Below are positions 1 to 64,000 of a stretch of DNA of 64,000 nt, piece by piece. Position 1 is the stretch's first letter. Each line of letters starts with the position of its first letter. Position numbers and translations under genes: made by a program. The stretch spans positions 1 to 64,000 of the forward strand of contig NZ_PVZC01000011.1 of assembly GCF_003002095.1 (NCBI RefSeq), written 5' to 3'. A model generated the notes under the pieces. That model worked only from the letters and a program-made list of their open reading frames with translations, did not search any database and was not told where the DNA came from. Source of the stretch: Allonocardiopsis opalescens (GTDB taxonomy: Bacteria; Actinomycetota; Actinomycetes; Streptosporangiales; Streptosporangiaceae).

Positions 1-95
1 CCCTCCGCATTAGCGATCACCGTGGGCTCCCCACCCTCCAGCACCGCCACCACCGAATTCGTCGTACCAAGATCAATACCAACCGCACGCGCCAC
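1..95 (-). CDS. dnaK: Chaperone DnaK (Hsp70), N-terminal fragment
   Basis: Only the first 31 codons lie in the window; the gene runs off the left edge. The reverse strand starts with GTG at 95 and encodes the ATPase phosphate-1 loop [11 protein letters not shown] followed by [11 protein letters not shown], which is diagnostic of DnaK. A strong ribosome-binding site (GAAGGAGT, 101-108) precedes the GTG. DnaK is the cytosolic ATP-dependent Hsp70 that folds nascent and stress-damaged proteins with DnaJ and GrpE. Two HAIR palindromes and a TTGACA promoter sit directly upstream, so control by the HspR repressor is expected. Identity is essentially certain despite the short fragment. Confidence 0.95.
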
Positions 96-113
96 GGGGC
101 ACTCCTTCGAAAA

Positions 114-134
114 GTTGAGTCAGACGCACTCATG
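114..134. promoter_or_regulatory. HAIR operator 1 (HspR site) near dnaK start
   Basis: The site reads GTTGAGT, seven bases, ACTCATG, close to the HAIR consensus CTTGAGT-N7-ACTCAAG bound by the actinobacterial heat-shock repressor HspR. It overlaps the -10 region and the probable transcription start of dnaK, a position suited to blocking RNA polymerase. Confidence 0.85.
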
Positions 135-161
135 GTGCGTCAGCCGGGGAAAGCCTGTCAA
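132..161 (-). promoter_or_regulatory. dnaK promoter
   Basis: On the reverse strand a perfect -35 TTGACA (161-156) is followed after 18 nt by a weak -10 CACCAT (137-132). The promoter is framed by the two HAIR operators and directed at the dnaK GTG at 95. Confidence 0.65.
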
Positions 162-165
162 ATCA

Positions 166-186
166 GTTGAGTCAGCGCGACTCAAG
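166..186. promoter_or_regulatory. HAIR operator 2 (HspR site) upstream of dnaK promoter
   Basis: GTTGAGT, seven bases, ACTCAAG matches the HspR HAIR consensus in 13 of 14 positions. It lies just upstream of the -35 box, so bound HspR at both sites would bracket the promoter. Confidence 0.9.
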
Positions 187-340
187 CTTGCTGCCGATGT
201 GTCCAACGGACCGCCCCGCTAGCTTGTTCCCGTCCGGCCGGATCAGGCACGCCGCTCAGTCCGGATTCACCTACCAGCTAGTAACATGACGGTGGTCCGG
301 CGCACCCGCACCGGACGCCCCGTGCGACAGGAGGCGCGGC

Positions 341-2500
341 ATGGACGCTCTGCGGCTCGTCTTGGGTGTCGTGACCACCGCCGTGACGGTGGTCGCGATC
401 GTCCTGATGGCGCTCGCCGTCATCCGGATGGTGCGCGTCATCCGGCTCGGCCAGCCCGCCCCTGGACGCACCGGGCCGCTGTGGCCCCGGCTGCGCACCA
501 CCCTGGTGGAGACCCTCGGGCACACCCGGATGCTGAAGTGGCAGTGGGTGGGTGTCGCGCACTGGTTCGTCATGGTCGGCTTCGTCTCGCTCGTCTTCAC
601 CCTGGTCGAGGCGCACGGCGAGGTCTGGGACCCCCACTTCGAACTGCCCTGGCTGGGCAGTTGGACGCCCTACGGCCTGCTCACCGAGATCATCGCCACC
701 GTCGGCCTGGTCAGCATCGTCGGCCTGTCGGTCTACCGCCAGATCGCCAAGCCGTCCCGGCGCGGCCGCGCCTCGCGCTTCGAGAACTCCACCATGTGGC
801 AGGCGTACTACGTCGAGGCGACGATCACCACCATCTTCATCACCGTGCTGGCCATCCGCGGCCTGCGGGTCGCCACCGGCCACTTCGGCTACCCGGTGTG
901 GGCCACCCCCGTCTCGCACGCGCTCGGCGCGGTGCTGCCGCCCAGCGAACTCGCGATCACGCTCATCGCCGCGCTCAAGATCCTGGTCTCGTGGGTCTTC
1001 TTCATCGTGATCGCCCGGCAGCTGACCATGGGCGTCGCCTGGCACCGCTTCACCGCCTTCTTCAACATCTACTTCAAGCGCGAGGACGACGGCGGCCAGG
1101 CGCTCGGCCCGGCCCAGCCGATGATGAGCAAGGGCGAGCCGCTGGACTTCGAGGAGGCCGACCCCGACGAGGACGTCTTCGGCGCCGGCAGGATCGAGGA
1201 CTTCAGCTGGAAGGGGATGCTCGACTTCACCACCTGCACCGAGTGCGGCCGGTGCCAGTCGCAGTGCCCCGCCTGGAACACCGGCAAGCCGCTGTCGCCC
1301 AAGAAGGTCATCCTGGACCTGCGCGACCACCTCTACGCCAAGGCCCCCTACCTGACGGCCACCGAGGAGCAGCGCGCCGAGCTGCCCAGCGCGCTGGTGC
1401 TGGAGGCCGAGCGCCCCCTGGTCGGCGCCGACAACGGCGTCATCCACCCCGACGAGCTGTGGGCCTGCACGAACTGCGGCGCCTGCGTCGAGCAGTGCCC
1501 CGTCGACATCGAGCACATCGACCACATCCTGGACATGCGCCGCTTCCAGGTGATGATCGAGTCCGACTTCCCGTCCGAGGCCGGCACGATGCTGAAGAAC
1601 CTGGAGAACAAGGGCAACCCCTGGGGCCTGGCCGAGGACCGCCGGCTGGACTGGATCCAGGAGCTGGCCGAGCGCGAGACCGACCCGATCGAGGTCCCCG
1701 TGGTCGACGGCCGCCTCGACGACGACGTGGAGTACCTGTTCTGGGTGGGCTGCGCCGGGGCGCTGGAGGACCGCGCCAAGAAGACCACCAAGGCCATCGC
1801 CGAGCTGCTGCACCTGGCCGGGGTGAAGTTCGCGGTGCTGGGCCCGATGGAGGCGTGCAGCGGCGACCCCGCCCGCCGGCTCGGCATGGAGTTCGTCTTC
1901 CAGATGCTCGCGCAGCAGAACGTCGAGACGCTGAACGAGGCGGGCGCCACCAAGATCGTCGCGAGCTGCCCGCACTGCTTCAACACCCTGTCCCGGGAGT
2001 ACCCGCAGCTCGGCGGGGAGTACGACGTCATCCACCACAGCCAGCTGCTGGCCCGGCTGGTGGAGGAGGGGCGGCTCACCCCGGTCACCCCGATCGAGGA
2101 GAACATCACCTACCACGACCCCTGCTTCCTGGGCCGCCACAACAAGGTCTACACCCCGCCGCGCGACATCATGGCGCAGGTCCCGGGCGTGCGCACCCAG
2201 GAGATGCACCGCTGCAAGGAGCGCGGCTTCTGCTGCGGCGCGGGCGGCGCGCGGATGTGGATGGAGGAGCGCATCGGCAAGCGCATCAACACCGAGCGGG
2301 TCGACGAGGCGCTGGGCACCGACCCCGACACCATCTCCACCGCCTGCCCCTTCTGCCAGGTGATGCTGGGCGACGCGGTCAACGCGAAGAAGTCCGAGGG
2401 GGCGGCCAAGGAGTCGCTGGAGGTGGTCGACGTGGCGCAGCTGCTGGTGCGCTCGGTGCGCGGCGAGCCCGTCCCGGCCGCGGGCGCGACGGAGGACTAG
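341..2500 (+). CDS. Membrane Fe-S oxidoreductase (heterodisulfide reductase-like, CCG domains)
   Basis: A 719-residue protein in three parts. Residues 1 to about 245 carry several hydrophobic helices resembling a cytochrome b / nitrate reductase gamma-type membrane anchor. Two ferredoxin [4Fe-4S] motifs follow, CTECGRCQSQCP near residue 298 and CTNCGACVEQCP near 376. The C-terminal part has cysteine-rich CCG-type motifs (CPHCFNTL near 543, CCGAGGARMW near 631) as in HdrB and GlpC. The architecture matches the large Fe-S reductases of actinobacteria typified by mycobacterial Rv0338c, which also lies near dnaK. It probably moves electrons between the quinone pool and an unknown cytosolic partner; the donor is not established. 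The ATG is preceded by AGGAGG. It is divergent from dnaK and followed by a strong terminator, so it is probably monocistronic. Confidence 0.88.
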   Translation: MDALRLVLGVVTTAVTVVAIVLMALAVIRMVRVIRLGQPAPGRTGPLWPRLRTTLVETLGHTRMLKWQWVGVAHWFVMVGFVSLVFTLVEAHGEVWDPHFELPWLGSWTPYGLLTEIIATVGLVSIVGLSVYRQIAKPSRRGRASRFENSTMWQAYYVEATITTIFITVLAIRGLRVATGHFGYPVWATPVSHALGAVLPPSELAITLIAALKILVSWVFFIVIARQLTMGVAWHRFTAFFNIYFKREDDGGQALGPAQPMMSKGEPLDFEEADPDEDVFGAGRIEDFSWKGMLDFTTCTECGRCQSQCPAWNTGKPLSPKKVILDLRDHLYAKAPYLTATEEQRAELPSALVLEAERPLVGADNGVIHPDELWACTNCGACVEQCPVDIEHIDHILDMRRFQVMIESDFPSEAGTMLKNLENKGNPWGLAEDRRLDWIQELAERETDPIEVPVVDGRLDDDVEYLFWVGCAGALEDRAKKTTKAIAELLHLAGVKFAVLGPMEACSGDPARRLGMEFVFQMLAQQNVETLNEAGATKIVASCPHCFNTLSREYPQLGGEYDVIHHSQLLARLVEEGRLTPVTPIEENITYHDPCFLGRHNKVYTPPRDIMAQVPGVRTQEMHRCKERGFCCGAGGARMWMEERIGKRINTERVDEALGTDPDTISTACPFCQVMLGDAVNAKKSEGAAKESLEVVDVAQLLVRSVRGEPVPAAGATED

Positions 2501-2983
2501 CACGGGCGCCGGGTCGGTGCGGCCCGGCTGACCGAATCCGGCAATTGCCGTGGCCGCATCCGGCAAAAGCGTCCGCACCGGGAACCGGAAAATGCTCTCC
2601 AGACAGATGCCCGGCGGTTTACACCGCCGGGCATTTTCTTGCTCACATAACGTTTCGCGCAGGTCAGCGTAGGTACCCCATCACTCTGCGTTCACTTTGC
2701 CGGTCAAAAACGCCGCCATTTATAACTGCTTCGTAACGAGCAGGGTCGGTGTCATCCACTGATGTCGGAGATCGATATATTCGTCCCGGTGGCCTCCGGT
2801 GGCGCCCCCTGGTGCGCATGCGGCCCGGCGCTTCGGCCCTGACCCCGTCGGTTCCTGATGGATCTCGCTGCGCCTGCCGCCGTCCACACCGCCGGCCCGC
2901 GAGACGGGCAGCGCCCCCACCCCCTGTGTTTCCCGCCCCTGTGTTTCCCGCCGACTCGAGCAATCGCTGAGGAGTACTCGATC
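2501..2983. other. Gene-free leader region with a tandem 15-mer
   Basis: Apart from the terminator at 2607-2640 no coding frame here is convincing. Two exact, adjacent copies of the 15-mer CCCCTGTGTTTCCCG occupy 2921-2950, just upstream of the surface-protein start. The stretch 2700-2790 is locally AT-richer and probably holds that gene's promoter, but I cannot assign boxes. Confidence 0.6.
2607..2640 (+). terminator. Rho-independent terminator of the Fe-S oxidoreductase gene
   Basis: A perfect 12-bp stem (ATGCCCGGCGGT, 2607-2618, with 2623-2634), a 4-nt loop, then the T-rich ATTTTCTT. Confidence 0.9.
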
Positions 2984-3859
2984 GTGAGAATGAAGCGCCT
3001 GATCGCGCTGCCCGCGGCCATGACCATCGCCGGAACCGGCTTCGCCCTCATGGCCCCGGCCGCCGCCGCCGACGAGATCCAGACCTACTCCGAGAGCGTG
3101 CCGGTCACCTGCACCCTCGACGGCGAGGCATGGGACGAGGCCGGCGACCTCAACGTCGTGCTCGGCGTGCCGGAGTCCGCCGAGACCGGCACCGACCTGG
3201 AGGTCTACATCCAGGAGCTGGAGAGCACCTTCGGGGTCTGGCCGGACCAGCCGATCGCGGCCGGCGACGCCTCCGTCACGGTCGATCTGGTGGTCGGCGG
3301 CGCGGCCGCCACCCAGGACAGCCTCACCCTCACCGGCACCAACCCCGAGGAGACCGCCCCCGGCGGCACCCTGGAGTGGGGCGACATCACCGGCAGCATG
3401 CCGCTGACCCGCCCCGGCGACCTCACCTTCGGCATCGGCTCCGTCACGGTCGACGTGCAGCAGGACCGAGGCCCGAGCGTGACCGTCTGCACCCCCGACT
3501 CCAGCCCGGCGATCGCCACCGTCACCGTCACCGGTGACGACCAGGAGCCGACCCCGGACCCCTCGGACCCCGGCGAGGAGCCCAGCCCGGACCCCTCCGA
3601 GCCCGGCGAGGAGCCGACCCCCGAGCCCAGCGAGTCCGAGGACCCGAGCGCCACGCCGTCCGCGAGCCCGTCCGCGCCGGCCATGCCCGACGAGACCGAC
3701 GACGACGAGGCCGGTGACGGCGAAGGCGCCCTGCCGGTGACCGGTGCGCAGCTGAGCGGCCTGGTCGCCGCGGGTGCGATCGCGATCGGCGGCGGTGTGG
3801 CCGCGATGGTGGTGGCGCGCAAGCGCCGCGCCTCGGCCGTCACCGACGACCAGGTCTGA
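2984..3859 (+). CDS. Sortase-anchored (LPVTG) surface protein with acidic Pro-rich stalk
   Basis: A 291-residue secreted protein. Residues 1-29 form a signal peptide (MKRL plus hydrophobic core, likely cleaved after APAAAA before DEIQ). A globular beta-rich domain of unknown function covers about 30-190. A low-complexity stalk of repeated EPTPDPSDPGEE-like units follows, then LPVTG (about 250-254), a hydrophobic segment and a basic tail (ARKRR): a complete cell-wall sorting signal. A sortase transpeptidase should link it to peptidoglycan; none is encoded in the window. GTG at 2984 is preferred because TGAGGAG lies 9 nt upstream; ATG at 2990 is the alternative. The large upstream in-frame extension lacks protein character. 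Substrate or partner is unknown; display or adhesion is only a guess. Confidence 0.8.
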   Translation: MRMKRLIALPAAMTIAGTGFALMAPAAAADEIQTYSESVPVTCTLDGEAWDEAGDLNVVLGVPESAETGTDLEVYIQELESTFGVWPDQPIAAGDASVTVDLVVGGAAATQDSLTLTGTNPEETAPGGTLEWGDITGSMPLTRPGDLTFGIGSVTVDVQQDRGPSVTVCTPDSSPAIATVTVTGDDQEPTPDPSDPGEEPSPDPSEPGEEPTPEPSESEDPSATPSASPSAPAMPDETDDDEAGDGEGALPVTGAQLSGLVAAGAIAIGGGVAAMVVARKRRASAVTDDQV

Positions 3860-3898
3860 CCGCTCCGGCCGGCGCCGCGGGCGCCGGCCCGATGACAC

Positions 3899-3938
3899 GG
3901 TCCGGCCGCCGGTCCCCCAGGGGGCCGGCGGCCGGACC
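3899..3938. terminator. Bidirectional hairpin between convergent genes
   Basis: A perfect 14-bp arm (3899-3912 with 3925-3938) plus an inner CCCCC/GGGGG stem makes a nearly continuous palindrome between the surface-protein gene and the convergent DUF6069 gene. There is no T-tract, as is common in actinomycetes. Confidence 0.7.
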
Positions 3939-3991
3939 ACAGCACGGCACCGGCCGCGGCGGGCGAGCGCCCGCCGCGGCCGGTTCGCGTC

Positions 3992-4573
3992 TCAGCCGGG
4001 CCCGTCCTCCCACACCCGGGTGGGCGGGAGCTCGGCGGTCGGCGGGACGGGCGCCTCGGCCCGGGGCGGGTTGCGCCGGTGCCGCTGAGTGGCGGGGAAG
4101 CCGTCCAGCGGGGCGAGCCCGCGCCCGGCGCTGCGCGCCGCCCCCGACAGCAGCGACACGATGACCGCCCCGGTGAACAGGTTGATCAGCGCGAGCGCGA
4201 TCTGCTCGCGCAGCGGCACCCCGTAGGTGAACGGCGCCACCGCGGCCAGCGCGGTCATCAGCCCGCCGATCCAGCCGAAGAAGGACAGCGGCCGCGGCGC
4301 CGCGACCAGCAGCACGTTCGCCAGCGCCGTGGCGACCAGGGCGGCGAAGGCGGCGGTCAGCGCGTACTTGCCCACGCCGAGGTCGCCGCCGATCCCGGCG
4401 CCGGGCGCGGCCTGGCCGAGCACGGGCACCCGCAGCACGCTGCGGAAGACGAGTACGCCGATCAGCGCGACGAGCGCGGCGACGACGGCGGTGGCGACAC
4501 CGCCGACCCACAGCCTGGCACTGTCGGGCCCGGGACGCTCGCGCGGGCCGGAACCCCCCGAATAGGCCGCCAT
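3992..4573 (-). CDS. DUF6069-like four-helix membrane protein
   Basis: A 193-residue protein beginning MAAYSGGSG. Four predicted membrane helices lie between residues 23 and 150, including the stretch RPLSFFGWIGGLMTALAAV and a final ALINLFTGAVIVSLLSG, followed by a cytosolic Pro/Arg-rich tail. Pattern and length fit the uncharacterised actinobacterial DUF6069 family; no enzymatic motif is visible and the function is unknown. ATG at 4573 has GGGGGA 7 nt upstream, and an alternative ATG lies five codons earlier. It stands alone on the reverse strand, separated from the betaine transporter operon by a 34-bp palindrome. Confidence 0.7.
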   Translation of the reverse strand: MAAYSGGSGPRERPGPDSARLWVGGVATAVVAALVALIGVLVFRSVLRVPVLGQAAPGAGIGGDLGVGKYALTAAFAALVATALANVLLVAAPRPLSFFGWIGGLMTALAAVAPFTYGVPLREQIALALINLFTGAVIVSLLSGAARSAGRGLAPLDGFPATQRHRRNPPRAEAPVPPTAELPPTRVWEDGPG

Positions 4574-4742
4574 GGCGATTTCCCCCATTCCCGCTTTGAC
4601 GACGAGTGACCGATACCCGACGGAGAGTAGCGAAAACGGCGTGTCGTCCCCGTCGGCACGGGAGGCACGGGGAGGTGGTGGCGTGTGCCGGGCGGTGCGG
4701 AACCGTGCGTCGGTCCGTGCCCGGACCGCCGCCCCGGACACG

Positions 4743-4776
4743 CGGTGGGCCGTGCTCCGCGGAGCACGGCCCACCG
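4743..4776 (-). terminator. Terminator-like 34-bp perfect palindrome
   Basis: A perfect 34-bp palindrome with half-sequence CGGTGGGCCGTGCTCCG, 16 nt beyond the stop codon of the betaine-binding protein gene. Position and strength suit termination of the three-gene transporter operon. Confidence 0.75.
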
Positions 4777-4791
4777 GGGAATCGCCGGCCG

Positions 4792-5721
4792 TCAGGCGGC
4801 GGGGACGCCCACCCGCTCCAGGAAGTCGGGGTTCTCCGCCAGCCAGGCGCGCGCGCCCGCCTCAGGGTCGTCCTCGTGCTCCTGCAGCACCAGCGTCTCC
4901 AGCGACTGCAGCTCCTCGTCGTTCAGGGTGAAGTTCTGCAGCCAGCCGTTGAGCTCGGGGTAGTCCGCGGCGAAGCCCTGGCGGCCCACCATGTGGATCT
5001 CCTCGCCCGCGCCCATCGCGCCCTCGGGGTCCTCCAGGTCGCGCAGGTCGTAGTTGGCGTAGGCGATGTGCGGCCGCCACAGGCCGACGACGATCGGCTC
5101 CTCGGCCGCGATCGCGCTGTCCAGCTCGGCCAGCATGGCGGAGGTGGAGGACTCCACGAACTCGTAGTCGTCCAGCCCGTAGGTGGGGATGGCCTCCTCG
5201 CGGATGGTGCGGTTGAGGCCCGAGCCGGACTCGATGCCCACGATCCGGCCGCCGAACATGTCGGCGTTGTCGGCCAGGTCCTCGATCGACTCCACGCCCT
5301 CGACATAGGACGGGACCGTCATGGTCAGCACGGCGTTGTCGTACCAGACGCCGATGTCCTCCAGCTGCTCGCCGTACTGCTCCCAGTAGTCGGCGTGGGT
5401 GTCGGGCAGCCAGGTGTCGAGGAACAGGTCGATGTCGCCGCCGGCCAGGCCCTGGTACAGCGGCGCCACGTCGGGGTTGGTCAGCTCGACCGTGTAGCCC
5501 TGGTCCGCCAGCACCGCGGCCCACAGGTGGGTGACGGCGATGTCCTCCTCCCACGGGATCCAGCCGATCGTGATCTCCTGCCCCTCGGCCGCGCCGCTCG
5601 CGCCGCCCTCCTCGGGGCCGGTGGCCACGCCTCCGCCTCCGCCGCAGGCCGCCAGCAGGGCCAGGGACATCAGGCCCGCGGCCGCCCCGGCTCCGCGGAG
5701 CCGCCGGTTGTTCGTTCCCAT
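4792..5721 (-). CDS. Glycine betaine/choline ABC transporter, substrate-binding lipoprotein
   Basis: A 309-residue lipoprotein: basic N-terminus (NNRRLRG), hydrophobic core and the lipobox LLAAC, then a Gly-rich linker. The mature part has the OpuAC fold signature, opening with ITIGWIPWEEDIAVTHLWA and containing DTWLPDTHADYW, whose Trp residues fit an aromatic cage for quaternary amines. It captures glycine betaine or a related osmolyte outside the membrane and delivers it to the permease. It is the last gene of the ATPase-permease-binding protein operon, 66 nt after the permease stop. ATG at 5721 is chosen since GGGGAG lies 12 nt upstream; the ATG at 5733 abuts that site. Expression is probably osmoregulated, which the sequence does not prove. 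Confidence 0.9.
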   Translation of the reverse strand: MGTNNRRLRGAGAAAGLMSLALLAACGGGGGVATGPEEGGASGAAEGQEITIGWIPWEEDIAVTHLWAAVLADQGYTVELTNPDVAPLYQGLAGGDIDLFLDTWLPDTHADYWEQYGEQLEDIGVWYDNAVLTMTVPSYVEGVESIEDLADNADMFGGRIVGIESGSGLNRTIREEAIPTYGLDDYEFVESSTSAMLAELDSAIAAEEPIVVGLWRPHIAYANYDLRDLEDPEGAMGAGEEIHMVGRQGFAADYPELNGWLQNFTLNDEELQSLETLVLQEHEDDPEAGARAWLAENPDFLERVGVPAA

Positions 5722-5787
5722 CGGAATACCCATCTCCCCTACTCGCTTCCGTGTGTCGTGCGGTCCTGCCGGGTCACGCCGTGCGCC

Positions 5788-7080
5788 TCACGCCTCCGCT
5801 CCCTGCCGTGCGGCGGTCGTCGCCGACCGCCGGCTCACGGCGGCGGTCAGCCGGTCCAGGAAGATCGCGAGGATGACCACCGCGACGCCGCCCTCGAAGC
5901 CCTGCGGCAGCTGCAGCCGGGTGACGCCCTCGTACACGTCGCTGCCGAGGCCGCCCGCGCCGACCATGCCGGCGATGACCACCATCGAGAGGCTGAGCAT
6001 GATGACCTGGTTCACCCCGGCCATCACGGTGGACAGCGCCAGCGGGAACTGGATCCGGGCCAGGATCTGCCCCGGCGGCGCGCCGAAGGCCTCGCCGGCC
6101 TCCACCAGCTCGGGGTCGACCTGGCGGATGCCCAGTTCAGTGAGGCGCACGCCGGGCGGCATCGCGAAGATGATGGTGGCGATGACGCCGGGGACGGCGC
6201 CGATGCTGAAGAACGACACCGCCGGGATCAGGTAGACGAAGGCCGGCATGGTCTGCATCAGGTCCAGCACCGGCCGGACCACCCGGCTCACGCCGTCGTT
6301 GTAGGCGGCGGCGATGCCGATCGGCACCGCGATGACCACCGCGATCGTGCTGGCCACCAGGACCAGGGCCAGCGAGTCCATCGCGCCGGCCCACATGTTC
6401 ATCGCGATGATCAGCAGGAAGCCGAGCACGGTGAACAGGGCCAGCCGCCAGCCGGCCACCCGCCAGGCGAGCACGGCGAACAGCGCCGTCACCAGCAGCG
6501 GGACGGGCACGCCGACCAGCCAGACCAGCCCGTAGGCGAGCAGCACCGCGGCGACCGCGCAGGCGGCGACCACGCGCGGGCGCCGCCCGCCGCCGGGCAG
6601 CGCGGCCAGCACGGCGAAGGCGGCCAGCGCGAGCAGCGCGATGATCAGCGGCGGGAACACGAAGTCGACCTGGAAGAGCGCCATCGCCCACAGGAAGAAG
6701 AAGGACGGGATGCCGCCCGTGCTGATCAGCGTGTTCAGCACGCCCGTCAGGGCTTCGAGCACGAACAGGGCGACGACGGCCGCGGCCGTGATGAGCGCCG
6801 CGCGGCGGCGCGTCCTGAGCATTGCGGCCGCGATGACGGCCGCGCCGCCGACGGCGAGCGCGGTGGCCGGCGGCTGGTGGAACAGCGCCGCCAGCAGGTC
6901 CACGACCCACGCGATGAAGCCGCCGACCAGGTCGAAGAAGGCGCCGCCGCGCTCGCGCAGCGCGTCGATGCCCTGCTCGAACCAGGTGCCGATCGGGATG
7001 CGCGGCGGCGTCTCGGAGCGGCCGAGCACCCAGGCCAGCGCGTTGGCGAACCAGTCGCCGATCGCGGTGAAGGCGTTCAT
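5788..7080 (-). CDS. Glycine betaine ABC transporter permease
   Basis: A 430-residue inner-membrane permease. The C-terminal half is a typical BPD transport domain of the OpuAB/ProW family, with the EAA loop around ELVEAGEAFGAPPGQILARIQFPLALS contacting the ATPase. The N-terminal half adds an extra helical region, so it is much longer than the compact OpuAB (about 280 residues) but like other actinobacterial homologues. The start ATG overlaps the stop of the upstream ATPase gene (ATGA), indicating translational coupling. It forms the channel for osmoprotectant import with its two neighbours. Confidence 0.9.
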   Translation of the reverse strand: MNAFTAIGDWFANALAWVLGRSETPPRIPIGTWFEQGIDALRERGGAFFDLVGGFIAWVVDLLAALFHQPPATALAVGGAAVIAAAMLRTRRRAALITAAAVVALFVLEALTGVLNTLISTGGIPSFFFLWAMALFQVDFVFPPLIIALLALAAFAVLAALPGGGRRPRVVAACAVAAVLLAYGLVWLVGVPVPLLVTALFAVLAWRVAGWRLALFTVLGFLLIIAMNMWAGAMDSLALVLVASTIAVVIAVPIGIAAAYNDGVSRVVRPVLDLMQTMPAFVYLIPAVSFFSIGAVPGVIATIIFAMPPGVRLTELGIRQVDPELVEAGEAFGAPPGQILARIQFPLALSTVMAGVNQVIMLSLSMVVIAGMVGAGGLGSDVYEGVTRLQLPQGFEGGVAVVILAIFLDRLTAAVSRRSATTAARQGAEA

Positions 7081-8525
7081 CGGGCCGCCCCCTGGCCGCC
7101 GTGGCGCTCCTCGCCGGCGGCGTCCGGCGGGGCCGGGCCGGTGTCGGGCGGCGGGTCGGCGGGGTCCTCGGCCGGGGTTTCGGCGGGATCGGCTCCGGCG
7201 GCGGGCCGGTCGGACGCGTCGGCGTCCTCGGCCGGCTCCGCCGTGTCGGCCGGCTCGGCGGTGTCGGGCTCGGTGCGGGAGGTGTCGGCCGGCTCGGCCG
7301 CGGCGGCGTCGTGTCCGGCGTCCGCCGTCTCGGCGCCGTTGCCATTGCCGTTGCCCGCCAGTGCGGCCAGCAGGGTGACGCGCGGGATCACGCCGCGCAG
7401 CCGCCCGGCGTCGTCGACGACGGCCAGCGGCACCGAGGACTCGGCGGCCGGGGCGAACAGGTCGGCGACGGAGGTGTCCGGCGAGACGCGCTGCACGTCG
7501 GTGTCGACCAGGCCGTCGAGTGACTTCTGGCCGGTGCGCACGGCGGGGCCGATGGTCTTCTCGTGCACGACGCCGACCAGCCGCCGGTCGCGGCGGAGCA
7601 CGAAGGCGACCGAGGTCTGGTTCTCGCGCAGGGTGCGCAGCGCGGCGCGCGGGCCGGCCTCGGCGCCGACCACCGGGATGGGCGCGGCCATCACCGAACT
7701 GGCGGTGAGCACCCGGGTGCGGTCGACGTCCTCGACGAACTGGGCGACGTAGTCGTTGGCCGGGTCGTTGAGGATCTCCTCGGCGGTGCCGATCTGCACG
7801 GCGCGCCCGTCGCGGAGCACGCCGACGCGGTCGCCCAGCCGCATCGCCTCGTTGAGGTCGTGGGTGATGAACACGATCGTCTTGCCCAGCTCGCTCTGGA
7901 GTTCGAGCAGCTGGGTCTGCATATCGCGGCGGATCAGCGGGTCGAGCGCGCTGAAGGCCTCGTCCATCAGCACGATCGGGGTGTCGGCGGCCAGCGCGCG
8001 GGCCAATCCGACGCGCTGGCGCATCCCGCCGGACAGCTGCTCGGGCAGGTTGCGCTCCCAGCCCTTCAGGCCGACCAGCTCCAGCGCCTGGGCGGCGCGG
8101 TGCTGCCGCTCGTCCACCGGAACGCCGCGCACCTCCAGCCCGTAGGCGGTGTTCTCCAGCACGTTGCGGTGCGGGAAGAGCGCAAAGTGCTGGAAGACCA
8201 TGCTGACCTTCTGGCTGCGCATCTGCCGGAGCTGGGCGGGTTTGAGGCGGGTGATGTCGGTGCCGTCGACCTCGACCGTGCCGGAGGTGGGCACCAGCAG
8301 GCCGTTGAGCATCCGGATCAGCGTCGACTTGCCGGAGCCCGACAGGCCCATCACGACGAAGATCTCGCCCGGCTCGACGTCGAAGGACACGTCGATGACG
8401 GCGGCGGTGGCCCCGTAGGCGCGCACCTCCTCGCGGGTGGCGCCGGCTTCGAGGTCCTTGACCGCGCGCTCCGCCCGCTTGCCGAACACCTTGTACACCT
8501 TGGCGGCGCGAACTGCTGCTGGCAC
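7077..8525 (-). CDS. Glycine betaine ABC transporter ATP-binding protein with CBS domains
   Basis: A 482-residue ATPase of the OpuAA/ProV family. Visible motifs are Walker A GLSGSGKST, the signature LSGGMRQRVGLARAL, Walker B IVLMDEAFSAL and the switch His in FITHDL. About residues 285-385 form a CBS pair, the module that senses ionic strength in OpuA. The last roughly 90 residues are an acidic low-complexity tail (GNGNGNG, then repeats of EPADTAEPA) not usual in the family. GTG at 8525 is preferred over longer frames because GAGGAG lies 5-6 nt upstream and the N-terminal extension is non-protein-like. It is the first gene of the operon and overlaps the permease start by 4 nt. Confidence 0.9.
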   Translation of the reverse strand: MPAAVRAAKVYKVFGKRAERAVKDLEAGATREEVRAYGATAAVIDVSFDVEPGEIFVVMGLSGSGKSTLIRMLNGLLVPTSGTVEVDGTDITRLKPAQLRQMRSQKVSMVFQHFALFPHRNVLENTAYGLEVRGVPVDERQHRAAQALELVGLKGWERNLPEQLSGGMRQRVGLARALAADTPIVLMDEAFSALDPLIRRDMQTQLLELQSELGKTIVFITHDLNEAMRLGDRVGVLRDGRAVQIGTAEEILNDPANDYVAQFVEDVDRTRVLTASSVMAAPIPVVGAEAGPRAALRTLRENQTSVAFVLRRDRRLVGVVHEKTIGPAVRTGQKSLDGLVDTDVQRVSPDTSVADLFAPAAESSVPLAVVDDAGRLRGVIPRVTLLAALAGNGNGNGAETADAGHDAAAAEPADTSRTEPDTAEPADTAEPAEDADASDRPAAGADPAETPAEDPADPPPDTGPAPPDAAGEERHGGQGAAR

Positions 8526-9014
8526 GATCTCCTCTTCGGTCGTCGGTTCAGAGCCCGGTGGCGTACCGGTGCGCCGGGCACGGCGCGACCGCCGCGGCCA
8601 CGAGAGCGTCACGGGTGTACCGGCGAAAGACGACCGGGGTCTACCCCCACGGGCCGTCGCAAACCTGGCCTACCTGGGGTGACGCACCCGTTACCGGGCG
8701 AGCGTCCGATCGTCGTGATCACCGTCTGTGCGTCCGGCGGGTCACCCTACCGACGGACTCTGGGAGTTTCGTATCGGTTGATAACGCCGCGATAACGGAC
8801 CGAAGGTACGGAAACCAGCAAATGCGGGCATTTCCAGTGGTCGGCGGTACGGTTGACCTTGCGACTTGTGATTCCAGCCACAACAGCCCCGCCGCGGCCG
8901 TTCCGTGACGATGTGTAGGCCGGGTCACTCGACATCGTGACCTGATCGAGATCGCCGCTGGCCGGTACCGGCAGCGGCCGTGCGCGGCCCGGCGGGCCCG
9001 CATAGAGTGGCAGC
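8526..9014. other. Divergent intergenic region, betaine operon / rhomboid
   Basis: No gene is seen in these 489 bases. The stretch 8740-8830 is AT-richer and should contain the betaine-operon promoter on the reverse strand. The roughly 100-nt leader before the ATPase GTG has small GC-rich inverted repeats, but I could not match a known riboswitch. Confidence 0.5.
9003..9014 (+). promoter_or_regulatory. Leaderless -10 box of the rhomboid gene
   Basis: TAGAGT at 9003-9008 lies 6 nt before the GTG at 9015 and there is no Shine-Dalgarno sequence. This geometry puts the transcription start on the start codon. Confidence 0.6.
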
Positions 9015-9608
9015 GTGAAGGGCTCAAGACTCTCGGCGGTGTACGCCGTACTCGCGATCACGGCCGTGGTGTGGCTGCTCGAGATCGTCGACTTTCTCGG
9101 CGGCGGCTGGCTCGACGGCTACGGCATCGTGCCGCGCCACCTCGGCTCGCTGTCGCACATCTTCAGCGCGCCCTTCCTGCACTTCGGCTTCGACCACCTG
9201 ATCAGCAACACGCTGCCGCTGGTCGTCCTCGGCCTACTGGTCGCCATGAGCGGCCTCGGCCGCTTCCTGGGTGCCACCGCGATCATCATCCTCACCGGCG
9301 GCCTGGGGGTGTGGCTCTTCTCCGGCGACCACACGCTGGTCGCGGGCTCCAGCATCCTCGTCTTCGGCTACTTCGGCTTCCTGGTCGTCCGCGGCTTCGT
9401 GGAGCGGCGCACCCTCGACATCGTCGCGATGATCTGCGTCGTCATCTTCTACGGCACCCTCATCCTCGGCGTCCTCCCCGTCGACCCCCGCATCTCCTGG
9501 ATCGGCCACCTCTTCGGCCTCATCGGCGGCGTCATCGCCGCCCTCAAACTCCCCCGCCGCACCGAGCGCCCCACCCCCGCACCGGACCCGTACAACCCGT
9601 CCTGGTGA
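9015..9608 (+). CDS. Rhomboid-family intramembrane serine protease
   Basis: A 197-residue polytopic membrane protein with about six helices. It has the rhomboid landmarks: an early L1-type region HIFSAPFLHFGFDHLISNTLPL with the conserved His and Asn, the catalytic serine in GSSILVFGY (GxSxxxxGY form) and the catalytic His in WIGHLFGLIGG. The length is that of minimal six-helix bacterial rhomboids. It should cleave transmembrane segments of unknown substrates in the plane of the membrane. The GTG start has no ribosome-binding site but a leaderless promoter box. It is a single gene facing away from the betaine operon and convergent with dcd. Confidence 0.88.
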   Translation: MKGSRLSAVYAVLAITAVVWLLEIVDFLGGGWLDGYGIVPRHLGSLSHIFSAPFLHFGFDHLISNTLPLVVLGLLVAMSGLGRFLGATAIIILTGGLGVWLFSGDHTLVAGSSILVFGYFGFLVVRGFVERRTLDIVAMICVVIFYGTLILGVLPVDPRISWIGHLFGLIGGVIAALKLPRRTERPTPAPDPYNPSW

Positions 9609-9732
9609 CGACGGCCGGAGCACTCAGCGCTCCGTGGGCGCCTTGAGCGCATGTCGGGTGGGAGAGCGGAGACGCGCGGAGGGAGACGCACGGTCAGCGC
9701 CCTGACTGCACAGCAGGCGGCAGACGGTGGGG

Positions 9733-10329
9733 TCAGTGCTCCGAGGGCGTCTCGGGAATGACCGTGCGGTGGAACTTCAGGTGCGCCCGCGAGGGCGTGG
9801 GCCCGCGCTGGTGCTGGTAGCGCGAGCCGTAGACGGCCGAGCCGTACGGGAACTCCGCCGGAGAACTGCATCGGAACAGGCACAGCTGCCCGATCTTCAT
9901 CCCCGGCCAGAGCTTCATCGGCAGCGTCGCCACGTTCGACAGCTCCAAGGTGACATGCCCCGAGAAGCCAGGATCGATGAACCCGGCCGTGGAGTGCGTG
10001 ACCAGCCCCAGCCGCCCCAGCGAACTCTTCCCCTCCAGCCGCGAGGCCAGATCGTCCGGCAGCGTCAGCACCTCGTAGGTGGACGCCAGCACGAACTCCC
10101 CCGGATGCAGGATGAAGGGCTCATCCCCCTTCGGCTCCACCATCCGAGTCAGATCCGGCTGCTCCTCCGCCGGATCGATGTGCGGGTACCGGTGGTTCTC
10201 GAACACCCGAAAGTACCGGTCGAGCCGCACGTCGATACTCGACGGCTGCACCATCGCGGGGTCGAACGGATCGATCACCACCCGCCCGGCGGCGATCTGA
10301 TCCTTGATGTCACGGTCGGAGAGCAGCAC
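9733..10329 (-). CDS. dcd: dCTP deaminase
   Basis: A 198-residue enzyme that deaminates dCTP for dUMP/dTTP synthesis; some actinobacterial forms are bifunctional and also hydrolyse dUTP. Conserved blocks are LLSDRDI at the N-terminus, PSSIDVRLD, the substrate loop [21 protein letters not shown] and the C-terminal [19 protein letters not shown] at 10329 gives the family's canonical N-terminus (VLLSDRDIK); the 15-codon upstream extension is spurious. A TAAGTT box 7 nt upstream suggests leaderless expression. It is divergent from tRNA-Gly; an 8-bp inverted repeat lies between the two. Confidence 0.95.
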
Positions 10330-10338
10330 ACCAAGAAA

Positions 10339-10368
10339 CTTACCGGCTGCCCACCAGAATCCGGTAAG
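10339..10368. repeat. Inverted repeat between dcd and tRNA-Gly
   Basis: CTTACCGG (10339-10346) and CCGGTAAG (10361-10368) are perfect inverted copies 14 nt apart. They overlap the likely dcd -10 region and lie just upstream of the tRNA, so shared regulation of the divergent promoters is possible. Confidence 0.5.
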
Positions 10369-10394
10369 CTGCACGCAGGCCCCATGGGGCCCAC

Positions 10395-10465
10395 GCGGAT
10401 GTAGTTCAATGGTAGAACTTCAGCTTCCCAAGCTGATAACGCGGGTTCGATTCCCGTCATCCGCT
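10395..10465 (+). tRNA. tRNA-Gly (anticodon CCC)
   Basis: A 71-nt cloverleaf: acceptor GCGGATG pairing with CATCCGC, D arm with GTTCAATGGTAGAAC, anticodon stem TCAGC/GCTGA around the loop TTCCCAA (anticodon CCC), and a T arm with GGTTCGATTCC. CCA is not encoded. The 3' part is the integration target of the mobile element. Because of the insertion, the bases downstream of the crossover now come from the element, including a G-U closing pair in the T stem. Confidence 0.95.
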
Positions 10466-10477
10466 CTCACGACGAAG
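10424..10477 (+). repeat. attL: attL of the AICE
   Basis: This 54-bp block runs from the anticodon loop of tRNA-Gly through its 3' end and 12 nt beyond. It matches 22520-22573 except at 10457 (T) versus 22553 (C). Confidence 0.92.
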
Positions 10478-10523
10478 GCCCAGGTCAGATGGTGTGAACC
10501 GGCGACCTGGGCCTTGTCATTTT
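10475..10523 (+). terminator. Terminator of tRNA-Gly supplied by the element
   Basis: A 12-bp perfect stem, AAGGCCCAGGTC (10475-10486) with GACCTGGGCCTT (10504-10515), followed by TGTCATTTT. A related but shorter-stemmed copy follows attR at 22571-22618. Confidence 0.8.
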
Positions 10524-10539
10524 GGGGCGGAGGCGGGGC

Positions 10540-10564
10540 GGCGTGCCCCACACGTGCCCCACGG
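10540..10564. repeat. Putative integrase arm-type site, left end
   Basis: A 25-bp sequence containing two tandem GTGCCCCAC units (from 10543 and 10554) directly after the integrase stop. An identical 25-mer sits near the other end at 22397-22421. In the excised circle the two would flank attP, the arrangement expected of arm-type binding sites. Confidence 0.6.
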
Positions 10565-10565
10565 T

Positions 10566-11699
10566 CTACGTCGGCTCCTCCTCGGCGCCGACCGCGTCGA
10601 GCAGTTCCCGGGCGGCCCGCTCGCCGAGCGCGTCCGCCAGCTGCCGGGCACGGGAGTCACGGGCGTGCAGGTAGCCGAGCGCGGCCCGGGTGGAGGAGTG
10701 CCCCATCCGGTTCATCAGCTCCCGCAGACTCGCCCCGGCTTCGGCCGCGTAGGTGTTTCCGGTATGCCGCAGGTCGTGGAAGTGCACCCCGTCCCGGCCG
10801 ATCGCTTCCAGCGCCTTGGACCAGTAGGCGGAGAAGTTCGACCGGCGCAGCGGCTTGCCCTTGACCCCGACGAACACGAACCCGTCCCGGCCCGATTGGG
10901 CGTACCGGTCCAGGTGCTCTTCCAGGGCCGGAATGATCAGCGCGGGCAGCTGCACGGTGCGGTATCCGGCGTCGGACTTGGGCGTGCCCGGCACCAGCGT
11001 CGCCAGGTCGTACATGGTCTCGCTGACCGTCACGGTGCGGGCCTTGAGATCCAGGTTGCGCCGCCGCAAGCCGGTCAGCTCGCCCCACCGCAGTGACCCG
11101 AAGGTCGCCAGCAGCACCAGCGCCCGGTACCGGGGCGCGATCGCGTCGGCGAGCTTGAACACCTCCGGCACCGACAGCACCGGCCGTTCAGGACTCTTCT
11201 CCTGATCGGCGCCCTCGATCCGGCACGGGTTCTTGCGGATCAGCTCATCCCGCACCGCCGTGTTCAGGATCGCCCGCAGCAGCCGGTACGCCTTAGCCAC
11301 CGTCACCCGGCCGACCTTGCCTTTCAGCCGGGCCGTGCGCCACTTGCGGACATCGCCTTCGCGGATGTCGCTGATCGCCGATTCCGCGAAGGTGGGCAGC
11401 AGGTGCAACCGCAGCAGCCCTTCGTACAACTGCTCGGTCTTCGGACTCACGTCGCGCCCCTGCATCCACTCGGCCGCGTACGCGCCGAACAGGACACCGC
11501 CCGCCTCAGGGCTGATCCACTCGCCCCGAGCGATCTCGGCTTCTTTCAGGCTCAGCCACCGCTTGGCGTCGGTCTTGGTCCGGAAGGTGACCGGAGCCGA
11601 GCGGCGAACGCCGTCCGGTCCTCGATAGCGCGCCTGCCAGCGGCCCGACGCGAGTTGCCGAATGGTCCCGAAGTCGCGTTCCTTGTGCGCACTCGACAT
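10566..11699 (-). CDS. int: AICE tyrosine-recombinase integrase
   Basis: A 377-residue phage-type integrase. About residues 10-60 form an AP2-like arm-binding region (GTIRQLASGRWQARYRGPDG). Residues 75-160 are the SAM-like core-binding domain and 175-370 the catalytic domain. The catalytic set is complete: R204 in GSLRWGEL, H308 and R311 in HDLRH, H334 in MGHSS and nucleophile Y343 in LGYLH. It should recombine attP with the 3' end of tRNA-Gly. It is last of the rep-xis-int cluster; its ATG at 11699 overlaps the xis stop (TGATG), with GTG at 11702 as the alternative. Confidence 0.95.
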   Translation of the reverse strand: MSSAHKERDFGTIRQLASGRWQARYRGPDGVRRSAPVTFRTKTDAKRWLSLKEAEIARGEWISPEAGGVLFGAYAAEWMQGRDVSPKTEQLYEGLLRLHLLPTFAESAISDIREGDVRKWRTARLKGKVGRVTVAKAYRLLRAILNTAVRDELIRKNPCRIEGADQEKSPERPVLSVPEVFKLADAIAPRYRALVLLATFGSLRWGELTGLRRRNLDLKARTVTVSETMYDLATLVPGTPKSDAGYRTVQLPALIIPALEEHLDRYAQSGRDGFVFVGVKGKPLRRSNFSAYWSKALEAIGRDGVHFHDLRHTGNTYAAEAGASLRELMNRMGHSSTRAALGYLHARDSRARQLADALGERAARELLDAVGAEEEPT

Positions 11700-11929
11700 C
11701 ACGCGGCCCGCCGTCCGACACGGATCCCGATCGGCTCGACCACTCCCCCGGCGATCAGCTCCCGGATCGCCGATTCGGGGATGCGCACGTGCCGCCCGAT
11801 CTTGACGAAGGTGATGCGCCGCTCCTCGATCAGCCGGCGCGGGTAGCGCGGGGAGGTGTTGAGCCGTTCGGCCGCCTGCGCCACGGTCAGCAGCCGCTCA
11901 TCCGGACCGATCACCCGCTTGCCGTTCAT
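11699..11929 (-). CDS. xis: Excisionase (MerR/Xis-like HTH)
   Basis: A 76-residue basic protein with a winged HTH of the excisionase type: LLTVAQAAERLNTSPRYPRRLIEERRI, then the wing KIGRHVRIPESAI. It should bind near attL/attR and drive the integrase towards excision. The start ATG overlaps the repSA stop (ATGA) and its own stop overlaps int, so rep-xis-int is translationally coupled, as in pSAM2-like elements. Confidence 0.88.
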   Translation of the reverse strand: MNGKRVIGPDERLLTVAQAAERLNTSPRYPRRLIEERRITFVKIGRHVRIPESAIRELIAGGVVEPIGIRVGRRAA

Positions 11930-13608
11930 GCCGCCTTCCCGGTTGCCGAAAGATCAACTCGCTGCTGTCGGGCCTGCTGGAGTTGCCGCCTGCGTTTGAG
12001 GTGCTGGCCGAGCGAGGCCAGCAGCCGGTGTTCGCGCGGCTTGACGTCGGGGTCGGTCGGTCGCGCCAGCTCCCAGGCGTAGCCCGACGAGCGGACCGGC
12101 CCCGGCGGTGCCGACGAGCCGCCCGGGCCGGGGTGGTCGGGGTCGATGCCGAGGAGGTCCAGGACATAGGCCAGGCGATCCGCCTTGTGGTCGGCCAGCG
12201 TCTTGCCCGACCACTTGCGGGAGACCAGGACGCGCCGCCCGGCGTAGCCGAGGTGCTCGCGCCGGTGGGCCTTGGAGCGGCAGAACCCGGGGCGCATCCC
12301 CGGCTTGGCGTCCTTGGGCGCGATGCCGTAGCGCAGCCAGTTGGCGCACCGCTCCGAGCAGGGTTCGAACTGCAGCGCTGCCATCAGCCGGTCCACGTGC
12401 GCCTTCTGCGCGGGCGTGTCGGCGGCGTGGCATTCGTGCACGTGCTTGGTCAGGTACTTCGCCAGGTACCGCACGCACCGATCCGCGTCCGGCGAGCCCG
12501 CGACGACACCTTTGACATCGACCTGTCGGCCGAAGCGCACCACGTGCAGCGGGGCGGCGCCGGGGTCGGCGTCCAACGCGTCCAGGGCCTCATCCCACGA
12601 GGGCAGGAGTTCCCCGGTGGCCGGGTCGAGGTAGCGGCCGGCGTCGGCGTCCCATGCGGGGAGGTGCGTCCCGTCGTACCGGACGGCGTCCGTCGGTGGC
12701 CACCACACCTGGTGGTAGGTCGCGGCCACGATCTGCTTCACCTCGGCGCGCGGCAGGGTGCCGCGGACGGCGATGTGCAGGTGCGGCGCCAAGCGGCGCT
12801 GCGGCTCCACCGACGCGAAGTACTGGACATCGAACCCGGCGACCCGGCGAAGGTTCTGCACGAACCGGTCCACCAGCTTGGCGAAGTGCAGCGTGTCCCG
12901 CGCCGCCCGCCGGTAGTCGTAGCCGTCGTGGTCCACCGGGGTGCCATCGGAGCGCACCCGGCCGTAGGAATCGAGGGTGAGCGTGATGAACATCGACGGC
13001 CGGAAGGCCTTCCCACTGGCCGGGTCGGTGTAGACGCGGCCGAGAGTCGTCTTGGACATCTGCCGCTTGGGCAGCTCGGCCGCGTCCTGGCGGCGCCGCG
13101 TCGACCGCACCCGACGAGCAGACCGCTCCCCGTCCCCAGACGACGGCGGGGGCGCGACGCGGCCCCGCATCCCGGCCGCCGTGATCTCCTCGTCCAAATC
13201 GGCGATCACCGCATCGAGCCGCGCCAGCTGCCCGGCGTCGGCCGTCCCCTCAGCGGCGATCCGGTCGCGTTCGGCGGTCACCACGGCCCGCCGCTCGATC
13301 CAGTGCTGTTGCAGCTCGGTCGGATCGTCCGGTTCGATCACGGGTTCGGCGTCCAGGTGCCAGCCCTCCCGGCACTGCTGAACCCGCAGCGCGCGCTTGC
13401 GCTTGGCGCAGGCCGGACAGCGGCTCTCCAGCGTCGAACCGCACGGCACATCGATCACGGCCGTCTCACCGGTGGCCAGGTCGACCCGCCGCAGCGACAC
13501 CGGCCGGATGCACACGCCGTGCCGTTCAGCCAGCTGTTCGGCGACCTGCCGGGCGAGCGGCATCGCCATGCGTTCGGCCCGGGTGGTCTTCCCCGTAGGT
13601 GTCGTCAT
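11926..13608 (-). CDS. repSA: RepSA-like rolling-circle replication initiator
   Basis: A 560-residue replication initiator. An N-terminal Cys cluster (C56, C64, C67, C79) could bind zinc. The core carries FITLTLDSYG near 207, the HUH metal motif PHLHIAVRG with H276 and H278, and the tyrosine motif CVRYLAKYLTK at 378-388 (Y381/Y385, K384). A second Cys group (PCSERCANW) follows. It is expected to nick a double-stranded origin of the excised element and start rolling-circle replication. ATG at 13608 is preceded by GGGTGG. It is first of the rep-xis-int cluster. Family assignment is by motif and context. Confidence 0.9.
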   Translation of the reverse strand: MTTPTGKTTRAERMAMPLARQVAEQLAERHGVCIRPVSLRRVDLATGETAVIDVPCGSTLESRCPACAKRKRALRVQQCREGWHLDAEPVIEPDDPTELQQHWIERRAVVTAERDRIAAEGTADAGQLARLDAVIADLDEEITAAGMRGRVAPPPSSGDGERSARRVRSTRRRQDAAELPKRQMSKTTLGRVYTDPASGKAFRPSMFITLTLDSYGRVRSDGTPVDHDGYDYRRAARDTLHFAKLVDRFVQNLRRVAGFDVQYFASVEPQRRLAPHLHIAVRGTLPRAEVKQIVAATYHQVWWPPTDAVRYDGTHLPAWDADAGRYLDPATGELLPSWDEALDALDADPGAAPLHVVRFGRQVDVKGVVAGSPDADRCVRYLAKYLTKHVHECHAADTPAQKAHVDRLMAALQFEPCSERCANWLRYGIAPKDAKPGMRPGFCRSKAHRREHLGYAGRRVLVSRKWSGKTLADHKADRLAYVLDLLGIDPDHPGPGGSSAPPGPVRSSGYAWELARPTDPDVKPREHRLLASLGQHLKRRRQLQQARQQRVDLSATGKAA

Positions 13609-13661
13609 GCGGCCACCCCGACCCCGTTGTCGATGCCGGCCGGGCCCCATAGCGTCGCGGT

Positions 13662-13988
13662 ATGACGTATTTTCCGCGAAAACTTCTGCTGTTTACGGCC
13701 GGTTTCATGCTGATATACGCGTTCCAACTGCCGTACATCGGCGTGTTCGCTCTGCTCGACTGGCTCCGGGTACTGCGCGGCGGTGACCCTCAATTGTTGA
13801 AAAGCCTTTTCGCGAGCTTCGACACCGGCCACTGGATCCAGTCCGCCATTTCCCTGATCATCGGAGTGACCGCCCTCGCCGTGTGGTGGGCGAAGCGTCC
13901 ACGATCCCCTCACGCCGCATCACCACCGAACAGGTCATCCGCACCGGACTCGGCAGGCAATGACCGCAGCGAGGACCCGCGCCCGTAG
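13662..13988 (+). CDS. Small two-helix membrane protein of the AICE
   Basis: A 108-residue candidate on the forward strand between repSA and the translocase gene. It has two clear hydrophobic segments, residues 9-32 (LLLFTAGFMLIYAFQLPYIG) and about 58-78 (IQSAISLIIGVTALAVWW), and a Ser/Pro-rich polar tail. The 5' two-thirds are AT-richer than the neighbours. The 3' end overlaps the convergent translocase gene by 79 nt, so the tail may be artefactual or the gene recently acquired. It could be a spread (Spd)-type protein since AICEs often carry small membrane proteins near tra, but no specific homology is recognised. Confidence 0.5.
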   Translation: MTYFPRKLLLFTAGFMLIYAFQLPYIGVFALLDWLRVLRGGDPQLLKSLFASFDTGHWIQSAISLIIGVTALAVWWAKRPRSPHAASPPNRSSAPDSAGNDRSEDPRP

Positions 13989-15394
13989 TCGGTTTCCATC
14001 CGGGTGATGTCAGAGTCGGTGACGAAGGAGGCCCGCACCCGCAGCGGGTAGGGCGAGGTCTCCAAGCGCACGAAGCCCACACCCGCGCCCATGGCCGGGT
14101 CGGCACTGATCAAGTGGGCATTGCCGCCCCGCTCCCGCGCCCCCTCGCCAAGGATCATGTCCACCTGGGAGGGCTCATCCAGCCGGAGCGCGATCTTGTC
14201 GGGGAACAGGTTGCGCAGGTTCATCACCTCCTTGCGCGGGTCCTGCAATGCCGCCAGCACCGAGAAGCCGACCGCGCGCCCTTGACTCGTGAGGGTGGCC
14301 AGCGCGTTTTCAGCACGGCGGCGGACGTCGCGGTCAGGGTGGTAGGCGGTCAGGAACGCCACCTCGTCCACCACCACCGCGACGAACGGGTCATCGGTGG
14401 TGGGGGTGTGCTTGCGGACCTTCCCGGCGTAGCGGCCCGCGCGCTCCTGCATCTGCACGACGGCGTCTTCCAGCAGGCCCACGGCGGTTTCTGCGGTGTC
14501 GGCGTAGCGGGCGAACAGCCGCCGCCCGAGCGACAGTTCCATCCGCTTGGGATCGACCGCCCACACCTCGGCGACCCCGGCACGGATGGCGGGGAGCATG
14601 GCGCGGATCGCCGACCAGATCACCGACCCCTTCCCGGCCCCGGTCACCCCGGCGACCAGGATGTGCGTGCCGTGCAGCCGCATCCGCCACCACGACCCGT
14701 CCTCAGCGCGCCCCATCGGCAGCGCCGCCAAGTCCACCGCCTCCGGCACCGGCAGCGCCGGGATCACCCCCGACAGGGAGTCACCGCGCGGGAATTCCAC
14801 GACCAGGCGGCGCGGCCCGTCGACCACCACCCGGCACGACGGCGCGTCGAAGCCGTGCGCCAGTGCGAGAACGCGCTTCTCCCACGCCTGCGGCGACGTG
14901 CCCTTGAGCATCCGCACCGACACCCGGTCGACATGCGGAGTGCACCGCACCCGGCCCAACCTGGGGAGGTACTGCCGGTCCTGGTAGAACTCCGCCAACC
15001 CGGCGACCACCATCACCGGCTGCCAGTGCCGCCGGTACACCCAGAAGCGTCGCCACAGCGCCAGCAACCGCCACCCGGCCAGCCGCAGGAACGACGCCCG
15101 CCACAGCCACCACCACACCACCAGGACGACCGGCACCAGGCCCGCGCCGACCAGCGACAGCCACCACGGATCGACCACGACCCCCACCGCCACCACGACG
15201 GCAAGGAGGCCGGTTGCAACCGGGTGCAGCACCACCGCGCCGACCACCCCGGCGATCAGCCGCCACACCCACACCACGATCACGAACACCGCCGGGGTCT
15301 TCACCACCGGACCGGCGAACCGCACCGGCTGCACGACCGACCGCGACACCAGCGGATCGACCGAATCCCCCGGGCGGGAATCCTGCCAGGACAT
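13910..15394 (-). CDS. tra: FtsK/SpoIIIE-type conjugative DNA translocase (TraB-like)
   Basis: A 494-residue protein with two or three N-terminal membrane helices (33-100) and a RecA-like motor domain. Walker A is GVTGAGKGS at 249-257 and Walker B VAVVVDEVAF at 338-347, followed by an ENALATLTSQGRAVG arginine-finger region. This is the single-protein conjugation machine of AICEs: a hexameric pump that moves double-stranded DNA between hyphae. The ATG at 15394 has AGAGG about 11 nt upstream. It is downstream of the pra gene, from which a 9-bp hairpin separates it. Confidence 0.92.
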   Translation of the reverse strand: MSWQDSRPGDSVDPLVSRSVVQPVRFAGPVVKTPAVFVIVVWVWRLIAGVVGAVVLHPVATGLLAVVVAVGVVVDPWWLSLVGAGLVPVVLVVWWWLWRASFLRLAGWRLLALWRRFWVYRRHWQPVMVVAGLAEFYQDRQYLPRLGRVRCTPHVDRVSVRMLKGTSPQAWEKRVLALAHGFDAPSCRVVVDGPRRLVVEFPRGDSLSGVIPALPVPEAVDLAALPMGRAEDGSWWRMRLHGTHILVAGVTGAGKGSVIWSAIRAMLPAIRAGVAEVWAVDPKRMELSLGRRLFARYADTAETAVGLLEDAVVQMQERAGRYAGKVRKHTPTTDDPFVAVVVDEVAFLTAYHPDRDVRRRAENALATLTSQGRAVGFSVLAALQDPRKEVMNLRNLFPDKIALRLDEPSQVDMILGEGARERGGNAHLISADPAMGAGVGFVRLETSPYPLRVRASFVTDSDITRMETDYGRGSSLRSLPAESGADDLFGGDAA

Positions 15395-15446
15395 AAGCTT
15401 GCAGACCTCTTCTCATCTCAGAGCAGGGAACAGAGGAGAGACACCA

Positions 15447-15480
15447 GGGGTGGCCCAGTGCGCCAACACCAGGCCACCCC
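15447..15480 (-). terminator. Hairpin between pra and tra
   Basis: GGGGTGGCC (15447-15455) pairs with GGCCACCCC (15472-15480) over a 16-nt loop, without a T-tract. It could terminate or attenuate read-through from pra into tra. Confidence 0.5.
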
Positions 15481-15495
15481 GCCCGCACCGACCCG

Positions 15496-15903
15496 TCAGG
15501 CCGCGTCCTTCACCGGAGCCGCCCGACGAGCACCACCACCGCCGGGAGCCCGCACCCCGCGCGCCCGGAGCGAATACGCCACCCGCGACCGGCTCCCGAC
15601 CTCCTCCACATACGGAGTGACGGTCATCTGCTCGAACTCCACCGGCCGGAACGGCAGCCCGCCCACCTCATCCGGCAGCGTCGGGCACACCTCGGCGGCG
15701 ACCTTGACCTTCACCGACTTCGCCTTGCCGCGTGCGTTCGGGTCGGCATCGATCACCTCGACCGCCCACACCGGCAGCCCCGTCGCCTTGTCGATCTGCG
15801 GCCGCTTCGTCTCGAAGTCCGTCACCGCCTCCACACCCAGCGCGTACGCCCCGTGCGGGAACACGAACCCGAACTCCACCGGCACCGGACCCTGAATCGC
15901 CAT
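15496..15903 (-). CDS. pra: Pra-like replication/integration/excision activator of the AICE
   Basis: A 135-residue soluble protein starting MAIQGPVPVEFGFVFPHGAY and containing LPVWAVEVIDADPNARGKAK and LPFRPVEFEQMTVTPYVEE. These blocks recall the protein annotated in many Streptomyces elements as plasmid replication, integration and excision activator, exemplified by Pra of pSAM2. By analogy it switches on repSA-xis-int. ATG at 15903 has GAGG 8 nt upstream. Its promoter region carries a TATGAT box and two inverted repeats, consistent with repression by the neighbouring GntR protein. The molecular mechanism of this family is not visible in the sequence. Confidence 0.65.
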   Translation of the reverse strand: MAIQGPVPVEFGFVFPHGAYALGVEAVTDFETKRPQIDKATGLPVWAVEVIDADPNARGKAKSVKVKVAAEVCPTLPDEVGGLPFRPVEFEQMTVTPYVEEVGSRSRVAYSLRARGVRAPGGGGARRAAPVKDAA

Positions 15904-15936
15904 ATCGACCACCTCACATCATCAGCCGCTCATCCG

Positions 15937-15950
15937 CTTGATCGGACAAG
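15937..15950. promoter_or_regulatory. Operator candidate at the pra transcription start
   Basis: CTTG-ATCGGA-CAAG is an inverted repeat that begins at the predicted +1 of pra (15951 on the reverse strand). A related palindrome precedes the GntR gene at 16765-16784, suggesting one regulator for both. Confidence 0.5.
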
Positions 15951-15957
15951 TAGCTAG

Positions 15958-15991
15958 ATCATATGCGACCACTCGACCGGACGAGTGGTCG
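15958..15991 (-). promoter_or_regulatory. pra promoter with overlapping inverted repeat
   Basis: On the reverse strand TATGAT (15963-15958) is a consensus -10. A perfect 10-bp inverted repeat, CGACCACTCG/CGAGTGGTCG (15966-15991, 6-nt spacer), covers the spacer and -35 region. It also lies 20 nt beyond the gntR stop, so a terminator role is an alternative. Confidence 0.55.
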
Positions 15992-16011
15992 AAGTGAGTG
16001 ACGTGGGTCAC

Positions 16012-16746
16012 TCAGGTGATGGTGTAGCTGTCCTCAAGCTCGTTCAGGTCCCCCGGCAACGTGATGTCGAGGGCGACGATCGGCTGACCGGCCGCGTCAT
16101 AGACGGTCGCCACGATGCCCAGCACCGGCGACCCTGGCGCCAGACTCAGCGCGTCCGCCTCCTCGGACGTGGCCGCGCGAGCGCACAGCCGCTCGGTCAC
16201 CCGCACCGGCCGCAGCTGCTTCAAGGCGAACAGGTGAGCCCGCACCGACACCGAAAGCGGCGCCGCCTGCCCCAGGTCGGTGCCGGCCGCCACGTCCAAC
16301 GGCGCCCACACCGACACCAAGCGCCCCGACGCGCCTTCACCGTCCGCGCTCACCCGCCGCCGCAGCACCGCTGGCGCCCCGTCCGGAATCCCCAGCGCAC
16401 CCGCCACCCGCGCCGGGACATCGGCCCGCCCGGCGAACGCAATCACGGTGCCCAGCGCCGACTCCGCCGCATCGTAGGCCGCCTCAGCGGTGCGCGCCCG
16501 ATCAGACGGCTTGGTCGGGTCGCCCTTCACATACGAGCCCCGACCGTGCTCACGGTCGATCCACCCCTGCATCTTCAACATCTGCAAGGCCCGCACCACC
16601 GTGCTGCGCCCCGCCCCGAACTCCCGCACCAACTGGGACTCCGAGGGCAGCATGGCCCCGGGCGCGTACGTGCCGTCGGAGATCCGCCGCTGAATCGCCT
16701 GCACGATCCGCGCGTACTTGGGAGGCGCGAACTCCATCTCCGACAT
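16012..16746 (-). CDS. GntR/HutC-family repressor (KorSA-like)
   Basis: A 244-residue regulator with an N-terminal winged HTH (residues 8-75: PKYARIVQAIQRRISDGTYA, LPSESQLVREFGAGRSTVVR, HGRGSYV) and a UTRA ligand-binding domain (about 95-240). In pSAM2-like elements the GntR protein KorSA represses its own gene and pra, keeping the element integrated. The location directly upstream of pra, and palindromes before both genes, fit that role. ATG at 16746 has AGGCGG 8 nt upstream; the in-frame ATG at 16737 is less likely. The UTRA effector is unknown. Confidence 0.88.
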   Translation of the reverse strand: MSEMEFAPPKYARIVQAIQRRISDGTYAPGAMLPSESQLVREFGAGRSTVVRALQMLKMQGWIDREHGRGSYVKGDPTKPSDRARTAEAAYDAAESALGTVIAFAGRADVPARVAGALGIPDGAPAVLRRRVSADGEGASGRLVSVWAPLDVAAGTDLGQAAPLSVSVRAHLFALKQLRPVRVTERLCARAATSEEADALSLAPGSPVLGIVATVYDAAGQPIVALDITLPGDLNELEDSYTIT

Positions 16747-16764
16747 AACGACCGCCTGACGACT

Positions 16765-16784
16765 CTAGTACTCATGTGCACAAG
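16765..16784. promoter_or_regulatory. Autoregulatory operator candidate of gntR
   Basis: CTAGTACTCATGTGCACAAG is an imperfect palindrome (14 of 20 positions symmetric) centred 29 nt upstream of the GntR start codon. It resembles operators used by GntR repressors of AICEs. Confidence 0.5.
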
Positions 16785-16827
16785 CACCCTAACCCGCGCC
16801 CGGCCAACCTGTCAGGAGCACCCCGCA

Positions 16828-17220
16828 TCAGGGCACCGGCAGCACCCGCCACCCCTCTTCCACCAGCTCCCCGTGCACCCGGTGGCCGACCTCGGGACGA
16901 CGAACCGCACCGAACCCGTCCGCCAGCAGCGACACGATCCCCGGCCAGTACTGTTCACCCACCGCCGCAGGCCGGTCAGTCGGCGCTGTGCCGTCATCAC
17001 GCACATCGATACGCACCCGATCGCCCTCGATCCCGACGAGCAGCCGCACATCGTGACCATCAGTGGTGTTGCGCAAGGCGTTCGCCACCAGCTCCGACGC
17101 CACCAGTTCGGCATCCCGCACCCGAGGATGATCCCGCAGCAGACACCCCACCACCCGCCGCGCCAACGGCACCGCCGCCGGAGTCGCCGGGAAGGTCAGC
17201 ATCAATTCCACCCCGCTCAC
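16828..17220 (-). CDS. HATPase_c_2 (RsbW-like) ATP-binding protein
   Basis: A 130-residue stand-alone GHKL ATPase domain. The N box reads AELVASELVANALRNTTDG and the G1 box VRIDVRDDGTAP. This small type, very common in Streptomyces and its elements, resembles anti-sigma kinases such as RsbW/SpoIIAB, but partners are usually unknown. GTG at 17220 forms a GTGA overlap with the stop of the upstream BldC-like gene, so the two are translationally coupled. Upstream in-frame extension encodes the other gene's shadow and was rejected. Confidence 0.8.
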   Translation of the reverse strand: MSGVELMLTFPATPAAVPLARRVVGCLLRDHPRVRDAELVASELVANALRNTTDGHDVRLLVGIEGDRVRIDVRDDGTAPTDRPAAVGEQYWPGIVSLLADGFGAVRRPEVGHRVHGELVEEGWRVLPVP

Positions 17221-17585
17221 GCCTCCTCCCATCCATCCCAGCCGCGTTCCAACAGCTCCCGGACCGGGCCGGCCAGAAACCGGCGACGACCGCCAACAGT
17301 CCAGGTCGAGGGCAACCGGCCCTCCCGAGCCCACCGGTTCACCGTCTTCACATGCACCTTGAACAAGCCCGCCACCTCACTGGGCAGCAACAGATCAGGC
17401 AGTTCACCCGTCGACGTCACCGGCACCCGACGCGGCGGCAAGGCATCCGGGTGAAACCACCACTGGCCGCTCACGTTCACCGCCGCCAGCTCACCTGACG
17501 CGGCCAAGGCCACCAACTCACCCGGCTCATACCGAGTCCGCCGAGCCGCTAAGGACACACTGATCAGCACGTCACCCGACGCCAT
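17217..17585 (-). CDS. BldC/MerR-like helix-turn-helix protein
   Basis: A 122-residue protein whose C-terminal half is a MerR-type HTH: LLPSEVAGLFKVHVKTVNRW, AREGRLP, then a wing GGRRRFLAGPVRELL. This is the BldC/excisionase-type DNA-binding fold. The N-terminal half, with RRTRYEPGELVALAASGEL, may contain a second degenerate HTH. ATG at 17585 has GGAG 9-10 nt upstream; the longer frame up to 17876 is not protein-like. It is coupled to the downstream ATPase gene. It probably regulates element functions; the target is unknown. Confidence 0.75.
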   Translation of the reverse strand: MASGDVLISVSLAARRTRYEPGELVALAASGELAAVNVSGQWWFHPDALPPRRVPVTSTGELPDLLLPSEVAGLFKVHVKTVNRWAREGRLPSTWTVGGRRRFLAGPVRELLERGWDGWEEA

Positions 17586-17900
17586 CACAACCCCACTCCA
17601 CCACCGACGAACAACCGACAAGCCGCGCGACCGAGGCACCATCGGGAGGGGACACCCCGGCCGCGCGGCGGCACTTGGAAGGAGGCCCGGCGCCCGCTCT
17701 CCCACAGACACCGGACCCCCAGAAAGAGAGGCGGGTCGACGCCGCAGGGACAGGTACACAACGCCGACCCGCCAGCCGCCCGAGGCGGCACCCTCCGCGT
17801 CACCGCACCAGCGGCGCCCCAACCCGCACGCGAAGGGGAAGCCCTCAGCCCGGGCGAAGGGGTGCGTCACACACACCCGCGGCCAAGGGCACGACCACAG
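17586..17900. other. Non-coding stretch with a 9-bp inverted repeat
   Basis: No gene is convincing in these 315 bases. GGCGGGTCG (17730-17738) and CGACCCGCC (17765-17773) form a hairpin that could terminate the small-gene cluster transcribed towards it from 18834. The promoter of the BldC-like gene should also lie here. Confidence 0.5.
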
Positions 17901-18224
17901 CTAGGAACGAGCGGACACCGCAGGCTCAAGCACCCGATCCACCCGCCGAGCGAACTCCCCCACCTCATCCACCGGCACCACCGGATCCAGATCCCCCACA
18001 TCCCCCGGATCCGCATCAGGAGCCGGCGCCCACCACACGCACCACCACAACCGACCGCCATCCGCAAGATTCGGCCGCAGGGCAACCCGCTCCTCGCACA
18101 CACCCCGCCACACCCGCAGCGTCAGACCCTCCGCCCGCAGCTCGTGATCGATCCCCCGCAGCCGCAGCGCCTCAGCCAGCTCCACCAGCGCCCCAGCAGC
18201 CGACACCGCCCCGGCCACGCTCAC
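17901..18224 (-). CDS. Small hypothetical protein of the AICE
   Basis: A 107-residue soluble protein, unrecognised. It contains LVELAEALRLRGIDHELRAE and a Trp-rich strand LWWCVWWAPAP, then an acidic region and a final amphipathic helix (EVGEFARRVDRVLEP). GTG at 18224 overlaps the upstream gene's stop (GTGA), which supports both being real and co-translated. Pairs of about 107-residue proteins of this style are frequent accessory genes in actinomycete elements. No catalytic motif is visible. Confidence 0.65.
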   Translation of the reverse strand: MSVAGAVSAAGALVELAEALRLRGIDHELRAEGLTLRVWRGVCEERVALRPNLADGGRLWWCVWWAPAPDADPGDVGDLDPVVPVDEVGEFARRVDRVLEPAVSARS

Positions 18225-18544
18225 GCCGCACACCCCAACCGCGCCAGACCCGCGATGATCCGCTCGCCGAGTTCGTCACCCACGGGCATCGCCACCTCGG
18301 CCACCGGCCGCACCTTCTCCACCGGCCGACGCCGAGGCAACCGCGCCTCCAACACCGCCGACAGCTCCGCAGGGCTGTCCGCACACACCCAACCGCCCCG
18401 CGGTCCCCGACCCGCACCGACCGCCCACACCCGGCCCGTCACCGAACTACGCCACACCCGCCAACCCGGAAACGCCGCCCGGACCGCCACCAACTCACCC
18501 GAACCACCAGCACGACCCGCAGCCGACCCGACCGCACAACCCAT
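18221..18544 (-). CDS. Small hypothetical protein of the AICE (FPGWRVWRS motif)
   Basis: A 107-residue protein with the pattern ELVAVRAAFPGWRVWRSS, WAVGAGRGPRGGWVCADS, ELSAVLEARL, a layout I associate with short Streptomyces hypothetical proteins found in mobile elements. The function is unknown. The ATG at 18544 has an excellent ribosome-binding site (GGAGG, 6-nt spacing), which decides it over the longer frame to 18655. It is translationally coupled to the next small gene. Confidence 0.7.
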   Translation of the reverse strand: MGCAVGSAAGRAGGSGELVAVRAAFPGWRVWRSSVTGRVWAVGAGRGPRGGWVCADSPAELSAVLEARLPRRRPVEKVRPVAEVAMPVGDELGERIIAGLARLGCAA

Positions 18545-18615
18545 GACACACCTCCGCCCTACTCGACCCGCCCGAACCCGCGACGACCCGCTTCCGGCGC
18601 CTCCACCGATCGCCA

Positions 18616-18834
18616 TCACGCCGCAGCCCGCCCGGTCCCCCGACACGCCCAGCACTCATCACGACGCGACGTCGGAACACCCGCCATCCCAGGAAGCTGC
18701 ACAACGACACCCCGCCGCTGATGCACCGTCTTCCAACCACGGCCACGACAGTTGCGGCAGGGGTTCGGCGTGGTGGGTTTCTCGGAGTGCTGCACGGAAC
18801 GACGTCCTCTCGTAGCTGCGTCATCACGGGACAC
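18616..18834 (-). CDS. Small DnaJ-type zinc-finger protein
   Basis: A 72-residue protein with two CxxCxGxG repeats, CRNCRGRG and CWACRGTG, separated by about 25 residues. This matches half of the DnaJ cysteine-rich zinc domain. Such free-standing mini zinc proteins are common in actinomycete integrative elements; their role is unknown. The GTG at 18834 lacks a clear ribosome-binding site, so the start is uncertain. It heads the run of small reverse-strand genes that continues with those starting at 18544 and 18224. Confidence 0.6.
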   Translation of the reverse strand: MSRDDAATRGRRSVQHSEKPTTPNPCRNCRGRGWKTVHQRRGVVVQLPGMAGVPTSRRDECWACRGTGRAAA

Positions 18835-18861
18835 GCAGGCTACGGCGGCACGAAGCGTGCA

Positions 18862-18882
18862 ACCCGAACTCTCAGTTCGGGT
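18862..18882 (-). terminator. Terminator-like hairpin after the XRE-TPR gene
   Basis: ACCCGAACT (18862-18870) and AGTTCGGGT (18874-18882) form a perfect 9-bp stem with a CTC loop, just beyond the stop codon at 18900. Confidence 0.7.
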
Positions 18883-18899
18883 GAGCCGATAGTCCGGAT

Positions 18900-20114
18900 C
18901 TACTCGAACAGCCCAATCCGGTTCGCAAGTGCCCGAACCTGTCGCGCATACGACGGTCGCGCCCGCTTCACCAGGCCGCGCACGAGGTCACGGGCCAACA
19001 GGTTGTACTTGAGGTCTTCCGGGCCTGTCTCTTCGGCGTTCAGCAGATGAACGAAGACGCCGGAGTCGTTGCGCCGTTGCTCGTAGCACCTGGCGACTTC
19101 CAAGGAGAAGGTCGTCTGCCGCTCGATCGACGCGGCCGATGTGGCATCGACGTCATCGGCAAGCCGGAGAGCCTCCGACGCCTCTCCGGTCTCCATTTCA
19201 ATGCTTACGGCGTGGAGCTGCACGTTGGTGGGACCGAAGACGGTCCACATGACGTTGCCCTCTCCGACCTTCCGCGCAGCGGGTAGCGCGCGTTCGCGGA
19301 GATGGTCACGCGCCGCCCAATGGTCGCCGTTCCGGACCGAGGCGACGGCACTTGTGAGCCAGAGGGCACCTTGCATGGCGAGGCTTTCCCGGCTCTCCCC
19401 TGCCGTGCGCTTCAGATCCTCGATCGCACGAACAGCGGTTTCCTCAGCGCCATCAGGCGCGTTCTCATCATCTTGAGCCAGTAGGACGTGCGCGAGGTTC
19501 CACCGTGCCCCAGCGACCCTGATCGGGTCATCCGCTTCCTGAGCGGCCATGAGTCCGCGATCGGCGACCAACAAGGAGAGATCGACGCGCCCGATCCGCT
19601 TAGTGAACGTACGCAGCAAAAAGTACAGATCTGCTGCGATGCGAGACGCCTCACGACGTTGGTCAGCGGCTGCGCTCGAATCCCGTACTGCCGCCTGCAC
19701 GTCCATGACAAGGTCGGGAAGAAGGGCCGACGACTCCGTATACCGATTCGGAGAGGACTGCCAAATCTGCCACGCGCTGTTGACTCGGTTCCGTAGTGAC
19801 TCCAAGTCCACCGTTCCTGAACTTCCCTGACCACCACCCAGGATCAATGCCCGATTGATCGCCGAGGAGACCGGATGCGTCTCGCCGTCCTGTCGAATCG
19901 GCGACTCTCCCAGCAGCGAGGCCATCGGAACGTTCAAAATCCGCGCGAATTTATGCAACAGATTGATCGTCGGCGACTTCAAACCGCGCTCGATCTGCGA
20001 AAGATAGTCCTCGCTGACACCGGCAAGACCGGCGACCACAGCTTGCGTCTTCCTCTGACCGGTCCGGTAGAACTTGATGCGCTCTCCGACGGGAATCTCA
20101 GGCGTAGAACTCAT
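18900..20114 (-). CDS. XRE-family HTH regulator with TPR-like domain
   Basis: A 404-residue regulator. Residues 9-65 form an XRE/Cro HTH (RIKFYRTGQRKTQAVVAGLAG, VSEDYLSQIERGLKSPTINL). The rest is an all-helical, TPR-like sensor region (examples AGARWNLAHVLLAQDDENAP and ARDHLRERALPAARKVGEGN). This architecture is abundant in Streptomyces and often flanks small metabolic genes. It is divergent from the HAD-flavoprotein pair, which it presumably controls. ATG at 20114 with AGGAAG about 8 nt upstream gives the canonical N-terminus. Its base composition is lower in GC than the AICE core genes. The ligand is unknown. Confidence 0.85.
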   Translation of the reverse strand: MSSTPEIPVGERIKFYRTGQRKTQAVVAGLAGVSEDYLSQIERGLKSPTINLLHKFARILNVPMASLLGESPIRQDGETHPVSSAINRALILGGGQGSSGTVDLESLRNRVNSAWQIWQSSPNRYTESSALLPDLVMDVQAAVRDSSAAADQRREASRIAADLYFLLRTFTKRIGRVDLSLLVADRGLMAAQEADDPIRVAGARWNLAHVLLAQDDENAPDGAEETAVRAIEDLKRTAGESRESLAMQGALWLTSAVASVRNGDHWAARDHLRERALPAARKVGEGNVMWTVFGPTNVQLHAVSIEMETGEASEALRLADDVDATSAASIERQTTFSLEVARCYEQRRNDSGVFVHLLNAEETGPEDLKYNLLARDLVRGLVKRARPSYARQVRALANRIGLFE

Positions 20115-20215
20115 CTCGCCGCTTCCTTGCTGATCATGATCCGACCGACAGGGCAAGGCCAAGCCAGTGCACCGAGCCGGGACACAGCCGACGCCGACTA
20201 GGGCACACTAGCCGC

Positions 20216-20923
20216 ATGAGCAAGCTCCAACTGGTGCTGTGGGACATAGACCACACACTCATTGAGACCGGGGGCGTCGGCCGGGAGGTCTTCGGCGCCG
20301 CCTTCCAGGCCGCCACCGGTATACCCATGCGCGACATGGTCCACGCCAGCGGCCACACTGAGCCGCAGCTCTTCAGCGAGACGCTAGAGATGCACGGCAT
20401 CGAGGAGCAGCCCCACCACTTCGAGACCTTCGCCCGCGTACAGGCCGAGGAGTACCACCGCCATGCCGGGGCGCTCCGATCCAGAGGACGCGTTCTACCC
20501 GGCGCCGCTTCCGCACTACGGCAATTGGCAGAACATCCGACAATCGTGCAGTCGGTATTGACCGGAAACACGCGTGCCGCCGCCATAGCAAAGCTACAAG
20601 CATTCGGAATCGCCGATGCTCTGGATCTTGACATCGGCGCCTATGGGGACGACAACACCGATCGCGCTGAACTGGTACGCATAGCCCAAGATCGGGCAGC
20701 AAGCAAACATAACGTCGAATTCGACCGCGAAAGTACCGTGCTAGTCGGCGACACAGTCCGCGATGTAGCCGCTGGACACGATGGAGGAGCACGAGTCATC
20801 GCAGTGACATCGGGATCGACCTCAGCAGACGAACTTCGTGAGGCAAACCCGGAAATTGTCGTTCCTGATCTGTCGGACGTAGTGGACACGCTAGTCAAGG
20901 ACCACGACATTCGGCAGTCTTAA
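20216..20923 (+). CDS. HAD-superfamily phosphatase
   Basis: A 235-residue haloacid-dehalogenase hydrolase with all four motifs: nucleophile D8 with D10 in LWDIDHTL, motif II Thr in QSVLTGN, a Lys in AAAIAKLQ and acidic motif IV VLVGDTVRDVAAG. A helical C1 cap (about 15-85) resembles phosphoglycolate phosphatase-like enzymes. The substrate is a small phosphomonoester, identity unknown. It is the first of two forward genes, 23 nt before the flavoprotein gene, with the XRE regulator divergent. GC falls visibly in the second half of the gene, hinting at separate ancestry from the AICE core. Confidence 0.85.
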   Translation: MSKLQLVLWDIDHTLIETGGVGREVFGAAFQAATGIPMRDMVHASGHTEPQLFSETLEMHGIEEQPHHFETFARVQAEEYHRHAGALRSRGRVLPGAASALRQLAEHPTIVQSVLTGNTRAAAIAKLQAFGIADALDLDIGAYGDDNTDRAELVRIAQDRAASKHNVEFDRESTVLVGDTVRDVAAGHDGGARVIAVTSGSTSADELREANPEIVVPDLSDVVDTLVKDHDIRQS

Positions 20924-20946
20924 GCCAAGAAATCCAAGGAATCTGG

Positions 20947-21489
20947 GTGCCCAAACGGAGAACTCTTTACATTGTCGTGTGCGCAGCGGGCCCCGCAAGG
21001 CAAGTCAGTAGTTTGGTGGAACAAGCGCAACTGCGCGGATTTGATGTTCAAGTAATTGCAACACCAGCCGCTACAGACTTCATCGACATTGCAGCTCTAG
21101 AGGAACAGACCGGAAGACGTGTACGTAGCCGTCACCGAAGTCCGGGACAACCTAGGTCACCCAAGGCTGACGCCGCCATCATCGCCCCGGCAAGCGCCAA
21201 CACGATCAATAAGCTCGCCAACGGGATAGCAGATAACTACGCACTCGACGTACTAACCGAGTTGATCGGCATGGGCGTCCCAGTGGTTATTCTCCCGTTC
21301 GTTAACACCGCACTAGTCAATCGCCATCCATTCGATAGAAGCGTAAATACGCTTCGCCGGGAAGGTGTGACCGTACTGATTGAAACCGAAGCCTTCAGAC
21401 CCCATGAACCTGGAACAGGACAAGGGAAGCAGGACGAATTTCCATGGGAACTAGCACTCGAATCGGTGACGACCGAAAAGGAAGGTTGA
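20947..21489 (+). CDS. HFCD-family flavoprotein (CoaC/EpiD-like decarboxylase fold)
   Basis: A 180-residue Rossmann-type flavoprotein. The diagnostic PASANT motif of Cys decarboxylases (CoaC, EpiD, LanD) is present in APASANTINKLANGIADNYA, and the N-terminus YIVVCAAGPARQV resembles the FMN-binding start. The usual substrate clamp PxMNxxMW is altered to PFVNTALVN, so the substrate may not be a C-terminal Cys or phosphopantothenoylcysteine. GTG at 20947 has AAGGA 7 nt upstream. It is co-transcribed with the HAD gene; no lanthipeptide precursor or coenzyme A gene is adjacent. GC is clearly lower than the backbone. Function unresolved. Confidence 0.78.
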   Translation: MPKRRTLYIVVCAAGPARQVSSLVEQAQLRGFDVQVIATPAATDFIDIAALEEQTGRRVRSRHRSPGQPRSPKADAAIIAPASANTINKLANGIADNYALDVLTELIGMGVPVVILPFVNTALVNRHPFDRSVNTLRREGVTVLIETEAFRPHEPGTGQGKQDEFPWELALESVTTEKEG

Positions 21490-21541
21490 ATTACACATCA
21501 GCGTGACAGCCTAGATCAATCAATTCTATTTGACCACAGGC

Positions 21542-21577
21542 AGCCCCAGTGGGGTCTATTTCTTTTCTTTCTTTTTT
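21542..21577 (+). terminator. Terminator after the flavoprotein gene
   Basis: A short CCCC-AGT-GGGG hairpin (21544-21554) is followed by a 23-nt pyrimidine tract rich in T. The tract doubles as the codons for the Lys-rich C-terminus of the convergent membrane-protein gene. Confidence 0.6.
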
Positions 21578-21978
21578 ACTCGCTCCTTTATTGTAAAACT
21601 GTCCAACACTCCATACGTTGCCACTAGGGCCACAAAGGCGCAAGCCACACCTAGAAGCCAACTCCACCAAACCCCTTGCCCAAAGAGGAAGATCGAAGAA
21701 TATCCAAATGCAACCGCGAGGATAATAGCAAAAACTCCGAGGCCCACCTCTCTACTTCCGGTCTCCTCCCGAGCCCGGAGCCTCGCAGCCTGCCATTCGA
21801 CATGCTGCATTATAGATGCACGCGCGTCGCTATTCTCAGGCAACTCCTTCAATAGCTCGATATCGTGCCGCAGGTTTCTGCGTATTCTGCTTTGACCGAG
21901 CAGCATAGGCACGATTGCCGCAATTCCAGGTATCAGCGCCGATAGCAATGCAGCAATGCTTGACACATTCACGGCCAT
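21556..21978 (-). CDS. Low-GC small membrane protein, unknown function
   Basis: A 140-residue protein: an N-terminal helix (ALLSALIPGIAAIVPMLLG), an amphipathic cytosolic stretch with ELLKELPENSDARASIMQHV, two more membrane helices (about 76-95 and 100-122) and a Lys-rich tail KERVKKKEKK. Its composition is far lower in GC than anything nearby. No motif is recognised. ATG at 21978 has no ribosome-binding site; a TGTGTAATAT extended -10 directly upstream would instead fit a leaderless GTG two codons in (21972). It is the last gene before the non-coding right end of the AICE, convergent with the flavoprotein. Confidence 0.68.
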   Translation of the reverse strand: MAVNVSSIAALLSALIPGIAAIVPMLLGQSRIRRNLRHDIELLKELPENSDARASIMQHVEWQAARLRAREETGSREVGLGVFAIILAVAFGYSSIFLFGQGVWWSWLLGVACAFVALVATYGVLDSFTIKERVKKKEKK

Positions 21979-22025
21979 ATATTACACAGCCAGAAAGGGC
22001 GAAGTTGCCGAATCCGGCTGTACTG

Positions 22026-22137
22026 GATCAAGCGCGACGGCGCTCCGCGCCGTCGCGGCCGCCCGCTCGGCGGGCTGCGGGCTGGCGCCCGGTCCCGCCG
22101 AGCGAGCGGGTGGCGACGTAGGCCGTGGCGCTTGATC
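22026..22137. repeat. Branched inverted-repeat structure (candidate origin or transfer locus)
   Basis: An outer 10-bp repeat GATCAAGCGC/GCGCTTGATC (22026-22035, 22128-22137) encloses two perfect hairpins: GCGACGGCGC/GCGCCGTCGC (22034-22056, 3-nt loop, sharing two bases with the outer arm) and CGCTCGGCGGG/CCCGCCGAGCG (22064-22104). No gene overlaps it. Such a nested fold resembles single- or double-strand origins, or a clt locus, of rolling-circle elements. Confidence 0.6.
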
Positions 22138-22224
22138 AGTTGCCGATATACGGACGCGTGGCGGAGCTGCGCCGCGTATGCCGGGCGTTGCGGTCTGGCC
22201 CATGGATCAGCTGATGGCGTTCCC

Positions 22225-22249
22225 CCTGGGGGCCTTGCCGGCCCCCAGG
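22225..22249. repeat. Second hairpin in the AICE right-end non-coding region
   Basis: CCTGGGGGCC (22225-22234) and GGCCCCCAGG (22240-22249) form a perfect 10-bp stem with a TTGCC loop. The whole interval 21979-22519 has no credible gene. Confidence 0.6.
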
Positions 22250-22396
22250 CCCCCGGCTGCCCAGGACGACCCGTCTCGGCATTGGTCCCTGTCCCCGGTT
22301 CTCGCCGTAGCCGAGCCGGGCCGCCCTGGTTCTGGGCGTCGGTGAGGTGGCGGCAGGAGGAGAAGCGCGCCCAATGGCGCGTGTGACGATGCTTTC

Positions 22397-22421
22397 GGCG
22401 TGCCCCACACGTGCCCCACGG
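22397..22421. repeat. Putative integrase arm-type site, right end
   Basis: An identical 25-bp copy, same orientation, of the sequence at 10540-10564, containing two GTGCCCCAC units, 98 nt inside attR. Confidence 0.6.
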
Positions 22422-22519
22422 GGCGGGTGATCATGGGGAAATGCGGGGAATCACGGGGTGATCGTTAGTGTCGCCACAGGTCAGCGTGTTGGCTGGTCAC
22501 CGAGTTTCGCGGGGATCGA

Positions 22520-22573
22520 CTTCCCAAGCTGATAACGCGGGTTCGATTCCCGCCATCCGCTCTCACGACGAAG
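22520..22573 (+). repeat. attR: attR of the AICE
   Basis: The displaced 3' end of tRNA-Gly: 54 bp matching attL with a single C/T difference at 22553. No 5' tRNA half precedes it, so it is not a second tRNA gene. The similarity to the left end continues into the tRNA terminator up to about 22618; 22619-22749 holds nothing recognisable. Confidence 0.92.
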
Positions 22574-22749
22574 CCAGGTCAGACGGTGGTTACTGGCGAC
22601 CTGGGCCTTGTCATTTGGCGGCGGGAACGGGGCCGTGTGCCAGTTCCGTGGCACACCGCGGCATGCGGGGATGCGTGGTCCGGGGCAGTGCGCTTGACCT
22701 CCTTCGTCGGTGCCAGCCACGTGCACGGATCGACGCGCTTCGCCGATGG

Positions 22750-23916
22750 TCAGCGCGACGGGCTGCGCCCGTAGGTGAGGCGGCGGAGGATGGATTCCGT
22801 GGGGCCGCGGTTGCCGGTGCGGCGCATCCAGTCGGCCAGGGCGACCGAGAGGAGCCAGGTGGCGATGGCTATGCCGTAGGTGGCGGCGATGCCCATGTCG
22901 GCGCTCAGGTCGAGGGTGAAGGGGTAGAAGAGGGCGACGAAGACGACGGACTGGAACAGGTAGAAGGTCAGTGAGCGCTGGCCGAGGGCGGCCAGGGCGG
23001 TGGTGACGGGGCCGGGGCGGCGGGCGAGGGGGATGGCGGCCAGGCCGATGGCGGCGGCGATGGCGATGCCGCCGGCGTTGCCGGCGAGGGTGTGGGCGGT
23101 CATCGCGGCCCAGGCGAGCGGGGTGGAGTCGGTGGTCCACAGGCCGGTGTGCAGCAGGGTGGCGGGCAGGCGGCCGGTGAGGGAGGCCGCGATGCCGATG
23201 ACGGCGACGCGGCGCAGCAGCGCGGTGTGGCGTTCGGGCTCGTCCAGGTAGCGGCGGCGGGCGGCCCAGATGCCGAACAGCATGCCCGGGACGACCGCGA
23301 CGACGGAGACCAGGGTGTCCAACGGCCAGGGCGCGGCGTTGGTGACGACGTGGGTCAGGTAGTCGTCGGCCATGAACTCCGCGAGGGTCATCGGGGTGCC
23401 GTCCGCGGCGAGGGTCAGGGCCACCATGCCCTGCCAGGCGACCATGAGGGTGGCGGGCACCAGGGTCAGCGCGGCCGTCCACATCAGCACCGCGTCGCGG
23501 GTCCGTACCAGTGCCGCGAACAGCAGCAGGGTGGCGCCGTAGGCGGCGATGATGTCCAGCGTCACGAGCAGTGCCGCGTGCAGGAAGCCGATGACCAGGA
23601 GCCACCAGCCCCGGCGCCGCAGCAGTCTGCGCACGTCGGTCCAGTCGCCGCCGCGTGACAGGTGCCGTTCGGCCAGCTGGCCGAGGCCGTAGCCGAAGAG
23701 CAGGACGAAGAGGGTGCGGGCCTGGTTGTCGGCGAGCAGGTGCTTGCAGAACTCGGCCGCGGCGTTGAGGGCGGCCGGGCCCCGGTCGAAGTCGGCGATG
23801 AACGCCGGGGCGTGCGCGATGGCGATGGCCAGCAGCATGAAACCGCGTGCCAGGTCGGGCGCGAGGGATCTCTTGGTGGCGTCCGTGGACGCATACGAGG
23901 CAGCAGCCACATTCAT
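22750..23916 (-). CDS. DUF418-family membrane protein
   Basis: A 388-residue polytopic protein with about ten membrane helices. The N-terminus APDLARGFMLLAIAIAHAPAF and the C-terminal block ALGQRSLTFYLFQSVVFVALF are typical of the DUF418/YeiB family, distantly related to membrane acyltransferases. The biochemical role is unknown. ATG at 23916 is preferred; a frame extension to 23934 overlaps the promoter. It is the first chromosomal gene right of the AICE, single, with a perfect palindrome (23936-23956) just upstream that probably serves as an operator. Confidence 0.85.
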   Translation of the reverse strand: MNVAAASYASTDATKRSLAPDLARGFMLLAIAIAHAPAFIADFDRGPAALNAAAEFCKHLLADNQARTLFVLLFGYGLGQLAERHLSRGGDWTDVRRLLRRRGWWLLVIGFLHAALLVTLDIIAAYGATLLLFAALVRTRDAVLMWTAALTLVPATLMVAWQGMVALTLAADGTPMTLAEFMADDYLTHVVTNAAPWPLDTLVSVVAVVPGMLFGIWAARRRYLDEPERHTALLRRVAVIGIAASLTGRLPATLLHTGLWTTDSTPLAWAAMTAHTLAGNAGGIAIAAAIGLAAIPLARRPGPVTTALAALGQRSLTFYLFQSVVFVALFYPFTLDLSADMGIAATYGIAIATWLLSVALADWMRRTGNRGPTESILRRLTYGRSPSR

Positions 23917-23935
23917 GGTGCCAGTATGACACATA

Positions 23936-23956
23936 TTGACGTCATTAAGACGTCAA
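23936..23956. promoter_or_regulatory. Palindromic operator upstream of the DUF418 gene
   Basis: TTGACGTC-ATTAA-GACGTCAA is a perfect inverted repeat 19 nt before the start codon. The binding regulator is unknown; TetR or MarR types commonly use such sites. Confidence 0.6.
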
Positions 23957-24094
23957 AACGGCTCCGTGACGTCAGATGTGCTCGTCCCCGGGGCGCCGCC
24001 CGCCGTCCCGGCGCGGTGTGAGCGGGCGACCGGCGACTGCTCACCACCGCGCGGCCGCGGCACCGCCCGGGTACGGGCGGGCCCGAGGCGGCGG

Positions 24095-25264
24095 TCATCC
24101 CCGCGCCGGGGCGGCGCGTGCGGCGAGGGTGAGCAGGGCGCCGGCGGCCAGTGCCGCGGCGGACGCCGTCGCGGTGGCGGGCAGGGAGGCGGCCGCCGCC
24201 GTCACCAGCAGCGGGGACAGGGCGGCGCCCAGGAAGAGCCAGAAGGTGTAGAGGGCGGTGACGGTGCCGCGCAGCTCGGGCGCGTGGCCGCTCAGGGTCT
24301 CGATCATGGCGGGCGCGGCGACGGACACCGCGGCGGCGATGGCGAACAGGCAGACGGTGACGGCGGTGCGGCCGTCCGCGGGCCCGGCCAGTGCGGCGCA
24401 GGCTCCGGCCGCGACGGCGAAGGCGCCCACGAGGCGGACCCGGGCCGGGATCCTGCCCAGTACCGGCGTCGCGAACGCGGCCCAGACCAGGGCGGGCAGC
24501 GCGCTGGCGCGCATCGCGGTGAGCTCGTGGGCCGGGAAGGAGCCGGAGGCGCCGGCCGCCGTGTAGAGCGCGATGAAGGGGCCGAGTACCGCCGAGGTCG
24601 CCACCAGGAGCAGCAGGACGGGGCCGCGCCGCAGCAGGGTCCACAGGGCGGCGAGCGGCCGGGCGCCACCGGAGCCGGGTGCGGGAGCCGGGAGCACGAC
24701 GGCCGCGGCCGCGGCCGCGACGGCCAGCAGCGCGGCGGCGCTGAGGCCGAAGAACCAGCGCCAGGAGGCGTGGTCCACGGCGAGCTGCGCCAGCAGCTGG
24801 CCGATCACCGCTGAGGCGAGGAAAGAGCTGGTCAGGATGGTCACCGCGGCCACGCGCCGCGGCGGGGCCAGCCGTGTGCCGAGGTAGGCGAAGGCGGCGG
24901 GCGCGAAGGCTGCCGCCGCCAGCCCCTGGCCGACGCGGGCGGCGATCAGCCAGCCGAAGGAGGCGGCCGAGGCAGCCAGGGCCGTCATCGCGGCGAGGCC
25001 GAGCAGTCCGGCCAGCATGGTCCGGCGCGGACCGAAGCGGTCGACCGCGGGCCCCCACAGGATGAATCCGGCCGCGTAGGCCACGCCGAAGGCGCTCTGC
25101 AGCAGGCCGACGGCGGCGGTATCGACGTGGAGGTCGGCGCTGATCTGGGCGAACAGTGCGATGGAGCCGTAGAGCTGGGAGAGCAGCACGACCGACGCGA
25201 CGGCCGTGAAGGCGGCGGTGGACGCGAAGGGGGCGGTGCGGGGAGGAGTGGGTGTCTCGGTCAC
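24095..25264 (-). CDS. MFS transporter (drug-efflux type)
   Basis: A 389-residue major facilitator with 12 predicted helices. The A-motif-like loop between helices 2 and 3 reads GPAVDRFGPRRTMLAG, and helix 4 contains ARVGQGLAAAAFAPAAFAY. It resembles the drug:H+ antiporters of the AraJ/YnfM group. GTG at 25264 gives a normal short N-terminus; the longer frame runs through operator DNA. It is divergent from a TetR gene, with two palindromic operators directly upstream of the GTG. That is the typical arrangement of an inducible efflux pump repressed by its TetR partner. The substrate is unknown. Confidence 0.88.
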   Translation of the reverse strand: MTETPTPPRTAPFASTAAFTAVASVVLLSQLYGSIALFAQISADLHVDTAAVGLLQSAFGVAYAAGFILWGPAVDRFGPRRTMLAGLLGLAAMTALAASAASFGWLIAARVGQGLAAAAFAPAAFAYLGTRLAPPRRVAAVTILTSSFLASAVIGQLLAQLAVDHASWRWFFGLSAAALLAVAAAAAAVVLPAPAPGSGGARPLAALWTLLRRGPVLLLLVATSAVLGPFIALYTAAGASGSFPAHELTAMRASALPALVWAAFATPVLGRIPARVRLVGAFAVAAGACAALAGPADGRTAVTVCLFAIAAAVSVAAPAMIETLSGHAPELRGTVTALYTFWLFLGAALSPLLVTAAAASLPATATASAAALAAGALLTLAARAAPARG

Positions 25265-25276
25265 GCGGCGACCGTA

Positions 25277-25315
25277 CAACCAACTGGATGGTTGGAGCAA
25301 CCAACCGGATGGTTG
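25277..25315. promoter_or_regulatory. Twin TetR operators between the MFS and tetR genes
   Basis: Two 18-bp palindromes, CAACCAACTGGATGGTTG (25277-25294) and CAACCAACCGGATGGTTG (25298-25315), differ by one base and lie 21 bp apart, two helical turns, so two dimers would bind the same face. Confidence 0.85.
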
Positions 25316-25350
25316 CATCCAGGTGTCCCGCGCCCCTAGACTTCGGCGGC

Positions 25351-25935
25351 ATGGCCGACACCACCGCGACCAGACGCGCCCTGCTCGACGCCGGGCGCGC
25401 CGAGTTCGTCCGCCACGGGCTCGCGGGCGGGCGCACCGACCGGATCGCGGCGCTGTCGGGCGTCAACAAACAGCGGATCTACGCCTACTTCGGCAGCAAG
25501 GAGGGCCTGTTCACCGCCGTCATCACCGACGCGCTGAACGACCTGCTCGAGGTCGTGCCGCTGCCGGAGGACGCCGGGAGCGCGGGCGAACTGGCCTCCC
25601 GGTACGTCGAGGCCGTGAGCGGCTACCACCGCGCCCACCCCGACCTGCTGCGCCTGCTCCAGTGGGAGGCCCTCGAACTGCCGCCCGAGCACGGCCGCAC
25701 CGCCGAACGGGCCGCCAAGTACCGCGGCAAGGTCGACGGGCTCGCCCGGCGGCTCGGCATCCCCCCGGACCAGGCCGCCCCGCTCCTGTTCGGCCTGGTC
25801 GGGCTGGCGGCCTGGCCGCACGCCGTCCCCCAGCTCGCCGCCCTGGTCTTCGGCGAGGACGCCGCCACCGCCAGCGGGCGCGCGAGCGCCTGGGCGAAGG
25901 AGGCCGCCGCGGCGATCGTGCCCGAGCGGCCGTGA
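25351..25935 (+). CDS. TetR-family repressor of the adjacent MFS pump
   Basis: A 194-residue regulator. Residues 7-55 form the TetR HTH (RRALLDAGRAEFVRHGLAGG, RTDRIAALSGVNKQRIYAYF, GSKEGLF). The helical C-terminal domain (about 75-190) would bind the inducer. ATG at 25351 follows CGGCGGC; the frame upstream covers the operators and is not coding. It faces away from the MFS gene, sharing the twin-palindrome region, so it most likely represses both the pump and itself. Confidence 0.88.
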   Translation: MADTTATRRALLDAGRAEFVRHGLAGGRTDRIAALSGVNKQRIYAYFGSKEGLFTAVITDALNDLLEVVPLPEDAGSAGELASRYVEAVSGYHRAHPDLLRLLQWEALELPPEHGRTAERAAKYRGKVDGLARRLGIPPDQAAPLLFGLVGLAAWPHAVPQLAALVFGEDAATASGRASAWAKEAAAAIVPERP

Positions 25936-26019
25936 CGGGACCGGCGCAGCGGGGACAACCGGGGTGCGGTCTCGGCGCCGTGCGCGCCCGCCGTGCCGGC
26001 GGACGGCGAGGGTGCCGGC

Positions 26020-26830
26020 TGTTCGGTCCGAAGTCGCGTCGAGCCGGGTGTGGGCAGATGCTGTCGGATTTCGTCACAGCGTGCTCGCGGACGCTACCGG
26101 GGGCGCGTCGGCCCGAGTGCGTGGACCGGTGGACGTGGTCCGTGGCGGCGCCGTGACGCGGCCGTTTCACGGGCAGGCGGCGCTCGGGCGACGCGAGCGG
26201 CGCCCGGCGGCGGCCGACGTCGGCGAGGCGCGCGGAGTTCGACCGCGCTGGTCCGGTCGGGAAGTCCTTCGGGGTCGACGGAAGGGGTGGGGGCCGTTCC
26301 GTCTGACCTGGCCTTGCTTCGTTCGCGTTCCGGGAACGTCGCGGCGAGCCGCATTGAGGCGGCTGCTCTCGGATTTCGCCACGATGCGCGCTCGCGCACG
26401 CTGCCTTGGGGGCGGCCCCGGTGGGCGGCCGGTGGACGCCGACCGGTTCTGAAGTGCTTCGAGGGTCGACGCCGGAGTCAGGGGTGTCTTCCGGCTCACC
26501 TGACCTCTTTCCGTTCGCGGGAACGTCGCGTCGGGCCGGGCGCAGCCGGATGCTCTCGGATTTCGCCGCGGCGAGCTCGCGGACGCCGCCTCGGGGGCGT
26601 CGGCCTTGGTGAGCGGACCGGTGGACAGCGACCGTGGCGGCACCGGGACGCGGCTTGTTTCGCGGGCAGGCCGTGCTCGGGCGACGCGAGCGGCGTACGG
26701 CACGGCGCCGGCTGGCCGGGGCCGCCGCCCGGGCGGCCGACATCGGCGACGCGCGCCGGAATTCGACCTCGGTGGTCCGGTCCCCGATGTCCTCCGGGGG
26801 TCGACGGCGGAGGCAGAGGCCGTCCCGCCT
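26020..26830. repeat. Degenerate three-copy tandem repeat in a 965-bp gene desert
   Basis: The interval 25936-26900 has no credible gene. Three related blocks are marked by TCGGATTTCG at 26064, 26369 and 26556, each followed by CTCGCG.ACGC and ending near GTCGACG at about 26273, 26463 and 26797. Blocks one and three also share GCTCGGGCGACGCGAGCGGC (from 26182 and 26675). The middle block lacks this internal segment of roughly 115 bp. Long open frames here change between copies, which argues against a repeat protein. Confidence 0.65.
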
Positions 26831-26900
26831 CCCGTCCAGGCCGGCGCCGGGCTCATGTCCCCGGCGCGCGGCGCCTTGCCCGGTGGGTGGGGTCCGACGC

Positions 26901-27383
26901 TCAGTTCCCCGCCGGCGCCGGGGCTGCCGCCGGTCCGGCCGGCTGCTCGGGTTCGAGTACGAAGACCGGGATCACGCGGTCGGTCTTCTCCTGGTATTCG
27001 GCGTACGGCGGATAAGCGGCGACCGCGCGCCGCCACCACTGGGCCTTCTCGTCGCCGGTGAGTTCGCGGGCCGTCAGGGCCTGGCGTTCGGGGCCGTCCT
27101 GGAGCTCCACCCGCGGGTCGGCCTTGAGGTTGTAGTACCAGACCGGGTGGTGCGGGTAGCCGCCCTTCGAGGCCACGGCCGCGTAGCGTCCCTCGTGCTC
27201 CACGCGCATCAGCGGAACCTTGCGGATCCGGCCGCTCTTAGCGCCGCGCATCGTGACGATGACGACCGGCAGGCCGGTGTCCCAGAGCGTTGTGCCCTGG
27301 GTGCCGCCCGAACTCTCGTACAGCTCGACCTGTTCACGCACCCACTGCGCCGGACTCGGGCCGTATTCGCCGTCGAGAGGCAT
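26901..27383 (-). CDS. Deazaflavin (F420)-dependent nitroreductase-family protein
   Basis: A 160-residue split-beta-barrel protein of the Ddn/nitroreductase family that uses F420H2. Signature blocks are [33 protein letters not shown], with the cofactor-binding RIRKVPL core, then [16 protein letters not shown] and [19 protein letters not shown]. Substrates of family members include quinones and nitroimidazoles; the physiological one here is unknown. ATG at 27383 has GGAG 8 nt upstream. It is a single gene, divergent from a GNAT gene. Confidence 0.88.
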
Positions 27384-27600
27384 CGCGTTCACTCCATTGC
27401 CGTGGACGGATTGTGTCGGGCCAGTCCAGCACAGGCCGTGCGCGGAAGGGAGACCGCCGTCCCGCTCCGCCTTCTCCTGAGCGGCCTGCCTTGCCTCGGT
27501 CGCAGAACCGAGTCCCGGTCGGGCACGCGCGCAGATGGTGCGGGTGCGCACGTGGAAAACCGGTCGCGCCGCGGCGGGGGCTCGTGTTCGGGTGGGCGGC

Positions 27601-28134
27601 ATGGCCGAACTCCGTACCGACCGACTCGTCCTGCGCCGCTGGCGTGACTCCGACCTCGGACCGTGGGCGGCGATGAACGCCGATCCGCTGGTGCGGGAGC
27701 ATCTGGGCGAAGTGCTGACCCGTGAGCAGAGCGACGCCTCCGTGGCGCGGTTCGAGGCGGACTTCGAGCGGCGCGGATACGGGTGGTGGGCGGTCGAGGT
27801 GCGGGACACGGGGGCGTTCGTCGGCTTCGCGGGCCTGGACCGGGTGGAGGACCACATGCCCTTCGCCGGGGTGGAGATCGGCTGGCGGCTCGCCCGCGCG
27901 GCCTGGGGCCGCGGCTACGCCACCGAGGCCGCGCGGGCCGTCCTGGCCTACGGCTTCGGCACGCTCGGGCTCGCCGAGATCCTCGCCGTGACGACGGCCG
28001 CCAATGCGCGCTCGCAGGCGGTGATGCGCCGGATCGGCATGCGTCCGGCCGGCTCCTTCGACGATCCGGCCGCGCCCGAGGGGCCGCTGCGTCCGAACGT
28101 GCTGTACCGCATCGCCCGTGGCGAGTGGGGCTGA
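27601..28134 (+). CDS. GNAT N-acetyltransferase (RimJ/RimL-like)
   Basis: A 177-residue Acetyltransf_3-type GNAT. The start [20 protein letters not shown] is typical of RimJ/RimL-like enzymes, and the acetyl-CoA motif A region reads [20 protein letters not shown], with [11 protein letters not shown] near the end. It transfers an acetyl group to an N-terminal amine or small molecule; the substrate cannot be told. ATG at 27601 is selected over the longer frame since homologues begin just before LRTDRL. It is convergent with the LysE-family gene, 11 nt apart. Confidence 0.87.
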
Positions 28135-28145
28135 CCGGCGCGGGT

Positions 28146-28757
28146 TCAGCGGTTGGTGAAGGCCAGCTGCACGCCGAGGGCGGCGAAGGCGCCGGCGAAG
28201 GAGCGGCGCATCCAGGTGACGATCTTCGGGCGGCTGATGACGTGGGTGCGGATGGCGGCGGCGAAGGCGCCGTAGGCGATGAACACGACGAAGGTGAGCA
28301 GCATGAACACCGCGCTGAGCTGCGCCATCTGCTGGAAGGCGCTGGTCTCGCCGGGGCTGACGAACTGCGGGAGGAAGGCGAAGAAGAAGATCGTCAGCTT
28401 CGGGTTGAGGATGTTCACCAGGATGCCGGAGGTGATCACCCGCAGCGCGGACGAGGGGGCGCCGTCCTGCTCGACGGTGAGGGCGCCCTTGTCGCGCAGG
28501 GTGGTCCACGCCATGTACAGCAGGTAGGCGACGCCCAGGTACTTGATGACCTGGAAGGCGAGCGCGCTGGTGTGCAGCAGCGCGGCCAGGCCGGTGATGG
28601 CGGCCACCATGTGCGGGATGATCCCGAGCGTGCAGCCGATCGAGGCGACCACACTCGCTCGCGCACCGCGCGACAGCCCGGCCGACATGGTGTAGAGCAC
28701 GCCCGTGCCCGGGGTGGCGACCACGATGAGCGATGTCAGCAGGAACTCGATGCTCAC
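28146..28757 (-). CDS. LysE/RhtB-family exporter
   Basis: A 203-residue membrane protein with six helices. The N-terminal block FLLTSLIVVATPGTGVLYTM contains the conserved TPG, and GILVNILNPKLTIFFFAFLPQFV is the hallmark NPK motif region of LysE/RhtB exporters. Members export amino acids such as threonine, homoserine or leucine; specificity is unknown. GTG at 28757 gives the canonical short N-terminus. It is a single gene, followed by the convergent GNAT gene. Confidence 0.9.
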   Translation of the reverse strand: MSIEFLLTSLIVVATPGTGVLYTMSAGLSRGARASVVASIGCTLGIIPHMVAAITGLAALLHTSALAFQVIKYLGVAYLLYMAWTTLRDKGALTVEQDGAPSSALRVITSGILVNILNPKLTIFFFAFLPQFVSPGETSAFQQMAQLSAVFMLLTFVVFIAYGAFAAAIRTHVISRPKIVTWMRRSFAGAFAALGVQLAFTNR

Positions 28758-29306
28758 GGCGGGCCTCCCGGCGTCGGTCTCGATCGGTGCGCGCGGCATG
28801 GGGTCCGTCCGCCGTGCGACACGCACACTACTCCGGTGCGCTGACATCGCCGTAGCGGGTTTTCGGTCGGTGCGGGCGGGGGCGGGCTGAGGGCCGCGGG
28901 ACGCCTCGCGCAAGCCCCTTCCCCAGGCTGTGGACAATCGGCGCCCCGGGGCGCCGATTGTCCACAGCGGCGTGACGGGCCCTTTCGGCGCCTTGGGAAC
29001 GGCGGGAGAATGGTGTGCAAGGGGTCTCCCCCTACGTCGGGCGCCGACGGCGGTAGGGGTGGTGTGCCGCTCATGCGGGGCGGCGTGCGGAGCACGGCGG
29101 GGCCGTGGTGCTCGCTGATGGGGCGTTGGGTGGTGGGGCCTCAGGTGGTGGCATGCGTGCGTCGGGTGCGGCGTGCGCGGCCGCACGGACGGATCGACGG
29201 GTAGCGGCTCTTGGCCCCGATCTATCGATATGGCTATTCAGCCGTACCCAGGTGAACGATCCGTTATCCGTCCGCCGATCGTCCGGTCCGATCAGGCGTC
29301 AGCCCC
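28758..29306. other. Gene-poor region carrying dispersed repeat copy 1
   Basis: No gene is supported in these 549 bases. The dispersed palindromic element occupies 28928-29036; the rest shows GC-rich, non-protein-like frames. Confidence 0.6.
28928..29036 (+). repeat. Dispersed palindromic element, copy 1
   Basis: A perfect 40-bp palindrome (arms CTGTGGACAATCGGCGCCCC, 28928-28947 with 28948-28967) is followed after about 40 bp by AGAATGGTGTGCAAGGGG and CTCCCCCTACG. The same two-part layout recurs at 30860-30968 (inverted) and 33523-33633. Confidence 0.75.
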
Positions 29307-29582
29307 CTACTCGACGACCTCCGCGACGCTGACGAGGAAGTAGCCGCCGAGGATGGCGCTCTGGACGATGACGGTGTAGGAGTCCTCGTCGTGGCGGAGT
29401 ACCGTGCGTTGGTCGGCGCCGCGGGGGCGGGCGGGTACGTGGCCGCGGGCCAGGTGGAGGGCGGCCGCGCGGGCCTCGGCGCGGGTGGGGTAGCCGTCGC
29501 GGGCCTCCGCCGCGATGTGGCGGTGGCGGTAGCGTCCGATGCTCTCGTCGATCACGACGGTCCAGCGCGCCTGACCACTCAC
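29307..29582 (-). CDS. Small hypothetical protein
   Basis: A 91-residue soluble protein of unknown function. The sequence begins SGQARWTVVIDESIGRYRHR and ends with a hydrophobic strand (ILGGYFLVSVAEVVE), with TRAEARAAALHLARGH in between, suggesting a compact alpha/beta domain. I recall similar orphan proteins in other actinomycetes but no assigned function. GTG at 29582 has GGAGG 4 nt upstream, which decides the start over a much longer non-protein-like frame. It is isolated, divergent from the next gene. Confidence 0.65.
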   Translation of the reverse strand: MSGQARWTVVIDESIGRYRHRHIAAEARDGYPTRAEARAAALHLARGHVPARPRGADQRTVLRHDEDSYTVIVQSAILGGYFLVSVAEVVE

Positions 29583-29939
29583 GATGCCTCCATGTTCGTT
29601 GCCCCGTCGACCGCTGGCGACACGGCGGTGAGACCCCGGGACGCGGCGGCCGGGTTCCGGCCGCTTCCGGCACGGGCCGGGGACGGCCGGACGGGCGCGG
29701 GGAGGTTTAGGCCGCTCGGGCGGGGCCCGGGACCAGGGCCGGGGTGGTGCCAGGGGCGGGCGCGTGGCCAGTGCAGGGCTGGACCGAGGCCGAGACCGGG
29801 GCGGCGCGGAGCGGGGTTGGGCCCGGTGCAAGAGGCCGGGCCGCGCGGGACTGGGTTCGGGGCCCGGTGCCGGAGGCGGGACCCGGCCGGTGCAGGGGCG
29901 GCCCGCGGCGGTGCGGGCGGGATGGCGCATGCTGTGGGC
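29583..29939. other. GC-rich intergenic region
   Basis: These 357 bases show no gene. The part 29820-29900 contains imperfect repeats around GGGCCCGGTGC; nothing more can be assigned. Confidence 0.45.
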
Positions 29940-30299
29940 ATGGACGCGGACGATGCCAGAGCGGTGCTGCTGCGGGAGTTCGGTGCCGAGGACGGGAGCT
30001 TCCTGATCCGGCTGCGCGCGGACCTGGCCTGGGACCGGGCCGCCTTCACCCGGCTGGAGCGGGCGATGCGGGCCGTCTGCGCGGACAGCGCCGGGGACGA
30101 GCTGCTGGACCGCCGACTCGCCGAGGGCTTCTACCACCTGGCGACGTGGGTGGGGCCGTGGACCTCGCATCCGGACTTCCCCCGTCCGTCCCCCGCGGAG
30201 TACTACGACGCCTGCCTGGAGCGGCTGGGCGACCTGGCCGACTGGTACTTCCGCGGCGAGCACGCCTATGTCGAGCCCCACACCTGGCCCGAGCTCTGA
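29940..30299 (+). CDS. Conserved hypothetical protein
   Basis: A 119-residue soluble helical protein: DADDARAVLLREFGAEDGSF, LAWDRAAFTRLERAMRAVCA, then TSHPDFPRPSPAEYYDACLE and a Trp/Tyr-rich end (LADWYFRGEHAYVEPHTWPE). I associate this pattern with an uncharacterised actinobacterial family without known activity. A CATGCT box 6 nt before the ATG at 29940 fits a leaderless transcript; ATG at 29922 is an in-frame alternative. It is followed after 20 nt by the cyclotransferase-like gene, probably the same operon. Confidence 0.7.
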   Translation: MDADDARAVLLREFGAEDGSFLIRLRADLAWDRAAFTRLERAMRAVCADSAGDELLDRRLAEGFYHLATWVGPWTSHPDFPRPSPAEYYDACLERLGDLADWYFRGEHAYVEPHTWPEL

Positions 30300-30319
30300 G
30301 AACTCACCCGGAGGTACCC

Positions 30320-30865
30320 GTGTCGCAAGCCCCCTCGCCCGACCGGCCGGCCGCCCGTCCCGACACCCTGTTCGCCTACGGCACGCTGCGCTTCCCGGCG
30401 GTGCTGCGGGCGCTGCTGGACCGGGTGCCCGCGCACGAGCCCGCGCGGGTGGCCGGGTGGCGGGCGCTGGCGCTGCCCGGACGCGTCTACCCGGTGCTGG
30501 CGGCGGGCGGCGGTACGGCCGAGGGGCTGCTGCTGCACGGGCTCACTCCGCCCGAGTGGCGGGTGGTCGACGCCTTCGAGGACGCCGACCTCTACGACCT
30601 GCGCCGCCTCACCACGACCGACGGACGGCACGGCTGGTGCTACGTGTCGCTGCCCGGGGTGGTGGCCGGGCCCGAGGCGTGGTCGGCCGAGCGCTTCGCA
30701 GCCGTCCACCTGCCCGGCTACGTCGAGCACTGCGCCCAGTGGCGCGGTGCGTTCGAGCGGGGGACGCGGCCTGAGGCCGCCGCGCGGACCGCCGGTGGCG
30801 GCCGCGCCGGCCGGCGGCCGGACGGGGGCCGTCCGGCCCCGTCGACGCCTCCGGCGCCGTCGTAG
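30320..30865 (+). CDS. Gamma-glutamylcyclotransferase-like (AIG2/GGCT) protein
   Basis: A 181-residue protein with the GGCT-like fold. The diagnostic N-terminal FAYGTLRFP loop binds the substrate, and WRVVDAFEDADLYDL carries the catalytic-type Glu. The C-terminal 35 residues are Gly/Arg/Pro-rich and disordered. Family members cyclise gamma-glutamyl amines to 5-oxoproline; the exact substrate is unknown. GTG at 30320 has GGAGG with 5-nt spacing. It is second gene after a conserved hypothetical and is followed at once by copy 2 of the dispersed palindromic element. Confidence 0.82.
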   Translation: MSQAPSPDRPAARPDTLFAYGTLRFPAVLRALLDRVPAHEPARVAGWRALALPGRVYPVLAAGGGTAEGLLLHGLTPPEWRVVDAFEDADLYDLRRLTTTDGRHGWCYVSLPGVVAGPEAWSAERFAAVHLPGYVEHCAQWRGAFERGTRPEAAARTAGGGRAGRRPDGGRPAPSTPPAPS

Positions 30866-30968
30866 GGGGAGCCCCCTTGCACACCATTCTTCCTGGTGCC
30901 GGGCGTCGGGGAAAGCCCGGCCCTGTGGGCTGTGGATCGACCGGGCGTCGGGCGGGCGTCGTCCACAG
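30860..30968 (-). repeat. Dispersed palindromic element, copy 2 (inverted)
   Basis: In reverse orientation: an imperfect palindrome bounded by CTGTGGAT and GTCCACAG (30930-30968), and 38 bp away the GGGGG/CCCCC hairpin motif reading AAGAATGGTGTGCAAGGGGG on the reverse strand (30860-30892). It begins at the last codons of the cyclotransferase-like gene. Confidence 0.72.
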
Positions 30969-31128
30969 CTTGGGGACACGGGCTCGCGTCCGGGGGCGGT
31001 TTGGCCGCGCGCCGGGTGCGCCGACGCGCCGCCCTACGGTCCACCGCACCCCCTGGGCTGCGGGAAGGCGGTGGAGGCCGATGGTTTCCCGCATGGTGGG
31101 GCGGGTGTGCGCTCCGTAGCGTTCGGGC

Positions 31129-31869
31129 ATGCTCTCAGAAATCGGACAGGATCTCGCGCACGCTTCGCACGGGCCGGCGGCGGTCGCGGCGCCCGGCTCG
31201 GGTGGACTGATGGACGGCCTGGTGGACAGGGTCGTCGGGCTGATGGAGACGCTGGGCGGGCCCGGTGCGGCGCTGGCGATCGCCCTGGAGAACATCTTCC
31301 CGCCGATCCCCAGCGAGGTGATCCTGCCGCTGGCCGGGTTCACCGCCAGCCAGGGCGAGATGAGCCTGTTCGGCGCGATCGCCTGGACCACGGTGGGCTC
31401 GGTGGTGGGTGCGATGGCGCTGTACGGGATCGGGGCGCTGCTGGGGCGGGAGCGCACCCGGGCGCTGGCGGCGCGGATCCCGCTGGTGAAGCTGAGCGAC
31501 ATCGACCGGACCGAGGCGTGGTTCGCCCGGCACGGGGTGAAGGCGGTGTTCTTCGGCCGGATGGTGCCGATCTTCCGCAGTTTCATCTCGGTTCCGGCCG
31601 GGGTCGAGCGGATGCCGATCCCGGTCTTCCTGCTCTACACCGCGCTCGGCAGCCTGATCTGGAACACCGTGTTCGTCATGGCCGGATACCTGCTCGGCGA
31701 GAACTGGCACCTCGTGGAGGAGTACGCCGGGCTGTTCTCCCGCGGCGTGCTGGTGGCCGCGGCCCTGGCCGTCGCCTGGTTCGCGGTGTCGCGGCTGCTG
31801 GCGGCCGGACGGGAGCGGCGGCGCCCCGCGCACCGTGAGACGCGCCGCGGGTCCGGGGCGGACGCGTGA
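31129..31869 (+). CDS. DedA-family membrane protein
   Basis: A 246-residue membrane protein of the DedA/VTT (SNARE-assoc) superfamily. Landmarks are the re-entrant motif ENIFPPIPSEVILPLAGF and the FFGRMVPIFRSFISVPAG block with the conserved Arg residues. DedA proteins flip or recycle lipid carriers such as undecaprenyl phosphate or phosphatidylethanolamine. The TAGCGT box 6 nt before ATG 31129 implies a leaderless mRNA. The stop overlaps the next gene's GTG (GTGA), linking it with a predicted lipid-modifying N-acyltransferase. Confidence 0.9.
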   Translation: MLSEIGQDLAHASHGPAAVAAPGSGGLMDGLVDRVVGLMETLGGPGAALAIALENIFPPIPSEVILPLAGFTASQGEMSLFGAIAWTTVGSVVGAMALYGIGALLGRERTRALAARIPLVKLSDIDRTEAWFARHGVKAVFFGRMVPIFRSFISVPAGVERMPIPVFLLYTALGSLIWNTVFVMAGYLLGENWHLVEEYAGLFSRGVLVAAALAVAWFAVSRLLAAGRERRRPAHRETRRGSGADA

Positions 31870-33398
31870 GCCGCCGGTACCTGTGGCTGCTCGCCGGGAC
31901 GGCCGTCTCGCTGCTGGCGGTGCAGGGGCGCTGGGACGTGCCGGCGGCCGCATGGGTGTACCCGGCGCTGCTGCTGGTGTTCAGCCGGGGCGCCGCAGCG
32001 GTGCCCGGAACGCTCGGGATCTGGGCGTCGTCGACGGCCGCCATGGCCTTCTGGCTGGTCAACGCGGAGCAGTCGAACCCTCTGGTGCTCGCCCTCGCCG
32101 TGCCGCTCGGCTCGGCGCAGGCCGTCCCGTACCTGGTCGACCGGCTCGTCGCGCCCCGCCTGGCGGACCGCCCGCGCACCGCCTGGGCGGTCACCCTGGT
32201 GTTCCCGCTGGCCAAGGTCGCGGTGGAGTTCGCGATCGCGTCGGCCACCCCGTTCGGGGTGCTCTACGGCGTGCTCGGCGCCACCCAGTCGGGCAATCTG
32301 CCGCTGATCCAGGTGGCGTCGGTGACCGGTGTGTACGGGGTGAGCTTCCTGGTGGCCTGGGCGGCGTCCGTCGCGGCGCTGGTCTGGGCGCGGCGCGGCG
32401 CGGGGCCGGGCCCGCGGCGGACCGCCGCCGTGTGCGCGGCGGTGCTGCTCGCGGTCCTCGCCGCCGGGGGCGCCCGCCTGGCGCTGCTGCCGTCGACGGG
32501 GCCGACGGTGCGGGTGGCCGGGGTGAGCGCGTCCCGCGCCGCCTGGGAGGAGATGGCCGGCGGGCTGGCGGCCTTCGGCTCCGTGCCGGAGATGGCGGCG
32601 GCGGGACCGGAGCGGATGCGCGCGGTCTTCGGCCCGGTCAACGACGACCTGATCGCGTCGACCGAGCGGGAGGCCGCGGCCGGGGCGCGCCTGGTCGTCT
32701 GGGCGGAGTCGGCCGGGCTGACCATGGGCGACGACGCCGGGCACCTGCTGGACCGGGTCCGGGAGGTGGCGCGGCGGCACGGCGTGTACGTGCAGTCGGC
32801 GCTGACCGTGTACACGGGCGCCGAGCCGTACGTGCGCAACCAGACCGTGCTGGTCGGGCCGGACGGTGCGGTGGAGTGGACCTACGACAAGGCGCACCCG
32901 GTGCCGGTCCTGGAGCCGTACCGGGCGGGCGACGGGGTGGTTCCGGTGCACGACGGCCCGTTCGGGCGGCTGTCCGGGATCATCTGCTACGACGCGGACT
33001 TCCCTGACCTGTCGCGGCAGGCGGGGGCCCAGGGCGTGGACGTGATGCTGGTGTCGGCCAACACCTGGGCGGGCATCGCCGAGCTGCACGCGCGGGGCGC
33101 GCTGTTCCGGTCGGTGGAGAACGGCTTCGCCATGGTCCGCCAGGCCAACCGGGGCGTGTCGGTGAGCTACGACCCGCTCGGCCGCACTCTGGCGCGGGTC
33201 GACTACTTCCGCACCGACCGGCAGACGATGGTGGCCGAGGTGCCCACGCGCGGAGTGCGGACCGTGTACGGGGCGGTGGGCGACGTCTTCGCCTGGCTGT
33301 GCGTGGCGGCGACCGCCGCGCTGGCCGCGGCCGCCGCCCGCCGCCGCGGCGCGGCGCCCTCGGCGGCCGCCCCCGAGCGGATCGGCGCCTGCGGGTAG
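31866..33398 (+). CDS. lnt: Apolipoprotein N-acyltransferase-like protein (CN hydrolase)
   Basis: A 510-residue protein with five or six N-terminal membrane helices (about 1-205) and a periplasmic carbon-nitrogen hydrolase domain. The catalytic triad is visible: Glu in LVVWAESAGL, Lys in YDKAHPVPV and Cys in GIICYDADFPDL. This is the Lnt fold that transfers an acyl chain to the N-terminal Cys of lipoproteins. Overall similarity to classical Lnt looks modest (no WP.P motifs at the amino end), so a diverged Lnt or related amidase is possible. It is translationally coupled to the DedA gene and ends at a strong hairpin. Confidence 0.8.
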   Translation: MSRRYLWLLAGTAVSLLAVQGRWDVPAAAWVYPALLLVFSRGAAAVPGTLGIWASSTAAMAFWLVNAEQSNPLVLALAVPLGSAQAVPYLVDRLVAPRLADRPRTAWAVTLVFPLAKVAVEFAIASATPFGVLYGVLGATQSGNLPLIQVASVTGVYGVSFLVAWAASVAALVWARRGAGPGPRRTAAVCAAVLLAVLAAGGARLALLPSTGPTVRVAGVSASRAAWEEMAGGLAAFGSVPEMAAAGPERMRAVFGPVNDDLIASTEREAAAGARLVVWAESAGLTMGDDAGHLLDRVREVARRHGVYVQSALTVYTGAEPYVRNQTVLVGPDGAVEWTYDKAHPVPVLEPYRAGDGVVPVHDGPFGRLSGIICYDADFPDLSRQAGAQGVDVMLVSANTWAGIAELHARGALFRSVENGFAMVRQANRGVSVSYDPLGRTLARVDYFRTDRQTMVAEVPTRGVRTVYGAVGDVFAWLCVAATAALAAAAARRRGAAPSAAAPERIGACG

Positions 33399-33416
33399 CC
33401 CGTCGCGGTGCCCGGC

Positions 33417-33453
33417 GCCCCGGCGGCGCTCCCCCCGGGGGCGCCGCCGGGGC
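33417..33453 (+). terminator. Hairpin terminator after the Lnt-like gene
   Basis: GCCCCGGCGGCGC (33417-33429) pairs perfectly with 33441-33453. No T-tract; position 19 nt past the stop supports termination. Confidence 0.7.
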
Positions 33454-33522
33454 GGGGGCGGGAGAAGGGGCCGGTGGTCCGGTACCCGGCACCGGACGGA
33501 CGCGCCATCCGGATCCACCGCC

Positions 33523-33633
33523 CTGTGGACAAGGCGCCGGCCGCCCGGCCGCCCGTCCACAGATCCCACCGCCCGCCTCGTCCCAGCCCGTCGACACGGA
33601 AGAATGGAAACCGGGGGGTCCCCCGACCCGACG
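33523..33633 (+). repeat. Dispersed palindromic element, copy 3 (divergent)
   Basis: Bounded by CTGTGGAC and GTCCACAG exactly 40 bp apart (33523-33562) and followed after 36 bp by GAAGAATGG and a GGGGGG-T-CCCCC hairpin (33598-33628). It is the most diverged of the three copies but keeps length and spacing. Confidence 0.68.
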
Positions 33634-33894
33634 GCCGACTTCGGGGCGTCCCGGCCGTGGGAGCCCTGCTCACCGCCTGTGCACGGCGCCTCGGCCGCCC
33701 GGCCGCCGGTCTCACCCCCGGCCGGCAGGCGCGTACCGCACCGGTCGGACCGGCGGGCCGGGCGGACCCGTCCCGCTGGGGAGCCGCCGCGCGCCCTTCC
33801 GGTCCGGACCCGGGACGTCCCCCAACCGTCGCGGGTCCGGACCGGCCGGCTCGCGCGGGCGCGCCGTCCGGGCCGCCCTGCCGGACCGGCGGGC

Positions 33895-34539
33895 TCAGGA
33901 CCCCAGGTAGCGCAGAACCGCGAGCACCCGGCGGCTGTAGCCGGTCGTGTGGCTGAGGCCGAGTTTGTCGAAGACGGCGTTGGCGTGCTTCTCCACGGCG
34001 CTCTGCGAGATGTGCAGCTGGGCGGCGATGGAGGCGTTGGTCTGGCCCTGCGCCATGTGGTCGAGCACCTCGCGCTCGCGCGGGGTGAGCCGGGCCAGCG
34101 GGTCGGTGTGGGTGGTGCGGGCCAGCAGGCGCCTGACGACCTCGGGGTCGAAGGCGGCGCCCCCCGCGGCGACGCGCTCCAGGGCGTCCAGGAACTCCTC
34201 GACCCGCACGACGCGGTCCTTGAGCAGGTAGCCGACGCCGTCGGCGGGGCCGGTGAGCAGTTCGGTGGCGTAGCGCTTCTCCACGTACTGCGAGAGCACG
34301 AGCACGCCCACGTCCGGCCAGCGGCGGCGGATCTCCAGCGCGGCCCGCAGGCCCTCGTCGGTGTGGGTGGGCGGCATGCGCACGTCCACGACCGCCACGT
34401 CGGGGCGCTGCTCGGCGACGGCGGCCAGCAGGGCGCCGGCGTCGGCCACCGCGGCGGCCACTTCGTGGCCCTCGTCGGCGAGCAGCCGGGCGAGACCTTC
34501 GCGCAGCAGGGTGGAGTCGTCGGCCAGGATCACGCGCAC
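33895..34539 (-). CDS. NarL/LuxR-family response regulator
   Basis: A 214-residue response regulator. The receiver domain (1-120) has the acidic pair DD in ILADDST, phospho-acceptor Asp in VAVVDVRMPPTHTDEG and Lys in YLLKDR. The C-terminal LuxR HTH (about 145-210) reads LTPREREVLDHMAQGQTNAS. It is activated by the histidine kinase 64 nt upstream on the same strand. GTG at 34539 has GGAG 8 nt upstream. Targets are unknown; the pair lies beside no obvious sensor ligand gene. Confidence 0.93.
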   Translation of the reverse strand: MRVILADDSTLLREGLARLLADEGHEVAAAVADAGALLAAVAEQRPDVAVVDVRMPPTHTDEGLRAALEIRRRWPDVGVLVLSQYVEKRYATELLTGPADGVGYLLKDRVVRVEEFLDALERVAAGGAAFDPEVVRRLLARTTHTDPLARLTPREREVLDHMAQGQTNASIAAQLHISQSAVEKHANAVFDKLGLSHTTGYSRRVLAVLRYLGS

Positions 34540-34603
34540 GGAGTACTCCCATGGACGGCGGTCGCGCCGGCCGGTGCGGTCCGGCGCGGCCCGGGCGGGC
34601 CCG

Positions 34604-35806
34604 TCAGCACGGCAGCTCCGCGGTGACGGTGGTGGGGCCGCCGGGCGGGCTGTGCACGGCGAAGGCGCCGTCCACCGACGCCACCCGGCGGGCCAGCCCG
34701 GACAGGCCGCCGCCCGCGGGGTCGGCGCCGCCCACCCCGTCGTCGCCGACCCGGACGGCGACGCGGCCGTCCCGCTGGGTGACGTGCACGGTGACGAGGG
34801 CGGCCGAGGCGTGCTTGGCGGCGTTGGTGACGGCCTCGCTGACCACGAAGTAGGCGACGGTGTCGATCCGGTTGGCCGGGCGGTCGGGCACGTCGGAGTG
34901 GATCCGCACCGGGACGGACGCGCGCTCGGCCAGTGCCTCCAGGGCGGCGTTCAGCCCGCCGTGGTCGAGCGCGGCCGGGAAGACGCGCCAGGACACCTCC
35001 TTGAGCTCGCGCAGGGCGCGCTCGGACTCCTCCAGGGCGCGCCGGTAGAGCGCGTCGGCGCGCTCGGGGTCGGGGCTGCGGCGGGCGCGGCCGAGCAGCA
35101 TGCCGAGTGCGACGAGCCGCTGCTGGACGCCGTCGTGCAGGTCGCGCTCGATCCGGCGCCGCTCGTCGGTGAGGTCGTCCACCACGTCGGCGCGGCTGGT
35201 GGCCAGCTCGGCGACCCGGCGTTCGAGGAGTTCGCGCGGGTCGGGGCCGAGGAAGCGCCGGGCGAGCCGCCGCTCCAGCGCGACCACTCCGGCGATGCCC
35301 TGGAGCACGAGGTAGGCCAGCACGACGCCGACGGCGGCGAAGTAGCCGACGATCGCCGGGCTGGGGGCGATGCCGTCGGCCCGGTGCCCGGACAGCCACA
35401 GCGCCAGGACGCCCAGGCCGGTGCCGGCCCCCCACACCAGCAGGAACAGCACCGCGCCGCCGAGCAGCCCGACGGGGACGCGGGCGGCCAGGTACGCGCC
35501 CGCGCGGCCGCCCTCGGGGAGGGCGGCGGCACCGGGGTCGGCGTAGTAGTAGGCCAGCCTGCGCCGGTCCAGGTCGACGAGGGCGCCCGCCGCCGCCCGC
35601 AGTGCGCGCAGCACCGCGCGGTGCGGGCGCGGCCAGGCGGCGGTGAGCAGCAGCGGCACCGCCCCGGCCGGCAGCAGCACCGCTCCGGCGAGCGCGCTGA
35701 GCAGGCCGAGCGCCAGTCCGGCCGGCCAGAGCAGGCGGCTGAGCGCCCGGCGCCGGAACGCGCGGCGGTCCGCCGCCTGTCCGGGCGGCCTGGCTGCTGG
35801 GGGCAC
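34604..35806 (-). CDS. NarL-type sensor histidine kinase
   Basis: A 400-residue kinase with four membrane helices in two pairs (about 25-60 and 110-180), a DHp domain of the HisKA_3 type, ERRRIERDLHDGVQQRLVAL with the phospho-His in RDLHDG, and a GHKL ATPase (N box VVSEAVTNAAKHA, G box VGDDGVGG). The N-terminal domain resembles the actinobacterial putative-sensor module. GTG at 35806 follows a TAGAGT box by 6 nt, so it is probably translated leaderless. It is co-transcribed with the downstream response regulator. The signal is unknown. Confidence 0.92.
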   Translation of the reverse strand: MPPAARPPGQAADRRAFRRRALSRLLWPAGLALGLLSALAGAVLLPAGAVPLLLTAAWPRPHRAVLRALRAAAGALVDLDRRRLAYYYADPGAAALPEGGRAGAYLAARVPVGLLGGAVLFLLVWGAGTGLGVLALWLSGHRADGIAPSPAIVGYFAAVGVVLAYLVLQGIAGVVALERRLARRFLGPDPRELLERRVAELATSRADVVDDLTDERRRIERDLHDGVQQRLVALGMLLGRARRSPDPERADALYRRALEESERALRELKEVSWRVFPAALDHGGLNAALEALAERASVPVRIHSDVPDRPANRIDTVAYFVVSEAVTNAAKHASAALVTVHVTQRDGRVAVRVGDDGVGGADPAGGGLSGLARRVASVDGAFAVHSPPGGPTTVTAELPC

Positions 35807-35881
35807 CCCGCCACTCTAGGGACGGCTCCGCCCCGGCGCCATGCGGAAAGCCGCAGGTCCGGGCACACCCCGGCAAATGGA

Positions 35882-35917
35882 CCTGAATATTAGTTGAGGT
35901 CTTGCTAGGCTGTGGAC
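35882..35917 (+). promoter_or_regulatory. SoxR operator and leaderless soxR promoter
   Basis: CCTGAATATTAGTTGAGG (35882-35899) matches the 18-bp SoxR box CCTCAAGTTAACTTGAGG at both outer triplets and most arm positions. TAGGCT (35906-35911) is 6 nt upstream of the ATG at 35918, giving a leaderless, probably autoregulated transcript. Confidence 0.75.
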
Positions 35918-36511
35918 ATGCCGCAACTTCCCGAGTCCGTCCACGAGCTGTCCGTCGGCCAGCTCGCCGCCCGCAGCGGCGTCGCCGTGTCGGCGCTGCA
36001 CTTCTACGAGGCCAAGGGCCTGATCAGCAGCCGCCGCACCGCCGGCAACCAGCGGCGCTACGCCCGCGACACCCTGCGCCGGGTCGCTTTCATCCGCGCC
36101 TCGCAGCGGGTGGGCATCCCGCTCGCCGCGATCCACGACGCCCTCGACCGGCTGCCCGACGGCCGCACCCCCACCCGGGGCGACTGGATGCGGCTGTCGG
36201 AGGCGTGGCGGGCCGAACTCGACGACCGCATCGAGCAGCTGCGCCGGCTCCGCGACGACCTGACCGACTGCATCGGCTGCGGCTGCCTGTCGCTGGGCCA
36301 CTGCAAGCTGTCCAACCCGCACGACCACCTCGGCATCGGCGGCGCGGGCGCACTGCTGCTCGTCCCGCCGCGCTCGACGGCGCCGGCGGGCAACACCGCG
36401 AGCACCGCCACCATCACCGCCGAGCCGCAGGCGGCCGAGGAGCAGTGCGTCCCCTGCCCCGAGGGGCCGGTGGCCGACTGCCCGGACTGCGAGGCGGGCG
36501 AACCGCACTGA
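35918..36511 (+). CDS. soxR: Redox-sensitive regulator SoxR with extra C-terminal Cys motif
   Basis: A 197-residue MerR-family sensor. The HTH is at residues 11-55 ([40 protein letters not shown]) and a dimerisation helix at about 85-115. The [2Fe-2S] ligands C118, C121, C123 and C129 fit CxxCxCx5C. In actinomycetes SoxR responds to redox-active metabolites. This protein is longer than the usual 150-175 residues: after a low-complexity linker it ends with C177-x2-C180-x7-C188-x2-C191, a possible second metal site. The ATG at 35918 fits a leaderless transcript. A SoxR box precedes its own gene; no other target is in view. Confidence 0.92.
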
Positions 36512-36529
36512 CCGGGCCGGGCCGGGGGC

Positions 36530-36823
36530 TCAGCCGCTCGCGTGCGCCGCGCCGGGCCGCGCGGATCCGGCCTCGGCCTCCGGCCGGTTGATCTCGGCCC
36601 ACACCTCGTCCAGCGAGAGACCGAGCACCTCGGCGATGGCCGCGATGGTCGGGAAGGCGGGGGTGGCCACCCGGCCGGACTCGATCTTGCGGAGGGTCTC
36701 GGGTGAGACGCGGGCGTCGAGCGCGGTCTCCAGCAGCGAGCGCGCCCCCCTGGCCCGGCGGAGGAGGGCGCCCAGGCGCTGTCCGCGTTCGACCTCGGCG
36801 GGAGTGAGCGGCAACCTGACCAT
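36530..36823 (-). CDS. XRE-family HTH regulator
   Basis: A 97-residue Cro/CI-type DNA-binding protein: HTH at about residues 15-70 (GALLRRARGARSLLETALDA, RVSPETLRKIESGRVATPAF) and a short acidic C-terminus. It is divergent from a methionine aminopeptidase gene, with direct repeats ACCGGGATA between the two. This gene pair is, to my knowledge, recurrent in actinomycetes, suggesting it controls that peptidase. TAGAAT lies 7 nt before its ATG, so translation is probably leaderless. Confidence 0.85.
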   Translation of the reverse strand: MVRLPLTPAEVERGQRLGALLRRARGARSLLETALDARVSPETLRKIESGRVATPAFPTIAAIAEVLGLSLDEVWAEINRPEAEAGSARPGAAHASG

Positions 36824-36830
36824 GGCTCGG

Positions 36831-36861
36831 ATTCTAGTACCGGGATAATATGACCGGGATA
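36831..36861. promoter_or_regulatory. Shared operator region between XRE and map genes
   Basis: Direct repeats ACCGGGATA at 36839-36847 and 36853-36861 surround a TAATAT -10-like box for map. The reverse-strand TAGAAT (36836-36831) serves the XRE gene. Confidence 0.55.
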
Positions 36862-36887
36862 GTTATTGGAAGCAAGGAAGGCGCCGC

Positions 36888-37670
36888 ATGATCGAGATCC
36901 TGAACCCCACCGAGCTCGCCCGGGCGAAGGACACCGGCGCCCTGGTCGCCGACATCCTGCACACGCTGAAGGGGCGCAGCGCGGTCGGCACGAACCTGCT
37001 GGACATCGACCGGTGGGCCCGGGCCATGATCATCGAGGCCGGGGCGCTGTCCTGCTACGTCGACTACGAGCCGTCCTTCGGGCGCGGCCCCTTCGGCCAC
37101 TACATCTGCACCGCCGTCAACGACGCCGTGCTGCACGGGCGGCCCTACGACTACACGCTCGCCGACGGCGACCTGCTGACCCTCGACCTCGCCGTCTCCA
37201 GAGGCGGGGTCGCCGCGGACGCCGCCATCAGCTTCATCGTCGGCGAGGCGAGGCCCCCGGAGAGCCTCGCGATGATCGAGGCGACCGAGCGCGCGCTCGC
37301 CGCGGGCATCGCCGCCGCCGGGCCGGGCGCCCGCGTCGGCGACATCTCCCACGCCATCGGCACCGTCCTCAGCGAAGCCGGGTACCCGATCAACACCGAG
37401 TTCGGCGGGCACGGCATCGGCTCGACGATGCACCAGGACCCGCACGTCGCCAACACCGGCCAGCCCGGCCGCGGCCACCGGCTGCGCCCCGGCCTGCTGC
37501 TGGCGCTGGAGCCCTGGGTGATGGCCGACACCGCCCGGCTGGTCACCGACGCCGACGGGTGGACGCTGCGGAGCGCGACCGGCTGCCGGACCGCGCACAG
37601 CGAGCACACCATCGCCATCACCCGCGACGGGGCCGAGATCCTCACCCTGCCGGAGCACGCGCGGACGTGA
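36888..37670 (+). CDS. map: Type I methionine aminopeptidase
   Basis: A 260-residue pita-bread-fold metallopeptidase that removes N-terminal Met from nascent proteins. Metal ligands are visible: two Asp in LLTLDLAVSRGGVAADAAIS, His in FGGHGIGSTMH, Glu in LLLALEPWVM and Glu in TAHSEHTIAIT. The start ATG has AAGGAAGG about 7 nt upstream. As a second, stand-alone map divergent from an XRE regulator, it is probably an accessory copy rather than the housekeeping enzyme, an inference from context. It is convergent with the secreted-protein gene downstream. Confidence 0.93.
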   Translation: MIEILNPTELARAKDTGALVADILHTLKGRSAVGTNLLDIDRWARAMIIEAGALSCYVDYEPSFGRGPFGHYICTAVNDAVLHGRPYDYTLADGDLLTLDLAVSRGGVAADAAISFIVGEARPPESLAMIEATERALAAGIAAAGPGARVGDISHAIGTVLSEAGYPINTEFGGHGIGSTMHQDPHVANTGQPGRGHRLRPGLLLALEPWVMADTARLVTDADGWTLRSATGCRTAHSEHTIAITRDGAEILTLPEHART

Positions 37671-37694
37671 ACCGGAGCCCGCCCGGCGGGCGGC

Positions 37695-38717
37695 TCAGAC
37701 CAGCAGGTCCTTGTAGTAGACGCTGGCCAGCCGCGCGCCGGCCTCGCCGGAGGCGAAGCCCATGCACAGCCGGGCCCGGGAGCCGTCGAGCTGGACGGCC
37801 ATGCCCTCGGGCTCGCGGAACGGCAGCGTGTAGCCGGCCCGGGTCAGCCGCCGGTCCACCACCGCGCCGCTGCCGAGGTCGACGCAGGTGACGTGGGTGT
37901 TGCCGGTCGGCTCGGCCGAGCCGGGGGTGCCGTAGGCGCTGCCCTCCAGCATGTACAGGTAGCGGCCGTGCACCGCGTAGCCCTGGAAGGGGTGCTCGGC
38001 GGCCACCGCCGGCGGCTGGGCCACGTCGGCCAGCGGGGTGTAGCGGCGGGCTCTGAGGTCGTCGAGCGCGTACACGGCGACCCGCGTCCGCCCCGACCGC
38101 CGGTAGCGCATGGCCAGCCGGCCGTGCGCCGGGTCGACGGCCGCCGTGGTGGCGGTGGCGCCGGGGACCGGTTCATGCTTCTCCAGGTCCGCCGCGGCCG
38201 GGGTCAGCACCTGGCCGTCGGTGAAGGGGAAGCGGGCCAGGGCGCGCCCCCACGCGTCGGTGCCGTCGCTGACGGCGTCGGTCTCGGTCCACAGGTAGCT
38301 GTCCGGGCCCACCGGTTCGGCGCCGATCTGCACGCCGTGCCCGAAGCCCTTCAGGTACATCCGGCCGGTGCGCTCGCCCGACAGGTCGAGCCGGGTGACG
38401 ACCAGGTCGCCGCGGCGGGCGCGCTCGGCGCCGCTGACCGGGCCGGACTCCCCGGTCAGGGTCAGCCCGCCCTGCACCAGCTGGACGGTGAACAGCCGCC
38501 GGTTGGTGTTGTCGAAGGCCAGCGACTGGAGCACCGTGGCGTTGTGCAGCCGCCGCTCGCGCAGCAGCGCCGTGGACGGCGCCGTCAGGTCGAAGCGCGG
38601 GGAGTCGGGCACGCCGGCGGCGGCCGGCGCCGCGGGCGAGACGGCCGGCAGCGCGGCGGCCAGGCCGAGGGCGGCACCGGCGCGCAGCAGCTGCCGCCTG
38701 GTCGCTTCGATGGGCAC
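37695..38717 (-). CDS. Secreted teichoic-acid biosynthesis protein C-like (TagC-like)
   Basis: A 340-residue exported protein. The N-terminus has a twin-arginine signal (TRRQLLRAGAALGLAAALPA) and AxA cleavage site. The mature chain reads as a beta-propeller-like repeat protein with NATVLQSLAFDNTNRRLFTV, LKGFGHGVQIGAEPVG and a final FREPEGMAVQLDGSRARLCM. I recognise this pattern from actinomycete proteins annotated teichoic acid biosynthesis protein C; the true activity is not established. GTG at 38717 follows GGAGGGG by 4 nt. It is separate from, but co-directional with, the HD gene and dnaE. Confidence 0.75.
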   Translation of the reverse strand: MPIEATRRQLLRAGAALGLAAALPAVSPAAPAAAGVPDSPRFDLTAPSTALLRERRLHNATVLQSLAFDNTNRRLFTVQLVQGGLTLTGESGPVSGAERARRGDLVVTRLDLSGERTGRMYLKGFGHGVQIGAEPVGPDSYLWTETDAVSDGTDAWGRALARFPFTDGQVLTPAAADLEKHEPVPGATATTAAVDPAHGRLAMRYRRSGRTRVAVYALDDLRARRYTPLADVAQPPAVAAEHPFQGYAVHGRYLYMLEGSAYGTPGSAEPTGNTHVTCVDLGSGAVVDRRLTRAGYTLPFREPEGMAVQLDGSRARLCMGFASGEAGARLASVYYKDLLV

Positions 38718-38865
38718 GGGTCCCCTCCCGGGTCGCGGACGGCGCTCCCCCGGACGGTACCCCGCCGGATCGGCGCCGTCCCGCGCCGCGGGCGCACATG
38801 AGCGGACATTAATCCGCGAACCAGACCGAAGCTTGACCAAGGCGCCCCGGCCCGCCCGGCCCGGC

Positions 38866-39432
38866 TCAGCCGGCCACCGGATGGCGCGCCTGGTAGGCGA
38901 GGCGCGCGTCGGCGTGGCGGGCGATCGCGGTCAGCGCGTCGTCCAGGGCGGCGAAGACCTCCCACTCGGGCCGGCCGCTCGCGGCGGCGAGCACGCGCAC
39001 CACCCGCAGCTCCAGCGACTCCACCCGGGCGCCCTTCCAGACCTTGTCGGCCAGGCTGACCAGCAGCTCCTCCAGGGTGGCGGCCTCGCGCTCCCAGTCG
39101 GCGTGCAGGGCGCAGAATCGGGCCAGCTCCGGCGGCACGCCGTACCCGGCCAGCAGCGCGGCGCCGGCCGGCTCGTGCCGGTGGCCGGAGACCGACAGCT
39201 CCTCGGGGTGCACGGTCTTGCCGATGTCGTGCACCGCGGCGCCGAACAGCACCGCGCCGGCGTCCACGGGCAGGCCGGGGTGCCGCTCGGCCAGCGCGTC
39301 GAGCACCTGCGCGGCGGTGTCGCACACCAGCCGGGAGTGGGCCAGCAGCCGCGGCGGGGCGCCGGCCCGCGCCAGCAGCCGCTGCGCCTCGGCCGGCAGC
39401 GGCCGCAGCCGCTCCTCGTCGAACGGGTCCAT
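38866..39432 (-). CDS. HD-domain phosphohydrolase-like protein
   Basis: A 188-residue all-helical protein with the HD signature: first His in LLAHSRLVCD, HD pair in FGAAVHDIGKT, later His in HEPAGAALL and Asp in LLVSLADKVWKG. HD proteins are metal-dependent phosphohydrolases of nucleotides or cyclic dinucleotides; the substrate is unknown. ATG at 39432 has a GGGGGG tract 2 nt upstream and a better N-terminus (MDPFDEERL) than ATG 39444. It lies 64 nt downstream of dnaE on the same strand, so co-transcription is plausible. Confidence 0.82.
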   Translation of the reverse strand: MDPFDEERLRPLPAEAQRLLARAGAPPRLLAHSRLVCDTAAQVLDALAERHPGLPVDAGAVLFGAAVHDIGKTVHPEELSVSGHRHEPAGAALLAGYGVPPELARFCALHADWEREAATLEELLVSLADKVWKGARVESLELRVVRVLAAASGRPEWEVFAALDDALTAIARHADARLAYQARHPVAG

Positions 39433-39496
39433 CGCCCCCCGCATCCGTTGATCGACGACCGCCCCCGACGCTACCCGCTCGCGGTCCCCGGGCCGG

Positions 39497-42400
39497 TCAG
39501 GGCACCCGGGTGACGGCGACGGCCGCCTTCAGCTCGGCCCAGAACTCCGGGCCGGCCGCGACCCGGAAGCCCAGCCGGTACACCGAGGTCTTGGCGGCGC
39601 CGCGCACCCACAGGTGCACCTCGGTGCCGCCGGGGTGGGCGAGCAGGATCTCCTTGAGCCGGCGGACCGCCTCCGGGGTGACCGCGGAGGCCGCGATGCC
39701 GAGCCGCACCGGCGCCTGCCCGCCGCCGGCCGGCAGTTCGGGCACGCTCAGCTCCGTCGCCACCAGCCTCGGTACGTCGTCGCGCCGGTCCAGCCGCCCC
39801 TTGACCAGCACGATCGCGTCGGGGACCAGCTGGGTGGCGGCCAGCTGGTAGGCGGCGGGGAAGAACAGGCACTCGATGGAGCCCTCCAGGTCCTCCACGG
39901 TGGCGATCGCCCAGGTGGCGCCCTTCCTGGTCACCTTGCGCTGGAGGGCGGAGACGATACCGCCGATGGTGACGGCGGCGCCGTCGGGCCGGTCGCCGCC
40001 GGTGAGCCGCCCGATGGCGGCGTCCGTCCGCTCGGCCAGCAGGTGCTCGACGCCGAGCAGCGGGTGGTCGGAGACGTAGAGGCCGAGCATCTCGCGCTCC
40101 TGCGCGAGCAGCCGGGACTTGTCCCACTCGTCGGCGGCGAAGTCCGCGTCCAGGCCCAGGCCGCCGGCCTCCTCGCGAGCCGCGCCGCCGCCGGAGCCGA
40201 AGAGGTCGAACTGCCCCTCGGCCTCCTTGCGCTTGAGCCGCACGGCGCTGTCGACCATCGCCTCGTAGCGCTCGGCGAGGCCCTTGCGGGTGTGGCCCAG
40301 CTCGTCGAAGGCGCCCGCCTTGATCAGCGACTCCACGGTGCGCTTGTTGCACACGACGGCGTCGGCCTTGGCCAGGAAGTCGGGGAAGGAGGCGTACTTG
40401 CCCAGCTCCTCGCGGCGGGCGACGATCGAGTCGACCACGTTGCGGCCGACATTGCGCACCGCGCCCAGGCCGAAGCGGACGGTGCCGGCGCCGCGGGCGG
40501 CGAAGTCGGCCGCGGACTCGTTCACGCTGGGCGGCTGCACGGTGATGCCCATCCGGCGGCACTCGCTGAGGTAGACCGCCGACTTGTCCTTGTCGTCGCG
40601 CACGGAGGTGAGCAGCGCGGCCATGTACTCGGCGGGGTGGTTGGCCTTCAGGTAGGCGGTCCAGTACGACACCAGCGCGTAGGCGGCGGCGTGCGCCTTG
40701 TTGTAGGCGTAGCCGGCGAAGGGCACCAGCACGTCCCACACGGCCTGGACCGCCTCGTCGGAGTAGCCGCGCTCCCGGCAGCCCTCGCGGAAGGGGACGA
40801 ACTCCCGGTCCAGCACCTCCTTGCTCTTCTTGCCCATCGCCCGGCGCAGCAGGTCGGCCTGGCCCAGGGTGTAGCCGGCCAGCACCTGGGCGGCCTTCTG
40901 CACCTGCTCCTGGTAGACGACCAGGCCGTAGGTGAGGTCCAGCACCTCGCGCAGCGGCTCGGCCACCTCGGGGTGGATCGGGGCGGGCTCCTGCCGCCCG
41001 TTCTTGCGCAGCGCGTAGTTGGTGTGGGAGTCCATCGCCATCGGGCCCGGCCGGTACAGGGCGGTGACGGCGGTGATGTCCTCGAAGCGGTCCGGTTTCA
41101 TCAGCCGCAGCAGCGAGCGCATCGCGGCGCCGTCGAACTGGAAGACGCCGAGGGTGGCGCCCCGGGAGAGCAGCTCGAAGGTGGCGGGGTCGTCCAGGGG
41201 GAGCCGCAGCAGCTCCAGGCCGGTGCCGGTGCCCTCCCGCACCATCCGGACGGCGTCGTCGATGACGGTCAGGTTGCGCAGGCCGAGGAAGTCCATCTTC
41301 AGCAGGCCCAGCGACTCGCAGCTGGGGTAGTCCCACTGGGTGATGGTGACGCCGTCGGCGTGCCGGACCCAGACCGGGACGTGGTCGGTGATCGGCTCGC
41401 TGGACATGATCACGCCGGCGGCGTGCACGCCCATCTGCCGGACCAGGCCCTCCACGCCGCGGGCGGTGTCGATGACGCGGCGCACGTCGGGCTCGCCCTC
41501 GTACAGGGCCCGCACCTCGCCGGCCTCGGCGTAGCGGGGGTGGGCGGGGTCGGTGATGCCGGCCAGCTCGATGCCCTTGCCGCCGACGTCGGCCGGCATC
41601 GCCTTGGTGATGCGGTCGCCCAGCGCGTAGGGGTAGCCGAGCACCCGGGCGGCGTCCTTGACGGCGTTCTTGGCCTTGATCGTGCCGTAGGTGCCGATCA
41701 TGGCGACCTTGTCGGCGCCGTACTTCTCGGTGACGTAGCGGATCACCTCGAAGCGGCGGCGCTCGTCGAAGTCCACGTCGACGTCGGGCATGGAGACGCG
41801 CTCGGGGTTGAGGAAGCGTTCGAAGATGAGGCCGTGCTCGATCGGATCGAGGTCGGTGATGCCCAGCGCGTAGGCGACCAGCGAGCCGGCCGCCGAGCCG
41901 CGGCCGGGGCCCACCGCGATGCCCTGCCCCTTGGCCCACATGATGAAGTCGGCGACGACCAGGAAGTAGCCGGGGAAGCCCATCTGGATGATGACGTCCA
42001 TCTCGTACTCGGCCTGCCGCAGCCGCCGCTCGTCCGGGCCGCCGGGGTAGCGGCGCTCCAGCCCCCGCGCCACCTCGGCGCGGAACCAGCTGGTCTCGGT
42101 GTGGCCCTCGGGGATGTCGAAGACGGGCATCAGGTCGCGCTTGGCGAACATGCCGGCGGTGTCGACCCGCTCGGCGACCAGCATGGTGTTGGCGCAGCCC
42201 TGCTGCCAGGCGTCGGAGGAGTCGGCCGCGTACATCTCGGCGGCGGACTTCAGGTGGTAGCCGGTGCCGTCGAAGCGGAAGCGGTCGGGGTCGTCGAGGG
42301 CGCGGCCGGTCTGGATGCACAGCAGCGCGTCGTGCGCGGCCGCCTCGTGCGCGTGGGTGTAGTGGGCGTCGTTGGTGACCAGCGGCGGGATGCCGAGCTT

Positions 42401-43030
42401 CGCGCCGATGCGCAGCAGGTCGTCGCGGACGCGGCGCTCGATCTCCAGGCCGTGGTCCATCAGCTCCAGGAAGTAGCCGTCGGCGCCGAAGATGTCGCGG
42501 TAGTCGGCGGCGGCCTTCAGCGCGGCGTCGAACTGGCCCAGCCGCAGCCGGGTCTGTACCTCGCCCGAGGGGCAGCCGGTGGAGGCGACCAGGCCCGCGG
42601 ACCAGGTGGCCAGGCTCTCCTTGTCCATCCGCGGCCACTTGCGCAGCCAGCCTTCGGCGTAGGCGTCGGAGGAGAGCCGGAACAGGTTGTGCAGGCCGGT
42701 GGCGTCGGTGGCCCAGATGGTCTTGTGGGTGTAGCTGCCCGAGCCGGACACGTCGTCGCGCTTCTGGTGCGGCTGGCCCCACTGGTGCCGGCGCCGGTCG
42801 CGGCGCGACTCGGGCGCGACGTAGGCCTCGATGCCGATGACGGGGGTGATCCCGGCGCGGGCGGCGGAGTGGAAGAAGTCGTAGGCGCCGTGCAGGTTGC
42901 CGTGGTCGGTGATGGCGAGGTGGGTCATGCCCATGCCGGCGCAGGCGGCGAAGAGCTCGCCGAGGCGGGCGGCGCCGTCCAGCAGCGAGTACTGGGTGTG
43001 GACGTGCAGGTGGGTGAAGGGGCGGGTCAC
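39497..43030 (-). CDS. dnaE: DNA polymerase III alpha subunit
   Basis: An 1177-residue C-family polymerase. The N-terminal PHP domain starts THLHVHTQYSLLDGAARLGEL and includes AITDHGNLHGAYDFF. The palm has the catalytic DVDVDFDERRRFEVIRYV and GRGSAAGSLVAYALGITDLD. Fingers, helix-hairpin-helix (about 820-900) and a C-terminal OB fold (VTIGGIVSALQRKVTRKGAT) follow. Length and order suit the replicative DnaE1 rather than DnaE2. GTG at 43030 has GGAG 6 nt upstream. A TetR gene ends 14 nt before it on the same strand, an unusual promoter context for a replicative polymerase. Confidence 0.95.
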   Translation of the reverse strand: MTRPFTHLHVHTQYSLLDGAARLGELFAACAGMGMTHLAITDHGNLHGAYDFFHSAARAGITPVIGIEAYVAPESRRDRRRHQWGQPHQKRDDVSGSGSYTHKTIWATDATGLHNLFRLSSDAYAEGWLRKWPRMDKESLATWSAGLVASTGCPSGEVQTRLRLGQFDAALKAAADYRDIFGADGYFLELMDHGLEIERRVRDDLLRIGAKLGIPPLVTNDAHYTHAHEAAAHDALLCIQTGRALDDPDRFRFDGTGYHLKSAAEMYAADSSDAWQQGCANTMLVAERVDTAGMFAKRDLMPVFDIPEGHTETSWFRAEVARGLERRYPGGPDERRLRQAEYEMDVIIQMGFPGYFLVVADFIMWAKGQGIAVGPGRGSAAGSLVAYALGITDLDPIEHGLIFERFLNPERVSMPDVDVDFDERRRFEVIRYVTEKYGADKVAMIGTYGTIKAKNAVKDAARVLGYPYALGDRITKAMPADVGGKGIELAGITDPAHPRYAEAGEVRALYEGEPDVRRVIDTARGVEGLVRQMGVHAAGVIMSSEPITDHVPVWVRHADGVTITQWDYPSCESLGLLKMDFLGLRNLTVIDDAVRMVREGTGTGLELLRLPLDDPATFELLSRGATLGVFQFDGAAMRSLLRLMKPDRFEDITAVTALYRPGPMAMDSHTNYALRKNGRQEPAPIHPEVAEPLREVLDLTYGLVVYQEQVQKAAQVLAGYTLGQADLLRRAMGKKSKEVLDREFVPFREGCRERGYSDEAVQAVWDVLVPFAGYAYNKAHAAAYALVSYWTAYLKANHPAEYMAALLTSVRDDKDKSAVYLSECRRMGITVQPPSVNESAADFAARGAGTVRFGLGAVRNVGRNVVDSIVARREELGKYASFPDFLAKADAVVCNKRTVESLIKAGAFDELGHTRKGLAERYEAMVDSAVRLKRKEAEGQFDLFGSGGGAAREEAGGLGLDADFAADEWDKSRLLAQEREMLGLYVSDHPLLGVEHLLAERTDAAIGRLTGGDRPDGAAVTIGGIVSALQRKVTRKGATWAIATVEDLEGSIECLFFPAAYQLAATQLVPDAIVLVKGRLDRRDDVPRLVATELSVPELPAGGGQAPVRLGIAASAVTPEAVRRLKEILLAHPGGTEVHLWVRGAAKTSVYRLGFRVAAGPEFWAELKAAVAVTRVP

Positions 43031-43044
43031 CGCGGGCTCCGGGC

Positions 43045-43641
43045 TCAGTCGGTGCCGCCGGCGCCGGCCTCGCCGTCCTCCAGGGCGGCGGCGATGGCGC
43101 GCAGGCCGGTGGCGACCTGGCGGGCGGAGGGCGCGCGGTCGGGGTCGACCAGCCACTGGAGGTTGAGCCCGGCGATCAGCGCCATGTGCACGGAGCCGAC
43201 GGCGCGGGCCGCCTCGTCGTCGGCCCCGTCGCGGATGCCGTGCAGGGCCTCGGCCAGCTCCGGCCGGCCGCGCTCGTAGGCGTCGGCGATCTGCCTGCGC
43301 ACCTCGGGCGAGTGCTCGGCCTGGGCGAGCGCCTCCAGGGTGGCCACCAGCATGGGGCGCTCCTCGACGGTGGAATTGACCGCGCCGTCCCACAGCCGCA
43401 GCAGCCGGTCGGCGGTGCTCTCGGCGCCGGCGGAGGCGGCGCCGATGGTGCGCTCGCCCCAGCCGTGCACCACCTGGAGCAGGGCGGCGTTGAGCAGCGC
43501 CTCCTTGGAGCCGTAGTGGTAGTTGATCGTGCCGACCGGCGCGCCGGCCGCGGCCGCGATATCGCGCGAGGTGGTGCGGCCGTAGCCGCGTTCGGCCAGG
43601 CAGCGCACTGCCGCGGCCATCAGCTCTTCCCGGTGTCCCAT
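43045..43641 (-). CDS. TetR-family regulator upstream of dnaE
   Basis: A 198-residue TetR protein. HTH at residues 3-48 (REELMAAAVRCLAERGYGRT, TSRDIAAAAGAPVGTINYHY, GSKEALL), then a helical ligand domain. ATG at 43641 gives the usual N-terminus. Two half-site clusters (TGAACCATCGTTCA and GAACGGATGTTC) just upstream are likely its operators, in the region shared with a divergent disulfide reductase. Its stop lies 14 nt before the dnaE start, so the polymerase may be co-transcribed. The ligand is unknown. Confidence 0.88.
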   Translation of the reverse strand: MGHREELMAAAVRCLAERGYGRTTSRDIAAAAGAPVGTINYHYGSKEALLNAALLQVVHGWGERTIGAASAGAESTADRLLRLWDGAVNSTVEERPMLVATLEALAQAEHSPEVRRQIADAYERGRPELAEALHGIRDGADDEAARAVGSVHMALIAGLNLQWLVDPDRAPSARQVATGLRAIAAALEDGEAGAGGTD

Positions 43642-43663
43642 GGCCGGTACCGTACCGCAGATC

Positions 43664-43702
43664 TGAACCATCGTTCAAAACATTCGTTCAGAACGGATGT
43701 TC
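43664..43702. promoter_or_regulatory. TetR operator cluster between tetR-dnaE and the reductase gene
   Basis: Palindromes TGAAC-CATC-GTTCA (43664-43677) and GAAC-GGAT-GTTC (43691-43702) share half-site GTTC/GAAC and lie two to three helical turns apart, 23 nt from the TetR start. Confidence 0.65.
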
Positions 43703-43887
43703 AGATCGACTCGGCGCCCGAGCGGCCGGAACGCCGCGCGGCCGGGGCGGACGGGGCCGGATACGGCCGCGTCCACGCGCCGGGCGGCGGATTTGCCCGG
43801 CCGCGCGCCCTCGGTCGGCGTAGGTTGAACGGGGCCGGGCCGATGGGCGCGGCGCGCGAGCCGCCGGTAGGAGCAGGGGGAGCTGTG

Positions 43888-45249
43888 GTGGAGACCGTTG
43901 ACGTCGTGGTGATCGGCATGGGCCCGGGCGGTGAGGCGCTGGCCGGGCGGCTGGCGGAGGCCGGGCTGTCCGTCGTCGGGCTCGACCACCGGCTGGTGGG
44001 CGGGGAGTGCCCCTACTGGGGATGCATCCCGAGCAAGATGATGATCCGCGCCTCCGGGCTGCTGGCCGAGGCGCGCCGGGTGCCGGGCATGGCCGGCGAG
44101 GCCGAGGTGCGGCCCGACTGGGCGCCGGTGGCGCGCCGCATCCGCGAGGAGGCGACCGACGACTGGGACGACCGGGCCGCCGTCGAGCGCTTCGAGGGCA
44201 AGGGCGGCCGCTTCGTCCGCGGCACCGGCCGGCTGACCGGCCCGCGCACCGTCGCCGTCGACGACGGGCGCTCCGGCGAGTTCACCGCCGAGCGCGCCAT
44301 CGTGGTCAACGCCGGCACCTCGCCGCTGGTGCCCGACATCCCGGGCCTGGCCGGCACCCCGTTCTGGACCAACCGCGAGGCGCTGGAGGCGGTGGAGGTG
44401 CCGGAGTCGCTGGCCGTGCTGGGCGGCGGCCCCATCGGCCTCGAACTGGCGCAGATGTTCGCCCGCTTCGGCTGCCGGGTCACCATCCTGGAGGCGGGCG
44501 ACCGGGTGCTGAAGGTGGAGGAGCCCGAGGCCTCCGAGGTGCTCGACCAGGTGCTGGCCGCCGACGGCGTGGCGGTGCGCACCGGCGTGAAGCTGTCGGG
44601 GGTGCGGCACGAGGGCGGCGGCTTCCAGCTGGACCTGGGCGATGACACCCTGGGCGCCGAGCGGCTGCTGGTGGCCACCGGCCGCCGCACCGACCTGGCC
44701 GCCCTGGGCGTGGACCGCATCGGCCTGGACCCCGACGCCCGCTACATCCCGGTCGACGGCCGGCTGCGCGCCGCGCCCGGCGTGTGGGCGGTGGGCGACA
44801 TCACCGGCAAGGGCGCCTTCACCCACGTCTCGATGTACCAGGCGAAGATCGTTGGCGACGACATCCTCGGCCTGCCGGTGCACGAGGCCGAGTACCACGG
44901 GCTGCCCCGCGTCACCTTCACCGACCCCGAGATCGGCGCCGCGGGCGTCACCGAGCACCAGGCCCGCGAGCGCGGCCTGCGGGTGGCGACCGGCTACAGC
45001 GCGCTGCCGTCGTCCTCGCGCGGCTTCATCCACAAGGCGGGCAACGAGGGCTTCATCAAGCTGGTCGCCGACGCCGACGCCGGGGTGCTGGTCGGCGCGA
45101 CCTCGGCCGGGCCGTCGGGCGGCGAGGTGCTGTCCGGGCTGGCCGTCGCGGTGCACGCCCGGGTGCCGCTGGAGCGGCTGGCGACCATGATGTACGCGTA
45201 CCCGACCTTCCACCGCGCCATCGAGGACGCGCTGAACCACCTGGGCTGA
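43888..45249 (+). CDS. Pyridine nucleotide-disulfide oxidoreductase (Lpd/MerA-like)
   Basis: A 453-residue class I flavin disulfide reductase. FAD site VVIGMGPGGEALAGRLAEAG, redox pair C41/C46 in GGECPYWGCIPSK, NAD(P) site LAVLGGGPIGLELAQMFARF, second FAD motif VWAVGDITGKGAFTHVSMYQ. The C-terminal interface ends MYAYPTFHRAIEDAL, with the catalytic-type His in YPTFHR. The Trp between the cysteines differs from Lpd (CLNVGC) and MerA (CVNVGC), so the disulfide substrate is uncertain; soluble-transhydrogenase- or mycothione reductase-like roles are possible. GTG at 43888 has GGGGGAG 5 nt upstream; GTG 43885 is adjacent. It is divergent from tetR-dnaE. Confidence 0.87.
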   Translation: METVDVVVIGMGPGGEALAGRLAEAGLSVVGLDHRLVGGECPYWGCIPSKMMIRASGLLAEARRVPGMAGEAEVRPDWAPVARRIREEATDDWDDRAAVERFEGKGGRFVRGTGRLTGPRTVAVDDGRSGEFTAERAIVVNAGTSPLVPDIPGLAGTPFWTNREALEAVEVPESLAVLGGGPIGLELAQMFARFGCRVTILEAGDRVLKVEEPEASEVLDQVLAADGVAVRTGVKLSGVRHEGGGFQLDLGDDTLGAERLLVATGRRTDLAALGVDRIGLDPDARYIPVDGRLRAAPGVWAVGDITGKGAFTHVSMYQAKIVGDDILGLPVHEAEYHGLPRVTFTDPEIGAAGVTEHQARERGLRVATGYSALPSSSRGFIHKAGNEGFIKLVADADAGVLVGATSAGPSGGEVLSGLAVAVHARVPLERLATMMYAYPTFHRAIEDALNHLG

Positions 45250-45255
45250 GGCGCC

Positions 45256-45909
45256 TCAGGGGCGCAGGCCGTCGAGCAGGACGCGGACGAGCCGGGACGC
45301 CGAGGCCGACACGTCGACCTTGCCGGTGTGCAGCCGCCCGGTCAGGCTGAGGTCGACCAGGCCGTGCAGGGTGCCCCACAAGACGATGACCTGCTCCTTG
45401 CCTTCGCCGGCGCGCACGTGGCCGGCGCGCCGGCAGGCGGCGAGCAGTTCGTCGAAGTACTTGAGCGCGACCCCGGCCGCCGCGTAGGACTCGCCGCTGT
45501 CGTCGAAGGGGATGGCGTCGCGGAACATCAGCTGGTAGTGGCGCGGCCGGGCCAGGCCGGCCCGGATGTAGGCGACGCAGCCGCGCTCCAGCGCGTCCAG
45601 CGGCCCGGCCGGGCCGCCGCCGGCCTGCACCGCCGCGCGGACCTCGTCGTGCAGGACGCCGAAGCTGCGGGCGGCCACCGCGGACAGCAGGTGGTCCTTG
45701 TCCTTGAAGTGGCGGTAGGGCGCGGTGCGCGACACACCGGTGCGGGCGCCGACGGCACGGAGGGTGACGGCGTCGGGGCCGCCCTCGGCCAGCAGCTCGC
45801 TGGCGGCCGCGACCAGCCGGGCGCGGGTGCCGTCGCCGGACTCCGCCGGGTGCGCGGGGCCCGGGCCGACGCGGCCGCCGGTTCCCGGCCCGCTCCTGGA
45901 CCGCTTCAT
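45256..45909 (-). CDS. TetR/AcrR regulator of the molybdo-oxidoreductase operon
   Basis: A 217-residue TetR protein. A basic disordered N-terminus (about 25 residues) precedes the HTH (RARLVAAASELLAEGGPDAV, TLRAVGARTGVSRTAPYRHF, KDKDHLL). The C-terminal domain with CVAYIRAGLARPRHYQLMFR and LWGTLHGLVDLSLTGRL is the WHG-type TetR_C_33. It is divergent from the molybdenum oxidoreductase genes, with an 11-bp inverted repeat in between, so it most likely represses them. Its stop lies 6 nt from the stop of the convergent reductase gene. Confidence 0.88.
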   Translation of the reverse strand: MKRSRSGPGTGGRVGPGPAHPAESGDGTRARLVAAASELLAEGGPDAVTLRAVGARTGVSRTAPYRHFKDKDHLLSAVAARSFGVLHDEVRAAVQAGGGPAGPLDALERGCVAYIRAGLARPRHYQLMFRDAIPFDDSGESYAAAGVALKYFDELLAACRRAGHVRAGEGKEQVIVLWGTLHGLVDLSLTGRLHTGKVDVSASASRLVRVLLDGLRP

Positions 45910-46040
45910 GCCGTGACCTTACTACGCGTCCGGCCGCGCCCCGGGCGCGCGGGAAGGGAGTTCGCGGAGGTGAGCGCGGTGCGCGCTCCCGCGCCCGGCC
46001 CGGCGCGGGCGCGGGGGGCGCGGCCCGGACCCGGCGGCCA

Positions 46041-46084
46041 TGTTGACAACGACAACCTCGCTGCATACGTTGACGTTGTCAACA
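46041..46084. promoter_or_regulatory. TetR operator of the molybdo-oxidoreductase operon
   Basis: TGTTGACAACG (46041-46051) and CGTTGTCAACA (46074-46084) form a perfect 11-bp inverted repeat. A nested GACAAC and a TTGACGTTGTC lie between. It sits in the divergent promoter region. Confidence 0.75.
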
Positions 46085-46137
46085 TCGGCAGGCGGCCCAT
46101 GCCGCCACCGCTCCGCGCACCAACGACAGGAGCCCGG

Positions 46138-48723
46138 ATGAAGCTCACCGTCAACGGCGCCGTCACCGGTGTCGACGCCGACCCCGACGAGCCCGCCGTC
46201 CGCACGCTCCGCGACGGCCTCGGCCTGACCGGGACGAAGCTGGTCTGCGGCACCGGCGTCTGCGGCGCCTGCACCGTCCAGGTCGACGGCGTGCCCCGCG
46301 CCTCGTGCATCACCCCCACCGCCGCCCTCGCCGACCGCGAGATCACCACCGTGGAGGGCCTGGGCGGCGAGCACCCGGTGCAGCGCGCCTTCGCCGCCCA
46401 CGACGCCATGCAGTGCGGCTACTGCACCCCCGGCTTCGTCGTGGAGGCCGCCGCCTTCGTCGACGGCTGGCGGGTCGAGCACGGCGACACCGAGCCCTCG
46501 CGCGAGCAGATCGCCGCCGCGATGGCCGGCCACCTGTGCCGCTGCGGCGCCTACCAGGGCATCTACGCCGCCATCGCCGCCGCCTGCGCCGGCCGGCACG
46601 ACGAACCCGCCGAGCCGGCCAGGGTCGACGCCGCCGCGAAGGTCACCGGCGCCGCCCGCTACACCACCGACGTGCGGCTGCCCGGCCAGCTCGAAGGCGT
46701 CATCATCCGCTCCCCGCACGCCCACGCGCGGGTCGACGCGATCGAGGCGAACGGCGTCCCGCTGGTCGACCTGCGCCCCGCCGACGGAGTGGTCCGCTAC
46801 GCCGGTCAGCCGGTCGCCGCCGTGGCCGCCGCCGACCACGCCGCGGCCACCGCCGCCGCGGCCCGCGTCGAGGTCTCCTACACCCCGCTGGCCGCCGTCA
46901 CCGAGTTCGGGTCCGCGCTCGCCGAGGGCGCCCCGCTGGTCTACGACACCGAGGAGAGCCGCAAGTCGGCGCTGTCGTCGGCCGAGGGCGCCAATCTGCC
47001 CGGCCGCTGGCAGGGCAATCTGCACACCACCTCGGGACTGCCCCTGCCCGGCGGCGGCACCGCCGAGCGGCGGATCGAGCGGGCCCGGCGCCGCGGCGAC
47101 CAGCGGCTGGTCTCGGCGGTGTACACCACCGCCGTCCAGGTGCACTCCGCCCTGGAGCCGCACGCCTCCGTCGCCCGCTTCGACGACGCCGGCCACCTGC
47201 ACCTGTACATCTCCACCCAGCGGGTCTCCGCCGTCGCCGACGCGGCGGCCGAGCGCTGGAAGCTGCCGCGCGAACAGGTGCACGTCGTCGCCGAGCACGT
47301 CGGCGGCGGCTTCGGCGCCAAGGCCAACCTGACGGCCGACGCCGTCGCCGCGGTGGAGCTGGCCCGGCTGACCGGGTCGCCGGTGCGGGTGGTGCTGGAC
47401 CGCGCCGAGGAGCTGACCGACGGGGGCAGCCGCCCCGGCAGCCGCACCGAGCTGTCCCTGCTCGCCGACGAGCGCGGCCGGCTGGCCGCCCTCACCGTCG
47501 ACGCGCAGGGCGACGGCGGCGCGTCCACCGGCAGCTCCGTCGGCCTGATGGCCCGCCTCATGTACGGCACCGCGCCGCGCCGCATCCGCGACAGCGACGT
47601 GCTCACCAACCTGCCGCCCGGCGCGCCCTTCCGCGCCCCCAACGGGCCGCAGCTGGCCTGGGCGCTGGAGCAGGCCGTGGACGAGATGGCGCACCGCCTC
47701 GGCGAGGACCCCATCTCGCTGCGCCGCCGCTGGGACGGCAACCCCAAGCGCCGGGCCCTGTACGAGACGGCGGCCGCCCTGCCGCTGTGGACCGGGCGGC
47801 CCGCCACCGGCTCGGCCGCCGGCCGCTTCCGGCGCGGCGTCGGCGTGGCGGCCGGCAACTGGCTGTACATGGCCAGCCCCAAGACCCAGGTGGAGCTGAC
47901 GGTGGAGCGCGGCACCGTGGTGGCGCGCTCGGCCACCCAGGACCTCGGCACCGGGCTGCGCACCGTCATCGCCAACGTGGTCCGCGAGGAACTGGGGCTG
48001 CCCGCCGACCGGGTCCGGGTGGAGATCGGCAGCAGCGACCACGTCCCGGGCCCTCCCTCCATCGGCAGCCGCTCCACCACCTCCGTCGGCCCGGCCGCGC
48101 ACGACGCCGCGGTGCGGCTGCGCACCGCGCTGCGCGAGGGCGCCGGCACCGCGGGCCGCGAGGCCCCGGTGGCGGCGCTGCTCGACGGCGCGGACGGCCT
48201 GCGCGTCACCGGCCGCCGCGCCCGCGACCGCGGCGGCTACCTGCTCCCCTTCTCCGTCGCCGACGCCGCGATCGGCCGCGGGATGAGCGGCGCCGTGCAC
48301 GTCACCGAGGTGGAGGTCGACACCCTGCTCGGCTCGGTGCGGGTCACCCGGGTCTGGGGCGGGCTCGCGATCGGCCGCGTCTACGCGCAGGGGCCGGCCC
48401 GCAACCAGGCCGAGGGCGCCATCATCCAGGGCGTCGGCTACGCCCTGTTCGAGCAGCGCCGGGCCGACCCGGCCACCGGGGTGCTGCTCACCGACAACCT
48501 GGAGGACTACCACCTGCCCGGTATCGGCGACACCCCCGAGATGGAGATCCACTTCCACCCCGACGGCTGGGAGTACGTCACCGGCGGCGGGGTGGGCCTC
48601 GGCGAGGTCTCCGCCGTGGGCGTCGCCGCCTCCGTCGGCAACGCCGTGTACAACGCCACCGGCTGGCGCCCGCTCGACCTGCCGATCCGCCCCGACCGCC
48701 TGCTGGAAGGGATCAACCGATGA
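46138..48723 (+). CDS. Aldehyde/xanthine oxidoreductase, fused [2Fe-2S] and molybdopterin subunits
   Basis: An 861-residue fusion. Residues 1-155 are the small subunit: plant-type [2Fe-2S] ligands C37, C42, C45, C57 and the second cluster C93, C96, C134, C136 (QCGYCTPGF, GHLCRCGAYQ). Residues 160-861 are the Mo-cofactor subunit: VTGAARYTTDVRLPGQLEGV, the Mo loop EHVGGGFGAKANLTADAVAA, SIGSRSTTSVGPAA, and near the end GGGVGLGEVSAVGVA with the base-catalyst Glu. It hydroxylates an aldehyde or N-heterocycle with water and passes electrons via Fe-S to FAD. Fusion of these two chains with a separate FAD subunit is unusual. ATG at 46138 has AGGAG 5 nt upstream. Substrate unknown. Confidence 0.88.
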   Translation: MKLTVNGAVTGVDADPDEPAVRTLRDGLGLTGTKLVCGTGVCGACTVQVDGVPRASCITPTAALADREITTVEGLGGEHPVQRAFAAHDAMQCGYCTPGFVVEAAAFVDGWRVEHGDTEPSREQIAAAMAGHLCRCGAYQGIYAAIAAACAGRHDEPAEPARVDAAAKVTGAARYTTDVRLPGQLEGVIIRSPHAHARVDAIEANGVPLVDLRPADGVVRYAGQPVAAVAAADHAAATAAAARVEVSYTPLAAVTEFGSALAEGAPLVYDTEESRKSALSSAEGANLPGRWQGNLHTTSGLPLPGGGTAERRIERARRRGDQRLVSAVYTTAVQVHSALEPHASVARFDDAGHLHLYISTQRVSAVADAAAERWKLPREQVHVVAEHVGGGFGAKANLTADAVAAVELARLTGSPVRVVLDRAEELTDGGSRPGSRTELSLLADERGRLAALTVDAQGDGGASTGSSVGLMARLMYGTAPRRIRDSDVLTNLPPGAPFRAPNGPQLAWALEQAVDEMAHRLGEDPISLRRRWDGNPKRRALYETAAALPLWTGRPATGSAAGRFRRGVGVAAGNWLYMASPKTQVELTVERGTVVARSATQDLGTGLRTVIANVVREELGLPADRVRVEIGSSDHVPGPPSIGSRSTTSVGPAAHDAAVRLRTALREGAGTAGREAPVAALLDGADGLRVTGRRARDRGGYLLPFSVADAAIGRGMSGAVHVTEVEVDTLLGSVRVTRVWGGLAIGRVYAQGPARNQAEGAIIQGVGYALFEQRRADPATGVLLTDNLEDYHLPGIGDTPEMEIHFHPDGWEYVTGGGVGLGEVSAVGVAASVGNAVYNATGWRPLDLPIRPDRLLEGINR

Positions 48724-49673
48724 GCACCACCGCCCCCACCAGCCTGGACGGCGTCGCCGAGGCGCTGGCCTCCGGCGGCCGCCCGAGGGCCGGCGGCACC
48801 GACCTCACCGTGCTGCACCGGCTCGGCCTGGCCCGCGGCCCCTACGTGGACCTGGGCGGGGTGGCGGCGCTCGGCGGGGTGGGCTGGCGCGCCGACGGCT
48901 CCGCCCGGATCGGCGCCACCACCCCGATCGCCGAGATCGCCGCCGACGAGCGGCTGCGCGCCGCCTACCCGGCGCTGACCGCGACGGCGGCCGCGCTGGC
49001 CACCCCGCAGGTGCGGGCGGCCGCCACCCTCGGCGGCAACCTGCTGCAGCGCAACCGCTGCTCCTACCTGCGCAATCCGCACTTCTCCTGCCACCAGAGC
49101 GGCGGCACCGGCTGCCCGGCCCGCACCGGCGTGCACGCGAACGGGGTCGCGGTCGATCAGGGTCCGTGCGTGGCGCCGCATCCGTCCTCGCTGGCGATGG
49201 CGCTGGTCGGCTACGGCGCCACCGCCGAGACCCGCGCCCGCGGCACCCTGGCGGTGGCCGATCTCTACGGCGACGGCTCCGACCCCACCCGCGACCACCT
49301 GCTCCCCGAGGGGGAGGTGCTGCTCGCCGTGGACCTGCCGGTGCCCGAGCCTGGTGAGCGCGCCGCCTACCGCCGCGCCACCGCGCGGACCGCCGCGGAG
49401 TGGCCGCTGGTGGAGGCGGTGGCGCGCCTGGTCGTCACCGACGGGCGGGTCCGCGCCGCCGGGGTGGCGGCGGGCGGGGTCGCCCGCACCCCGCTGCGGC
49501 TCACCGAGGTGGAGCAGGCCCTCATCGGCCGGCCCGCCGACGCCGCCGTGCTGGCCGCGGCGGCCGCGCTGGCCGCCGAGCGCTGCCGGCCGCTGCCGCA
49601 GACCGGCTACAAGGTCGGCCTGCTCCGCGACACCGTCCGCGACGTGCTGGAGCGCGCCGCCGAGCAGGGCTGA
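48720..49673 (+). CDS. FAD-binding subunit of the molybdo-oxidoreductase (PaoB-like)
   Basis: A 317-residue medium subunit of the CutM/PaoB family. FAD motifs are RAGGTDLT (residues 23-30) and TLGGNLLQRNRCSYL. The C-terminal CO_deh_flav domain ends KVGLLRDTVRDVLERA. Four cysteines (C114, C124, C132, C150) in the FAD loop match the pattern that holds an additional [4Fe-4S] cluster in Escherichia coli PaoB (YagS). It is translationally coupled (ATGA) to the fused catalytic subunit and completes the enzyme. No XdhC-type maturation factor is adjacent. Confidence 0.88.
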   Translation: MSTTAPTSLDGVAEALASGGRPRAGGTDLTVLHRLGLARGPYVDLGGVAALGGVGWRADGSARIGATTPIAEIAADERLRAAYPALTATAAALATPQVRAAATLGGNLLQRNRCSYLRNPHFSCHQSGGTGCPARTGVHANGVAVDQGPCVAPHPSSLAMALVGYGATAETRARGTLAVADLYGDGSDPTRDHLLPEGEVLLAVDLPVPEPGERAAYRRATARTAAEWPLVEAVARLVVTDGRVRAAGVAAGGVARTPLRLTEVEQALIGRPADAAVLAAAAALAAERCRPLPQTGYKVGLLRDTVRDVLERAAEQG

Positions 49674-49679
49674 GGGCCG

Positions 49680-50804
49680 CTAGCCGCCCGCGGCGGCCCG
49701 GGGCCGCACCGCGCCGAGCACCTCGCGCACCTCGCGGGCGATCTCCAGGTCCTCGCGGGCGGCGATGGCGAAGGTGCGCACCCGGGCGCCCGCGGCGCCG
49801 ATCTCGGCATCGGCCTCGCCGGTGTCGGCGGCGCCGTTGGCGGCCGCGTCGACGGCCACGCCCAGGAAGCGCAGCCCCTCGGCCGCCCCGGCGCGCACCG
49901 CGGCCGACGCCTCGCCGACGCCGCCGGTGAACACCAGCGCGTCCAGGCCGCCGAGGGAGGCCGCCATCGCGGCGATCCCGGCGCGCAGCCGGTGCAGGTA
50001 GACCTCCAGGCCCAGCCGGGCCGGCTCCTCGCCCCGGTCGGCGGCGGCCAGCACCTCGCGCATGTCCGCGGTGCCGGCCAGGCCGAGCAGCCCGGACTCG
50101 TGCTCCAGGGTCTGCGCGATCCGGGCGGGCGCGATCCCGGCGTGCTGGACCAGCCAGAGCACCAGGCCGGGATCCACCGAGCCGCTCCTGGTCGCCATCA
50201 CCAGGCCCTCCAGCGGGGTGAAGCCCATCGTGGTGTCCACGCTCGCCCCGTCGCGGACGGCGGCCAGCGAGGCGCCCGCGCCCAGGTGCGCCACCACCAG
50301 CCGCCCCGCGGCGCCGCCCGACAGCTCGGCCGCCCGGCGGGCGGCGTAGGCGTGCGCGAGACCGTGGAAGCCGTACCGGCGGATCCGGTAGCGCGAGCGC
50401 CACTCCTCGGGCAGCGCGTAGGCGGCCGCCGCGGCCGGGAGCCCGGCGTGGAAGGCGGTGTCGAAGCAGGCGACGGCGGGGGTGCCGGGCAGTGCGGCGC
50501 CCACGGCGTCGATGCCCGCCAGCGACTTGGGCTGGTGCAGCGGCGCCAGGTCGGTCAGCTCGCGCAGCCGCCGCACCACCGCCTCGTCCAGCCGCACCGG
50601 CGCGGTGAAGTCCGGGCCGCCGTGCACCACCCGGTGCCCGACGGCGTCGGCGCCGTCCAGCCGCTCCAGGGCGCGGGCCAGCTCCTCGGAGCCGGCCACC
50701 CCCGCGGTCGCGGCCAGCCGCTGGTGGCCGATCACGGTGTCGTCGGCGTCGAGCAGGCTCAGCTTCACACTGCTCGACCCGGCGTTGACGACGAGGACGC
50801 GCAT
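49680..50804 (-). CDS. ackA: Acetate kinase
   Basis: A 374-residue acetokinase. N-terminal VLVVNAGSSSVKLSLLD, substrate block DAVGHRVVHGGPDF, active-site FDTAFHAGLP and YGFHGLAHAYAARRAAEL, phosphate loop HLGAGASLAAVRDG, and C-terminal LDALVFTGGVGEASAAVRAG. It converts acetyl phosphate plus ADP to acetate and ATP. It lies 2 nt after the phosphoketolase stop, so the pair forms the acetyl-phosphate branch of a phosphoketolase shunt. It is slightly shorter than typical AckA (about 400). Convergent with the FAD-subunit gene. Confidence 0.95.
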   Translation of the reverse strand: MRVLVVNAGSSSVKLSLLDADDTVIGHQRLAATAGVAGSEELARALERLDGADAVGHRVVHGGPDFTAPVRLDEAVVRRLRELTDLAPLHQPKSLAGIDAVGAALPGTPAVACFDTAFHAGLPAAAAAYALPEEWRSRYRIRRYGFHGLAHAYAARRAAELSGGAAGRLVVAHLGAGASLAAVRDGASVDTTMGFTPLEGLVMATRSGSVDPGLVLWLVQHAGIAPARIAQTLEHESGLLGLAGTADMREVLAAADRGEEPARLGLEVYLHRLRAGIAAMAASLGGLDALVFTGGVGEASAAVRAGAAEGLRFLGVAVDAAANGAADTGEADAEIGAAGARVRTFAIAAREDLEIAREVREVLGAVRPRAAAGG

Positions 50805-50806
50805 GG

Positions 50807-53197
50807 TCAGCGGCTCCAGGTCCAGTCGCGGATGTCGGGTCGGTCCTCGCCGTGGCGGCGGGTGTAGGCGCGGGCGTCCAGGCGCTGGTCGGACAGGTAC
50901 TGGCGCAGGTGCGCCGCCCGCGGGCCGATGCCGGGCACCCGGTCGATGACGTCCATGGCCAGGTGGAAGCGGTCGAGGTCGTTGAGCATGACCATGTCGA
51001 AGGGGGTCGTGGTGGTGCCTTCTTCTTTGTAGCCGCGGGCGTGGATGTGGGGGTGGGCGGCGCGCTTGTAGGTGAGGCGGTGGATCAGCCACGGGTAGCC
51101 GTGGAAGGCGAAGATGACCGGGGTGTCCGGCGGGAACAGGGTGTCGAACTCGGCGTCGGGCAGCCCGTGCGGGTGCTCGGTGGGGGGTTGCAGGCGCATC
51201 AGGTCGACCACGTTGACCACCCGGGCCTTCAGCTCGGGCAGGTGCTCGCGCAGCAGTTCGGCGGCGGCCAGGGTCTCCAGGGTGGGGATGTCGCCCGCGC
51301 AGGCCAGCACCACGTCCGGGGTCTCGCCGTCGTCGGTGCCGGCCCAGGGGAAGGTGCCGATGCCCCGGGTGCAGTGCGCGATCGCCTCGTCCATCGGCAG
51401 GTAGGTCAGGGCCGGCTGCTTGCCGGCGACGATCACGTTGACGTAGTCGCGCGAGGACAGGCAGTGGTCGGCCACCGACAGCAGGGTGTTGGCGTCGGGC
51501 GGCAGGTAGACCCGGACGATCTCGGGCTTCTTGTTCAGCACGTGGTCGATGAAGCCGGGGTCCTGGTGGGTGAAGCCGTTGTGGTCCTGGCGCCACACGT
51601 GCGAGGTGAGCAGGTAGTTCAGCGAGGCGATCGGCCGCCGCCAGGGCAGGGTGCGCGACACCTTCAGCCACTTGGCGTGCTGGTTGAACATGGCGTCCAC
51701 GATGTGGATGAAGGCCTCGTAGCAGTTGAACAGGCCGTGGCGGCCGGTGAGCAGGTAGCCCTCCAGCCAGCCCTGGCACAGGTGCTCGCTGAGCACCTCC
51801 ATCACCCGCCCGTCGGGCCCCAGGAACTCATCCGTGGGCAGCCGCTCGGCCGACCAGGCCCGGTTCGTGGCCTCGAAGACCTCGCTCAGCCGGTTGGAGG
51901 CGGTCTCGTCCGGACCCATCAGCCGGAAGGTCCGCGGATTGGCCCGGACCACGTCGCGCAGCCAGCCGCCCAGCACGGTGGTGGCCGACGCCGTCTCCGT
52001 CCCCGGCCGCTCCACCTCCACCGCGTAGTCGCGGAAGTCCGGCAGCCGCAGCGGCCGCAGCAGCAGGCCGCCGTTGGCGTGCGGGCTGGCGCTGATCCGC
52101 CGCTCGGGCCGCGGCAGCACGGCGGTGACATCGTCCACCGGGACGCCGCCGGGGGTGAACAGCTCCTCGGGCCGGTACCGGCGCAGCCACTCCTCCAGCA
52201 TCCGCAGGTGGGCGCCGTCCTCGCGGACCTTGTCCAGCGGCACCTGGTGGGAGCGCCAGGTGCCCTCCACCGGCTTGCCGTCGACCTCGCGGGGGCCGGT
52301 CCAGCCCTTGGGGGTGCGCAGCACGATCACCGGCCAGCGCGGCCGCGCGCCGTCGCCGCCGCCCTGGCGGGCGGCGCGCTGGATGGCGGCGATCGCGTCC
52401 AGCGCCTCGTCCAGCACCCCGGCCATCCTGCCGTGCATGACCGAGGGGTCGTCGCCGGAGACGAAGTACGGGCGGTAGCCGTGGCCCTCCAGGAAGGAGG
52501 CCAGGTCCTCCTCCGGCACGCGGGCCCAGACGGTGGGGTTGGCGATCTTGTAACCGTTCAGATGCAGGATCGGCAGCACGGCGCCATCACGCACCGGATC
52601 CACGAACTTCACCGACGCCCAGCTCGCCGCCAACGGCCCCGTCTCGGCCTCACCATCCCCGATCACACACGCCACCACCAGATTGGGGTTGTCGAACGCC
52701 GCACCGTGCGCGTGGGCCAGCGAGTAGCCCAGCTCGCCGCCCTCGTGGATCGACCCCGGGGTCTCCGGCGCCACATGGCTGGGCACGCCGCCGGGGAAGG
52801 AGAACTGCCGGAACAGCCGCCGCATCCCGTCGGCGTCCCGGCCCACATGGGGGTAGACGTCGGTGTAGGTGCCCTCCAGCCAGGCGCAGGCCACCGCGGC
52901 CGGACCGCCGTGGCCGGGGCCGACGATCCACATCATCTCCAGCTCGCGCAGCGCGACCTGCCGGGACAGGTGGGCGTAGAGGAAGTTCAGGCCCGGGGTG
53001 GTGCCCCAGTGGCCAAGCCGCCGCGGCTTGATGTGGTCGGGGCGCAGCGGCTCGGTCAGCAGCGGGTTGTCCAGCAGGTAGATCTGCCCCACCGACAGGT
53101 AGTTGGCCGCCCGCCAGAACGCGTCCACCTGGAGCTGCGCCCGCTGGTCGAAGGCCGGCGCCGCGCCGGGCGCCTGCGGCGGGATCTCGGTCCGCAC
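50807..53197 (-). CDS. xfp: Xylulose-5-phosphate/fructose-6-phosphate phosphoketolase
   Basis: A 796-residue thiamine-diphosphate enzyme, the normal family length. Landmarks: [20 protein letters not shown], with the conserved His; [19 protein letters not shown]; the ThDP motif [40 protein letters not shown]-like region with [12 protein letters not shown], and VFAFHGYP-type end. It cleaves xylulose-5-P or fructose-6-P to acetyl phosphate plus an aldose phosphate. AckA directly downstream (2-nt gap) completes the route to acetate and ATP. GTG at 53197 is chosen by family N-terminus; a promoter 200 nt upstream implies a long leader. Confidence 0.95.
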
Positions 53198-53406
53198 GGT
53201 TCGTCGTCCCCCTTCCCGGCACGGCCCTCGCGGCCGCCTCGGGCCCGCCTTTAACCCGGATGCCGAGCCTTCAACCACGGCCCGGGGACGGGGGCCGCGG
53301 CGGGCGTGCGGGAGCGGCGGCCCGAGGGGGATACGGGGAGGGGAGGGCCGCCGCTCGCGTGCGTTTCCTGTCACGACTCCGCACTGCTCACCAGGAAACG
53401 TCACGA

Positions 53407-53435
53407 AGCGTACGTCCATGCGCACGCTGAGTCAA
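53407..53435 (-). promoter_or_regulatory. xfp-ackA promoter
   Basis: On the reverse strand TTGACT (53435-53430), a 17-nt spacer and TACGCT (53412-53407) form a good housekeeping promoter, with the start of transcription near 53400. The GTG lies about 200 nt downstream. The rest of the interval 53198-53592 shows no gene. Confidence 0.65.
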
Positions 53436-53592
53436 TACCGTATGCAATCGATGATCAGGTTCCGGCCGGCCGCGCCCGCCGCTCCCCCGCCGGGCCGGCG
53501 GGCCGTTTCCGCCGACGCCCTTCGTGCCGCTTCGCCAGGTTTCCGATAGCTTTTCGTCGGCAGACACCGGCCCCGCGCGGGGAGGACCGATC

Positions 53593-54492
53593 GTGACACC
53601 CCTGCACCGCCAGGCACGGGCGGTCCTCGGCACGCTCGGGTACGGCACCCACCTGCGCGCGCTGCGCACCGCCGTGCGCGGCCGGGTCGCCCTGGTCACC
53701 GGCGCCTCCTCCGGCATCGGCGCCGCCACCGCGCTGCGGCTGGCCGGGGCGGGCGCCACCGTGCTGCTGGCCGGGCGCTCCACCGAGCGGCTGACCGCCG
53801 TGCGCGACTCCGCGGTGCGGGCCGGCGGCGCGGCCCGCGTCCACCCGGCCGACATCGCCGACCCCGCCTCAGTGGCCCACCTGGTGGAACAGGTCCTGGC
53901 CGAGCACGGCCGGGTCGACATCGTGGTGAACGACGCCTCCCGCTCGCTGCGCCGCGCCGGCGCCCCGGGCCCCTCCCCGGTGGAGCGCTTCGCCGACCAC
54001 ACCCGCGCCGCCCATGTGAACTACCTCGGCCCGGTCCGGCTGCTGCTCGGCCTGCTGCCGGCCATGCGGGCGCGCGGCGGCGGGCACATCGTCACCATCG
54101 GCACCGCCCGCGCCGGCGGCCCCGCCGACGGGTGGGCCGCCTACGCCGCCTCGCGCGCCGCCTTCGAGACCTGGCTGCGCACGGCGGTGCCCGGCGGGCC
54201 CGACGACGGCGTGACCGCGACCTCGGTGAACTTCTCCCCCGTCCGCGAGCCCGCGGACGGGCGCCCCTACACCGCGGACACCGGGATCGACCCCGAGGCC
54301 GCCGCCGACGCGGTCTGCCGGGCGCTGACCCGCTACCCGGGCCCCGACACGCCGTGGACCACCCGGCTGGGCGGCGCGCTGTCGGCGGCGGTGCTGCCGC
54401 CCGACGGGGCGGTGCTCACCCCGCTCAGCGGCACCGGGCGGCGCCCGGCCGCCGGGCGCGGCGGGCCGCCCGGCTACACCTCCAGCCGGTAG
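53593..54492 (+). CDS. SDR-family oxidoreductase with substituted active site
   Basis: A 299-residue classical-type SDR. The nucleotide motif TGASSGIGAATAL is at 36-48 and the Asp adjoining the adenine in HPADIAD. The NNAG motif is altered to NDAS (113-116). At the catalytic site Tyr184 is kept in AAYAASRAAFE, but Lys of YxxxK is Arg188 and the Ser position 13 residues before Tyr is Thr171 (TIGTARAGG). Activity may be reduced or altered. A short N-terminal helix and a Pro/Gly-rich tail extend it beyond 250 residues. GTG at 53593 has GGAGG 7 nt upstream. Convergent with kdpE, overlapping it by 19 nt. Confidence 0.82.
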   Translation: MTPLHRQARAVLGTLGYGTHLRALRTAVRGRVALVTGASSGIGAATALRLAGAGATVLLAGRSTERLTAVRDSAVRAGGAARVHPADIADPASVAHLVEQVLAEHGRVDIVVNDASRSLRRAGAPGPSPVERFADHTRAAHVNYLGPVRLLLGLLPAMRARGGGHIVTIGTARAGGPADGWAAYAASRAAFETWLRTAVPGGPDDGVTATSVNFSPVREPADGRPYTADTGIDPEAAADAVCRALTRYPGPDTPWTTRLGGALSAAVLPPDGAVLTPLSGTGRRPAAGRGGPPGYTSSR

Positions 54493-55151
54493 CCCATCCC
54501 CGGCTCGGTGATCAGGTGGCGGGGGCGGTGCGGGTCGGGTTCGAGCTTGCGCCGCAGCTGCGCCAGGTAGACGCGCAGGTAGTTGGTCTCCCGGCGGTAG
54601 CTGGGACCCCAGACCTCCTGCAGCAGCTGCTGCTGGCTGACCAGCCGGCCCGAGTTGCGCGACAGCACCTCCAGGATCCGCCACTCGGTGGGGGTCAGCC
54701 GCACGTCCTGCCCGTCCTCGCGGCGGGCCTTGCGCGCGGCCAGGTCCAGGGTGAACGACGCCGTGCGCAGCACCGCCTCGGACTCCACCGGCACCGCCCG
54801 GCGCACCGCCACCCGCAGCCGGGCCAGCAGCTCGTCCATGCCGAAGGGCTTGGTGACGTAGTCGTCGGCCCCGGCGTCCAGCGCGCGGACCTTCTCAGCC
54901 GAGCTGTGCCGGGCCGACAGCACGATGATCGGCACACCGGTCCAGCCGCGCAGCCCCTGGATGACCTCCACACCCTCCATGTCGGGCAGGCCGAGGTCGA
55001 GCAGCACCACGTCGAAGTGGCCGGCCGCCGCGGCGGCCAGCGCCGCCCGGCCGTCGGGCGCCGCGTCGACCTCGTAGCCCCGGGCGCGCAGATTGATCCG
55101 CAGCGCGCGGACGATCTGCGGCTCGTCGTCCACCACGAGAACCCGCGTCAC
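54474..55151 (-). CDS. kdpE: KdpE response regulator
   Basis: A 225-residue OmpR/PhoB-family regulator. Receiver: DDE in VLVVDDEPQIVRALRIN, phospho-acceptor Asp in VVLLDLGLPDMEG, Lys in DDYVTKPFGMDELLARL. The winged-HTH C-terminus has LTPTEWRILEVLSRNSGRLV and RRETNYLRVYLAQLRRKLEP, characteristic of KdpE. It activates the kdp operon at low external K+. GTG at 55151 overlaps the kdpD stop by 4 nt. The 3' end overlaps the convergent SDR gene by 19 nt. Confidence 0.95.
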   Translation of the reverse strand: MTRVLVVDDEPQIVRALRINLRARGYEVDAAPDGRAALAAAAAGHFDVVLLDLGLPDMEGVEVIQGLRGWTGVPIIVLSARHSSAEKVRALDAGADDYVTKPFGMDELLARLRVAVRRAVPVESEAVLRTASFTLDLAARKARREDGQDVRLTPTEWRILEVLSRNSGRLVSQQQLLQEVWGPSYRRETNYLRVYLAQLRRKLEPDPHRPRHLITEPGMGYRLEV

Positions 55152-57874
55152 GCTTTCCCTCCATCGCCTCGGGCCGCGCCGCCGTCCCCCGCCTCGTCGG
55201 CGGACTCCGCCCCTTCAGCGCGCTCTGCCCCTCCGACGCGCCCCGTCTCCTCGACGCGCCCTGTTTCCGTCTCCTCAACGCACTCTGTCTCCTCAACGCC
55301 CACCGCACCGCCGTCGTTTCCGCCGTCCCCGGTCTGCGCGGCGGGCAGCGAGAAGACCATGGTCAGCCCGCCGCCGGGGGTGTCCTCGGCGGACAGGGTG
55401 CCCGACATCGCCTCGGTGAAGCCGCGCGCCACCGCCAGGCCCAGCCCCACCCCCATGCCGCGCGGCGCGTCGCCGAGCCGCTGGAAGGCCTCGAAGATCC
55501 GCTCCTTGGCGGCGTCGGGCACGCCGGGGCCGCGGTCCACCACCCGCACCTGCACGGTGCCGGCCAGCGAGCTGGCCGCCACCAGCACCGGGGAGCCGCC
55601 GGGGGCGTGCTTGACCGCGTTCTCGACCACATTGGCCACCGCCCGCTCCAGCAGGCCCGGATCGCACAGCACCGGCGGCAGGCACTCCGGCAGGCTGATC
55701 TTCACCCGCTCGGGCGGCACGCCGACCACGGCGGCCGGGACCACCTCCTCCAGGGTCACCGCGCGGGTCTTGGGCACCACCGAGCCGGTCTGCAGCCGGC
55801 TCATGTCCAGCAGGTTGCCCACCAGCCCGTCGAGCCGGTCGGCGGACTCCTCGATGGTGGCCAGCAGCTCGCCCTGGTCGTAGGGGTCCAGATCGATGTC
55901 GGTGGCCCGCAGGCTGCTCACCGACGCCTTGATCGAGGCCAGCGGCGTGCGCAGGTCGTGGGAGACGGCGGCCAGCAGCGCGGTGCGGATCTTGTTGTGC
56001 TCGGCCTGCCGCTTGGCCGCGGCCGCGTCCTCGACCAGGCGGTGCCGCTCCAGCGCCGCGCCCACCTGGATCGCGAAGGCGCTGATCACCCGCTGGTCCT
56101 CGGCGGGCAGTACCCGGCCGCGCAGTGCCAGGCTGAGGGTGTCGCTCACCGGCACCAGCACGTCGGCGTCGCCCGGCCCGGTGCACGGCGCGCCGCCGAC
56201 GCTCTCCACCGGCCGCCAGCCGCCGTTGCGCTCCAGCAGCGTCACCGAGGTCTGGCCGAAGGTCTCCGACACCCGCCGCAGCAGCGAGCTGACGGTGCGC
56301 TCCCCGCTGAGCACGCTGGTGGACAGCAGGCTCAGCGTGCTGGACTCCGCCCGCGCCCGCGCCGCCTGCTGGGCGCGGCGGGCCGCCAGGTCGACCACGG
56401 CCGCCACCGACACCCCCACCGCGACGAACACGCCCAGCGCGATCACGTTGTCGGGGTGGGAGATCACCAGGGTGCGGGTGGGCGGGGTGAAGAAGAAGTT
56501 CAGCATCATGCTGGCCCACACCGCGGCCACCATGGCCGGCCACAGCCCGCCCACCAGCGCCACCAGCACGGTGACGCCCAGGAAGAGCAGGAAGTCGGTG
56601 GTTAGGTTCAGCCGGTCGGGCCCCGGCAGGTGCAGCAGCATGCTGAGCACCGGCGGCGCCAGCACCGCCAGCGCCCAGCCCCACGCCTTGCGGGCCCGGC
56701 TCAGCGCCTCGGCCGACTGCGGCACCATGCCGCGCCCCCGGCCGACCTCCTCGTGCGTGACCATGTGCACGTCGATCTCGCCGGAGTCGCGGGCCACCGT
56801 GGCGCCCACGCCCGGACCCGACACGTACTGCCAGCGGCGGCGCCGCGAAGAGCCCAGCACGATCTGGGTGGCGTTGACGCCCCGGGCGAACTCCAGCAGC
56901 GCGGCCGGCACGTCGTCGCCGATGACCTGGTGGAAGGAGCCGCCCAGGCTCTCCACCAGCTGCCGCTGCCTGGCCAGGCTCAGCGGCGAGGTGGCGGCCA
57001 GGCCGTCGCTGCGGCTGACGTGCACGGCCAGCAGCTCGCTGGGCTGCGGCTGGCCGCTGCCCCGGGTGCGCGCCGCGATCCTGGCCGCCCGCCTGATCAG
57101 CGTCTCGCCCTCGGGGCCGCCGGTCAGCGCCACCACGATCCGCTCGCGCGCCTCCCAGGTGGCGCGGATGCCGTGCTCGCCCCGGTAGCGCGAGAGCCCC
57201 TCGTCGACCCGGTCGGCCACCCACAGCAGCGCCAGCTCGCGCAGCGCGGTGAGGTTGCCCTCGCGGAAGTAGCTGGACAGCGCCGCGTCGATCTTCTCGG
57301 CCGGGTAGATGTTGCCGTGCGCCATCCGCCGCCGCAGCGACTGGGGCGACATGTCCACCAGCTCGATCTGGTCGGCGCGGCGCACCACCTCGTCGGGCAC
57401 GGTCTCGCGCTGGCGCACCCCGGTGATCTGCTCGACCACGTCGTTGAGCGACTCCAGGTGCTGGATGTTCACGGTGGTGATGACGTCGATGCCGGCGGCC
57501 AGCAGCTCGTTCACGTCGTGCCAGCGCTTGGTGTTGCGCGAGCCGGGCACATTGGTGTGCGCCAGCTCGTCGACCACCGCGGTCTTCGGGGCGCGGCGCA
57601 GCACCGCGTCCACGTCCATCTCGGTGAACTCCGCCCCCCGGTGCACCAGGGTGCGGCGCGGCACCGTCTCCAGCCCGGCCAGCAGCTCGGCCGTCTTCGC
57701 CCGGCCGTGCGTCTCGGCGAAGCCGATGACCACGTCGCCGCCCCGGCCGCGCTTGCGCTGCGCCTCGCCGAGCATCGCGTAGGTCTTGCCGACGCCGGGC
57801 GCGGCGCCGAGGTAGATGCGCAGCCGTCCGCGCCGCCGCTCGGCGGCGTCGGGCTCGGGCGCGGCGGTGCTCAC
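55148..57874 (-). CDS. kdpD: KdpD sensor histidine kinase
   Basis: A 908-residue K+ sensor kinase. N-terminal KdpD domain with Walker A GAAPGVGKTYAM (about 23-34) and DELAHTNVPGSRNTKRWHDV, a Usp domain (about 240-365), four membrane helices (about 400-495), a GAF domain, then HisKA with AVSHDLRTPLASIKASVSSL and HATPase with NVVENAVKHA and GVGLGLAVARGFTEA. It phosphorylates KdpE when K+ is limiting. The final 55 residues are an acidic repeat tail (VEETE, VEETGRV) encoded by imperfect tandem DNA repeats, not seen in typical KdpD. GTG start; 114 nt after kdpC. Confidence 0.95.
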   Translation of the reverse strand: MSTAAPEPDAAERRRGRLRIYLGAAPGVGKTYAMLGEAQRKRGRGGDVVIGFAETHGRAKTAELLAGLETVPRRTLVHRGAEFTEMDVDAVLRRAPKTAVVDELAHTNVPGSRNTKRWHDVNELLAAGIDVITTVNIQHLESLNDVVEQITGVRQRETVPDEVVRRADQIELVDMSPQSLRRRMAHGNIYPAEKIDAALSSYFREGNLTALRELALLWVADRVDEGLSRYRGEHGIRATWEARERIVVALTGGPEGETLIRRAARIAARTRGSGQPQPSELLAVHVSRSDGLAATSPLSLARQRQLVESLGGSFHQVIGDDVPAALLEFARGVNATQIVLGSSRRRRWQYVSGPGVGATVARDSGEIDVHMVTHEEVGRGRGMVPQSAEALSRARKAWGWALAVLAPPVLSMLLHLPGPDRLNLTTDFLLFLGVTVLVALVGGLWPAMVAAVWASMMLNFFFTPPTRTLVISHPDNVIALGVFVAVGVSVAAVVDLAARRAQQAARARAESSTLSLLSTSVLSGERTVSSLLRRVSETFGQTSVTLLERNGGWRPVESVGGAPCTGPGDADVLVPVSDTLSLALRGRVLPAEDQRVISAFAIQVGAALERHRLVEDAAAAKRQAEHNKIRTALLAAVSHDLRTPLASIKASVSSLRATDIDLDPYDQGELLATIEESADRLDGLVGNLLDMSRLQTGSVVPKTRAVTLEEVVPAAVVGVPPERVKISLPECLPPVLCDPGLLERAVANVVENAVKHAPGGSPVLVAASSLAGTVQVRVVDRGPGVPDAAKERIFEAFQRLGDAPRGMGVGLGLAVARGFTEAMSGTLSAEDTPGGGLTMVFSLPAAQTGDGGNDGGAVGVEETECVEETETGRVEETGRVGGAERAEGAESADEAGDGGAARGDGGKA

Positions 57875-57988
57875 GGCCGGCCCGCCGGGCCGGCCGCGCC
57901 GCGGCGGCCGTGGAGGCGTCTCACCGTGCCACCGTACGTCCGAACCGGTGCGAAGTGCGCAGACGGCTCCACGGCCGCGCGGCGCCCA

Positions 57989-58597
57989 TCAGCCAGCCCC
58001 GCCCGCCCCGGCCGCCTCGGCCGCCTCGTCCAGGGCCAGGTTCAGCTCCAGCACGTTGACGGCCGGCTCGCCGAGGAAGCCGAGCCCCCGGCCCTGGACG
58101 TGCTCTTCCACCAGGGCGGCCACCGCGGCCGGGTCCATGCCCCGCTCCCGCGCCACCCGGTCGGCCTGGAGCCGCGCGTAGGCGGGCGAGATGTGCGGGT
58201 CCAGGCCGCTGCCGCTCGCGGTGAGCGCGTCGGGCGGCACCGCCTCGGGCGGCACCCCGTTCAGCTCGGCGGCGGCCGCCCGCCGCTCCTCCACCGCGGC
58301 CAGCAGCTCCGGGCTGGTCGGCGCCAGGTTGGAGGCGCCGCTGGACAGCGGGTCGTAGCCCTCGCCCGCCGCCGAGGGGCGGCCGTGGAAGTACGACGGG
58401 TCCTCGACCGGCTGGCCGATCAGCCGGGAGCCGACCGGCTCGCCGTCGCGCTCCACCATGCTCCCGTTGGCCTGCCCGGGCATCAGCAGCTGCCCGGCGC
58501 CGAGCACCGCCAGCGGGTAGCCCAGGCCCAGCACGACCGTCAGCGCCGCCAGGACGCGCAGGCCGGCCGCGGCCTGCCGCAGCCACAGCATGTTCAT
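57989..58597 (-). CDS. kdpC: KdpC, K+-transporting ATPase subunit C
   Basis: A 202-residue subunit with one N-terminal membrane helix (AAGLRVLAALTVVLGLGYPL) and an extracytoplasmic domain containing GSRLIGQPVEDPSYFHGRPS, SGASNLAPTSPELLAAV, DALTASGSGLDPHISPAYA and the end GFLGEPAVNVLELNLAL. KdpC stabilises the KdpFABC complex and increases its ATP affinity. ATG at 58597 abuts the kdpB stop (no gap), so the genes are coupled. Confidence 0.96.
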   Translation of the reverse strand: MNMLWLRQAAAGLRVLAALTVVLGLGYPLAVLGAGQLLMPGQANGSMVERDGEPVGSRLIGQPVEDPSYFHGRPSAAGEGYDPLSSGASNLAPTSPELLAAVEERRAAAAELNGVPPEAVPPDALTASGSGLDPHISPAYARLQADRVARERGMDPAAVAALVEEHVQGRGLGFLGEPAVNVLELNLALDEAAEAAGAGGAG

Positions 58598-60712
58598 CTA
58601 GCTCACCACTCCGGGAATCGACGAGATGACGAGGTCGACGGCCTTGATCCCGAGGAACGGGACGATCAGGCCGCCGACGCCGTAGACCAGCAGGTTGCGG
58701 CCGAGCAGCCGGCCGGCCGCCTCGGCCCGGTAGCGCACCCCGCGCAGCGCCAGCGGGATGAGCGCGACGATGACCAGGGCGTTGAACACCACGGCCGACA
58801 CGATCGCCGTCTCCGGCGTGCTCAGCCGCATGATGTTCAGCGCCTCCAGGCCGGGGAAGACCGCGACGAACATGGCCGGGATGATCGCGAAGTACTTCGC
58901 GATGTCGTTGGCCACCGAGAAGGTGGTCAGCGCGCCGCGGGTGATCAGCAGCTGCTTGCCGATCTCCACGATCTCGATGAGCTTGGTCGGGTTGGAGTCC
59001 AGGTCCACCATGTTCCCGGCCTCCTTGGCGGCCGAGGTGCCGGTGTTCATCGCCACCCCCACGTCGGCCTGGGCCAGGGCGGGGGCGTCGTTGGTGCCGT
59101 CGCCGGTCATCGCGACCAGCCGGCCGCCCTCCTGCTCCCGCCTGATCAGGTCGAGCTTGTCCTGCGGGGTCGCCTCGGCCAGGAAGTCGTCCACCCCCGC
59201 CTCGGCCGCGATGGCCCTGGCGGTGAGCGGGTTGTCGCCGGTGATCATCACCGTGCGGATGCCCATCGCGCGCAGCTGCGCGAAGCGCTCGCGCAGGCCC
59301 TCCTTGACGATGTCCTTGAGGTGGATGACGCCCAGCACCCGCGCGGGCTCGCCCTCGCGCCACTCGGCCACCACCAGCGGCGTGCCGCCGCCGGCGCTGA
59401 CCGCGTCGACGGCCGGGCCGACCTCCTCGCCGGGGTGCCCGCCCTTGTCGCGGACCCACTCCAGCACGGCGGCGGCCGCGCCCTTGCGGACCCGCAGCAC
59501 GCTCCCGTCGTCCTCGCCCAGGTCCGCGCCCGACATCCGGGTCTGCGCCGAGAAGGGGACCCACACCGCGCGGGCCAGCTCGCCCGGGGTGCGTTCACGC
59601 AGCCCGAACTCGCGCTTGGCGAAGACCACGACCGAGCGGCCCTCGGGCGTCTCGTCGGCCAGGCTCGACAGCTGCGCCGCCCCGGCCAGCTCGCGGGGGT
59701 CCACCCCGCCGACCGGCACGAAGGCGCTCGCCTGCCGGTCCCCGAGGGTGATGGTGCCGGTCTTGTCCAGCAGCAGCGTGTTCACGTCGCCGGCCGCCTC
59801 CACCGCGCGCCCCGACATGGCCAGCACGTTGCGGCGGACCAGCCGGTCCATGCCGGCGATGCCGATGGCCGACAGCAGCGCCCCGATCGTGGTCGGGATC
59901 AGGCAGACCAGCAGCGCGACCAGCACCAGCGCCGACTGCGGCCGCCCCGAGTAGGCCGCCAGCGGCTGGAGGGTGACCACCGCGAGCAGGAAGACCAGCG
60001 TCAGCGCGGCCAGCAGGATGTTCAGCGCCAGCTCATTGGGCGTCTTCTGCCGGTCCGCCCCCTCCACCAGCGCGATCATCCGGTCCAGGAAGGACTCACC
60101 CGGCCTGGTGGTGATCTGGACGACGATGCGGTCCGACAGCACCCGGGTGCCGCCGGTCACCGCGCTGCGGTCGCCGCCGGACTCGCGGATCACCGGCGCG
60201 GACTCGCCCGTCACCGCGGACTCGTCCACGCTGGCGACGCCCTCGACCACGTCGCCGTCGCCGGGGATGACGTCGCCCGCCTCGCAGACCACCAGGTCGC
60301 CGGGGCGCAGCCCGGCGGCCGGGACGGTCTCCTCGGCGCCGCCTCGGCCGCTCAGCCGGCGCGCGCTGGTGTGCTCCTTGGCGCGGCGCAGCGCGGCGGC
60401 CTGCGCCTTGCCGCGCCCCTCGGCGACCGCCTCGGCCAGGTTGGCGAAGACGACGGTCGCCCACAGCCACAGGGTGACCGTCCAGGCGAACACGCTCGGT
60501 TCGAGGACGGCGAGCACGGTGGTGAAGACCGAGCCGATCTCGACGGTGAACATGACCGGTGACTTCACCATCACCCGCGGGTCGAGCTTGCGCAGGGCCG
60601 AGGGCAGCGCCGCCGCCAGCGCGCGGACGGTGAACGCGCTCCGGCCGGCCGGAGCCTTTCCCGAAGGGCCCGGTACGGCACCGGTGCCGCGGGCCTGGGT
60701 CGTGGTGGACAT
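58598..60712 (-). CDS. kdpB: KdpB, K+-transporting P-type ATPase catalytic subunit
   Basis: A 704-residue P-type ATPase. Phosphorylation motif [17 protein letters not shown] with the catalytic Asp, actuator [10 protein letters not shown] with TGES, nucleotide-binding [19 protein letters not shown] and [13 protein letters not shown], and hinge [20 protein letters not shown]. It hydrolyses ATP to drive K+ uptake through KdpA. The ATG at 60712 abuts the kdpA stop. Length and motifs are normal for the family. Confidence 0.97.
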
Positions 60713-62389
60713 CTACGCGAGACCTTCCGCGATCGGGCCCAGCGCCAGGGCCGGGAAGAACGTCAGCCCGGTGACGATGAGCACGGTGGCGACGACCATG
60801 CCCACGAACAGCGGGCGGTGCGTCGGCAGGGTTCCGGCGGTGGCCGGGGCCGGCCGCTGCCCGGCCAGGGCGCCGGCCAGCGCCAGCACCAGGACCATCG
60901 GCAGGAAGCGGCCGAGCAGGATGGCCAGGCCCAGCGCCGTGTTGTAGAAGGGCGTGTTCGCCGACAGCCCGGCGAAGGCGCTGCCGTTGTTGTTGGCGGC
61001 CGAGCCGAAGGCGTACAGCACCTCCGACAGGCCGTGCGGCCCGGCGTTGAGGATCGACTCACGGGCGCCGGGGACCGACAGCGCGACGGCGGTGCCGGCC
61101 AGCACCAGGGCCGGGGTGGTCAGCGTGTACAGCGCGATCAGCCGGATCTCGCGGGAGCCGAGCTTCTTGCCCAGGTACTCGGGGGTGCGGCCGACCATCA
61201 GCCCGCCGAGGAAGACGGCGAGCATCGAAATCACCAGCATGCCGTACAGCCCCGAGCCGACCCCGCCCGGTGTGACCTCGCCGAGCAGCATGTTCAGCAT
61301 CACCAGGCCGCCGCCGAAGGCGGTGAAGGAGGAGTGGAAGGAGTTGACGGCGCCGGTCGAGGTGCTGGTGGTGGCGGTGGCGAACAGCGCCGACGCCCAC
61401 TCGCCGAAGCGCGTCTCCTTGCCCTCCATCGCCCCGCCGGCCGCCTGGAGCGCGGCGCCGTGCCCGGAGACCTCGGCCGCGGTGACGCCGGCCAGCGACA
61501 GCAGGAAGATGGTGCCCATCGCGGCCAGCAGCGCGGTGCCGTGCCGGTGCCCGCCCGCGCCCTGCGCGGCCAGCATCGTCCCGTAGGTTCGGGTGAGCGA
61601 GACCGGGATCAGCAGGATGAGCAGGATCTCCAGCAGGTTGGTGAAGGCGTTGGGGTTTTCGAAGGGGTGCGCGGAGTTGGCGTTGTAGAAGCCGCCGCCG
61701 TTGGTGCCCAGCTCCTTGATGGCCTCCTGGGAGGCCACCGGCCCGCCCGGGATGGACTGGGTGCCGCCGGTCAGGGTGGTCACCTCGACCGGGGCGGCCA
61801 GGTTCTGCACCACACCGCCGGCCAGCAGCAGCAGCGCCGCGGCGAAGGAGATGGGCAGCAGCACCCGCAGCGCGCCCCTGACCAGGTCCACCCAGAAGTT
61901 GCCGAGCAGTTCGGTGCGGCGCCGGCTGATGCCGCGCACCACCGCGACCGCCACGGCCATGCCGACGGCGGCCGAGGCGAAGTTCTGCACCGCCAGCCCG
62001 GCCGCCTGCACCAGGTGGCCCATGGTCGACTCGCCCGAGTACGACTGCCAGTTGGTGTTGGCCACGAAGGACACCGCGGTGTTCCACGCCTGGTCGGGGG
62101 CGACCGGCGGCAGGCCCAGGCTCAGCGGCAGCAGGTGCTGCAGGCGCTGGAGGCCGTAGAGCACCAGCACCGACACGGCCGAGAAGGCGAGCACGGCGCG
62201 CGCGTAGCCGGTCCAGGTCTGCTCGGTGTCGGGGTCGATCCCGGCGAAGCGGTAGACCAGCCGCTCCACCCGCAGGTGGCGGCGGCCGGAGTAGACGCGG
62301 GCCAGGTAGTCGCCCAGCGGCACGTACAGCGCCGCCAGCAGCGAGAGCAGCAGGCCGATCTGGGCGAGCCCGGCGAGGGTCTGGCCCAC
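60713..62389 (-). CDS. kdpA: KdpA, K+-translocating channel-like subunit
   Basis: A 558-residue membrane protein with about ten helices. The four selectivity-filter loops are recognisable, for example [53 protein letters not shown] and [14 protein letters not shown]. It binds external K+ with high affinity and passes it through the intersubunit tunnel to KdpB. GTG at 62389 lies 2 nt after the kdpF stop. Confidence 0.97.
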
Positions 62390-62391
62390 GG

Positions 62392-62487
62392 CTAGAACCT
62401 CTCCGGGCGGACCAGCGCGAGCAGCAGGTACCCCGCCAGGCCCAGCGCCACGACCAGGCCGGCGATGTCGGCGAGCGGCGCGCTCAT
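62392..62487 (-). CDS. kdpF: KdpF mini-subunit
   Basis: A 31-residue single-helix peptide, too short for routine gene calling. It begins [11 protein letters not shown], has a hydrophobic core ([15 protein letters not shown]) and ends RPERF, the usual KdpF exit motif. KdpF packs against KdpA as a lipid-like stabiliser. The ATG at 62487 overlaps the stop of an even smaller upstream ORF, and kdpA starts 2 nt after its stop. Confidence 0.92.
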
Positions 62488-62567
62488 ATCCGGCTCACCG
62501 CGCTCGCCACCAGCCCCGCCAGCGCGAATGCCGCGATGGTCAGGACGATGAACGCGATATCGGCCAC
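62484..62567 (-). CDS. 27-residue membrane micropeptide upstream of kdpF
   Basis: GTG at 62567 opens a 27-codon frame: [14 protein letters not shown], then [13 protein letters not shown], one transmembrane helix with a basic end. A good ribosome-binding site (GGAGGG, about 7-nt spacing) precedes it and its TGA overlaps the kdpF ATG (ATGA), which supports translation and coupling. Comparable peptides are found before kdpF in other actinomycetes as far as I recall. It may be an extra KdpA-associated helix or a leader that couples translation; neither is proven. Confidence 0.72.
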
Positions 62568-62799
62568 CTTCGCCCTCCCTCGGCGCCGGGCGGCCGGGCG
62601 GATACCCGGCCCTAGGACCCGACGTGGGGAGTCAACCGCCCCAATAGCGGCGTTTCGTCGCGCGTTGATGATCCCTTAGCGAATGCCGAGCTGCGCTTGA
62701 TGACTTTTTAGCGTTCGTCAACGGTACGGGCTGAGCTGGGCTTTCGCCGGGCGGCCGGCGGCGGGCCCGGCCGTCGCCGGCCCCGCCGCCGGCCGGCGG
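62568..62799. other. kdp promoter region
   Basis: These 232 bases hold no gene. Reverse-strand TTGAC elements occur at about 62717 and 62635, and the interval 62640-62720 is AT-richer, so the KdpE-activated promoter should lie here; exact boxes are not assigned. Confidence 0.45.
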
Positions 62800-63057
62800 T
62801 CAGTTCCACAGCCGCTTCATCCGCCACTCGTCGGTGGGCACCAGGTGCGCGATCTCGGCGATGCCGGGCCCGTCGGCGGACTCCACCGCGACGCGGTAGA
62901 GGCGCAGCGCCGGCGGTTCGCCGGCGGAGGCGGGCCGCTCGGGCGAGGCCCACTGGCCGAGCACGCGCTGTACCCGGTAGTCGGTGTCGCGCCAGGCGAT
63001 GGACCAGCCCGCGGCGTCGACCCGGGAGTCGATCGGTTCGTCGTAGAGGTGAGTCAC
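62800..63057 (-). CDS. DUF6504-like SOS-regulated small protein
   Basis: An 85-residue protein: THLYDEPIDSRVDAAGWSIA, then WRDTDYRVQRVLGQWASPE, a variable loop, RLYRVAVESADGPGIAEIAH and the end EWRMKRLWN. This pattern resembles the DUF6504 family, whose genes often accompany the imuB-dnaE2 mutasome in actinobacteria; neither partner is beside it here. GTG at 63057 is preferred: a perfect TATGAT box lies 7 nt upstream (leaderless) and a perfect LexA box abuts it. ATG at 63069 would fall inside the promoter. Function unknown, presumably DNA-damage linked. Confidence 0.68.
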   Translation of the reverse strand: MTHLYDEPIDSRVDAAGWSIAWRDTDYRVQRVLGQWASPERPASAGEPPALRLYRVAVESADGPGIAEIAHLVPTDEWRMKRLWN

Positions 63058-63064
63058 GCGGGTG

Positions 63065-63086
63065 ATCATATCGAACACATGTTCGA
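63065..63086 (-). promoter_or_regulatory. LexA (SOS) box with TATGAT promoter
   Basis: TCGAAC-ACAT-GTTCGA (63071-63086) is a perfect actinobacterial SOS box. Directly adjoining it, TATGAT (63070-63065, reverse strand) is a consensus -10 placed 7 nt before the GTG at 63057, so LexA would cover the spacer. Confidence 0.88.
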
Positions 63087-63253
63087 TGACGTCCAGCCGG
63101 ACACGCCGGACCGGACACGACCGTAGCCGCACCCCGCCCCGCCCGGCGCCCGACACGGCGGCGGTGGCCGCACCCGGACCGGTCCCGGCCGGACAGGGGG
63201 CGGACAGGGGGCCCGGGGCCGCGCCCGAGCGCGCGCGGCGCCGCCCGGTTCCG

Positions 63254-63266
63254 TAGCATCAGCGGT
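63254..63266 (+). promoter_or_regulatory. Leaderless -10 box of mutA
   Basis: TAGCAT at 63254-63259 precedes the GTG at 63267 by 7 nt, with no ribosome-binding site. Confidence 0.55.
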
Positions 63267-64000
63267 GTGGCCGAGCACCTTCCCGACACACCCCTGGCCG
63301 AGGGCTTCCCGCCGGCCACCCGCGAGCGCTGGCGCGCCCTGGCCGCCGCCGCGCTGCGCCGCTCCGGCACCCAGGTGCCCGACGAACCCTCCTCCGCCGT
63401 CGAGGAACTGCTCACCCACCGCACCCGCGACGGCATCGCGCTGCGGCCCCTCTACACCGCCGGCGACGTCTCCGCCGGCCCCGGCCCCGGCGTCCCCGGC
63501 CTCGCCCCCTACCTGCGCGGCGGCCGGCCAGAGGGCGCGGCCGCGCAGGGCTGGGAGGTCCGCCAGCTGCACGACCACGCCGAGACCGGCGCCGCCCGCG
63601 CCGCCGTCCTGGCCGACCTGGAGAACGGCGCCACCGCGCTGTGGCTGCGGGTCGGCCCCGCCCACGGCGCCTTCGGCGCCGACCGGCTCGGCGACGCCCT
63701 CGACGGCGTGCTGCTCGACCTCGCCCCCGTCCACCTCGACGCCGGCCACCGCTTCGCCGAGGCCGCCGACGCCTACCTGGCGCTCTGCCGCCGCCAGGGC
63801 CTGCCCGACGGCGAGGTGGCCGGCGGCCTGGGCGCCGACCCGCTCGGCCTGCGCGCCCGCACCGGCGTCCCCGGCGACATGGACGCCGCCGCCGAACTCG
63901 CCCGCCGCGCGCACGCGCACCACCCCCGGCTGCGCGCCCTCACCGTCGACGCGCTGCCCTACCACGACGCCGGCGCGAGCGAGGCCAAGGAGCTGGGCGC
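63267..64000 (+). CDS. mutA: Methylmalonyl-CoA mutase small subunit, N-terminal part
   Basis: The frame is open to the right edge, giving the first 244 residues of MutA. The opening LAEGFPPATRERWRALAAAA is typical, followed by LLTHRTRDGIALRPLYTAGD and RGGRPEGAAAQGWEVRQLHD, the barrel start shared by both mutase subunits; VDALPYHDAGASEAKELG lies near the end. The small subunit pairs with MutB, the B12-dependent chain that interconverts methylmalonyl-CoA and succinyl-CoA; mutB is expected just downstream. GTG at 63267 is chosen from the leaderless promoter box and codon continuity. Divergent from the SOS-regulated gene. Confidence 0.93.
   Translation, partial: MAEHLPDTPLAEGFPPATRERWRALAAAALRRSGTQVPDEPSSAVEELLTHRTRDGIALRPLYTAGDVSAGPGPGVPGLAPYLRGGRPEGAAAQGWEVRQLHDHAETGAARAAVLADLENGATALWLRVGPAHGAFGADRLGDALDGVLLDLAPVHLDAGHRFAEAADAYLALCRRQGLPDGEVAGGLGADPLGLRARTGVPGDMDAAAELARRAHAHHPRLRALTVDALPYHDAGASEAKELG

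What the first reader, a model, noticed from the sequence alone, without database searches (positions are those of the whole stretch)
18900..21978. Lower-GC cargo module: XRE-TPR regulator, HAD phosphatase, PASANT flavoprotein, small membrane protein
The four genes differ in composition from the AICE core, are bounded by terminators, and couple a predicted phosphatase with an HFCD flavoprotein whose substrate clamp (PxMNxxMW) is replaced by PFVNTALVN. No CoA-pathway or lanthipeptide gene is near, so the reaction is open: a nucleotide or peptide modification, a defence or signalling function are all possible. This is my best candidate for an undescribed system in the window.
Basis: partly seen in the sequence, partly recalled or inferred. 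Interest (0 to 1): 0.7.

Follow-up and report, generated by a model that had tools for sequence, protein, structure and literature searches.

The report
Swappable regulator-enzyme module in mobile element
This stretch is a small control unit carried by a self-transferring DNA element of an actinobacterium: a sensor-like gene switch paired with small enzymes that related elements swap for other enzymes, which suggests, but does not show, an enzyme-based self-sensing system of mobile DNA.

Summary
They lie at one end of a 12.15-kb pSAM2-type AICE (10424-22573) bounded by a 54-nt repeat in tRNA-Gly(CCC). They are not a lone oddity. HTH-TPR (XRE) regulators of this family sit, in AICEs, plasmids and viral contigs, beside one of four unrelated small enzymes: HAD phosphatase, HFCD-fold flavoprotein, ABM monooxygenase or Nudix hydrolase. 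This holds for 47 of 78 regulator loci fetched from the family; about 1-2 would be expected. Partner type follows regulator clade (13 label changes; shuffled mean 71). Similar AICE backbones carry different partners. The window regulator belongs to the HAD clade; its flavoprotein belongs to the clade found in AICE XRE-flavoprotein pairs, so the window is a hybrid. The flavoprotein has the HFCD fold but not the decarboxylase His position or the PxMNxxMW clamp. The membrane gene is not part of the module. Best reading: an interchangeable AICE control/immunity module, comparable in role to pSAM2's Nudix protein Pif, with a TPR sensor folded like RRNPP receptors. Element, linkage and exchange are shown; ligand, operator and phenotype are inferred. 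XRE and Nudix genes of AICEs were already described; I did not find the other partners described as alternatives.

The parts
10424..10477 (+). attL: 54-nt direct repeat, covering the 3' part of tRNA-Gly(CCC) (tRNA 10395-10466)
   Evidence: 98% identical to 22520-22573
10566..11699 (-). tyrosine integrase of the AICE
   Evidence: Pfam PF00589 E 2.7e-21
11926..13608 (-). RepSA replication initiator (pSAM2 type)
   Evidence: Pfam PF20199 E 2e-99
13910..15334 (-). FtsK/TraB-like transfer protein
   Evidence: Pfam PF01580 E 2.8e-7; homologues beside RepSA in other AICEs
15496..15903 (-). conserved AICE protein of unknown family ('P15496' here)
   Evidence: no Pfam match; 72-83% identical in other AICEs with flavoprotein- or ABM-type modules
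16012..16737 (-). GntR/UTRA regulator (KorSA-like position)
   Evidence: Pfam PF00392 and PF07702
18900..20114 (-). HTH-TPR (XRE family) regulator, 404 aa
   Evidence: HTH_3 E 2.4e-9; AlphaFold2 model pLDDT 87.1, all-helical repeat domain 96-404; in the HAD clade of the regulator tree
20115..20215 (.). 101-bp divergent intergenic region, expected site of the operator (inferred)
   Evidence: no motif shared across 15 such regions was found
20216..20923 (+). HAD subfamily IA phosphatase with intact DxDxT (D10, D12, T14) and GDxxxD (D179, D183) motifs
   Evidence: Pfam; column counts over 43 homologues
20947..21489 (+). HFCD-fold flavoprotein; N85 of the PxSxNT motif kept, decarboxylase His position and PxMNxxMW not kept
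   Evidence: Pfam PF02441 E 1.7e-18; model pLDDT 93.8; CoaBC 6tgv Z 22.2; columns
22520..22573 (+). attR

Best explanation
The locus is an interchangeable regulator-enzyme control module of a pSAM2-type AICE. A TPR-XRE regulator and an HAD phosphatase share a 101-bp divergent control region (HAD type). A flavoprotein gene, taken from the AICE XRE-flavoprotein type, follows the HAD gene and is probably read with it. Proposed mechanism: the regulator represses its own gene, the HAD-flavoprotein genes and probably the neighbouring transfer genes; its TPR domain binds a small ligand or the partner enzyme itself; the enzyme makes, alters or removes that ligand, so that the resident element senses itself and limits replication, transfer or the entry of like elements. 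SHOWN: the element and its ends, conserved linkage, exchange of partner enzymes on similar AICE backbones, clade-specific pairing, hybrid make-up, folds. INFERRED: the operator, the ligand, the enzyme reactions and the transfer or immunity phenotype.
For: AICE with integrase, RepSA, FtsK/TraB and GntR between direct repeats in tRNA-Gly. Regulator loci: 47 of 78 fetched loci have an adjacent ABM (24), flavoprotein (11), HAD (7) or Nudix (5) gene; the window genome holds 7 ABM, 4 PF02441, 15 HAD_2 and 30 Nudix matches in 6.97 Mb, i.e. about 1-2 expected by chance if there are some 6,300 genes (my estimate). Pairing follows the regulator tree: 13 changes over 133 rows, shuffled mean 71.3, 0 of 200 shuffles as low. 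Backbone against the window's own: flavoprotein-type AICEs TraB 63-67%, RepSA 69-72%, P15496 78-82% (6 loci); ABM-type TraB 63-66%, P15496 72-83% (8 loci) and RepSA 64-72% (5 of the 8 scored). In 8 of 8 ABM-type AICE loci that reach RepSA the regulator lies next to P15496 with no GntR, while the flavoprotein (6), HAD (2) and Nudix (1) loci with P15496 keep a GntR between: the regulator can stand in the KorSA-like place. Phylogeny: window regulator among HAD-paired ones, nearest 73% identical, HAD-paired; window flavoprotein in a 17-row clade, 98/100 support, with 6 AICE XRE-flavoprotein rows. Published: AICE XRE and GntR proteins are listed as repressors of transfer and Nudix as preventing redundant transfer (PMC11706625, section 27 read); Pif of pSAM2 (PMC3218068, passages). 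Fold: regulator model against Rap (Z 18-19), NprR (16.6), AimR (16.2); Foldseek top hit ComR.
Against: No transfer, immunity or binding experiment. 31 of 78 regulator loci have no such partner, and 0 of 41 partnerless regulators in the wider set have an AICE core gene in their locus, so the regulator family is broader than the module. Only 26 of 89 partner-bearing regulators have an AICE core gene within the fetched stretch (many stretches are short). The wider HAD family is not linked: 0 of 18 places at 36-46% identity, against 6 of 6 at 50-53%. 20 of 61 flavoprotein loci lack an adjacent regulator. No shared operator was found. TPR folds are common: the best Z scores (20-22) are to unrelated eukaryotic TPR proteins. 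Four unrelated enzymes do not point to one substrate.
Confidence: 0.5

Rival explanations
1. Metabolic or detoxification cargo: HAD and flavoprotein act on a host metabolite and the regulator only controls them; transfer is not involved.
For: HAD and flavoprotein are enzyme folds; HAD motifs are intact. In L016, L025 and L082 a regulator-flavoprotein pair sits beside a conserved set of metabolic genes (named in L082; same order and sizes in the other two). 41 partnerless regulators show no AICE core genes.
Against: Partner enzyme exchanged while the place in the AICE is kept; in ABM-type AICEs the regulator takes the GntR place; module also on plasmids and viral contigs.
Confidence: 0.22
2. 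Addiction (toxin-antitoxin-like) pair that stabilises mobile elements: the XRE protein is the antitoxin, the enzyme the toxin.
For: Two-gene units with overlapping or divergent genes on AICEs and plasmids: 4-bp overlap in 24 of 24 ABM pairs and in 5 of 5 annotated XRE-flavoprotein operons on plasmids.
Against: A 404-aa TPR regulator is unlike a small antitoxin; enzymes are often found without a regulator (20 of 61 flavoprotein loci); HAD and Nudix resemble housekeeping hydrolases; no toxin family matched.
Confidence: 0.1
3. Anti-phage defence module.
For: Carried by mobile elements; AICEs are reported to carry phage-defence genes (PMC9513070, passages).
Against: PADLOC: no match for HAD and flavoprotein, only HTH matches for the regulator and a weak 1TM match for the membrane protein. 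Regulator relatives sit in 61 Streptomyces/Thermobifida phage records themselves, beside lysis genes, and in 3 of the 4 looked at also near an integrase. No systematic defence-neighbour test was run.
Confidence: 0.08
4. Modified-peptide signalling: the flavoprotein decarboxylates the C-terminal cysteine of a peptide that the TPR regulator senses.
For: HFCD fold closest to CoaBC, TvaF, EpiD and MrsD; regulator fold resembles peptide receptors ComR, PlcR and Rap.
Against: The position aligned with the decarboxylase His is R70 in the window and R or K in 57 of 72 homologues; the clamp Met and Trp are missing; no conserved peptide gene was identified (no dedicated search was made).
Confidence: 0.05

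Closest known systems
pSAM2 Pif and the AICE nud-xre gene cluster (Ghinet et al. 2011, PMC3218068; also PMC11706625)
   Same: Small phosphohydrolase beside a large NsdA-like XRE regulator in AICEs; AICE backbone with RepSA, FtsK/TraB, KorSA-like GntR and tyrosine integrase.
   Different: Nudix replaced by HAD plus HFCD-fold flavoprotein here, by ABM in other AICEs. The published cluster also has an HD-type phosphohydrolase, which I did not find in the window.
RRNPP(A) receptors (ComR, PlcR, NprR, Rap, AimR) of Bacillota and their mobile elements
   Same: N-terminal HTH (absent in Rap) with C-terminal TPR superhelix; regulators of conjugation and lysogeny on mobile elements; predicted fold similar.
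   Different: No pheromone gene identified; sequence match to solved structures is to the HTH part; the neighbour is an enzyme.
HFCD flavoproteins (CoaC/CoaBC, EpiD, MrsD, TvaF)
   Same: Fold (CoaBC 6tgv Z 22.2, 164 residues, 2.4 A; TvaF 6jls Z 21.7) and the PxSxNT asparagine.
   Different: Catalytic His position and PxMNxxMW clamp not kept; separate clade.
HAD subfamily IA phosphatases (PhnX-like, phosphoglycolate phosphatase; 2hcf)
   Same: Complete HAD motifs; best NCBIfam match PhnX-like 46.8 bits; best solved relative 2hcf E 9e-16.
   Different: All NCBIfam matches far below cut-off; substrate unknown.

Membership tests
AICE (pSAM2 type) | Tyrosine integrase, RepSA-type initiator, FtsK/TraB-like transfer protein, GntR regulator | tested here: met
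AICE (pSAM2 type) | Site-specific integration in a tRNA gene with flanking direct repeats | tested here: met
   54-nt repeat, 98%, in tRNA-Gly(CCC)
AICE (pSAM2 type) | Excision and conjugal transfer | not testable with these tools
   needs experiment
HFCD cysteine decarboxylase | HFCD fold | tested here: met
HFCD cysteine decarboxylase | Catalytic His (EpiD H67 position; role recalled) | tested here: not met
   By the sequence alignment the position is R70, R/K in 57 of 72 homologues; the nearby H63 is His in 18 of 72, else mostly Tyr, Trp or Phe. The loop alignment is uncertain.
HFCD cysteine decarboxylase | PxMNxxMW substrate clamp | tested here: not met
   PFVNTALVN; the Asn is kept in 55 of 72
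HFCD cysteine decarboxylase | FMN binding | not testable with these tools
   fold only
CoaC / CoaBC | Passes the curated model | tested here: not met
   TIGR00521 62.8 bits against 219.7; TIGR02113 49.2 against 261.4
HAD superfamily phosphatase | DxDxT, Thr/Ser, Lys and GDxxxD motifs | tested here: met
   T116 (T/S 43 of 43), K126 41 of 43, D179 43 of 43, D183 42 of 43; D10 31 and D12 34 of 43 (Asn in most others), all present in the window
RRNPP receptor | HTH plus TPR domain | tested here: met
   HTH_3; helical repeat 96-404, Rap/NprR/AimR Z 16-19, but eukaryotic TPR proteins score higher
RRNPP receptor | Adjacent pheromone propeptide gene and peptide binding | not tested
   no dedicated small-peptide search was made
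Pif-type conjugal immunity | Nudix hydrolase | tested here: not met
   No Nudix match (own-genome search) lies in the window's AICE; Nudix partners occur in other AICEs
Pif-type conjugal immunity | Blocks entry of the same element | not testable with these tools
   needs mating assay
Known anti-phage system | Match to PADLOC-DB models beyond the HTH | tested here: not met
   (library of 2023)

The most novel reading that the evidence does not exclude
Actinobacterial mobile elements (AICEs, linear and circular plasmids, temperate phages) share a combinatorial self-sensing system: a TPR-XRE receptor plus interchangeable and stackable small-molecule enzymes (HAD, Nudix, HFCD flavoprotein, ABM). 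The enzymes define an element-specific chemical identity signal, so that a resident element recognises itself and excludes or silences its like: a non-peptide counterpart of RRNPP/Phr and arbitrium control. Stacking occurs in both directions: HAD+flavoprotein (window, L108), Nudix+flavoprotein (L001, L010, L012, L082), Nudix+HAD (L111, L168). A bolder form is that the enzymes converge on flavin nucleotides (Nudix on FAD, HAD on FMN, the flavoprotein as FMN carrier).
Probability: 0.2. Interest if true: 0.85.

Novelty: new variant of a known kind. Interest (0 to 1): 0.5.

Why it matters
Conjugal immunity by Pif has had a known gene but, according to PMC3218068 (2011, passages read), an unknown mechanism. 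If the Nudix place can be taken by HAD, flavoprotein or ABM, each tied to its own TPR-regulator clade, the comparison gives a natural set of swaps with which to ask what the enzyme does for the element. If true, it would extend intracellular TPR sensing of mobile elements from peptide signals in Bacillota to enzyme-linked signals in Actinomycetota.

Tried and rejected
Operator search: k-mers of 8-12 shared by 15 XRE/HAD intergenic regions; at most 3 regions shared any 8-mer, two of them near-identical viral contigs. Rejected as evidence.

Viral contigs: single-protein scans with regulator and flavoprotein found no relatives; HAD gave 3 loci, each with a divergent XRE. A profile scan with alignment A1 could not run. 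Flavoprotein in phage records: no match.

Four-gene unit: rejected, because the membrane protein has few relatives and no homologue was found in the 116 other loci examined before that search, apart from two loci of the window itself.

CoaC/CoaBC identity: rejected. Defence: no support, but neighbours were not scanned systematically. VIA-align rows: families not listed are not excluded.

Early number corrected on recount: the set of 68 flavoprotein loci (48 with adjacent XRE) includes loci fetched because of the regulator. The flavoprotein-selected set is 41 of 61; L007/L104 and L011/L057 are the same places, giving 40 of 59. The 78 regulator loci come from 80 regions asked for among the top of the ranking; some high-ranking places were not fetched again (three HAD-type ones, L090, L092 and L093, were already in hand), L145 was returned under its old id and not counted, and L163 had no called regulator. 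In the regulator tree two plasmid rows in the HAD clade are labelled 'none' only because an IS lies between (L109) or my gene caller failed (L113). Three HAD-labelled rows lie outside the HAD clade on long branches.

Papers: PMC3218068 (section 12 and passages), PMC11706625 (section 27 and passages), PMC9513070 and PMC13118837 and PMC7159879 (passages); others only as search listings. PMC2440964 is not held. The statement that HAD, flavoprotein or ABM are not described as alternatives rests on paper searches in an open-access library only. PMC9513070 names a flavoprotein among AICE cargo.
Full report
Observation. The four genes are present as described. The regulator most likely starts at ATG 20114. 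GC3 falls from 0.88-0.91 in the core AICE genes to 0.71 (regulator), 0.66 (HAD), 0.50 (flavoprotein) and 0.53 (membrane protein). Terminator evidence is weak.

The element. A 54-nt direct repeat, 98% identical, lies at 10424-10477 and 22520-22573; the left copy covers the 3' part of tRNA-Gly(CCC). Between them are tyrosine integrase, RepSA, FtsK/TraB-like protein, a conserved protein without Pfam match ('P15496') and a GntR/UTRA regulator. The window genome is in the same family-level group as genomes whose contig lengths (286,857 and 85,687) equal those of Marinactinospora and Thermobifida records, so it is probably a relative of these (inferred).

Linkage of the HAD gene. Among the places, the six homologues at 50-53% identity all have an adjacent TPR-XRE gene, five of them divergent, as in the window, and one (L091) in an operon with another XRE divergent. 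Eighteen places at 36-46% identity have none in the stretch seen, so the linked HADs are a subfamily. On plasmids 39 records match the HAD. In the 25 listed, comparison with the 40 listed regulator rows gives a divergent XRE within 150 bp in 20; in L109 an IS element has come between; in L110 the XRE is about 1.6 kb away; L111 has an overlapping XRE-HAD operon; L108 has XRE-flavoprotein-HAD in a row; H65 was not examined. Many of these plasmids are near copies. Three IMG/VR contigs carry the divergent pair too.

Linkage of the flavoprotein gene. In loci fetched because of the flavoprotein, 41 of 61 have an XRE-family gene next to it (40 of 59 after removing two duplicated places); on five annotated plasmid stretches the genes overlap by 4 bp. 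Exceptions include three AICEs without XRE (L005, L010, L012), two of which have a Nudix gene before the flavoprotein.

Four exchangeable partners. I fetched 80 regions around regulator homologues in the family. Of 78 loci with a called regulator, 47 have an adjacent partner of one of four kinds: ABM 24, flavoprotein 11, HAD 7, Nudix 5 (families confirmed on representatives). All 24 ABM genes overlap the regulator gene by 4 bp. The window genome has 7 ABM, 4 PF02441, 15 HAD_2 and 30 Nudix matches, so 1-2 such neighbours would be expected. On the regulator tree (133 rows) partner type needs 13 changes, shuffled mean 71.3, none of 200 shuffles as low: one Nudix clade (5 of 5), one ABM clade (25 of 26), a HAD clade of 16 rows (14 labelled HAD) with the window in it, and several flavoprotein clades. 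Three HAD-paired regulators fall elsewhere on long branches, so HAD pairing may have arisen more than once.

Same backbone, different module. AICEs of flavoprotein type (L002, L004, L006, L008, L105, L106) and ABM type (L169, L178, L180, L182, L199, L201, L205, L212) have backbones about equally close to the window's (TraB 63-67%, P15496 72-83%). HAD-type AICE stretches are L148 (P15496 81%, GntR 55%) and L149 (55%, 47%). In all eight ABM-type loci the regulator lies beside P15496 with no GntR between, whereas the flavoprotein-, HAD- and Nudix-type loci with P15496 and a regulator (6, 2 and 1) have a GntR between. This suggests that the TPR-XRE protein can do the job of the KorSA-like GntR, a published repressor of transfer functions (PMC3218068 section 12). 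Against over-reading: none of 41 partnerless regulators has AICE core genes in its locus, and only 26 of 89 partner-bearing ones do within the stretch fetched.

The window is a hybrid. Its regulator and HAD belong to the HAD type (nearest regulator 73%). Its flavoprotein lies in a 17-row clade (98/100) with the flavoproteins of six AICE XRE-flavoprotein pairs; their cognate regulators are about 26-30% identical to the window's. No flavoprotein lies beside the HAD in the other HAD-clade stretches listed. Enzyme stacking is seen elsewhere too: XRE-flavoprotein-HAD (L108), Nudix with flavoprotein (L001, L010, L012, L082), Nudix with HAD (L111; L168, where the HAD is partial).

Proteins. Regulator: AlphaFold2 pLDDT 87.1 from 13 sequences. 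Foldseek's first hit is ComR (E 1.1e-4), with PlcR and phage Rap in the list, among eukaryotic LGN TPR structures. VIA-align gives RapF Z 18.8, phage Rap 17-18, NprR 16.6, AimR 16.2, but unrelated eukaryotic TPR proteins reach 20-22, so this shows a TPR superhelix, not RRNPP membership. By sequence the profile matches solved structures mainly through the HTH. Flavoprotein: pLDDT 93.8, HFCD fold with CoaBC Z 22.2 and TvaF 21.7. Of 72 homologues, Asn85 is kept in 71, Pro117 in 72, Asn120 in 55; the aligned His position is Arg/Lys in 57; position 63 is Tyr 35, His 18, Trp 11, Phe 6. It is therefore unlikely to be a standard cysteine decarboxylase; the set includes two CoaBC-like outliers. HAD: DxDxT, T/S, K and GDxxxD motifs intact in the window.

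Explanation. I commit to an AICE control/immunity module (confidence 0.5; I would put about 0.85 on the weaker claim that it is an exchangeable regulator-enzyme module of mobile elements). Regulator relatives are also found in 61 phage records; in the four looked at they lie after lysis genes, in three of them near an integrase, without HAD or flavoprotein neighbours.

Known and new. AICE XRE (NsdA-like) and Nudix genes and the mdp-nud-xre cluster are published (PMC3218068), and AICE XRE proteins are listed as repressors and Nudix as preventing redundant transfer (PMC11706625), which also reports diDNase genes next to an HTH gene in about two thirds of cases: possibly a fifth partner. A flavoprotein was named among AICE cargo (PMC9513070). 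I did not find the exchange of HAD, flavoprotein, ABM and Nudix beside one regulator family described (searches; open-access papers only). Hence: new variant of a known kind.

Noticed in passing
L016, L025 (genome contigs), L082 (plasmid NZ_CP108158): An XRE-flavoprotein pair beside a conserved cluster annotated in L082 as glycosyltransferase, two dCTP-deaminase-like genes, metallophosphoesterase, UDP-GlcNAc 1-carboxyvinyltransferase and ATP-binding protein; same order and sizes in L016 and L025. Possibly a nucleoside-related pathway.
   Followed up: partly
window 10480-10562 and 22574-22656; 10539-10564 and 22396-22421: Beyond the att cores an 83-nt stretch is repeated at 77%, and a 26-nt stretch exactly: the chromosome right of attR resembles the left end of the element, perhaps a trace of an earlier element at the same tRNA.
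   Followed up: no
L109, L112, L113 (downstream of XRE); L085, L086, L108 (divergent, upstream): Proteins of 163-187 aa without Pfam match (two tested) beside the regulator on plasmids, weakly related between the two groups.
   Followed up: partly
Streptomyces phages, e.g. L114-L117: Full-length relatives of the regulator (27-33% identical) in 61 phage records, after lysis genes and, in L115-L117, near the integrase.
   Followed up: partly
L109 5597-6739: Transposase gene inserted between XRE and HAD on NZ_CP108986.
   Followed up: no
window genome C7 (L226), C8 (L101), C5 (L100): The same genome has a partnerless TPR-XRE (L226), a second XRE-flavoprotein pair (L101) and a flavoprotein without XRE (L100).
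   Followed up: partly
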